35,292 bases of DNA from assembly GCA_963205245.1 (NCBI GenBank), contig CAUJIB010000051.1, forward strand, positions 1-35,292. The letters are read 5' to 3'. Of the stretch, positions 1-35,292 are shown one piece after another (position 1 is the first letter of the stretch; each line of letters begins with the position of its first letter). This DNA comes from Pseudomonadota bacterium (lineage in GTDB: Bacteria; Pseudomonadota; Alphaproteobacteria; Rickettsiales; SXRF01). A program made the position numbers and the translations under genes. Under the pieces are notes generated by a model, which worked only from the letters and a program-made list of their open reading frames with translations, was not told the DNA's origin and did not search any database.

Positions 1-428
1 AAGATATTATTCTGCGCGGAGCATTTGCCGAAACCCTGAAAGGGCGGATAGGTGATATAAAAATGCTGTGGCAGCATCAGCAGGATGAGCCAATCGGTAT
101 TTTTGAACGGATGTTTGAAGATATAAGAGGGCTTTATGTGGAGGGCAAATTGCTGCTTGATGTGGCGCGGGCAAAAGAAGCTTATTTGCTTCTTAAAGAA
201 AGAGCTATTAGCGGGCTTTCCATCGGTTATTCGCCGATAAAATACCGTATACATGAAAAAACAGGTGTGCGCTTGCTTTCTGCGGTGGAATTGTGGGAGA
301 TAAGCCTTGTTACCTTTCCCGCTAATGAGGCAGCTAAAATAACGGTAGTAAAACAGGCGATGCCGCCTATGCAGATTGTAGAATTATCACAGGCTTTGGA
401 TAAGGCAATAGGAGCATTGACTATTTAG
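1..428 (+). CDS. HK97-family prohead protease, C-terminal part (RcGTA gp4-like)
   Basis: The reading frame is open from the left edge (first full codon at 3) to the TAG at 426-428, so the true start lies outside the window. The visible 141 residues match the S78 prohead protease family: an RGAF...TL segment, then the catalytic-His motif LWQHQQDEPIG, a GLYVEGKL strand, and the catalytic-Ser motif GLSIGY, ending in the typical LWEISLVTFPANEAA block. The enzyme matures the procapsid by cleaving scaffold and capsid N-termini. In HK97-like phages and RcGTA it sits directly before the major capsid gene. Here a reverse-strand cargo gene (433-1110) has come between them. The family call is secure; whether it serves a phage or a GTA is inferred from the whole cluster. 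Confidence 0.93.
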   Translation, partial: DIILRGAFAETLKGRIGDIKMLWQHQQDEPIGIFERMFEDIRGLYVEGKLLLDVARAKEAYLLLKERAISGLSIGYSPIKYRIHEKTGVRLLSAVELWEISLVTFPANEAAKITVVKQAMPPMQIVELSQALDKAIGALTI

Positions 429-432
429 AAGA

Positions 433-1110
433 TTATAGGTTTTGTTCTTGGCCTTGAGATTTTTTTATCGCAGATCTGAGTAATTCTTGTATGGAAGTAC
501 TACCAATGCCGATTTTTTTTGCCCGTTGCACTATTTCTTCTAATTGCGCATGAATTTGTTTTTCTACTACATGCTTTGGAGTTCTTTCTTTCCCGTCTGG
601 GTCTATGATTGTAGCTTCTTTTTTAGTCAATTCTGGAATGATATCAGATTCATAGATATTCTGTAATTTATTGGTTAATTTATTCTGTGCTAAATCTATT
701 ACTATAATTGGTGATGAGCTATTATTTTCTGCTGGAATTACGTAACTAGTTATATTCTTCTCAGAAAGAAAACTTTGAACTTTTCTTGTTAATGGTAACT
801 CTTTTTCTTGCATATCAGGTGAGGTAATAGCAGCATTTAAGTTCATTACTATAGAAGTTGCTGGATTAATTAAGCTTCTATGATTTAGATCTTGTATCTG
901 TTGTTTTATTTTATCGTTGATATTGGGATTGTTGATAATATCTTTTTCTACAGAAAACATATGTTTAGTATAAAAAATAGGTTTTGCATCAGGAGATTCG
1001 TAAATTTTATGTTCTTTTTCATATAGTGCTTTTGGATGGTTATCCAAAATTTCAGCCAACCATTTTATTTCTTGTTGATGCTTTTCGTGCACTGATTCTT
1101 CTATCGGCAT
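433..1110 (-). CDS. Orphan cargo protein, 225 aa, helical
   Basis: Not recognised. A 225-residue, charged, largely helical soluble protein without signal peptide or membrane segment. The ATG (1108-1110 on the reverse strand) is preceded by a good AGGAGA ribosome binding site. Its stop codon lies 4 nt from the stop of the prohead protease, so the two genes converge almost end to end. It separates protease from capsid, which are adjacent in RcGTA and HK97-like phages, and lies on the opposite strand, which suggests an added moron-like unit rather than a structural gene. The C-terminal half (DPDGKERTPKHVVEKQIHAQ onwards) looks like a helical bundle. No catalytic motif is visible. Confidence 0.75.
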   Translation of the reverse strand: MPIEESVHEKHQQEIKWLAEILDNHPKALYEKEHKIYESPDAKPIFYTKHMFSVEKDIINNPNINDKIKQQIQDLNHRSLINPATSIVMNLNAAITSPDMQEKELPLTRKVQSFLSEKNITSYVIPAENNSSSPIIVIDLAQNKLTNKLQNIYESDIIPELTKKEATIIDPDGKERTPKHVVEKQIHAQLEEIVQRAKKIGIGSTSIQELLRSAIKKSQGQEQNL

Positions 1111-1141
1111 TTTTATCTCCTATTCTTAATTTTTATAATAA

Positions 1142-1163
1142 GCATTAACCAATTAATTAATGC
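1142..1163. repeat. Inverted repeat in divergent intergenic region
   Basis: Seven-base arms GCATTAA / TTAATGC separated by 8 nt, in the 173-nt gap between the divergent starts of the cargo gene (1110, reverse) and the capsid gene (1284, forward). The position would suit an operator acting on either promoter, but in AT-rich DNA arms this short can occur by chance. No factor can be named. Confidence 0.3.
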
Positions 1164-1283
1164 AAGCAATAATGTTATTGTGACTGAAAGGTCGCAATCC
1201 ATTGATTGTATTCGGTTTATCCGGATACACATACGCACTGAAGAGTGCAAAATAATAATTTATAACTAAAATAAGGAAAAAAT

Positions 1284-2480
1284 ATGAGTATAAGCGAAAT
1301 TACAGATCGCGTTGCTTCGCTTGGCAATGCGTGGGAACAATTTAAGCAAATAAATGATGCAAGGCTTACTGAAATTGAACGTAAAGGAAATTCAGATCCG
1401 CTTTATAACGAGCATCTGCATAATATCAGTATGGCTCTGGATAATTATAAATCCCGTCTTGATAATATTGAGGTTGCTTATAACCGTCCTGAAGTGGGTG
1501 GTGATAATTTCGTTAAATCTAATGCAGTTTATGGTGAATATAGCAAAGCTTTCCGCAATTATTTGCGCAAAGGAATGGAAGGCGGGTTGGAAGCTTTGCA
1601 AACTAAAGCCCTTTCAGTTGGTTCTGATCCTGACGGTGGGTATTTAGTAACTCCACATATGTCATCAAAAATTGTGCAGTCAATTTATGAAACTTCCCCT
1701 ATGCGCCAGTTGGCATCAGTAGAAACTATATCTTCGGATGCATTGGAATTGATTGATGACCATGATCAAGCGGCTGCGGGATGGACATCTGAAACTGGGG
1801 CAATCACGGAAACCAGTACACCGATACTGGCTAAACGCAATATTCCAACCCACGAATTATATGCGCAACCAAAGGCTACACAAAAACTGGTGGATGATTC
1901 TGTAATTGACATTGAAGCATGGCTTTCAGGCAAGATTGCCGATATTTTTAGCCGTAAAGAAAATACAGCTTTTGTAAGCGGCAATGGTGTTGGGCAGCCA
2001 CGCGGTATTTTGACATATGCTGCCGGTACAAACTGGGGGCAGATTCAACAGGTGAATTCCGGAACAAATGGTGCAGTTACAGCGGATGCGCTTATTGCAT
2101 TATTTTATGCGTTGAAAGATGCTTATAGCAAACGAGCTAATTTCCTAATGAACCGAACTGTTGTGCAGTCTGTGCGTTTACTTAAACAAGCGACAACCAA
2201 TCAATATTTGTGGCAACCAGGACTTGCTGCCGGTGTGCCTGATACTTTGATGGGGGTACCTGTATATATGGCATCGGATATGCCTACTTCCGCTACCAAT
2301 TCACTTTCTATTGCCGTTGGTGATTTTCAAGCGGCTTACCAGATAGTTGACCGAAAAGGTATTAGCATTTTACGCGATCCGTTTACAGAAAAACCATTTG
2401 TAAAATTTTATGCCACCAAGCGTGTAGGTGGTGATGTGATTAATTTTGAAGCAATTAAGCTTATGAAATTTGCTGCCTAA
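1284..2480 (+). CDS. HK97-family major capsid protein (RcGTA gp5-like)
   Basis: 398 residues, the usual length for the HK97/phage_capsid family. Residues 1-65 form a helical, coiled-coil-like delta domain of the kind removed by the prohead protease. The mature part starts around residue 110 with SVGSDPDGGYLVTP, followed by conserved blocks: SPMRQLASVETISSDALE, the E-loop region with GWTSETGAITET, then FVSGNGVGQPRGIL, NRTVVQSVRLLK and GVPVYMASDMP. These blocks closely follow alphaproteobacterial GTA and prophage capsids. The protein forms the icosahedral shell. An AAGGA ribosome binding site precedes the ATG at good spacing, and the gene is followed 20 nt later by the capsid-associated gene at 2501. 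There is no sign of truncation. Confidence 0.96.
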   Translation: MSISEITDRVASLGNAWEQFKQINDARLTEIERKGNSDPLYNEHLHNISMALDNYKSRLDNIEVAYNRPEVGGDNFVKSNAVYGEYSKAFRNYLRKGMEGGLEALQTKALSVGSDPDGGYLVTPHMSSKIVQSIYETSPMRQLASVETISSDALELIDDHDQAAAGWTSETGAITETSTPILAKRNIPTHELYAQPKATQKLVDDSVIDIEAWLSGKIADIFSRKENTAFVSGNGVGQPRGILTYAAGTNWGQIQQVNSGTNGAVTADALIALFYALKDAYSKRANFLMNRTVVQSVRLLKQATTNQYLWQPGLAAGVPDTLMGVPVYMASDMPTSATNSLSIAVGDFQAAYQIVDRKGISILRDPFTEKPFVKFYATKRVGGDVINFEAIKLMKFAA

Positions 2481-2500
2481 TTTTAGAAAAAGGAAATAAT

Positions 2501-2914
2501 ATGAGAGATTTATATCATAATATACTGGTCAGCCAGCATTTAAGCCCTGTGGTATCTACTGCAGCAAAAACATCCACTGCTATAGATTTACAAGGGTATA
2601 ATAGTGCCAATGTTGTGTTCTCAATAGGGTTGGCTGGAGATACGCTGTCCGGTTCGGTTTACTGGACATTAAAATTACAACATAGTGATGATGACAGCAC
2701 ATATGCAGATGTTACACTTTCTGACCTAAATAATAGTGCCCTTACAGTGGTTGTTAATTCATCATCCCTTGATCGGGCAACTTATGGTTTTGGTTATCAG
2801 GGCGCAAAACGCTACTTAAAGGCTGTTGCAACACCAACCGGAACTCATACAAATGGAACCCCAATAGGTATTATTGCCATGCGCAGTGTGGCGGCTTATT
2901 CACCTGTGGTTTGA
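2501..2914 (+). CDS. Capsid-adjacent beta-rich virion protein (decoration/accessory type)
   Basis: 137 residues, predicted mostly beta. It contains blocks often seen in the small gene directly after the major capsid gene of alphaproteobacterial siphophages: SVYWTLKLQHSDDDSTYADV in the middle, then GYQGAKRYLKAVATPTGTHT and a C-terminal MRSVAAYSPV. I infer a head decoration or accessory role from this position and fold type; no named Pfam family was confirmed. It starts 20 nt after the capsid stop with an AAAGGAAAT ribosome binding site, so the two are probably co-transcribed. A strong hairpin at 2934-2970 follows. Confidence 0.72.
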   Translation: MRDLYHNILVSQHLSPVVSTAAKTSTAIDLQGYNSANVVFSIGLAGDTLSGSVYWTLKLQHSDDDSTYADVTLSDLNNSALTVVVNSSSLDRATYGFGYQGAKRYLKAVATPTGTHTNGTPIGIIAMRSVAAYSPVV

Positions 2915-2933
2915 TAGATTTTTTTTATATAAT

Positions 2934-2970
2934 ACTGATGGTTAATGGTATAAATTTATTAATCATCAGT
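2934..2970 (+). terminator. Hairpin after capsid unit, possible terminator
   Basis: Arms ACTGATGGTTAAT (2934-2946) and ATTAATCATCAGT (2958-2970) pair over 13 positions with one G-T wobble, around an 11-nt loop. It lies 20 nt after the capsid-associated gene. No clean U-tract follows, only GTTGTATTATTTG, so it may be a weak terminator or an mRNA-stabilising structure. Confidence 0.45.
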
Positions 2971-3110
2971 GTTGTATTATTTGTGTATTTTAAGGCACAA
3001 ATATATTGAAATACATATTAATTATTTGTTTTAACAGATTTTTAAGGTGCTTGATTTAATATATAAAACTAGTGTAAACTGCTGGTTAATAAATTATTTT
3101 GAGGTGTAAA

Positions 3111-3455
3111 GTGTCTAAACTTTCAAGAACAGAGCAAATTATCGCTGAAAAAACAGTGTGCATATTGCTTGTTCGCGGAGAAAATCTGGAAGGTGAGCGT
3201 ATTTTTGCTTATATGGCAGTGCGTGCTGATAAGCTGGAATCTTTTATAGAGGCTCAGAAATCCGGAACTTTTTATCCTGAAGAATATGGAATTGTGATAG
3301 AGGCCGGTGTTGGAGAGCCTTCTGGCGAAGTAAAAGAGAAAATGACCAAGGAATATGGCTTTAACCATGATGCTATGCTTGACGTTAATACCCCAGAAAA
3401 TGCTAATAATATAGCGAGCAATATTTCGTCATATGTTGCTGGTAAAAAAGAATAA
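3111..3455 (+). CDS. Orphan cargo protein, 114 aa
   Basis: Not recognised. Small soluble alpha/beta protein. The chosen start is the GTG at 3111, because GAGG at 3101-3104 sits 6 nt upstream; a TTG at 3099 is in frame but overlaps that site. The protein begins MSKLSRTEQIIAEKTVCILL and contains GERIFAYMAVRADKLESFI, EYGIVIEAGVGEPS and a tail ending AGKKE. The wording resembles small conserved proteins of unknown function rather than a virion component. It is preceded by a 196-nt non-coding gap and followed by its own hairpin (3513-3537), so it looks like an independent unit set between capsid and neck genes. Confidence 0.7.
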   Translation: MSKLSRTEQIIAEKTVCILLVRGENLEGERIFAYMAVRADKLESFIEAQKSGTFYPEEYGIVIEAGVGEPSGEVKEKMTKEYGFNHDAMLDVNTPENANNIASNISSYVAGKKE

Positions 3456-3512
3456 TAGCCGTAATATATAGTTTTTTTGATATTTTTCCTGACCTTCATA
3501 CAATATTCACAG

Positions 3513-3540
3513 AATCGTAATACAAATTATTGCGATTTTA
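3513..3540 (+). terminator. Hairpin, possible terminator of the 3111 gene
   Basis: Arms AATCGTAATA (3513-3522) and TATTGCGATT (3528-3537), one G-T pair, loop CAAAT, followed by TTTA. A stem-loop with a short U-run between the 3111 and 3583 genes fits a weak intrinsic terminator. Confidence 0.45.
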
Positions 3541-3582
3541 TGATACCTTATACAATAGACAGTAGTGTATGAAGAGGTAAGA

Positions 3583-4398
3583 GTGACATCAGGTATTGGA
3601 AAACCTTTAGCTTTTAAGACAAACGGCTCTGCGCCAATGAGCGTGAGGCGGTCAGTTGGCTTGGAATCTTTAGGGTTTACAATTGCTGAAGCTGCATCCA
3701 CGATTGTATCTGTCGGTGCTATCACTTTATCAGATCAAATCCCGCAATCTGTAATTAAAAATGTATCTAAAGTTGTTTCCAAAATCTGCATTGAACCGTA
3801 TTTGGATACAATTGAAAAATATATGGATAAATGCAAGATAGAAGGGTGTAAAGTAGACCAAACTAAACCACGGGATGAAAGAGCAGAAAAATACGCGCAA
3901 ACTTTAGCAGTTTATTCTTCGGCTATATTACTTTCCCTATGGGCTAAAAGCCTTGCCCGTGATGGAATGAATACCTTATTCAAGGTTGGCGGTGTGAAAG
4001 ACACTAGATTGCCTCCTAATGCTTCACTTGGCAAAAAAATTATGAGTCATGTTCCTTTTGTGAATTGGAGCAGTGAAAAGAGAATGATTTTTGCTATTGA
4101 TGAAGGAGTGCATCTTGGCGCTTTAGCCTATCTAAATACTAAAGGTGCAGATATTACTGATGAAAATATTAAGTCTGTCAGTAATATCCTGCAAAAAACT
4201 TTTGGTTTTAGTAAAGAAAGAGCCGATAGAGCTTCAACTATGTTTAACGTGTGGGAAGTACCTAATTTTGTCGGTATGGCGGCTGGGTATGGTACTATTT
4301 TGGGTAAGCATGCCTATAATTGGCCTACTCAACATAGCCATAAGAAGTTTTTGGATATTATAAATGGTACTGCCAAAAGCTCACATTCCATAACATAA
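3583..4398 (+). CDS. Orphan cargo protein, 271 aa, possibly membrane-associated
   Basis: Not recognised. I prefer the GTG at 3583 because GAGG (3574-3577) lies 5 nt before it; a GTG at 3565 would add six residues. Two regions are moderately hydrophobic: LGFTIAEAASTIVSVGAITL near the N-terminus and YSSAILLSLWAKSLA in the middle, with PNFVGMAAGYGTILGKH near the end. The central CKIEGCKVD could bind metal or form a disulfide, but that is speculation. The general style (helical, Gly/Ala-rich hydrophobic patches, basic linkers) resembles the three large orphans at 8269-12686. It separates the capsid genes from the neck genes. No enzymatic motif is visible. Confidence 0.72.
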   Translation: MTSGIGKPLAFKTNGSAPMSVRRSVGLESLGFTIAEAASTIVSVGAITLSDQIPQSVIKNVSKVVSKICIEPYLDTIEKYMDKCKIEGCKVDQTKPRDERAEKYAQTLAVYSSAILLSLWAKSLARDGMNTLFKVGGVKDTRLPPNASLGKKIMSHVPFVNWSSEKRMIFAIDEGVHLGALAYLNTKGADITDENIKSVSNILQKTFGFSKERADRASTMFNVWEVPNFVGMAAGYGTILGKHAYNWPTQHSHKKFLDIINGTAKSSHSIT

Positions 4399-4410
4399 TT
4401 TATAATCACT

Positions 4411-4587
4411 ATGACCGTTATTATGCTTCAAACCCGCTATGGCAGCGAGGATGGGTTTGTTGTGCGCCGTTTCTTGCAGAATCAGGAATATGAAATAGCA
4501 GATTCTCTAGGAGAATATTTTATACGGATTGGTGTTGCTCAAATAAAATTTAATGTTCAACAGACTCCTGTTTCGTATAGGGAGTGA
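4411..4587 (+). CDS. Small phage head protein, 58 aa
   Basis: ATG at 4411 to TGA at 4585-4587. The translation has the pattern of the short protein often encoded between capsid and head-tail connector in siphophages: a basic/aromatic start, then VVRRFLQNQEYEIADSLG, then YFIRIGVAQI. The core motif is 'x-F-L-x-x-x-x-Y-x-I-x-x-x-L-x-x-x-x-I-x-x-G-x-A'. It precedes the gp6-like gene by 9 nt, so they are probably translated together. The family has no firmly known function. I see no strong ribosome binding site. Confidence rests on motif and position, since a 58-codon frame alone is weak evidence. Confidence 0.65.
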   Translation: MTVIMLQTRYGSEDGFVVRRFLQNQEYEIADSLGEYFIRIGVAQIKFNVQQTPVSYRE

Positions 4588-4596
4588 AGGAAAATT

Positions 4597-5148
4597 ATGT
4601 CAAATAACAGAGAAAGAAAATTGGAGCGTACCATCGCTCCAGCTACAGAGCCTGTTTTGCTATCTGAAGCAAAATTATATCTAAGGATAGATGGGACAAC
4701 TGAGGATGCATTGGTTTCTGACCTTATTGTAGTAGCCAGAATGAGTGCAGAACAATATCTAAGATCATCATTAATTACACAAAGCTGGAAGCTTGTTTAT
4801 AATGATTATTTAGATGATGAAATTGATCTGCCGATGCCGCCAGTGATTAGTGTCAGTAATGTTATAGTTACAAACCGTGATACAACAACACAAACCATTT
4901 CTGCAAATAATTATTATTTGAATGCGAATAAGAGAAAATTATTATTTGATAATTATGTCAGCGGTTTTTCTATAGAGATAAATTATAATACCGGCTATGG
5001 CGTGGCTGGACAGGTGCCGTCACCTATCAAGTATGGTATACTTGCTCATATGGCAGCTTTATATGATGAGCGTGGTCTGATAGGGCAAGAAAATTTACCG
5101 GTTCAGGTTAGTTCTTTATATGAACCTTACCGTGAGGTATTATTGTGA
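4597..5148 (+). CDS. Head-tail connector, phiE125 gp8 / RcGTA gp6-like adaptor
   Basis: 183 residues, typical for this family. The N-terminus carries the conserved ATEPVLLSEAKLYLRIDGT block (residues 16-34), followed by the helical DALVSDLIVVARMSAEQYL segment. The centre has the family's QSWKLVYND and IDLPMPPVISVSNV strands, and the end has the IEINYNTGYG and PIKYGILAHMAALYDERG helices. The protein forms the ring joining portal to the head-closure protein. ATG is preceded by AAGGA at 7 nt. The stop overlaps the start of the next gene (GTGA), a tight coupling retained from the ancestral operon. Confidence 0.92.
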   Translation: MSNNRERKLERTIAPATEPVLLSEAKLYLRIDGTTEDALVSDLIVVARMSAEQYLRSSLITQSWKLVYNDYLDDEIDLPMPPVISVSNVIVTNRDTTTQTISANNYYLNANKRKLLFDNYVSGFSIEINYNTGYGVAGQVPSPIKYGILAHMAALYDERGLIGQENLPVQVSSLYEPYREVLL

Positions 5149-5501
5149 TTTACGGTAAGAAAAATATAACAACAGTTTTGCGCCATCGTTTAACTTTACA
5201 AGAAGAAATCCGTACCATGGATGGGGCAGGCGGATATATTGGAGTGTGGCAAGACGTAGCTGATTTATGGGCAGAAATCAGCCCTATCAGTACAAGAGTA
5301 ATTTATGGTAATGAAAAATTATTTGCTGGGCAAATACAGTCAAGCCTGAGTCATAAAATTACTATTAGATACCGTAGCAATATTTCAACTGCTATGCGTT
5401 TTATATTTCAAGGGAGAGCCTTTAATATAAGGTCAATATCCAGTGTTCATGAAAAGAAAGATATAATAGAATTATTGGTAGAAGAAGGGGTTGCAAACTA
5501 G
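5145..5501 (+). CDS. Head-closure / head-tail adaptor protein (SPP1 gp16-type, RcGTA gp7-like)
   Basis: 118 residues, starting with the GTG that overlaps the upstream stop by 4 nt; GAGG lies 7 nt upstream. Family pattern: N-terminal LRHRLTLQEEIRTMDGAGGY, then WQDVADLWAEISPIS, YGNEKLFAGQIQSSLSHKIT, and the C-terminal IRYRSNIS...RFIFQGRAFNIRSI block ending in a strand with LLVEEG. This is the head-closure fold that stops DNA leakage and docks the tail. The stop codon lies in a palindromic CTAG that also supplies the stop of the convergent cargo gene at 5498. Confidence 0.9.
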   Translation: MIYGKKNITTVLRHRLTLQEEIRTMDGAGGYIGVWQDVADLWAEISPISTRVIYGNEKLFAGQIQSSLSHKITIRYRSNISTAMRFIFQGRAFNIRSISSVHEKKDIIELLVEEGVAN

Positions 5502-5935
5502 CGCGATGGCGAATATTTTTGCTGCAATTCCAATGTGGTAATCTCAAATAATAGTTTATCTATATGTTCCCTGAATTCTTTTTCCCAATTTCTTTTTAGC
5601 TGAAGCTGGCAGATGTTGCATATATCGCGTAAAAATTTTATTGAACTGTCAAAGCTGAATAAACATAGTGCTTCCATAAAATCTTCTTTATTTGGAAGAG
5701 GGATTTTTTTTGTTATCAAATATACGCCGGTTATTAGTTCGTGCAGGGCTTTTTTCCACGGTATATATCCCCTTACGAAGGCAGGGTCTATTTTTTCTAT
5801 TACCTCTTCCAAGTAATTTTCAACTCTCATTAAAATTGGTTTGTAGTTAATAAGAAAGTCCTCAAAAGCATTATTCCCAGTGCTTTTATGGGATTTTTCC
5901 TTGATGGCCTCTGGATTTTCTAAGATGGTTTCCAT
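5498..5935 (-). CDS. Orphan cargo protein, 145 aa
   Basis: Not recognised. Soluble, helical, charged protein with several cysteines (for example DICNICQLQ). No signal peptide or membrane segment. It converges on the head-closure gene with a 4-nt overlap: the palindrome CTAG provides TAG on both strands. No clear ribosome binding site precedes the ATG at 5933-5935. Its upstream region shares the divergent intergenic space with DUF3168, which contains three helically phased TTTTATGAC-like repeats (5965-5998). On the reverse strand, between two structural genes, it is another moron-like insertion. Confidence 0.68.
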   Translation of the reverse strand: METILENPEAIKEKSHKSTGNNAFEDFLINYKPILMRVENYLEEVIEKIDPAFVRGYIPWKKALHELITGVYLITKKIPLPNKEDFMEALCLFSFDSSIKFLRDICNICQLQLKRNWEKEFREHIDKLLFEITTLELQQKYSPSR

Positions 5936-5964
5936 AAATAAATATTAACAAAATAATATTGCGG

Positions 5965-5998
5965 TTTTATGACAATTTTTATGACGGTTTGATGACGT
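5965..5998. promoter_or_regulatory. Three phased ATGAC(A/G) repeats, operator-like
   Basis: TTTTATGACA (5965-5974), TTTTATGACG (5977-5986) and TTTGATGACG (5988-5997) recur with spacings of 12 and 11 nt, close to one helical turn. They sit between the divergent gene starts at 5935 (reverse) and 6063 (forward). Related words occur upstream of other genes here: TGTCATAAAA at 8182 and 10239, TTTGATGACA at 30196. This looks like a protein-binding array; the regulator is unknown. Confidence 0.4.
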
Positions 5999-6062
5999 TT
6001 TGTTAACTATTTTACGAATTTAATTATATTAAAATATTAATTATATTAAAAAGGATAGCCTT

Positions 6063-6467
6063 ATGGCGAGTTTAAGCTATTATAATTTACAAAAAGCGAT
6101 ATACGAAAAATTATCAGGAAATAGCCAGCTTATGTCTATTGTGAGCGGGGTATTTGACTATCCTGTGCAATCTGCGGTATTTCCGTTCGTGAGCATAGGA
6201 AATGCAAGTATCGCAGAGATTATAAATTTAGCTGGAATAATAACAGAATATAATATTAATATTAACATTTTTGCGCGCGATTCTGGGAAAAAGAAAGTGG
6301 CCGATATAATAGAAATAATTTATGGATTATTACATCATGGTTCTATTTTTGTTGTGGAAAAAATGTTAATAATGATGCAGGTGCAATCCACTGTGATACA
6401 GCTTGAGAATGATGGAAAAACTTATAAGGGTATAGTCAGTCTAAAAATACTGTTAAATGATGATTAA
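6063..6467 (+). CDS. Tail terminator / tail completion protein, DUF3168 (RcGTA gp8-like)
   Basis: 134 residues. The pattern is that of DUF3168: an N-terminal LQKAIYEKLSGNSQLMSIVS helix, then GVFDYPVQSAVFPFVSIGNA, a central NININIFARDSGKKKVADII, and C-terminal strands ending in a KGIVSLKILL-type edge. Members cap the tail tube at its head-proximal end. An AAAGGA ribosome binding site precedes the ATG. In RcGTA the next gene is the tail tube (gp9); here the next two genes are on the opposite strand and are not tail proteins. The stop overlaps that of the convergent gene within the palindrome TTAA. Confidence 0.88.
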   Translation: MASLSYYNLQKAIYEKLSGNSQLMSIVSGVFDYPVQSAVFPFVSIGNASIAEIINLAGIITEYNININIFARDSGKKKVADIIEIIYGLLHHGSIFVVEKMLIMMQVQSTVIQLENDGKTYKGIVSLKILLNDD

Positions 6468-7195
6468 TTAGGATTATTTATCCTATTTTCCAATAGTATT
6501 ATATAGTCATTAAATTGCTTATAGCTGGATTCTACATTAGGGGCTATACATTCATTTTTTGAATATAGTTCATCATATGAACCTTTGGCAGCAGTTAGAA
6601 CGTCATATTGAAGTCGCTCGGGTGCATGTAGTGGTATAGCTTCTTTTTGCAATGACTGAAAAATTATTTGGTAATCTTTTTCGGTGGTCTTTCCGCATTT
6701 TTGTAAAAAGAAATAATTTACAAGGAGTTCTTCATAACGTCTTTTTATATTATCAATTGCACTATTAATATCTGGTTTTTGGTCAGAATTAAAGACTTCT
6801 TCAATGGTACTCTGAGCTGAATTTTTTGATATAGCTACTGTTGTATTGGTTGTATTTTCAGGTGCTGGAGCTAGCGCGGTGGTATTTTTATTTTCCAGTT
6901 GTTCTGTTTCTATGGTTTTTGTTATTAATGCGTTATTTTGAAGTTGTAATAATTTATTATTGGTATCTGTTAAGCGCCAGCTATAAAACGTAATTACCAT
7001 TATAGAAATGATAATTATAAACAGTAAATATATAGTCTGATAAGTAAAAAAAAATGATATTTCTTTGGTTAAATCAGGATGATATTTGTTTTTTATATAG
7101 GATTTTAAGCGTTTTTTTTCAGTAAAATGAAAAAACAATGTAATGCAGAACGTAACAAATAATAACAGCAAAATTATTATAAGTTCGGCATCCAT
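6464..7195 (-). CDS. Orphan membrane protein with two N-terminal TM segments
   Basis: Not recognised. 243 residues. Two strongly hydrophobic segments, about residues 4-22 (LIIILLLLFVTFCITLFF) and 51-70 (around YLLFIIIISIMVITFY), with a basic loop between. After these comes a Thr/Asn/Ala-rich linker (about 95-125), then a helical C-terminal domain with PERLQYDVLTAAKGSYDELY and two or three cysteines. The domain is probably periplasmic or exposed. It is encoded 6 nt after the lectin-like gene 7202-7702, so they form a two-gene reverse-strand unit. A joint envelope role is inferred from this pairing. Confidence 0.75.
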   Translation of the reverse strand: MDAELIIILLLLFVTFCITLFFHFTEKKRLKSYIKNKYHPDLTKEISFFFTYQTIYLLFIIIISIMVITFYSWRLTDTNNKLLQLQNNALITKTIETEQLENKNTTALAPAPENTTNTTVAISKNSAQSTIEEVFNSDQKPDINSAIDNIKRRYEELLVNYFFLQKCGKTTEKDYQIIFQSLQKEAIPLHAPERLQYDVLTAAKGSYDELYSKNECIAPNVESSYKQFNDYIILLENRINNPN

Positions 7196-7201
7196 ATATT
7201 T

Positions 7202-7702
7202 TTATTTTCTCTCTAATAATTTGTCACAATCAATTATCAGGGAATCATACTCTGAAGATGCTGTGCGCATGCGATCAATTGCAAAACAACGATATTCTAT
7301 GAGTAGCTTTTTGGGAACACAGTTTGGCAATGGATCTTCTCCTAAAGCATCGGTATTAATAGGTATTTCACATCTTGCTTTGCCATTACATAATTTTGAT
7401 ACATTATAAATAACATTATTATCTTTGATTTTATCAAGATTAACACCAGAGCTGCTTTCCTCATACTTGTAGTTCTGTTGTGTGTTGCCGTATGAATTAT
7501 TGCCGGTTTTTTTATTGTAAAGTTGTAGGCAGTTTAGCCCCCAGCTGGCACTTGATACGGTTATGGTGTATGGAGATATTTCTACTATCTGCCTGTTTCC
7601 TGTAATTGGATGTTGTGGTGCTTTTGAAGTAACCATCTGAGTAATAATATATATTGCTAATATTAATACTGATACAATTACAAGGTGTTTGTTAAATGAC
7701 AT
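7202..7702 (-). CDS. Membrane-anchored SUEL-lectin-like protein
   Basis: 166 residues from the ATG at 7700-7702; an in-frame GTG at 7714 would add four residues. The N-terminus has a hydrophobic anchor (about residues 7-24, LVIVSVLILAIYIITQM). The rest follows the galactose/rhamnose-binding SUEL lectin pattern: ITVSSASWGLNC at the start of the domain, then VSKLCNGKARCEIPINTDAL, and the closing KLLIEYRCF with the NC of LPNCVPKK before it. The spaced Cys residues would give the family's disulfides. Such domains bind sugars, so surface carbohydrate recognition is plausible. The match is by eye and lacks the usual FGDPC (here LGEDPLPNC). Confidence 0.6.
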   Translation of the reverse strand: MSFNKHLVIVSVLILAIYIITQMVTSKAPQHPITGNRQIVEISPYTITVSSASWGLNCLQLYNKKTGNNSYGNTQQNYKYEESSSGVNLDKIKDNNVIYNVSKLCNGKARCEIPINTDALGEDPLPNCVPKKLLIEYRCFAIDRMRTASSEYDSLIIDCDKLLERK

Positions 7703-7773
7703 TGTTAGTTTCACTGAGTAGATAACGATATTGGAAAAAAATATAATTATAAATTAGAATACGGAGTATAGCA

Positions 7774-8115
7774 ATGGGCATGGAATTTACAAATCGAAAA
7801 GAATATTATCAAATAAATTCAGTTAATGAGCGATTAATAAGAGTAGAAAAAATATTGCAACAACTGTTTGAGTATTCAAGCAATAATCAAAAAAACGATA
7901 TAAATATTGATATAAAGTCTAATTTGCTAGAAAGCATATTAAGTACATCCAATAAATTAGAGCAAGAAACTCACCTTCATAAAACTGTCACAATTCCAGA
8001 ATTTTTATCAGAAAATAATAAAAAATATAATAAAAATAGTATGTTATTAAGCAGGATGCAGGTGATAACGCAAATGGCTTCCGCCATTATGAGGGCAAAT
8101 AGCCGCAATTTATAA
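7774..8115 (+). CDS. Orphan helical protein, 113 aa
   Basis: Not recognised. Asn/Lys-rich helical protein with a coiled-coil-like N-terminal half (NERLIRVEKILQQLFEYSS) and a C-terminal helix RMQVITQMASAIMRANS. GGAG precedes the ATG at good spacing, and a TATAAT lies at 7742-7747. It occupies the place where a tail tube or tail chaperone would be expected after DUF3168, but its sequence resembles neither. Composition is more AT-rich than the neighbouring tail genes. It could be a small chaperone of the next operon, but nothing in the sequence proves this. Confidence 0.62.
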   Translation: MGMEFTNRKEYYQINSVNERLIRVEKILQQLFEYSSNNQKNDINIDIKSNLLESILSTSNKLEQETHLHKTVTIPEFLSENNKKYNKNSMLLSRMQVITQMASAIMRANSRNL

Positions 8116-8218
8116 TATTTAATATATTGATATATAATAATTTAATATTAAAAAAATATCTTTGGAGTGTCGTAACTAAAATGTCATAAAAAACTTATGG
8201 TTACACATAGCTGTTTTT

Positions 8219-8227
8219 TGGTATACT
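8219..8227 (+). promoter_or_regulatory. Extended -10 promoter candidate for the 8269 gene
   Basis: TGGTATACT matches an extended -10 box (TG-n-TATACT, hexamer at 8222-8227), about 40 nt before the ATG at 8269. No good -35 box is seen, which an extended -10 can tolerate. TGTCGTAA (8168) and TGTCATAAAA (8182) lie just upstream and may be a regulator site. Confidence 0.4.
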
Positions 8228-8268
8228 GACTGGGTAAATTAGGAAAATTATAACCTTTCAAATATGGC

Positions 8269-10155
8269 ATGACCGATAATTACAATAACATTGGTACTGG
8301 TCAAGGAATGGATCTGTCGGCATTAGCGTCGCAGGCACAGGGCAATTTTGCGCAAGCACAGAATAATGCAATAAATACCATATCCAATTTCTCTACTGTT
8401 CAATCTAAAGGTGGAAAAAGCTACTGGATGGGGATGGAGCTTTCACCAGAGATGGCTCTTTTGATGACGCAGGCAACCAGCTCGTTGCCGGCTTTTTTCA
8501 ATGATTCAGTAAATGGCGGTGTATATAGGCATGCTTCTGGCCTTTATAATAAAATATATAAGCAGGCTACTGGTAAGGAAAATCTTAAAGGTGGCCATAA
8601 AGCAGGGATAAGAACTGCGGCTGGGGTGATGGGGCTGCTAATTGGTATTCAGCCTACTATTGGGGTGGTGCAGGCACTTAAAAACAGGAGTGAGGCTCGC
8701 CGTGATATTCGTAAAAATATAGAATCTATAATAGAAACCAATAATAATTACGAAGATAATGAAGTTATAAAAACCGCTATGGAACGAACCCAGCGTATTA
8801 TGATTAGTGGTTTCAAAGATGCTTCGGCACAATTGCCGATGGTTCTAGCGAGTGGTTGGTTTGCTCTTGGTAATCACAAGGCAATGGTGCATGATAAAAA
8901 TAGAGAATTTACAGGTAGGTTAAAACGTGCTTCTGCAACTGCTGTTAATGCGCAGGAAGATTTTATTGCTAAAAGAGTTTCTGATGATAATAAATTTAGG
9001 GAAGCAGCAGAGAGAAGTGGAATTAAAGAGAGCGATCCTTTATTTGAGAATATGCAGCGTGAATGGCGGGAAATAAAAGCTGCTGAACATGAAATTGCTG
9101 AAGAAAAAAAATCAGGAAAATTCCAGGTTGATGCCAAGACACAAAATTTTGTCAATATGGGTGCTTTGGTTGGCAACGTGTTCATGCAAAGGGCAGTTTC
9201 CAAGGATAATAAAGAAGAATTTTCTAAACCAACAGCTTATAACCTGATAATGAATTTACAAAATGCTGTTAATAACGGGGAAGTTCCGGAAGGTTCTAAC
9301 ATAACGCAGCATATTATTGAAATTTTCCAACAAAATGAGATTGATCGCGGGCGTTCCAAAATTGGTGATGCTCTCCTTAATAAATTCCAGCCACTAGCTG
9401 AAATGATTGGCAATGAAATTTCTGAACAAAGGCTTGATGCTATTGCTTTGGTTAATTTGGTTGGTGAAGGAAAAATTATTAATAAACGCCGTTTTATTGA
9501 TGAAGAACATCTGGAAAACCTAATAGATATTCAGAAAAAAGTTTTTGGTTCACATGAAAAAACCTCGTTAGATGATTGGCTGGCTGATTTCAAAAGCCCT
9601 AATATGATAATGAAAGCGGTTAAAGAAAACCTGAAAAATCTGCAAGGTGATGAAAAGGCACTGTTTGCGTCATTATTTTCTGATGATGTTCTTATCCGTA
9701 GCGGAGTTAATAAAAAAGATATACTGCCGCTTAGGGAGCGTGGTTATGAACTAACCCGCAATTTTGTTGTTAATACTGCAATTGAATTGTCACAAAAAGA
9801 GCCTGAAGAGCTTGTAAAAATGGGACTTTCCTCTGCCCAGATTGAAGGGATAAACAGTCTTAACCAACTGCTGGAAGAGGGGAAGGCAAAAGAGGCAAAA
9901 GCATTAATTGCTGATATAAAAAATGGTAATGTAACACCAGCTGTTAGGGATTACATGTTGCTAAAACAGGCAGAAGGTAGTGATGGTAAGAAATTGTGGA
10001 CTGAGGCTGTTAAAGCAGCTCATAAAAAACCGGTAACGCCAACTCCTAAAAAACCCGTAATATCAAAAGAAGAAATGCCGGATATGTCCGCAGTTGAACG
10101 TCTTAATGCCGGACGTAATGAGAATGCTGGAGTTCCTCTTGGCGGACTTGCTTAA
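8269..10155 (+). CDS. Large orphan protein, 628 aa (trio member 1)
   Basis: Not recognised. Start ATG at 8269. N-terminus Gln/Asn/Ala-rich with the motif NNIGTGQGMDLSAL, echoed in the next gene. Residues about 107-137 contain a Gly-rich hydrophobic helix pair (TAAGVMGLLIGIQPTIGVV), and about 187-205 another (QLPMVLASGWFALGNHKAM). From about 210 the protein is helical and charged, with probable coiled coils (DFIAKRVSDDNKFREAAE; REIKAAEHEIAEEKK). A Pro/Lys linker at about 585-603 (HKKPVTPTPKKPV) leads to a short tail NAGVPLGGLA. It stands where the tail tube and chaperones should be. It could be a highly diverged tape-measure-like protein, a secreted effector or a membrane-active factor; none is demonstrated. 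Confidence 0.78.
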   Translation: MTDNYNNIGTGQGMDLSALASQAQGNFAQAQNNAINTISNFSTVQSKGGKSYWMGMELSPEMALLMTQATSSLPAFFNDSVNGGVYRHASGLYNKIYKQATGKENLKGGHKAGIRTAAGVMGLLIGIQPTIGVVQALKNRSEARRDIRKNIESIIETNNNYEDNEVIKTAMERTQRIMISGFKDASAQLPMVLASGWFALGNHKAMVHDKNREFTGRLKRASATAVNAQEDFIAKRVSDDNKFREAAERSGIKESDPLFENMQREWREIKAAEHEIAEEKKSGKFQVDAKTQNFVNMGALVGNVFMQRAVSKDNKEEFSKPTAYNLIMNLQNAVNNGEVPEGSNITQHIIEIFQQNEIDRGRSKIGDALLNKFQPLAEMIGNEISEQRLDAIALVNLVGEGKIINKRRFIDEEHLENLIDIQKKVFGSHEKTSLDDWLADFKSPNMIMKAVKENLKNLQGDEKALFASLFSDDVLIRSGVNKKDILPLRERGYELTRNFVVNTAIELSQKEPEELVKMGLSSAQIEGINSLNQLLEEGKAKEAKALIADIKNGNVTPAVRDYMLLKQAEGSDGKKLWTEAVKAAHKKPVTPTPKKPVISKEEMPDMSAVERLNAGRNENAGVPLGGLA

Positions 10156-10288
10156 TATTAGCTTCTTTTCCTAGGTATAATGTATAAAAAACAAATACTT
10201 ATATTGAGAAAAAATATTGTAATAAAAACCCTCTATGCTGTCATAAAATATTAATAAAAAAACAGTGGGATAGGCTGTAATTTCAAGT

Positions 10289-10294
10289 TATAAT
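10289..10294 (+). promoter_or_regulatory. Perfect -10 box upstream of the 10335 gene
   Basis: TATAAT at 10289-10294, 41 nt before the ATG at 10335, in the 179-nt gap between trio members 1 and 2. The -35 region (TGGGAT at 10266-10271) is poor. TGTCATAAAA at 10239-10248 lies further upstream, matching the word before the 8269 gene. The second and third trio genes may have their own promoter here. Confidence 0.38.
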
Positions 10295-10334
10295 CTGATT
10301 ATAAAAAATAATTGCGATTATTCAGGTTTTTTTA

Positions 10335-11693
10335 ATGGCTTTACCAAAAAGTAAGATTGGAAATAATGGTGTAGGGACGGGATCTGGTCTTGATGCTGAT
10401 GATCTGCCTTTACCAGATAATGTTTCCGCAATTGGAAAATTTGATCCAAACAGACAATCAACGTTAGCTAGTAAAGGTACGGAAGTAGGGCAGTTGCCAG
10501 TTAGTGAGTTGCCTAAAACCAATGTAATTAGTGAGGTTCTTGATACCGCTGGGGAAGTTACAGGAGCGGTAACAAATACTACTTTAATGGCTGCTGGTGT
10601 TTTACCTATGGTAACTCCTTTGGTAGAAAGTGGCGCAGGATTAGTTGGAAAAGCTGGTGAAAAGATTGGTGTAAAATTTATTGAAAATGCCGGAAAAAAT
10701 ACTCAAGCCGGAATTAATAGGCTTACCGAGAAAACCTTTGAAGAGGTGATGCCTAACGTAACTAAAAGCAAGTTTGTTATTAGGCCTGTAAATTTTGTAT
10801 CTAATGTTGCTGGTAATGTAATCAATAAAATAACCGGTGTTTTGGGTTCTAAAAACCAATCTATCGGTAATGATGTAAAAGCTTTGCCGCAGACTATTGC
10901 TAAATCAAATATGCGTGAAGGTCTTGTAAACACAGCTTTTATCGCTGGTTCAGCAATTAGTATGTTTGGAGTGGCGACTGGGTTTATTCAAAATCTGGCA
11001 TCGCTCAAAGAAATGCACAAAGATATTACCGGAAAATCAGCATCAACTTATGATGTTTTATTTGGCAAAGTTTCTGTCCCCGTGGCTGATGCCCGCTCTA
11101 AACTGCTTAAGACATTTACTGTATCAGGTACGACAGATGTTATTTCACTTGGTGTGGCAGTAGCGGGAGCAATAAGCAAGAAAGTTCCAATGTTAGCATT
11201 CTTTGCACCACAAGTATTGAGCATGGGAGCAAGCACTTTAATTGGTGAATCTGCTATGCCTTATTATGCTTCTATCAAACAAGCTCATGCTGCCGGTCAG
11301 AAAATACCTGCGGACGCTTATGCCGAACTGATTGCTAAAGCCAGCCCAGAACTTGCAAAACGTGGTGGTTCTGCCAGTGTATTCACACAAAAACTTGCCG
11401 AGCAATATGCACAAAATAATGTTAGTCCCGCGCAAATTATGCGTGAAGCGGCTAATGGTCAGTTAATAAAACGTGTTGATGGCATAATTGCGGCTAATGA
11501 AGCAGCAAAGAAAACTACAGTAAACACAGCATTGGCAGCGCAGCCACAACAAGCACATTCGCATGTTGCTGCGTTAGAAGGAAAGCGTAACGGTCAAGCT
11601 GTGCAGGGCGTTGTTGGTGAGCATACTGCAAGGATAGTATCTGATGCTGTTCGTGCTGGGCAAACTCCTAATTTAGTACCTGCAGGAGTGTAG
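10335..11693 (+). CDS. Large orphan protein, 452 aa (trio member 2)
   Basis: Not recognised. Start ATG at 10335, with only a weak CAGG upstream. N-terminal about 60 residues are Gly/Pro/Asp-rich and probably disordered, with NNGVGTGSGLDADDL resembling NNIGTGQGMDLSAL of the previous protein. Three Gly/Ala-rich hydrophobic stretches follow, around residues 73-107, 197-225 and 270-305 (for example AFIAGSAISMFGVATGF and MLAFFAPQVLSMGAS). The C-terminal part is helical with KLAEQYAQNNVSPAQIMREA, then an Ala/Gln/His-rich linker and the tail TPNLVPAGV. No catalytic motif. The next gene starts 3 nt after its stop, so the two are one operon. Membrane interaction is plausible. Confidence 0.78.
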   Translation: MALPKSKIGNNGVGTGSGLDADDLPLPDNVSAIGKFDPNRQSTLASKGTEVGQLPVSELPKTNVISEVLDTAGEVTGAVTNTTLMAAGVLPMVTPLVESGAGLVGKAGEKIGVKFIENAGKNTQAGINRLTEKTFEEVMPNVTKSKFVIRPVNFVSNVAGNVINKITGVLGSKNQSIGNDVKALPQTIAKSNMREGLVNTAFIAGSAISMFGVATGFIQNLASLKEMHKDITGKSASTYDVLFGKVSVPVADARSKLLKTFTVSGTTDVISLGVAVAGAISKKVPMLAFFAPQVLSMGASTLIGESAMPYYASIKQAHAAGQKIPADAYAELIAKASPELAKRGGSASVFTQKLAEQYAQNNVSPAQIMREAANGQLIKRVDGIIAANEAAKKTTVNTALAAQPQQAHSHVAALEGKRNGQAVQGVVGEHTARIVSDAVRAGQTPNLVPAGV

Positions 11694-11696
11694 TTT

Positions 11697-12686
11697 ATGG
11701 CAAGTGATAAAGAAGCGTATATACAAAATTTATTAGATGAACGTGGTGCTTTAGAGAAGGCCAAAGCTGGTGATTTTAGCCATCTTAACTCTGCAGATAT
11801 AGCAGATGTAGCTGCTTATACCAATTCAGGGATTGGCTGGGCAGATAGGACATCAAAAGTTCTGGGGAATGGGGCTTTAGCAAAAGTACCATTTGCCGGA
11901 GTTGGAATTGCTGCTTGGGGAGGAAGTGCTAGAGGTGAGCGTGACTTGGAAAGAATGGCTTATTGGTTTTCTGATGGGAACCGCGCCTTATTGAAGCGTG
12001 ATCCAACTTATAGAAATGCTGTTAAAAAAGCAGAAGAAGCAGGCTATGCAGGGGCAGAATCAGCATCTTGGGTATTAGGTGGCAGCTTAAGTGGAGCGGC
12101 TCTAGCCGGACTTCTTACTTTGAACCCAATTGCTGCTGTAGCTGGAGCTATGGCTGGAGGTTGGGCGACTGGTAGTTTCCATGATTCTGTGGTAAAAGAT
12201 CATTTTCAAGATCCTGTTGCTATAACCATTCAGGCTGTGAAAATGCAGGCAACCGGAGAACACGTGCCAACAGAAGTGGTTTTTGCTGCTCTTGCTGCTA
12301 ATTTGCAAGGCAAAGATGCAGAAAGAGTTGATAAATTATTGGAAAGGTTTACGGGTACTAAAATATTTGCTGAGGCTTTATCTGATCCTAATAATATTTC
12401 TAAGTTACAGGCGATGATGAATGACCCGATAATAGCTGATGCCATTCGTGCTCAAACCGGCATGATTCCTGATCCAAAAAATCCAATGAAAACTGTAGCT
12501 GAGCAATATTCTGAACTAATTAATAATGGGCATATGGCTGCTAAGAATTTACTTGATAAAGGTACAGGCATAATCGCCCTGTCCATGGCGCAAAAAGGTG
12601 TTCCAAATCCGGAAGTTGAATTTCAAGCTCAGTTAGGCTTGCCGCTCAAAAAACAGAATCAGGCCGCTGCCGGAGTGGCTATCTAA
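11697..12686 (+). CDS. Large orphan protein, 329 aa, with glycine-zipper segment (trio member 3)
   Basis: Not recognised. ATG 3 nt after the stop of the 10335 gene, with AGGAG inside the end of that gene. A charged N-terminus precedes KVPFAGVGIAAWGGSARGER. Residues about 122-165 are a long Gly/Ala-rich hydrophobic hairpin (LGGSLSGAALAGLLTLNPIA, then VAGAMAGGWATGSF), a glycine-zipper style often seen in membrane-inserting proteins. The C-terminal half is helical (FAALAANLQGKDAERVDKLL; IADAIRAQTGMIPDPKNP) and ends NQAAAGVAI. It lies directly before gp12, the usual place of the tape-measure gene, but length and sequence do not match the RcGTA tape measure. Its role remains open. Confidence 0.78.
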   Translation: MASDKEAYIQNLLDERGALEKAKAGDFSHLNSADIADVAAYTNSGIGWADRTSKVLGNGALAKVPFAGVGIAAWGGSARGERDLERMAYWFSDGNRALLKRDPTYRNAVKKAEEAGYAGAESASWVLGGSLSGAALAGLLTLNPIAAVAGAMAGGWATGSFHDSVVKDHFQDPVAITIQAVKMQATGEHVPTEVVFAALAANLQGKDAERVDKLLERFTGTKIFAEALSDPNNISKLQAMMNDPIIADAIRAQTGMIPDPKNPMKTVAEQYSELINNGHMAAKNLLDKGTGIIALSMAQKGVPNPEVEFQAQLGLPLKKQNQAAAGVAI

Positions 12687-12741
12687 TTTCTATATATTCT
12701 CGCGTATGGCGAGGAATAATCAAAATTATTGGAGTTTTTTT

Positions 12742-13344
12742 ATGGCATTCGTTGAAGTGTGCTTTCCCACTGATATTGCTTATGGCTCATCAGGAGGCCC
12801 TGAATATTCTACTGATATTGTTATAACTGCTGGTGGTTATGAGCAGCGCAATATAAATTGGTCACAGGCACGCGCCCACTATAATGTAGCGCATGGTGTA
12901 AAAACACAGGCGCAATTAAATGAATTAATAGCTTTTTTCCGTGCACGTAAAGGTAGAGCGGACGGTTTCCGCTTCAAGGATTGGAGTGATTATAAAGCTG
13001 TTGCACAAATAATTGGTACTGGAGATGGTACAAATAAAATTTTTCAATTAATAAAAACTTATACTAGTGGCAGTATAACTGAAACACGCATTATTACTAA
13101 GCCGACTGCTGATAATATAAATATTTATGTGGCTGGTGTGTTGCAGGCGGGAGCGGCTTATTCCCTTAATAATACAACTGGCAAAATTACCTTTGTAACT
13201 GCTCCTGTGGGTGCAGCTATTATTACTGCCGATTTTGAATTTGATGTTCCGGTACGTTTTGACACAGATCGTCTCTCAGCTACCCTTGATTATTATGGGG
13301 TTAACAGCTGGAACAATATTCCGCTGGTTGAAGTTAGGATTTAG
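12742..13344 (+). CDS. DUF2460 distal tail protein (RcGTA gp12-like)
   Basis: 200 residues from the ATG at 12742, chosen because GGAG (12731-12734) lies 7 nt upstream and homologues begin with the same MAFVEVCFPTDIAYGSSGGP block. An upstream in-frame ATG (12706) would add an atypical extension. Diagnostic segments of TIGR02217/DUF2460: QRNINWSQARAHYNVAHGVK, ELIAFFRARKGRADGFRFKD, and the end RFDTDRLSATLDYYG...IPLVEVRI. In RcGTA this protein forms the distal tail ring between tube and hub. The gene is followed 10 nt later by gp13, one of the few GTA junctions left undisturbed here. Confidence 0.94.
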   Translation: MAFVEVCFPTDIAYGSSGGPEYSTDIVITAGGYEQRNINWSQARAHYNVAHGVKTQAQLNELIAFFRARKGRADGFRFKDWSDYKAVAQIIGTGDGTNKIFQLIKTYTSGSITETRIITKPTADNINIYVAGVLQAGAAYSLNNTTGKITFVTAPVGAAIITADFEFDVPVRFDTDRLSATLDYYGVNSWNNIPLVEVRI

Positions 13345-13354
13345 GAGAAAAATA

Positions 13355-14206
13355 ATGAAACAAATTTCTACTGCTCTTGCTACGCATCTTGCGGGTGAGG
13401 TTACTACCCTTGCAACCTGTTGGAAGCTTACGCGGCGTGATAATACAGTATTTGGTTTTACCGATCATGATATTGATATTATTTTAGATTCAGTTGTCTA
13501 TAAGGCTGCAAGCGGGTTTACCCCTAGCACAATCCAAAATACTGCGTCTCTTAGTGTTGATAATTTAGATATTGAAGGAATGCTAAATGACGGAAGTATA
13601 ACTGAGGTGGATATTATGGCTGGATTATATGATTTTGCAGAAATTGAAATTTTTAGAGTTAATTATAATGATTTGACACAAGGAATCCTAAAATTACGCA
13701 GGGGATGGCTTGGCGAGGTGTCTTTAGCAAAGCAACAATTTATAGCAGAGGTGAGGGGGCTTACCCAAAGGCTTTCACAAACTATAGGTGAACTTTACTC
13801 ATCTTCCTGCCGCGCAACATTTGCGGATTCACGTTGTAAAATAAATGCCAGTACTTATACTGTAGCCGGCTTGATAACAAATGTTTCCTCACATCAGGAA
13901 TTTAAGGATGCAAGCCGAACTGAAGCAAGCGGAATTTATAATTTTGGAAAAATAACTTTTACCAGCGGCTTAAATAATGGTTTAAGCATGGAGGTAAAAG
14001 AATTTACCAGCGGCGGTAAAGTAGTTTTAGTGTTGCCCATGCCTTATAATGTAGCGATTGGTGATAGTTATAGTATGTTACAGGGATGTGATAAAACCCT
14101 TAGCACCTGCACAAACCAATATAATAATGTGCTTAATTTTAGAGGAGAGCCCTATATTTCAGGGATAGATGCCATGCTTGAAACTGCCGGTACAAGAAAT
14201 AGGTGA
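13355..14206 (+). CDS. DUF2163 tail hub protein (RcGTA gp13-like)
   Basis: 283 residues from the ATG at 13355, which has AGGAG 9 nt upstream; the frame is open further upstream only through the end of gp12. The family marks of TIGR02218 are all present: TTLATCWKLTRRDNTVFGFT with HDIDI near the start, ASLSVDNLDIEGML, the Cys pair in SSSCRATFADSRC (about 150-159) and the C-terminal GCDKTLSTCTNQYNNVLNFR followed by GEPYISG. The four cysteines are the conserved set of this family and may bind metal. The product is the hub at the tail tip that joins gp12 to the gp15 fibre/spike. Confidence 0.95.
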   Translation: MKQISTALATHLAGEVTTLATCWKLTRRDNTVFGFTDHDIDIILDSVVYKAASGFTPSTIQNTASLSVDNLDIEGMLNDGSITEVDIMAGLYDFAEIEIFRVNYNDLTQGILKLRRGWLGEVSLAKQQFIAEVRGLTQRLSQTIGELYSSSCRATFADSRCKINASTYTVAGLITNVSSHQEFKDASRTEASGIYNFGKITFTSGLNNGLSMEVKEFTSGGKVVLVLPMPYNVAIGDSYSMLQGCDKTLSTCTNQYNNVLNFRGEPYISGIDAMLETAGTRNR

Positions 14207-14285
14207 TTTGATATGTGATTTTTCTACTTACTTTGTATATAATTAATGATATGAAGAGCAACATAAAAAAGGTTGATTGGTTATT

Positions 14286-14477
14286 ATGCAGGTAATACGA
14301 GATTTTATTTTTGGTGCGTTTTCAGTATTGAAGGTTACTGGCTCACCATTGCTTTACCGCTATCCATACCATAATTCAGCAGAAGGCCTGTATAAAGACT
14401 GGATGAATATAGCTGATGATATTCAAAGTATAATCGGTAAATTAGAAGAATATGATAATGGAAACAGAACAGAATAA
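14286..14477 (+). CDS. Small orphan protein, 63 aa, upstream of DUF2335
   Basis: Not recognised. Start ATG at 14286 (a TTG at 14277 is also possible). The N-terminus is amphipathic/hydrophobic (QVIRDFIFGAFSVLKV); the rest is acidic, ending EEYDNGNRTE. It overlaps the DUF2335 gene by 26 nt, which would give translational coupling. AGG at 14270-14272 is a distant ribosome binding site for the ATG. The frame is short, so it is accepted mainly for the overlap and for the otherwise empty gap after gp13. Confidence 0.5.
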   Translation: MQVIRDFIFGAFSVLKVTGSPLLYRYPYHNSAEGLYKDWMNIADDIQSIIGKLEEYDNGNRTE

Positions 14478-14958
14478 AATTAATCCGGAAAAAGTTACGC
14501 GTACCGGCGGGCATTATAACCGTGGCGGACGTGATAGAATGCAAAACCGTACGGTAGAGATTCTCCCGCATCCTGAAGTTCTGGAAAGCTATAATTATGT
14601 GGTGGACGGTTCGGCAAAAATGATCCTGACTATGTTTGAAATGGAGCAAAAACACCGTCATGAGTGGGAGAGGCAAGCCCTGCGTGTGCACGCGACTTCT
14701 TCGCTGGTTGGACAGATTTTAGGGTTTTTTATCGCTGTTGCCGTGTTTATTTCTGCTACGGTTATCGGAATGTATGGAAATTCTACCATCGCAGCGAGTA
14801 TCTGGGTGTTCGGTATGGCGATTATCGTTATGGCTGGTTTGGTTTGGGCTTATGCTAAGAGCATGGGGCAACGCCCGCTTTTTGCCCGCCCTACCATGCG
14901 CACCCACTTCCGCCCGCAGAAAGAAGAGAAAGATAAGGAAAAAGATAAGGAAGAATAG
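14452..14958 (+). CDS. DUF2335 membrane protein
   Basis: 168 residues (166 if the second ATG, 14458, is used). Follows the DUF2335 pattern: a basic disordered N-terminus, ILPHPEVLESYNYVVDGSAK (about 38-56), the conserved MFEMEQKHRHEWER helix (61-74), then two membrane segments, about 86-107 (VGQILGFFIAVAVFISATVI) and 112-134. The C-terminus is strongly charged (Lys/Glu repeat). The family is a predicted membrane protein of unknown function, often found in prophages and integrative elements. Its position between gp13 and gp14 is foreign to RcGTA. It ends exactly at a 12-bp direct repeat (14958-14969). Confidence 0.85.
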   Translation: MIMETEQNKINPEKVTRTGGHYNRGGRDRMQNRTVEILPHPEVLESYNYVVDGSAKMILTMFEMEQKHRHEWERQALRVHATSSLVGQILGFFIAVAVFISATVIGMYGNSTIAASIWVFGMAIIVMAGLVWAYAKSMGQRPLFARPTMRTHFRPQKEEKDKEKDKEE

Positions 14959-14969
14959 GGCGGGATTGA
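14958..14969 (+). repeat. Direct repeat GGGCGGGATTGA, copy 1
   Basis: GGGCGGGATTGA recurs exactly at 15887-15898, and its first ten bases recur inside the T-arm of tRNA-Ser (16055-16064). The two full copies bracket the reverse-strand gene 14986-15615. They could be remnants of tRNA-derived attachment sites or of a dispersed GC-rich repeat. Confidence 0.5.
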
Positions 14970-14985
14970 TTTGAAATCGTAGATT

Positions 14986-15615
14986 TCATTTTGGATCCCA
15001 TTTTCCGGATTTTACCCATGTGGCTATTGCCGTAGCTTTTTTGGGGGTATCAAGAGACCTTGTAATAGCTAAACGTAAAGCCCAATAGAAAGAATCTATC
15101 CATACAATGGTTCTATTTTGATTACGCCTAAATGTAGGATCGGAATAGGGACGTTGATTAATTAACTGTTCAAGCTGAGTAAGATTTTCTTCATACGTTG
15201 CAAAAACCCGCCAAAATTGTACCATACCTGAAGTATTTGTCTGATTTGTTCGTAAGCTGTAGCGATGAAATAGTGGGCAGCGAACTTCTTCCCATAGAAA
15301 TTGGCATGCTTCGTCAATACTCAGACCATCTGGTGGGTCCAATTCCCATGGAAAATTATTTCTTACAAAACTTTGGAATTTTTCTCCGTTAGTTGCTTTC
15401 TTGCCTCCTGAATACAAAAGCTGTGCTGCGCCATCTGCTGCAGCAAGCAGTAAAATCAATAAAGGTCTTTGTAAGCTTCCTTTCGATCCTTGATCTGGTT
15501 TTTGAATTGTCAGGAGAAAACGAAATTCAGCCAAGAAAGGGTCTATTACTTCTCTAACTAGAGAAGCTATTTCTATTGGTACATGATCGGCTAATATAAT
15601 AGCTTGATAAGCCAT
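14986..15615 (-). CDS. Orphan cargo protein, 209 aa
   Basis: Not recognised. Soluble, rich in aromatic residues and Arg. A central hydrophobic helix RPLLILLLAAADGAAQLLY (about residues 50-68) is followed by KFQSFVRNNFPWELDPPDG, CPLFHRYSLRTNQT and IVWIDSFYWALRLAITRSL. The style is a globular helical protein; an enzyme is not evident. Start ATG 15613-15615; no strong ribosome binding site. It is bracketed by two copies of a 12-bp repeat matching the nearby tRNA-Ser T-arm, so it may have arrived as a small separate insertion between gp13 and gp14. Confidence 0.72.
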   Translation of the reverse strand: MAYQAIILADHVPIEIASLVREVIDPFLAEFRFLLTIQKPDQGSKGSLQRPLLILLLAAADGAAQLLYSGGKKATNGEKFQSFVRNNFPWELDPPDGLSIDEACQFLWEEVRCPLFHRYSLRTNQTNTSGMVQFWRVFATYEENLTQLEQLINQRPYSDPTFRRNQNRTIVWIDSFYWALRLAITRSLDTPKKATAIATWVKSGKWDPK

Positions 15616-15884
15616 ATCAATTTTCTTTCAATGCCGTTTGTTTTATAAATTGTGACAGTTAGGATTTCTAGAAAAATTTGGATTGTTATGGTTACTGAAA
15701 GTTTTATTACCTCTAAAATAATTTAGAGGCTATATATATCTGTAATATGCTCAACTTGCTTTCCAGTCGCCACTTCTGGGATACTCAATTTTTCTTCTAT
15801 GACTGTCTTTTTTCTGTTTCATAATCATTCATCGGATATTCAGGTAATATCCTACAATAAGTTCAGTATATAAGTAATTAGAAG
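15616..15884. other. Non-coding stretch with one perfect hairpin
   Basis: AT-rich, no credible reading frame. A perfect 8-bp hairpin CCTCTAAA / TTTAGAGG with loop ATAA lies at 15710-15729. It is upstream of the reverse-strand gene that starts at 15615 and could belong to its control region or terminate a transcript coming from the tRNA side. Confidence 0.5.
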
Positions 15885-15886
15885 AT

Positions 15887-15998
15887 GGGCGGGATTGACG
15901 CTTCGCCTACTGGCTTCGCGCCCTTCGGGTCTCTCGGCTTTGCCTCGATTTCCAAAATGTCTGCTGACATTTTGTCGAACTTCGTTCTCATCCCACAC
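15887..15998. repeat. GC-rich intergenic repeat island rich in CTTCG words
   Basis: About 110 bp, much richer in GC than the surroundings. It opens with GGGCGGGATTGA (second copy of the 14958 repeat) and then shows nested short palindromes: GGCTTCGCG, CCCTTCGGG, CTCGGCTTTGCCTCGA, and a perfect hairpin CAAAATGTC / GACATTTTG with loop TGCT. It ends TCTCATCCCA. This is typical of dispersed intergenic repeat elements that gather next to tRNA genes in alphaproteobacteria. A forward reading frame through it and the tRNA is judged spurious. Confidence 0.6.
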
Positions 15999-16006
15999 TA
16001 CTACTA

Positions 16007-16045
16007 TTTATTAGAAATAGGCATTTCATGCCAATTTCTAATAAA
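16007..16045 (-). terminator. Long near-perfect hairpin abutting the tRNA-Ser 3' end
   Basis: Arms 16007-16024 and 16028-16045 pair over 18 positions with a single A-A mismatch, around the loop TTC. The hairpin begins at the base after the encoded CCA of tRNA-Ser (16046-16048). It may terminate or process the tRNA transcript, although no T-tract follows on the reverse strand. The length and abutment also suit a small mobile palindrome inserted at the tRNA end. Confidence 0.55.
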
Positions 16046-16135
16046 TGGCGGACAGGGCGGGATTCGAACCCGCGATAGAGTCACCCCTATACACACTTTC
16101 CAGGCGTGCGCCTTAGACCACTCGGCCACCTGTCC
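16046..16135 (-). tRNA. tRNA-Ser (anticodon GGA)
   Basis: The reverse strand folds as a 90-nt class II tRNA. The acceptor stem GGACAGG pairs with CCTGTCC, followed by discriminator G and an encoded CCA (16046-16048). U8 and the D-arm GGCCGAGTGG are present. The anticodon stem CACGC...GTGTG encloses CTGGAAA, giving anticodon GGA (reads UCC/UCU). A long variable arm precedes the T-arm GCGGG-TTCGAAT-CCCGC. All serine identity features, including the long variable arm and the G73 discriminator, are there. It lies on the opposite strand between gp13 and gp14 of the GTA cluster, an odd place for a tRNA gene and a possible integration landmark. Confidence 0.97.
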
Positions 16136-16319
16136 CTTTTAGTCTTCCTAATTTAATTTTTTACATCGTCAGGCTACGGCTTATGTACTTTATGTGTACA
16201 CTGCGCCTTGCCTTCCTTGTATAAAAAGAAATTAGTTTGACTATAGCTTTCAAAGAAGGTGGAACATAATGGCTATTTTTTTACTATTCAACAGATTTTA
16301 GAGATAATCACTTATTATT

Positions 16320-16400
16320 GTCATTCCGAGCATAGTGAGGAATCTCTACATTATAAGTTGTTTTATAAAGACAAGATCCCTCACATGTGTTCGGGATAAC
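16320..16400. repeat. Palindromic repeat element (GTCATTCCGAGC type) before gp14
   Basis: Left arm GTCATTCCGAGCATAGTGAG (16320 on, to GGAATCTC at 16346) and right arm GATCCCTCACATGTGTTCGG (16375 on, to GATAAC at 16400) are imperfect inverted repeats about 26 nt long. The core between them is AT-rich. The wording matches a widespread intergenic palindromic element of many bacteria, including Rickettsiales. It lies just before the gp14 start, and a reading frame from 16335 stays open through it into gp14. Confidence 0.7.
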
Positions 16401-16415
16401 AAAAGGAAAAACAAT

Positions 16416-16841
16416 ATGCAAAATGAAATAATAACTGTCGCACGGGGCTGGATTGGAACGCGTTTTCACCATCAGGGACGCTTAAAAAAATCTGGTACGC
16501 ATAAAGGTGGGGTTGATTGCTTGGGGTTACTTATAGGTGTGGCACAGGAGCTTAATCTACCGTTTGTAGATTATGATGAAACTAATTATTCGCACTATCC
16601 TGACACTCAAAAGCTAAAACATAAACTAGCACATGCAATGCTGGAAATACCTAAAGATAATATGCTGGCAGGGGATATTCTACTGCTGGAAATTGATGGT
16701 AACCCACAGCATTTGGCGATTGTTAGTGAAATTGCCAGTGAATTGGCCATTATTCATGCCTATGCTCCAGCCCATGCGGTTGTGGAGCATAATTTAGATG
16801 ATTGGTGGAAAAAACGTGTAACCTCTGTTTTTCGGATATAA
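16416..16841 (+). CDS. NlpC/P60 peptidase (RcGTA gp14-like)
   Basis: 141 residues from the ATG at 16416, chosen because AAAGGA precedes it and homologues start just before VARGWIGTRFHHQGR. An ATG at 16335 would translate the repeat element. Catalytic Cys35 in GGVDCLGLL, catalytic His99 in NPQHLAIV, preceded by the GDILLLE strand. This is the TIGR02219 phage-type cell-wall peptidase, which in RcGTA helps the particle through the peptidoglycan of the recipient. It should adjoin gp13 and gp15, but 2.2 kb of foreign DNA precedes it and a spherulin-4-like gene follows. Confidence 0.93.
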   Translation: MQNEIITVARGWIGTRFHHQGRLKKSGTHKGGVDCLGLLIGVAQELNLPFVDYDETNYSHYPDTQKLKHKLAHAMLEIPKDNMLAGDILLLEIDGNPQHLAIVSEIASELAIIHAYAPAHAVVEHNLDDWWKKRVTSVFRI

Positions 16842-16928
16842 TAGCTAATAAATTAAATAATTATTAGTAACAATTAAGGTATAATTTATTTTCTTCCGAT
16901 ATAATCTAAAATAAGGGAAGGTTTTTCT

Positions 16929-17807
16929 ATGGTAAAAAAAATATTAAATATTAGTAGTTTAGCTATTATTGTAAGCGCTGCTGTAATAGCAAATTCTAGT
17001 GCGGCAGTAATTCAAGCTAAAATTCTGGTGCCGGCATATTTTTACCCCGGAGTGGATGGAAACGAAAACGGTACGGATGACTGGCAAGATATGGCTGATG
17101 CCAGTAAAACAATTGAGATTATTGCAGTTATGAATCCGTCCAGCGGTTCCGGTGGTAAATCAGATATTAACTATGTAAATGCTGTAAATAAATTGCGTAG
17201 CAATGGAGGAAAAGTTATTGGCTATCTATCTACTCAGCGCGGAGAACGTCCAATGGCTACGTTAAACCAGCAAATCAAAAATTATATTAACTGGTATAAA
17301 GTAGATGGGTTCTTTTTTGATGAAATGCCAAGTGCACACGATATGAGCATATTAACTGCAGCACAGCGTACAGCCAATTATAATTATTATACTACCTTAT
17401 ATAGCACTGTTAAAAAATTAGTTGGGCATAATTACGTTCTTGGTAATCCAGGAAATATTGCTAATGCGCGCTTTCTAGACCAGCCAACCACAAATGCACT
17501 GGTAACTCTTGAAAATGATGCTACCAAACAGACTGTTGTAAATCCTCCACCAGCTGGTGCTATTGGATATACTCCAGCGGTTTGGCAGCTTGCATCACCT
17601 CATGTTAAATCACAGTTTGCACTTATATTACATAATGTTTCCACAGCTTCTAAAATGCAGGCTATAGTTAATGCTGGTATCCCTAAGGGTTTTGGTCTTT
17701 ATTATGTAACTGATGATAGCAATGTAGATTCCAACCCATTCGATCGTCTGCCAAAATATTGGGGTGCGTTCGTTACAAAAATTAAAAATACTTCTTATAA
17801 TCAGTAA
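16929..17807 (+). CDS. Secreted spherulin-4-like glycosidase
   Basis: 292 residues. An N-terminal signal peptide (about 1-27, basic MVKK then a hydrophobic run ending NSSAAV) indicates export. The mature part follows the spherulation-specific family 4 pattern: ILVPAYFYPG...DWQDMADASK at the start, IIAVMNPSSGSGGKSDINY, VIGYLSTQRGER, the acidic active-site-like motif WYKVDGFFFDEMPS (about 122-135), then NYVLGNPGN and the late ALILHNVS. The fold is a TIM-barrel glycosidase type; the substrate is unknown, possibly an exopolysaccharide. It has a good GGGAAGG ribosome binding site and its own terminator (17831-17864). This is a complete transcription unit placed between gp14 and gp15. Confidence 0.83.
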   Translation: MVKKILNISSLAIIVSAAVIANSSAAVIQAKILVPAYFYPGVDGNENGTDDWQDMADASKTIEIIAVMNPSSGSGGKSDINYVNAVNKLRSNGGKVIGYLSTQRGERPMATLNQQIKNYINWYKVDGFFFDEMPSAHDMSILTAAQRTANYNYYTTLYSTVKKLVGHNYVLGNPGNIANARFLDQPTTNALVTLENDATKQTVVNPPPAGAIGYTPAVWQLASPHVKSQFALILHNVSTASKMQAIVNAGIPKGFGLYYVTDDSNVDSNPFDRLPKYWGAFVTKIKNTSYNQ

Positions 17808-17830
17808 TACCAAGATAAAATAAAACTGTG

Positions 17831-17864
17831 GGCGGTTCGGCTAAGGTTCTGAACCGCCTTTTTT
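17831..17864 (+). terminator. Rho-independent terminator after spherulin-4 gene
   Basis: Perfect 8-bp stem GGCGGTTC (17831-17838) / GAACCGCC (17851-17858), loop of 12 nt, followed by TTTTTT. It begins 24 nt after the stop of the 16929 gene and ends 44 nt before gp15. Transcription of gp15 therefore probably needs its own promoter or readthrough. Confidence 0.88.
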
Positions 17865-17907
17865 ATATTTAATAATACAAAAACATTTATCAACTATAGG
17901 AAAAATC

Positions 17908-20900
17908 ATGGCATCAATTATTTTAAGTGCCGCAGGTTCAGCTGCGGGCGCGGCAACCGGCTTGCCGTTTGGCGCGCAAATTGGCTCTATGGCTGGTAGA
18001 TATGTCGGCGGATTTATTGATTCTAAAATAAATAATGGAAAATTAGCTCCTATTCATGGTTCACGCCTTGCTGATCTTGCTGTACAAAATTCAACTTATG
18101 GTAAAATGATACCGATTGTTTATGGAACTGTGCGGATTGGCGGTAACATCATATGGTCGCAACCGATAAAAGAAGTTATTACCACCTCAACTAGCTCAGC
18201 AGGTGGAGGCGGAAAAGGCGGTGGTGGAAAGGTTAGCCAGACTTCCAGCAGTTATAGTTATTTTGTGGATTTGGCGGTGGCGGTGTGCGAAGGCGAGGTG
18301 AGCGATGTTTTGCGTATCTGGGCGGATGCCAAGCAGCTTGATACGTCTGCTTATAACATCCGTGTTTATAAAGGCAGTGAAGCGCAAATGCCTGATTCCC
18401 TGATCTCAGCTATTGAAGGGACAGGCAAAACACCTGCTTATCGTGGTTTGGCTTATGTAGTGTTTGAGGGATTTCCACTTGCGGATTTCGGTAACCGTAT
18501 CCCTAATTTTAGTTTTGAAGTGCAGAAAAAAGCTATTTATGCCGATTATAATAACGAAACAGTGGAAGAAATGCTTGAAGGAATAGTGATGATTCCCGCA
18601 GCGGGGGAGTTTGTGTATGACACGCAGGCGGATTATAAAGTTTCCGGCGCACAAGTGGGAGTAGATTGGGTACAGCAAGGCAACCAGCAGCGCATCAATA
18701 TGCACAATGCCAGTGGTAAGGCTAATGCCCTGCTATCCCTTGATCAACTTAGGGATACTTGCCCCAATGTGGAGTGGGTATCGGTTACGGTGGCTTGGTT
18801 TGGCGATAATATGGATGTGGCAAGCTGTAATATAGCTCCCGGAGTGGAATATCAGGCAGGGGCGACAACGCAGCCGAATATATGGGCAGTTGCCGGTTAT
18901 GACCGTGCTACGGCAAAGTTGATTACACAAATAAGCGGTGCACCGCAATATGGCGGTACACCTGATGATGCAAGCTTGCTGCGGTATCTTGATGAGCTTA
19001 AAGCACGTGGTTATAAAATCATGTTTTACCCGCTGTTATTTATGGATGTAAGCGGCAAGCCATGGCGGGGAGAGCTTACTGGTAGTCCGGCGGCTGTTTC
19101 TAATTTTTTTACTAAAACAAACGGATATAATGATTTCATCAATCATTATTCTAATCTTGTAAAAACCAAAGTTGATGCTTTCGCTATTGGTTCGGAACTT
19201 AAAGGGCTTACCGGACTTATGGACACTGCTGGTAATTACCCCGCGGTCAATGCTCTTGTAAGTTTAGCTGCCAGTGTGAAAACAGCTGTAGGTGTTGGTG
19301 TAAAAGTAACTTATGCTGCTGATTGGAGTGAATATCACCACACTGATGGCGGGTGGTATAATTTAGACCCGCTCTGGGCAAGCGGCAATATTGATTTTAT
19401 CGGTATAGATGCTTATTTCCCGCTTACTGATAGTGCAGAAACAATTTATGATATTGATGAAGTGAAAGCGGGTTGGACATCAGGCGAGGGTTATGACTGG
19501 TATTATAGTGACACGCAGCGTACCATAAAAGTAAACTTAACCCCTGCAATGGCATGGAAAAACCTTGATTGGTTCTGGAATAACACGCACATAAACCCTA
19601 ATAGCGTGGCGACTGGCTGGATACCGCAATCAAAGAAAATCTGGTTTACAGAATATGGTTTTCCCAGCGTTGATTGCGCTACCAACCAGCCGAATGTATT
19701 TTATGATCCTAGTACTGGCGGCAGTAGTTTTCCTTATTTCTCTAAAGGGCGGGTGGATATGCGGGCACAGCGGGTTGGGATTGCCGCCACTCAGTCGCAA
19801 TGGGCAGGTTCAAGCATGGTGGAGAGAATGTTCGCGTGGACATGGGATGCAAGGCCGTTTCCTTATTGGCCGGAGTTAACTAATGTGTGGAATGATGGGG
19901 TGGTATGGAAAACAGGGCACTGGCTGCAAGGCAAATTAGGGGTTTCTAATTTAGCAGCCATTGTAAAAGATTTGTCACTGCGTTCCGGATTGCAGGAAAG
20001 CGATATTGATGTAAGTAAAATTAGTGAAATGCTTGATGGCTATGTTATAAACAGCCAGCAAACTATCCGTGAAGCGATTGAGGTTTTACGCAAAGCTTAT
20101 TTCTTTGATACGGTGGAAAGTGATTATATTCTGCGCCATGTGCCACGTGGTGAGGACGTTGCACTTGATATTGATGAGGCGGATATTATACCGGAAAAGG
20201 CAGAAGGGCATAATGCAGATGAATTATGCAAAATTACCAGAACGCAGGAAATTGAATTGCCTAAGCGGGTGAATGTTGTTTACCTGAACCGCCTTTCCAA
20301 TTACCAAACTTCTACTCAATACTCGCAGCGTGAGGTGACAATCAGCAGGGAAATAGAAACTCTGGATTTCCCATTAGTAATCTCTGACCAGATAGCTAAA
20401 AATATAGCCGATATAACATTGTTTTCTGATTGGACAGGGCGGACGCATTATGATTTTGACCTGCCCATAAAATATGCCCAGCTTGACCCCGCTGATATTA
20501 TAACTCTGAATCTGGACGGTGCTTTACACCGTATGCGTGTTACTTCAACTTATATTGGTGCGCCCGGCATAGTGCGGGTATCTGCCGTTGCGGAGGATGT
20601 TACAAACTATGATTTTTATAACTTGGCGGGCAGTGCAGAAATAATTTCACTGCAGGAAAATGTGAATATTCCTGAAACAAAATTAGAATTGCTGGATCTT
20701 CCGCTTTTCCCATCAGATGATAGTGATAAAGTGGTGTTGCGTGTAGCAGCTTGTGGTCTTGCCAGCGGCTGGGGTGGAGCGGTGGTTTATCGTTCTGATG
20801 ATAACGGCGCAAATTATTCCCGTTTTTCTTCACTGGAAAACTCAGCGATAATAGGTGTGACTTCGACGATTTTAGCTTCTGCATCCAGCGCAGTATTTGA

Positions 20901-21594
20901 TGAAAAAAATACTGTGACAGTAATATTGCTGGGACAGGCAGAGTTACAAAGCGTAAGCGAGCTGGCAATATTAAATGGCACAAATGCAGCACTTCTGGGT
21001 GATGAGATTATCCAGTTCAAAACTGCGACTTTGGTAAGCGAAGGAAAATATGTTTTAAGCGGTTTGCTACGTGGAAGACTTGGCACAGAATGGGCAATTT
21101 CTGGACATAGTGCAGGAGAAAGATTTATATTGCTTGATGGTGCGCTGGATAAACAAATTATGGCAAGTAATGTAATTGGGCTTACGCGCCAATATAAAGC
21201 TGTAACGATAGGAAGTAGCATTGCTTCGGCTAATTCACAGAATTTTTTCTATAGTGGAGTTGCATTGAAGCCATATAGTCCCGTTCATATCACAGGAACT
21301 CGTGACGGTGGCGGTAATTTGACCATAAATTGGGTAAGGCGAACCCGCATAGGTGGTGATTTCCGAGATTATGTGGATATTCCACTTAATGAAGTAAGCG
21401 AGCTATATGATGTGGAGATAATGAATGGAGCGAGTGTAGTTCGTACGTTTTCAGGATTAGGTAATCCCACCGTCAGCTACAGCGCAGCCCAGCAAATAAC
21501 TGATTTTGGTAGCATGCAAAGCAGCGTTAATGTGAATATATACCAGATTTCAGGAGCAGTAGGCAGAGGCTACGCTGGTTTAGCTGTGGTTTAA
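17908..21594 (+). CDS. Giant TIM-barrel tail-tip protein (RcGTA gp15-like 'megatron')
   Basis: 1228 residues, close to the about 1300 of RcGTA gp15. Start ATG with AGGAAA upstream. The N-terminus is hydrophobic and Gly-rich (SAAGSAAGAATGLPFGAQIG), then IPIVYGTVRIGGNIIW and a Gly-rich loop (about 98-107). The GTA TIM-barrel (about 350-600) is marked by KIMFYPLLFMDVSGKPW, FAIGSELKGL, YAADWSEYHH, GIDAYFPL and IWFTEYGFPS. A phage-tail domain follows from about 690 (KRVNVVYLNRLSNYQTSTQY; FDLPIKYAQLDPADIITLNL), and the C-terminus has LLRGRLGTEWA. The protein forms the tail tip and probably acts on cell-surface glycan. The frame is intact along its whole length, which argues that the cluster is still under selection. 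Confidence 0.95.
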   Translation: MASIILSAAGSAAGAATGLPFGAQIGSMAGRYVGGFIDSKINNGKLAPIHGSRLADLAVQNSTYGKMIPIVYGTVRIGGNIIWSQPIKEVITTSTSSAGGGGKGGGGKVSQTSSSYSYFVDLAVAVCEGEVSDVLRIWADAKQLDTSAYNIRVYKGSEAQMPDSLISAIEGTGKTPAYRGLAYVVFEGFPLADFGNRIPNFSFEVQKKAIYADYNNETVEEMLEGIVMIPAAGEFVYDTQADYKVSGAQVGVDWVQQGNQQRINMHNASGKANALLSLDQLRDTCPNVEWVSVTVAWFGDNMDVASCNIAPGVEYQAGATTQPNIWAVAGYDRATAKLITQISGAPQYGGTPDDASLLRYLDELKARGYKIMFYPLLFMDVSGKPWRGELTGSPAAVSNFFTKTNGYNDFINHYSNLVKTKVDAFAIGSELKGLTGLMDTAGNYPAVNALVSLAASVKTAVGVGVKVTYAADWSEYHHTDGGWYNLDPLWASGNIDFIGIDAYFPLTDSAETIYDIDEVKAGWTSGEGYDWYYSDTQRTIKVNLTPAMAWKNLDWFWNNTHINPNSVATGWIPQSKKIWFTEYGFPSVDCATNQPNVFYDPSTGGSSFPYFSKGRVDMRAQRVGIAATQSQWAGSSMVERMFAWTWDARPFPYWPELTNVWNDGVVWKTGHWLQGKLGVSNLAAIVKDLSLRSGLQESDIDVSKISEMLDGYVINSQQTIREAIEVLRKAYFFDTVESDYILRHVPRGEDVALDIDEADIIPEKAEGHNADELCKITRTQEIELPKRVNVVYLNRLSNYQTSTQYSQREVTISREIETLDFPLVISDQIAKNIADITLFSDWTGRTHYDFDLPIKYAQLDPADIITLNLDGALHRMRVTSTYIGAPGIVRVSAVAEDVTNYDFYNLAGSAEIISLQENVNIPETKLELLDLPLFPSDDSDKVVLRVAACGLASGWGGAVVYRSDDNGANYSRFSSLENSAIIGVTSTILASASSAVFDEKNTVTVILLGQAELQSVSELAILNGTNAALLGDEIIQFKTATLVSEGKYVLSGLLRGRLGTEWAISGHSAGERFILLDGALDKQIMASNVIGLTRQYKAVTIGSSIASANSQNFFYSGVALKPYSPVHITGTRDGGGNLTINWVRRTRIGGDFRDYVDIPLNEVSELYDVEIMNGASVVRTFSGLGNPTVSYSAAQQITDFGSMQSSVNVNIYQISGAVGRGYAGLAVV

Positions 21595-21604
21595 TAATAT
21601 TTTA

Positions 21605-21835
21605 TTATAAAGCCTCTCCCCAAGCTGATTTGGAGCTCATGTTATATTTATCACTTAATGATTCACTTTTTAAGTGATTTTCATGCATACTAACAATTCT
21701 GAAAAGTTTTTGTTCAGCATTATCTGCTGATAATATTTCTTGTCGTGCCTGATTTTGCTCATTTGTATCAGGAAAGTGCTTTTTCAAATGCCAATTCAGG
21801 GCTTCTTGTTGTTTATCCGTAAGTTCTACTGTCAT
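21605..21835 (-). CDS. Orphan small protein, 76 aa
   Basis: Not recognised. Helical, charged, starting MTVELTDKQQEALNWHLKKH and ending SSKSAWGEAL. Its stop is 10 nt from the gp15 stop (convergent), the same end-to-end arrangement as other reverse-strand cargo genes here. There is only a weak AAGAAAA before the ATG. The frame is short, but its composition is protein-like and the position fits the pattern. Confidence 0.6.
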   Translation of the reverse strand: MTVELTDKQQEALNWHLKKHFPDTNEQNQARQEILSADNAEQKLFRIVSMHENHLKSESLSDKYNMSSKSAWGEAL

Positions 21836-21948
21836 ATTTTTTCTTGGTATTAATATATCTTCATTAATGTATCATATTATTTTCAATATAAAGTTAATAT
21901 TGCTTTTTTCTTGCTGTTTTTTACAAAAACTTTTATTTTCAAGTATAT

Positions 21949-23124
21949 ATGGTTCAGCACGTAATAAATTTAGCATCTTATGCCTGTCACCAGTCGGCTA
22001 CGCGGGGAAGGCTGTATCCGGAAAGCGAAAGCAAGGCTCGTTCACCATATCAACGTGATCGGGATCGGATTATTCATTCTACCGCTTTTCGTAGATTGGA
22101 GTATAAAACACAGGTTTTTGTCAATCACGAGGGCGATCATTATCGTACCCGTCTCACTCATAGTCTTGAAGTATCTCAATTAGCGCGCTCTATGTGCCGT
22201 TCTTTAGGAATGAATGAGGATTTAGCAGAGGCACTGGCACTGGCGCATGATTTAGGGCATACGCCTTTCGGGCATGCAGGGGAAGATGCACTGGGAGAGG
22301 TAATGAAGCCTTATGGCGGGTTTGATCATAATGCCCATACTATAAAAATTCTTACCAGCCTTGAGCATCGCTATGCTGAATTTGATGGTCTAAACCTGAC
22401 ATGGGAAACACTGGAAGGGATTGCAAAACATAACGGACCTGTAAAAAAACCGCCACGGGAACTGTCAGAATATAATACGAGGCATGATCTGGAACTTGGC
22501 AGTTATGCCAGTGGCGAGGCACAGGTGGCATCGCTCGCTGATGATATTGCTTATAATAACCATGATATTGACGACGGCTTGCGGGCTGGTTTGCTTTCCA
22601 TTCCGCAATTAGAAGAAGTAGAGCAGGTTGCAAAAATTTTTCATGAGGTACAAAAGAAATATCCTGATATTGGTGAGGCGCGGCTTACGCATGAAGCTAT
22701 CCGCCGTTTAATAAATAGGATGGTTACGGACTTGATAAAGCAGGTCAGGAGTAACTTAAAGGAATATAATATAAAAACTGTTGATGACATCAGAGCGCAG
22801 GGGAAACCCCTTGTGTTTTTCTCGGAAGAAATGCAGGCAACCAATCTGGCGCTTAAAGCGTTTTTGATGAAGAATATGTACCGCCATTATAAAGTAAACC
22901 GTATGGCAAGTAAGGCAGGGCGGGTGGTAAAGGATTTATTTGAGTTTTTCCTTGCTGAGCCGGAATGCTTGCCGGATGCTTGGCGTAACCTTACTGATGG
23001 TCAGGGGGCACATAAAACTGCTGCGATAGTTGCGGATTTTATTGCAGGTATGACAGACCGTTTTGCCCTTGATGAGTATCGGCGGGTGTTTGATGTGCAA
23101 GCGCGCAGTTGGCTTGGGCGGTAA
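21949..23124 (+). CDS. dgt: Deoxyguanosinetriphosphate triphosphohydrolase-like protein
   Basis: 391 residues, normal for the alphaproteobacterial dGTPase-like group. It hydrolyses dNTPs (classically dGTP) to nucleoside and tripolyphosphate. Landmarks: ACHQSATRGRLYPESES at the N-terminus, DRIIHSTAFRRLEYKTQVF, then the HD-domain metal ligands in RTRLTHSLEVSQ and LALAHDLGHTPFGHAGE, and ASLADDIAYNNHDIDDGL with the last metal-binding Asp. The C-terminal helices are intact. The ATG at 21949 gives the usual family start; no strong ribosome binding site is seen. The gene is convergent with prfC, ending 9 nt away. It marks the return to ordinary chromosomal genes after the GTA cluster. Confidence 0.95.
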   Translation: MVQHVINLASYACHQSATRGRLYPESESKARSPYQRDRDRIIHSTAFRRLEYKTQVFVNHEGDHYRTRLTHSLEVSQLARSMCRSLGMNEDLAEALALAHDLGHTPFGHAGEDALGEVMKPYGGFDHNAHTIKILTSLEHRYAEFDGLNLTWETLEGIAKHNGPVKKPPRELSEYNTRHDLELGSYASGEAQVASLADDIAYNNHDIDDGLRAGLLSIPQLEEVEQVAKIFHEVQKKYPDIGEARLTHEAIRRLINRMVTDLIKQVRSNLKEYNIKTVDDIRAQGKPLVFFSEEMQATNLALKAFLMKNMYRHYKVNRMASKAGRVVKDLFEFFLAEPECLPDAWRNLTDGQGAHKTAAIVADFIAGMTDRFALDEYRRVFDVQARSWLGR

Positions 23125-23133
23125 AGTAAATAA

Positions 23134-24714
23134 TTACCTATTTTCCCGTGTTTTTAAAAATTCAATATTAGGGAAATCTTTAGATATACGTTCTAAGTGC
23201 CAGGCATTAGGGGCGAGGTAGGCAAGTGCTCCTGAAGAATCCTCAGCGGTGTTATATTTATTTCTATCAGCAAATTCACGGAGTTTTTCTGGGGTTTGTG
23301 CTTTGAGCCAGCGGGCAGTGGTATATGGTACGGCTTCAAAACTGCCACGTACACCATACTCGCTGAGTAAGCGTGAGGCGATAACATCAAACTGCAATTG
23401 TCCTACCACACCAATAATCCACGAGCTGCCATCCAGTGGTTTGAAAATCTGTGATGCCCCTTCTTCAGCTAATTGTTCAAGAGCGGCTTTTAACTGTTTG
23501 GATTTCAAAGGATCTTCCAGCCTTACCCGTTGGAATAGCTCGGGTGCAAAATTAGGAATACCACTGAAATATATTTTTTCACCTTCGGTTAGTGCGTCGC
23601 CGATATGCAGGTTGCCATGGTTGGGGATACCAAGAATATCGCCTGCCCATGCTTCTTCCGCCAGTTCCCTTTCGCGCGCAAGGAACAGCACAGGATTATT
23701 AAGTGCAAGGGTTTTTCCGCTGCGGATATGTAAAACCTTCATCCCGCGAGTATATTTTCCGGAGCAAATTCTTACAAAAGCGATGCGGTCGCGATGGTTT
23801 TTATCCATATTGGCTTGGATTTTGAACACAAAACCTGTGAATTTTTCTTCAAATGGCTCAATCTGGCGTGGTTCAGCAGCTTGTGTGCGTGGGCTGGGCG
23901 CAAATTCGCAAAGAGCTTCGAGCAGCTCTCGCACGCCGAAATTATTTACTGCACTACCAAAAAATACTGGGGTTAAGTGTCCTTCCAGATAATGTTCGCG
24001 GTTGAATGGCGGATAAATGGCTTTTACCATTGCCACTTCTTCACGGAAAGTAGCAAGTTCTGCGGTTGGAATATGGGAATCAAGGTTCGGGTCATCTGCA
24101 CCGGTAAATTGCATGGCATCGGCGATTCTGGAACCGCTGCTATTTTCAAATAAATATAATTTATCGGTAACTAAGTTGAAACAGCCGCGGAACCGCTCAC
24201 CCATGCCGATAGGCCATGTGATCGGGCAAACATCAAGGGCTAGAGTTTTTTCAATTTCATCCAAAAGTGCAAACGGCTCTTTGGTTTCCCTGTCCATTTT
24301 ATTGATAAAGGTAATAACTGGCGTATCACGCAGGCGGCACACCTCAAATAGTTTGAGCGTTTGTGCTTCAATACCTTTTGCACCGTCCAGAACCATTACA
24401 GCGGAGTCAACGGCGGTTAAGGTGCGGTAGGTATCCTCGGAAAAATCTTTATGTCCCGGGGTATCAAGCAGGTTTATAGTATTATTGCCATATTCAAAGG
24501 TCATAACCGAGGCGGTTACGGAAATGCCGCGCTGCTGTTCAATCGCCATCCAGTCGGAGCGGGCGGATTGCCCGCCTTTTTTGGCTTTTACAGCACCGGC
24601 GAGGTGAATTGCCCCGCCGAAAAGCAATAGCTTTTCAGTAAGCGTGGTTTTACCAGCGTCAGGATGCGAAATAATAGCAAAAGTACGGCGGCTTATGTGT
24701 GGTGCTTCAGTCAT
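23134..24714 (-). CDS. prfC: Peptide chain release factor 3
   Basis: 526 residues, full length for RF3. This GTPase removes RF1/RF2 from the ribosome after termination. G1 motif SHPDAGKTTLTEKLL (about 16-30), switch I with the RGISVTASVM block, G3 DTPGHKDFSEDTYR, G4 INKMDRE. The family-specific C-terminal half follows: HLTPVFFGSAVNNFGVRELL, ANMDKNHRDRIAFVRICSG, VVGQLQFDVIASRL, and an end with APNAWHLERI. It starts 106 nt from the divergent lipoprotein-obgE operon. No terminator is evident in the 9-nt gap to dgt. Confidence 0.97.
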   Translation of the reverse strand: MTEAPHISRRTFAIISHPDAGKTTLTEKLLLFGGAIHLAGAVKAKKGGQSARSDWMAIEQQRGISVTASVMTFEYGNNTINLLDTPGHKDFSEDTYRTLTAVDSAVMVLDGAKGIEAQTLKLFEVCRLRDTPVITFINKMDRETKEPFALLDEIEKTLALDVCPITWPIGMGERFRGCFNLVTDKLYLFENSSGSRIADAMQFTGADDPNLDSHIPTAELATFREEVAMVKAIYPPFNREHYLEGHLTPVFFGSAVNNFGVRELLEALCEFAPSPRTQAAEPRQIEPFEEKFTGFVFKIQANMDKNHRDRIAFVRICSGKYTRGMKVLHIRSGKTLALNNPVLFLARERELAEEAWAGDILGIPNHGNLHIGDALTEGEKIYFSGIPNFAPELFQRVRLEDPLKSKQLKAALEQLAEEGASQIFKPLDGSSWIIGVVGQLQFDVIASRLLSEYGVRGSFEAVPYTTARWLKAQTPEKLREFADRNKYNTAEDSSGALAYLAPNAWHLERISKDFPNIEFLKTRENR

Positions 24715-24820
24715 AGACCAGCGTCTATACAGCCCTAATCACAAAGATTCAATAAATTAAGTTTTTTCCGGTAAAATATATGCTATAATAATCAAAGTTT
24801 ATAATAATATACGGAAAAAC

Positions 24821-25123
24821 ATGAAAAAATATATAGTGATTATTGGCTTAACACTTGCCCTTGGTGGTTGTAAGCCGTTATGGGTGAGCTTAGTTGAGCC
24901 TCCAGGATCACCTGAATATAAACTTGGTTGGGAAGATGGTTGTGATAGTGGTCTATCTGCCGAAGGTGGATGGGCAGACAAAATGATGTATGGCTTCAAA
25001 AAACGTCCAGAAATGGCAGCCAACGAACAATATAAACAATCATGGAACGAAGGCTTCAGCTATTGCCGCTTCTCTTATGCTGCGTCTAAAGAAAAAGTTA
25101 GCTTCGAGGATATTGGCTGGTAG
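24821..25123 (+). CDS. Small lipoprotein, 100 aa
   Basis: A lipoprotein signal peptide (MKKYIVIIGLTLALGGC) with the lipobox LGGC makes Cys17 the likely lipidated residue. The mature part has YKLGWEDGCDSGLSAEGG and YKQSWNEGFSYCRFSY, a repeated 'YK-x-x-W-x-(E/D)-G' pattern, and two further cysteines (C41, C82). Unknown function, but conserved-looking. It is 9 nt upstream of obgE, so it is the first gene of a lipoprotein-obgE-proB operon. TATAAT at 24784-24789 may be its -10 box. Confidence 0.82.
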   Translation: MKKYIVIIGLTLALGGCKPLWVSLVEPPGSPEYKLGWEDGCDSGLSAEGGWADKMMYGFKKRPEMAANEQYKQSWNEGFSYCRFSYAASKEKVSFEDIGW

Positions 25124-25129
25124 ATATAA

Positions 25130-26139
<1,010 letters not shown>

Positions 26140-26140
<1 letters not shown>

Positions 26141-27261
26141 TGCTCACCGTTGCGAAACGCATTGTAATTAAAATCGGATCATCTCTGATTATTGGTGAAG
26201 ATGGGCATGTACGCAAGGAATGGCTGTCAAGCTTAGCGCAGGATATTGCAGAGTTAAAGCGGTGCGGTAAAGAAATTATTGTGGTTACTTCCGGTGCTGT
26301 TGGGCTTGGAAGGCATGTTCTGGCTTACGGTATGCGTAAATTAGAATTAGAAGAAAAACAGGCAGCAGCAGCAGCAGGGCAAATTCCATTATTCATACAA
26401 TGGTATAAAGCTATTGAATCATGCCGTGAGAATGGGGATTATTTATATCCAGCGCAAATTCTTCTTACTGCTGATGATAGTATCAACCGCAGGCGGTATT
26501 TAAATGCCCGCAATACCTTGGAAACATTATTAGAAAACCCTTCTATAATTCCTATTATCAATGAAAATGATACAGTGGCAACTGCCGAATTGCGCTTTGG
26601 TGACAATGACCGTTTGGCAGCCCGTGTAGCACAGATGGTTGGCGCGGATTTGTTGATTTTATTTTCGGATATTGATGGATTATATAGTGCAGATCCACGT
26701 ACTAATCCCAATGCTGTTTTACAGAGAAAAATAGATGAAATAACGCCAGAAACTGAAGCTATGGCAGGTGGTGCAGGAAGTTCTGTCGGCACTGGTGGTA
26801 TGGCAACTAAAATATCTGCTGCTAAGATTGCAATGGCTGCTGGCTGCAATATGATAATTGCCAAGGGCATAGAAAATCATCCACTGCAAAAATTACTTGA
26901 TGGTGTCAAACATTCATTATTTATCGCTAAAGGAAGCCCTCTTTCTGCACGTAAACATTGGATTGCTGGCTCTTTACATCCGGCTGGCACTATTACTATT
27001 GATGCAGGTGCGGTGCGTGCTTTACAAACCGGAAAAAGTTTATTGCCGGCGGGAGTAACAGCCATTTCCGGTGAGTTTGAGCGTGGTGATACGGTTCTTA
27101 TTTGTGATGCGAATGGTTTTAAGTTGGGGCGTGGTTTAATTTCATATAACGCAGCCGATGCAAAGCGGATTATCGGTAAAAAAAGTGTAGAGATAGAACA
27201 AATTCTTGGTTTTAAGCGGCGTGATGTGCTAATTCACCGTGATGATATGGTGTTGGAATAA
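26140..27261 (+). CDS. proB: Glutamate 5-kinase
   Basis: 373 residues. Catalyses ATP-dependent phosphorylation of glutamate, the first step of proline synthesis. The amino-acid-kinase domain shows IVIKIGSSLI at the N-terminus, VVTSGAVGLGR, the QAAAAAGQIPLF helix, INENDTVATAELRFGDNDRL (substrate site), LLILFSDIDGLYSADPR and GTGGMATKISAAKIA. A C-terminal PUA domain occupies about residues 280-365 (GTITIDAGAVRALQTGKSLL; ISGEFERGDTVLI). The ATG overlaps the obgE stop by one base. proA is not in the window. Confidence 0.97.
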
Positions 27262-27278
27262 TTAATTTTATGACTGGC

Positions 27279-27315
27279 TTTACAATAGTATCTATGATAC
27301 TATATATAGTATCAT
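27279..27315 (+). promoter_or_regulatory. hicAB promoter with overlapping palindromic operators
   Basis: TTTACA (27279-27284) and TATATA (27303-27308), spaced 18 nt, form a plausible promoter. Two overlapping palindromes cover it: TAGTATC-TAT-GATACTA (27286-27302) and a perfect 22-bp palindrome at 27294-27315 built on ATGATACTATA and its complement. Such symmetric sites fit autorepression by the ribbon-helix-helix domain of HicB. Confidence 0.72.
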
Positions 27316-27355
27316 CCGTTGCATTGACACGGTATTCAACAAAGATTGCTGCGGA

Positions 27356-27595
27356 ATGAGCCAGATTGATAAGCTACGTAAGAAAATGGGAAACAATCCG
27401 CAAGGTGATTGGCGGATAGAAGATGTTGATAGGATTGCTAAAGCTTATGGGTTTTATTGGGATGAAGGAAAGGGGAGTCATAAAAATTTTTATCATGAAA
27501 AATTGCGTGAAATTTTTACTGTGCCATGCAAAAGACCAATTAAAGCTTTTTATATAAAACGACTATTGGAATTAATAGAAGAAATTGAGGAATAA
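27356..27595 (+). CDS. hicA: HicA-family mRNA interferase toxin
   Basis: 79 residues. The double-stranded-RNA-binding-like HicA fold carries the catalytic His in GKGSHKNFYH (His42), followed by the strand IFTVPCKRPIKAFYIKRLLE with the C-terminal helix. The N-terminus is a little longer than in minimal HicA proteins (about 60 residues) and resembles type II HicA members preceded by a short helix. It cleaves mRNA when unrestrained. The hicB gene starts 1 nt after its stop, and a symmetric operator lies at 27286-27315 upstream. The pair sits between proB and pdxJ, so it is probably an acquired cassette. Confidence 0.88.
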   Translation: MSQIDKLRKKMGNNPQGDWRIEDVDRIAKAYGFYWDEGKGSHKNFYHEKLREIFTVPCKRPIKAFYIKRLLELIEEIEE

Positions 27596-27596
27596 A

Positions 27597-28073
27597 ATGA
27601 AAGATGTAGAATACCAATTCTCTATAAGGCCTCTTTCATTAGAGGAAGGCGGCGGATTTATTATAGAATACCCAGATCTGCCAGGGTGTATATCAGATGG
27701 AGATACCATTGAAGAAGTAATTGCTAATGGTAAAGATGCAGTTAAAGGCTGGCTTGATACTTGCAGGAAACTGGGCAGAGAAATTCCAAAACCTAATAAA
27801 CAATCTGCTTACAGTGGTAAAATTCTATCCCGTTTGCCCAAATACTTGCATGAAAAATTAGCAAATAGAGCAAAACTTGAGAATGTTAGCATAAATTCCC
27901 TTATACAAACTTTTGTAGCAGAAGGATTAGGGAGAAAGGGTGCAATTGAGGAAAATTCTATTACTGCGCCTAAATCTTATGAATTAGAAGATATAATGCC
28001 TTCCAAGGTAGCTGATTCAGCAAGAGCTAATTTTGTAGGTATCATAAGTTCTGCTAAACATACCACACATTAA
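27597..28073 (+). CDS. hicB: HicB-family antitoxin
   Basis: 158 residues from the ATG at 27597, which has GAGG 6 nt upstream. The N-terminal degraded RNase-H-like domain shows the hallmark GGGFIIEYPDLPGCISDGDT followed by EEVIANGKDAVKGWLDTCRK. The central region RLPKYLHEKLANRAKLENVS, continuing SINSLIQTFVAEGL, is a ribbon-helix-helix DNA-binding domain. A low-complexity tail of about 40 residues follows. The protein neutralises HicA and likely represses the operon at the palindromes upstream. The gene order hicA-hicB is the common one. Confidence 0.9.
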   Translation: MKDVEYQFSIRPLSLEEGGGFIIEYPDLPGCISDGDTIEEVIANGKDAVKGWLDTCRKLGREIPKPNKQSAYSGKILSRLPKYLHEKLANRAKLENVSINSLIQTFVAEGLGRKGAIEENSITAPKSYELEDIMPSKVADSARANFVGIISSAKHTTH

Positions 28074-28084
28074 AGAGATACTTT

Positions 28085-28516
28085 ATGAAAAATACTAAGG
28101 TAGCATCCTGTATAATATGTGATATTGCTCGCAAGGAATCTGGAGGAAAAGACATTTTAATTGGGGTTTACTCTACTTATATGAAAATCAAATCCCTGCC
28201 AGTAGTTTTACCAAATTTTGCTGTGTGGATAGAATTGCAAACTGAGGAAACTCAATTTGACTCATTAGAAATTTCTATATTAGATCCAGATAATAAGCCT
28301 CTTGTTAATGCAAAAGGAAAATTAGAAATAACTTCAGAAACTGGTTACGTTGGAATACCAATGCAATTTGCGAATATGCCTTTTCAAAAAACTGGAAAAT
28401 ATAAAATACAAATTGGAATTGATAGTCCTATAAAAACAGTAAAAGAGTTTTTTGTTTTAGAAGATGTTAAAGCCGGAACTAAAAAACGCATAAAGAAAAT
28501 TGCTGCTGGCAAATAG
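28085..28516 (+). CDS. DUF6941-like protein, 143 aa
   Basis: Begins 11 nt after hicB and probably belongs to the same transcript. The N-terminal pattern [20 protein letters not shown] followed by [20 protein letters not shown] matches small beta-rich proteins of the DUF6941 type, which I recognise only from memory. The middle and end are beta strands ([20 protein letters not shown]) and a basic tail. No enzymatic residues are evident. It may be part of the toxin-antitoxin cassette or simply its neighbour; function unknown. Confidence 0.68.
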
Positions 28517-28524
28517 TGGTAAAT

Positions 28525-29241
28525 ATGAAACTAAGACTTGGAATAAATATTGACCATGTGGCAACACTTCGTAATGCGCGTGGTGGTGATAATCCTTCAC
28601 CGATTCGTGCAGCACTAATTGCAAGGGAAGCAGGCGCAGACGGTATTACTGCGCATTTGCGAGAAGATAGAAGGCATATTAAAGATCATGATATTGAACA
28701 GCTAAAAAATGAGGTGCCGTTGCCCCTTAACCTTGAAATGGCGGCAACAGGGGAAATGCTCAATATTGCCCTTAGGATAAAACCCCATGCTGTTTGCCTT
28801 GTTCCAGAAAAGCGTGCCGAACTTACCACTGAAGGCGGGCTTAATGTTCTTGCGATTGAAAAAGATTTAACGCCATACATTAAAAAGCTACAGGATAATG
28901 GCAGTCGTGTATCGCTGTTTATCGATCCTGATATAGCACAAATTAATGCGGCAAAAAATACAGGCGCGAAGGTGGTTGAATTACACACAGGGACTTATGC
29001 GCACAACCCATCAGAAGATAATTGCGGTTTGATAAAAAAAGCGGCAAAACATGCCGCAGATTTGGGATTAGAGGTTCATGCTGGGCATGGGCTTAATTAT
29101 AAAAACGTAGCAGCAATTGCCGCAATCCCAGAAATTGTAGAGCTTAATATCGGACATTTCTTAATAGGCGAGGCCGTGTTTGTTGGTCTGAAAGAAGTTA
29201 TCGCACAAATGCGGAAAATTATGGATAATTCTAGAAAATGA
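28525..29241 (+). CDS. pdxJ: Pyridoxine 5'-phosphate synthase
   Basis: 238 residues from the ATG at 28525; a GTG at 28516 overlapping the previous stop is the alternative. PdxJ condenses 1-deoxyxylulose 5-phosphate with aminoacetone 3-phosphate to make pyridoxine phosphate. All family blocks are present: [83 protein letters not shown] and [17 protein letters not shown]. The frame is intact and of normal length. In many proteobacteria the neighbour is acpS; here a truncated HAD gene follows. Confidence 0.97.
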
Positions 29242-29254
29242 TACCAATAAAGCT

Positions 29255-29575
29255 ATGACAAAAGCGATTATTTTTGACTTGGATAATACGCTTCTTGATA
29301 GAGATGCATCGTTGAAATCTTTTATAAAATCACAATATAATAAATTTCATACAGAATTAAAAAATATAACATCTGATGACTATAGTACAAAATTTATCAA
29401 AGTTTCCCAATCTATATATATTGGTGATAATCCAACTAGTGATATTGAAGCTGCACAAAAAGCTGGTATGAAAGCTATATGGAAACGAAATAAAAATTAT
29501 AATGATTGCCAATGGGCAGATGCAGCATTTGAAGATTTTGATGCGTTGCCAGAAATTATAGAAAAGTTATATTAG
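29255..29575 (+). pseudogene. Internally deleted HAD-family phosphatase
   Basis: 106 residues, whereas related HAD hydrolases have about 220. The N-terminal motif I is intact (AIIFDLDNTLLDRDASLKSF, nucleophile Asp8, acid Asp10), and the C-terminal motif IV is intact (IYIGDNPTSDIEAAQKAGMK, acidic residues near 58 and 63). The middle is missing: no cap domain, no motif II Ser/Thr and no motif III Lys between about residues 35 and 52. The frame is kept across the junction. It may be a decayed gene with an in-frame deletion, and is unlikely to be an active phosphatase. Confidence 0.72.
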
Positions 29576-29585
29576 CATAGCAGGG

Positions 29586-30122
29586 CTATGTCTGTTGTGA
29601 CATGCTGAATTGATGCATCATCATTGCAATGCGGGTGTTACGGGCTTTAAGCGCGTCTAATTCTGCCTTATTCATAATGCTTTGCAGTGATATTTGAATA
29701 AATTCAAAGAATATGGCAACCACCGTATCTAACTGATCCTGAATTTTTTTAATTATAGGGGTCGTGATGCTGCCCGCGATGCTGGTAGTTTTATGGGAAA
29801 GCTGCTTAATATTCTGGTTATATTCATTAAGCGTCATAAAAATTCTACGAAGTGCTGCTTCAATACGCTTTTTGCTAAATTTAGATGTCCGTGTTTTTTT
29901 ACTTTCTGCAATCAGCAAAAATTCTTCAGATAAAATATCGGAAGCATCAGCAATCTCGTTTACTAATGGTTCTACCAACTCAAGATGGGTTTGCGGATCG
30001 GCAATTGCAGAATTTTCCACAGTAGATAACAATTCTTCAGCATGATCACATAATACAGCAATATTATCATATCCTGCCTTGTAATCGTCCATTGTGTATT
30101 CTTTTGGTTGTGGCGTAGCCAT
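29586..30122 (-). CDS. Orphan helical protein, 178 aa
   Basis: Not recognised. Almost entirely helical, with acidic N-terminal helices (YDNIAVLCDHAEELLSTVEN; LELVEPLVNEIADASDIL) and a basic middle (TRTSKFSKKRIEAALRRIF), then a methionine-rich end (IAMMMHQFSMSQQ). No signal peptide or membrane segment. The start is ATG at 30120-30122 with AGG about 11 nt upstream. It converges on the HAD remnant with a 10-nt gap. A TTTGATGACA word (30196-30205), like those near the cargo genes, lies upstream. Confidence 0.72.
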   Translation of the reverse strand: MATPQPKEYTMDDYKAGYDNIAVLCDHAEELLSTVENSAIADPQTHLELVEPLVNEIADASDILSEEFLLIAESKKTRTSKFSKKRIEAALRRIFMTLNEYNQNIKQLSHKTTSIAGSITTPIIKKIQDQLDTVVAIFFEFIQISLQSIMNKAELDALKARNTRIAMMMHQFSMSQQT

Positions 30123-30244
30123 AGTAGTAAACCTGTTATCTTAGATTATTTGTACTTTTTAATTATAGATAAGTTATTAAGTATTTGTGTTACAATTTGA
30201 TGACATTTTTATGTCTGTTGTTCTTAATTAAAGGCAATAAAAAA

Positions 30245-30275
30245 GCCCAGCAAATGTAATATTTGTTGGGCTTTT
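30245..30275 (-). terminator. Intrinsic terminator after bactofilin gene
   Basis: Arms GCCCAGCAAAT (30245-30255) and ATTTGTTGGGC (30261-30271) pair over 11 positions with one G-T, loop of 5 nt. A-run on the left and T-run on the right make it able to act in both directions. It begins about 20 nt after the bactofilin stop, read on the reverse strand. Confidence 0.88.
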
Positions 30276-30293
30276 ATTATATATAACAGTATG

Positions 30294-31031
30294 TTATGCT
30301 GCTACCTTTTCTTCTTTATTTACATTGCGAGAAGCAGGGCGAGCATTTGAAGCGGTTGCGCCGGTCATTTTAATCTCACCGGTTAATTCGCCGCCACGTT
30401 CAATTTCAATTTCTCCATAAGAGATTTTGCCGCGTACTTTACCGGTTGCGTATATAACCAAGCGACCACGAACAATAAGTTCTCCTTCAAAAAGACCGCT
30501 GATTTCAGCATCTTCAATTTGCGCAGCACCTTTGAAAGAACCGCATTCAGCAATTTCTACAGTGTGAACATCGTTAAGCGTAGCGTCAACTTTACCCTCA
30601 ATAACCAAACGGTCGCAGGTTGCAATTTCACCTTTTAGCAAAATATCGTTACCAACGGTAAGAACACGTTGACCGGGTTTTGCTTTATCAGCCGCAGCGC
30701 TGATAGGGTTAGCAATTGGCTTTGCTTCTGAAGCGCGAGCGCGAGCCATATCTGCCGAAGTTGAGGACAGAGAGCTTGAGGCAGGAGTTGCAGCTGCTGG
30801 GCGGAAAGAATTTGCTGATGGTGCAGGAGCACTTGGTCTTGCCGGTGCTTGTGATGCCGCTGGTTGCTGGCTAGGGGCAGAAGAAGTAAATGTACTACCT
30901 GTAGAAGATGATGATGAACCAAAGCTGGAAGTTGTTTGGTTGGCAGATTTTTCTTCTTGAGAGTTTTCTTCTAACATTTGATTTTGGTCAGTATCGGTAT
31001 CAAATAACCCTTCTTCTTTGCGACGGAACAT
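30294..31031 (-). CDS. Bactofilin-family cytoskeletal protein
   Basis: 245 residues. The core bactofilin (DUF583) domain spans about 115-220: QRVLTVGNDILLKGEIATCD, LVIEGKVDATL, VEIAECGSFKGAAQIEDAEI, ISGLFEGELIVRGRLVIYAT, GKVRGKISYGEIEIERGGEL. This regular strand repeat forms the right-handed beta-helix that polymerises into filaments. The N-terminal about 110 residues are Ser/Ala/Pro/Gln-rich and disordered, longer than in most bactofilins; the C-terminal tail is short and basic. A strong AGGAGAG precedes the start. Bactofilins help shape cells and place enzymes of the cell wall. The gene has its own terminator. Confidence 0.94.
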   Translation of the reverse strand: MFRRKEEGLFDTDTDQNQMLEENSQEEKSANQTTSSFGSSSSSTGSTFTSSAPSQQPAASQAPARPSAPAPSANSFRPAAATPASSSLSSTSADMARARASEAKPIANPISAAADKAKPGQRVLTVGNDILLKGEIATCDRLVIEGKVDATLNDVHTVEIAECGSFKGAAQIEDAEISGLFEGELIVRGRLVIYATGKVRGKISYGEIEIERGGELTGEIKMTGATASNARPASRNVNKEEKVAA

Positions 31032-31181
31032 AGTTCACTCTCCTGATAAATTTTTGATTATGTTTAATTGCGTTATTGCTGGGAAAACAAAGCACCAGCG
31101 AAATTTTTTAGCCAGTGCGTTATTTGAAATAAGATATAAGAAAAACTTATCTCGCGCTACAACAATTTATAATTTTTTAAT

Positions 31182-32252
31182 TTAATTTTGGCGCAATGTT
31201 TTTCTTTTGAAAAATACGTCGCTTGCTAATTTTTTGAATAATGGATTAGTGAGAATTGTGTTCATTATCCAATCTGGAGCAAGGCGTTCATATACGATTC
31301 GCATTCCTTGTTTGAGATAAAAACGCGGATAGATTTTTGCCATGACATTAGCCGGATGTTCACCATTTTCCCGCAGGTTTTTTGCGATAGTTTCTCCCAG
31401 TATTTTGCCATAATGCAAAGCAGTGTGGATGCCGCCGGCTGTAAGAGGGGAAACAATTCCTGCTGAATCACCAAGCAAAATTACATTGCCGCGTGCAAAT
31501 GGTGAAACCAAGCCACCAACAGGAATCAGCCCGCCACGCCTAGCAACCACTTTCGCACCAGAAAAATCAATGATGTTTTTCATGTTGGCGGTGAATGCGT
31601 CAATATCTGGCTTTTGTGGCATACGGCAGGCAACGCCAACTTGCGTAACACCAACGCTGGGAATCACCCAGCCGAGATAGCCGTAAGCAAGGGTTTGGTC
31701 TAAAAAGCAGTAAAAACTATTTTGCGGCAGATTCAGCCCTTCATATTCTGCCTCGGCACCGAGCAGAAATTTTGTGTTCTGCCCGAGATTAAAATTATCC
31801 GCCACCTTTGAGCGAGGACCATCCGCCCCAATCAAAAATTTACAGGAAAATGCACCATCATTCACCAAAATCTCGCCATCTTTTTCCACTGCATTTTCAT
31901 AAGCTGTGTCATAAAAAATCGTCGCTCCCGCCTTCTGCGCTTTATCCGATAAATACTGCATTAATGCAGGAGTATCTGTGGTCAGGAAAAAATAATCAGG
32001 AGCGTGCAGGTCTATATATTTTAGATTGGGAGCGAATAGGCGCACATCAGTGACTTTGCGAGTGAGGCGTTCGGGCAGCGCAAACTCCTCAGCACATTCA
32101 CCAACGATAATACCCGTAGTGTGCATGCCCACACCCGCCGCTTTTTTACGCTCAAGAAGCGTCACAGAAACACCAGCCGCAGCGAGAGCGCGAGCGCACT
32201 CCAACCCCGCAAACCCACCACCTGCTATGAGAACTTCAGTTTTTTTGGTCAT
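31182..32252 (-). CDS. FAD-dependent oxidoreductase, geranylgeranyl-reductase-like
   Basis: 356 residues. FAD-binding Rossmann motif at the N-terminus (VLIAGGGFAGLECARALAAA, then LLERKKAAG), the middle GADGPRSKVA motif, and the conserved C-terminal GNVILLGDSAGIVSPLTAGG flavin-binding block with IHTALHYGKILGE. This pattern is that of the geranylgeranyl reductase / digeranylgeranylglycerophospholipid reductase-like family. The exact substrate (isoprenoid, quinone or other) cannot be told. TAGGAAAAT precedes the ATG. The start overlaps by 4 nt the broken remnant of a GIY-YIG gene, and 150 nt separate its stop from bactofilin. Confidence 0.88.
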   Translation of the reverse strand: MTKKTEVLIAGGGFAGLECARALAAAGVSVTLLERKKAAGVGMHTTGIIVGECAEEFALPERLTRKVTDVRLFAPNLKYIDLHAPDYFFLTTDTPALMQYLSDKAQKAGATIFYDTAYENAVEKDGEILVNDGAFSCKFLIGADGPRSKVADNFNLGQNTKFLLGAEAEYEGLNLPQNSFYCFLDQTLAYGYLGWVIPSVGVTQVGVACRMPQKPDIDAFTANMKNIIDFSGAKVVARRGGLIPVGGLVSPFARGNVILLGDSAGIVSPLTAGGIHTALHYGKILGETIAKNLRENGEHPANVMAKIYPRFYLKQGMRIVYERLAPDWIMNTILTNPLFKKLASDVFFKRKTLRQN

Positions 32253-32544
32253 ATTTTCCTAGAGCGATGGGTTTGATTATATACAATAGTATGGTCGTTT
32301 GATTTTAGGAAACGAATAAACTCTGTCTCCTTTTTTCCAACTTCTTTTTTATCTTTTGATTCAAATAAAATTTCCTTACGAATAATAAAATTTAGGAGTT
32401 TCTCTTTAGTAAATCCTTCTCTACGCTTTCATTATTCCATTATCCAAAATAACGCAAAGAATGTCCATTTCCGCCTATATCTTTCCCAACATATATTTTC
32501 CCATTTGGGAAAGTTAATTTATATACGACATAATCAAAATGCAC
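32249..32544 (-). pseudogene. Broken GIY-YIG endonuclease gene
   Basis: Read on the reverse strand from a GTG at 32544, the frame gives MHFDYVVYKLTFPNGKIYVG then KDIGGNGHSLRYFG, an N-terminal GIY-YIG-like start (KIYVGKD). An in-frame TAA at 32442-32440 stands where GS-W would be expected, and reading on gives WNNESVEKD. Then a one-base loss in a T-run shifts the frame; in the new frame the family C-terminus continues FTKEKLLNFIIRKEILFESK, DKKEVGKKETEFIRFLKSND and YNQTHRSRK. The full span is 296 nt, one short of 99 codons. Its last codon overlaps the ATG of the flavoprotein gene. Two lesions make a recent loss of function likely. Confidence 0.8.
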
Positions 32545-32577
32545 ATTAGGCTCTTATCTTTACGTTTTTCTTAAATG

Positions 32578-35292
<2,715 letters not shown>

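Follow-up and report, generated by a model that had tools for sequence, protein, structure and literature searches.

A spherulin-4 (GH135-type) gene as lineage-specific cargo, probably encoding an exported glycosidase, between gp14 and gp15 of a Rickettsiales RcGTA-like cluster

The junction between gp14 and gp15 in the RcGTA-like cluster of a Rickettsiales genome holds a complete gene for a spherulin-4 protein. It adds a further member, unusually placed, to an enzyme family already known. We think it rather probable that the gene encodes an exported glycosidase of the GH135 family, that it was gained horizontally, and that it is carried as independent, moron-like cargo in a variable junction instead of being a structural part of the GTA. 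The home is an unusual one for such an enzyme, in an order for which the machine-learning survey of Kogay et al. 2019 counted GTA clusters in 0 of 70 Rickettsiales genomes (PMC6821227). The window analysed here, 35,292 bp long, is an entire contig of a draft genome of 1.88 Mb in 97 contigs, with a completeness of 98.8% and a contamination of 0.5%.

The open reading frame (positions 16929-17807, plus strand, ATG start, 292 aa) is a genuine gene. The Pfam family PF12138 (Spherulin4) covers it essentially in full, from residue 31 to residue 284 and from position 1 to 238 of the 239 in the profile, with an E value of 7.4e-41 and a score of 140.7 bits, where the cut-off lies at 30.2. An initial annotation, made from the sequence alone, had described a complete spherulin-4 unit with a signal peptide, its own ribosome binding site and a terminator, and all of these are found, the first in the form of a signal-peptide-like N-terminus. 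The N-terminus (roughly residues 1-25, positions 16929-17003, plus strand) reads MVKKILNISSLAIIVSAAVIANSSA followed by AV, with the n-, h- and c-regions clear by eye; a simple signal rule, which is a crude one, agrees. A Shine-Dalgarno sequence, AGGGAAGG, lies 7 nt 5' of the ATG (16914-16921, plus strand). In the interval before gp15 there is a strong intrinsic terminator (17830-17859, plus strand), with an 11-bp stem and a T run on its 3' side, for which hairpin calculation gave -18.5 kcal/mol (z -4.4); none of 200 shuffled sequences was equally stable. No promoter for the gene stood out, the promoter-like sites in the region being as frequent as expected from shuffling. Judged from these features the gene is probably functional, and it would be expressed autonomously from its own ribosome-binding site and terminator. 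Because the terminator would stop read-through from gp14, transcription of gp15 probably depends on a promoter of its own or on incomplete termination.

The spherulin-4 family is named after a slime-mould protein. A phmmer search against solved structures returned Aspergillus Sph3 (5c5g and 5d6t, E 2e-11) as the only matches, and a profile built from 13 relatives matched Sph3 with E 1e-38 over a span that includes residues D131 and E195. Both are invariant in all 13 of the family sequences aligned, and they correspond to D116 and E172 of the 5c5g chain, which an offset of 50 converts to D166 and E222 in the numbering of the entry. D131 (codons D131-E132, positions 17319-17324, plus strand) thus occupies the position of the putative nucleophile of Sph3, and E195 (codon 17511-17513, plus strand) that of Glu222, the general acid/base (PMC12054363). 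In that paper the catalytic pair is printed as Asp196/Glu222, where Asp196 is probably a misprint.

The AF2 model of the protein is of moderate confidence, with a mean pLDDT of 66 and values below 50 at residues 195-223, E195 included. Searched with this model, Foldseek placed Sph3 at the top (best 5c5g, E 1.9e-11), and VIA-align gave Sph3 a Z score of 20.1 over 234 residues at 3.5-3.7 A, the next fold having a Z score of 15.7. At this moderate confidence the predicted structure is a Sph3-like (beta/alpha)8 barrel, and the alignment provides the catalytic Asp and Glu of GH135, in agreement with the TIM-barrel-type glycosidase originally proposed. Identity to the characterised fungal Sph3 is about 22-23% in the structural alignments. 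Neither PHROGs nor NCBIfam has a model for the protein. A defence-gene reading was also considered and rejected, PADLOC giving no match for the protein or for the other inserts of the cluster. The GH135 enzymes are retaining endo-alpha-1,4-N-acetylgalactosaminidases (PMC12054363). An exported enzyme of the endo-alpha-N-acetylgalactosaminidase type is the most likely identity of the protein, and it probably cuts galactosamine-containing surface sugars. Few bacterial members of the biofilm-degrading galactosaminidases have been characterised.

In the mechanism that we propose, the protein would leave the cell by the Sec route and, on the cell surface or close to it, would most likely cut a polysaccharide that contains alpha-1,4-linked GalNAc, by a retaining mechanism that uses D131 and E195. 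Candidate targets are the capsule or EPS of the cell itself, a biofilm, or the glycan of a neighbour or of a eukaryotic host. A polysaccharide (EPS) locus of the Wza/Wzc/Wzy type, which includes a GalE-like epimerase and glycosyltransferases, is present in the host genome. PelG is absent from that genome, and Pel was rejected as a host-made substrate; with such a locus and no PelG, a self-made amino-sugar capsule is therefore possible. RcGTA adsorbs to the capsule, which is the receptor of the particle, and its uptake is capsule-dependent (PMC10218006), so that by analogy trimming of the glycan could alter the adsorption of GTA particles or phages.

The surroundings of the gene are those of a GTA. 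At 63-14958, on the plus strand with minus-strand genes interspersed, the cluster contains the gp4 protease, the gp5 capsid, gp6, gp7, gp8, gp12 (distal tail), gp13 (hub) and a DUF2335 membrane protein, its products including a prohead protease, an HK97 capsid protein, and connector, head completion and tail completion proteins. The gene is flanked as stated in the initial annotation, by gp14 (16416-16841, plus strand), an NlpC/P60 GTA cell-wall peptidase by Pfam NLPC_P60 with TIGR02219 below its cut-off, and by gp15 (17908-21594, plus strand), the GTA megatron, with the Pfam domains GTA_TIM, Phage-tail_3 and Rcc01698_C and a match of 1185 bits to the equivalog NF048004 (GTA_megatron). TIGR02218, TIGR02217 and TIGR01554 also exceed their cut-offs, and the gene order is that of RcGTA. 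On the 3' side the cluster is followed by chromosomal genes for a dGTPase-like HD protein, RF3 and Obg. Every family member with a readable locus keeps this order, and dN/dS for gp5, gp13, gp14 and gp15 is 0.03-0.13 in comparison with species of the same genus, synonymous sites being close to saturated; the cluster is under strong purifying selection. A prophage or phage identity was rejected in favour of a conserved chromosomal RcGTA-like cluster. The named relatives of gp15 are from MAGs of uncultured Rickettsiales and Alphaproteobacteria, which places the host in an environmental lineage of the Rickettsiales.

PF06199, for the gp9 tail tube, has no match across the whole genome, and the gp11 tape measure is not recognisable, the open reading frames in 8269-12686 having no family match; divergence is possible in both cases. 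The tail of the GTA particle may be an unusual one, or its proteins may have diverged strongly. We note that three large open reading frames (628, 452 and 329 aa) within 6464-12686 have no family match, although a number of family members have relatives of them at the equivalent position. A secreted-looking protein at 7202-7714, on the minus strand, has a sub-threshold match to the SUEL galactoside/rhamnose lectin domain, and its antisense position is kept in several family members. It is worth adding that in four Rickettsiales-type loci (L077, L078, L086 and L091) gp15 has no detectable adjoining gp12-gp14, and the GTA genes there are seemingly scattered or much diverged.

Within its family the spherulin-4 gene is found in 1 of 16 genomes, that studied here, and is missing from the other 15. 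Counting this genome, carriers number 1 of 55 sampled relatives, 1 of 217 genomes of the order, 1 of 385 of the class, and 9 of 398 in a sample of the phylum. The phylum sample includes one more member of the class with the gene (G839), so that it is rare in the class and not unique. The initial annotation had asked whether orthologues keep the same place next to gp14 and gp15. None was found there in the relatives, a result close to the one that it had named as counting against it, namely absence of the gene from the locus in all of them. It had also grouped gp14, the spherulin-4 protein and gp15 as a set for getting through a wall or exopolysaccharide. This does not stand, since gp14 and gp15 are family-wide and the spherulin-4 gene is missing from every relative, and the count of two glycan-active proteins is not supported either, as the part of RcGTA gp15 that contains the TIM domain has been assigned a structural role in the baseplate megatron, that of a 'peripheral' domain (PMC7296036). 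As far as the genomes compared can tell, the gene is a lineage-specific insertion and not an ancestral component of the GTA particle.

We infer that the gene was gained horizontally in this lineage. A single-sequence search of genome contigs and viral contigs found no relatives of the protein, and a close orthologue was not found; the nearest matches are a Caballeronia megaplasmid protein (35%, 5e-27) and a Vitreoscilla protein (30%). In a tree of 21 sequences, seven viral proteins form a supported clade and the query lies outside it, otherwise without a resolved placement or donor. A eukaryotic donor was rejected, as the bacterial matches are stronger (5e-27 for Caballeronia vs 2e-11 for Sph3, from different databases), with the tree leaving the donor unsettled. 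The codon usage resembles that of the host (LL 0.164 vs 0.07-0.14 for native host genes), so that the gene is adapted in composition to its host, which speaks against both recent arrival from a donor of different composition and a binning error.

The junction itself (16842-17907) is 1066 bp long here, compared with 24-155 bp in cargo-free relatives; it is 24-72 bp in the other family members without cargo and 43 bp in one species of the same genus (G003). In a second species of the genus (G001) the slot holds a different gene, of 132 aa and on the minus strand, and in another family member (G011) small lipoproteins. In a further one (G002) the gp14 side lies beyond the contig and a 362-aa gene and a tRNA-Ser precede gp15. 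Outside this family but within the order, lipoproteins or secreted proteins also occupy the slot in G027, G035, G044, G045, UBA6187 and PL25a_bin.132. Overall, the slot is occupied in 9 of the 23 Rickettsiales-type loci that have both gp14 and gp15, and in 20 of 22 other alphaproteobacterial loci little or nothing separates the two genes. Exported-looking open reading frames make up 10 of 13 in the slot against 56 of 392 comparably sized ones from the loci around it (Fisher p 1.4e-6), a count that depends on a crude lipobox/signal rule, on a greedy choice of reading frames that misses some likelier lipoproteins, and on related genomes. It is thus indicative only of a bias of the slot contents towards exported proteins. 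Pfam gave mostly no family for the other occupants, with one sub-threshold PEGA match. By eye, three slot lipoproteins from different Rickettsiales families (L085 5823-6770, L051 16211-18903 and L048 18536-18859) have the pattern CSLT..GxVWYV..TPG..CxKxGY, which suggests a recurrent or ancestral occupant of the slot.

A second lineage-specific insert (14986-16142, minus strand) lies between the DUF2335 gene and gp14, and consists of a 209-aa open reading frame (14986-15615) and a tRNA-Ser with anticodon GGA (16046-16135). A tRNA-Ser (CGA; L006 32-121) is also present near the gp14-gp15 region in G002, that is, in two species of the genus in all; these tRNA genes may mark places of integration or be remnants of a rearrangement.

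The strongest contender, to which we give not quite an even chance, is that the cluster merely tolerates inserts at several junctions and that the enzyme serves a life apart from the GTA, in biofilm feeding or movement or on the glycan of a host that may be a protist or a fungus; where the gene lies would then have no meaning. The presence of inserts at the gp4-gp5, gp7-gp8 and DUF2335-gp14 junctions as well, the last including the tRNA-Ser of this genome, points in this direction, as do the cellular homologues in unrelated contexts and a codon usage like that of ordinary host genes; the bias of the slot towards exported proteins argues against it, and so does the repeated occupation of the gp14-gp15 junction in separate families, unless this is due to shared ancestry. 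The same bias is what favours a surface-conversion moron, that is, an exported enzyme that would trim the capsule or EPS of GTA producers or recipients and so shift the adsorption of GTA particles or competing phages, much as some phage morons modify the surface of their host. The EPS locus of the host, with its epimerase and glycosyltransferases, and the capsule-dependent uptake of RcGTA are consistent with such a role, although without PelG the polymer would not be Pel and the host EPS is only a putative substrate; we regard this as fairly unlikely. Less likely still is a wider proposal, that GTA clusters of environmental Rickettsiales carry a dedicated gp14-gp15 slot, loaded in each lineage with exported surface-modifying proteins (a GH135 glycosidase in this genome, lipoproteins in others) that would decide the binding of GTA particles or phages to cells, as a GTA counterpart of the surface-conversion morons of phages.

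That the protein travels in or with the tail tip of the GTA and opens the capsule for the particle is very unlikely. Its gene does lie between a peptidase and the baseplate gp15, the capsule is the receptor of RcGTA (PMC10218006), and phages have spherulin-4 domains in tail or fibre regions. An alignment of four rows used as query found 10 viral loci with spherulin-4; gp21 of Rothia phage Spartoi is such a domain in the minor-tail region, Virus Rctr41k encodes another, and in two IMG/VR contigs, L149 and L151, the genes next to it belong to tail-fibre and baseplate families by their matches. Where N-terminus and gene neighbourhood of a phage protein can be read, the protein is presumably particle-borne. 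However, the protein studied here begins with a signal-peptide-like stretch and lacks any domain for attachment or of a fibre, its gene is set apart from gp15 by a terminator, all relatives that retain gp14 and gp15 do so without it, and it falls outside the supported phage clade, even if its own placement in the tree is not settled. Secretion by the host in preference to packing in the particle, as originally suggested, is favoured by this N-terminus and by the lack of a signal peptide in the readable phage relatives. An artefact of assembly or binning, or a decaying pseudogene, is hardly credible: the draft is in 97 contigs and the gene is the sole one of its kind in the sample of the order, but it lies in mid-contig with both flanks 72-84% identical to genes of the sister species, its frame is intact and its catalytic positions conserved, it has a Shine-Dalgarno sequence and a terminator, its codon usage is host-like, and completeness and contamination are 98.8% and 0.5%. 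Independent cargo, then, remains the reading that we prefer, given the gene's own Shine-Dalgarno sequence and terminator, its place between structural genes and its absence from relatives. That a junction of changing content leans towards exported proteins suggests that phage clusters can go on gaining surface-related cargo after domestication, and this recurrent exported cargo between gp14 and gp15 is the part most worth pursuing.

Among known systems, the cluster resembles the RcGTA of Rhodobacter capsulatus in the gp12-gp13-gp14-gp15 order and proteins. Other alphaproteobacteria usually have gp14 directly next to gp15 in their RcGTA-like clusters, whereas here cargo splits them, and gp9 and gp11 are not recognisable. 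Sph3 (GH135) of Aspergillus shares with the protein the Pfam family, the fold, the D/E catalytic positions and probably an extracytoplasmic location, Sph3 being described as membrane-bound; Sph3 serves a galactosaminogalactan biosynthesis cluster, whereas the gene here stands alone inside a GTA cluster. The 'spherulation-specific family 4' proteins of Caballeronia and Vitreoscilla plasmids have the same domain and an N-terminal extension able to serve export, but lie in ordinary chromosomal or plasmid surroundings and not among phage or GTA genes. Viral spherulin-4 genes from Atacama soil have been taken as sporulation genes (PMC8269230); a GH135 glycosidase reading appears to fit the present sequence evidence better. 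These viral contigs, like Spartoi gp21 and Virus Rctr41k, share the domain, which lies close to tail genes wherever the neighbourhood was read; in Spartoi, L149 and L151 it stands within a tail or fibre region and has no signal peptide, in contrast to the signal-peptide-like N-terminus of the protein described here.
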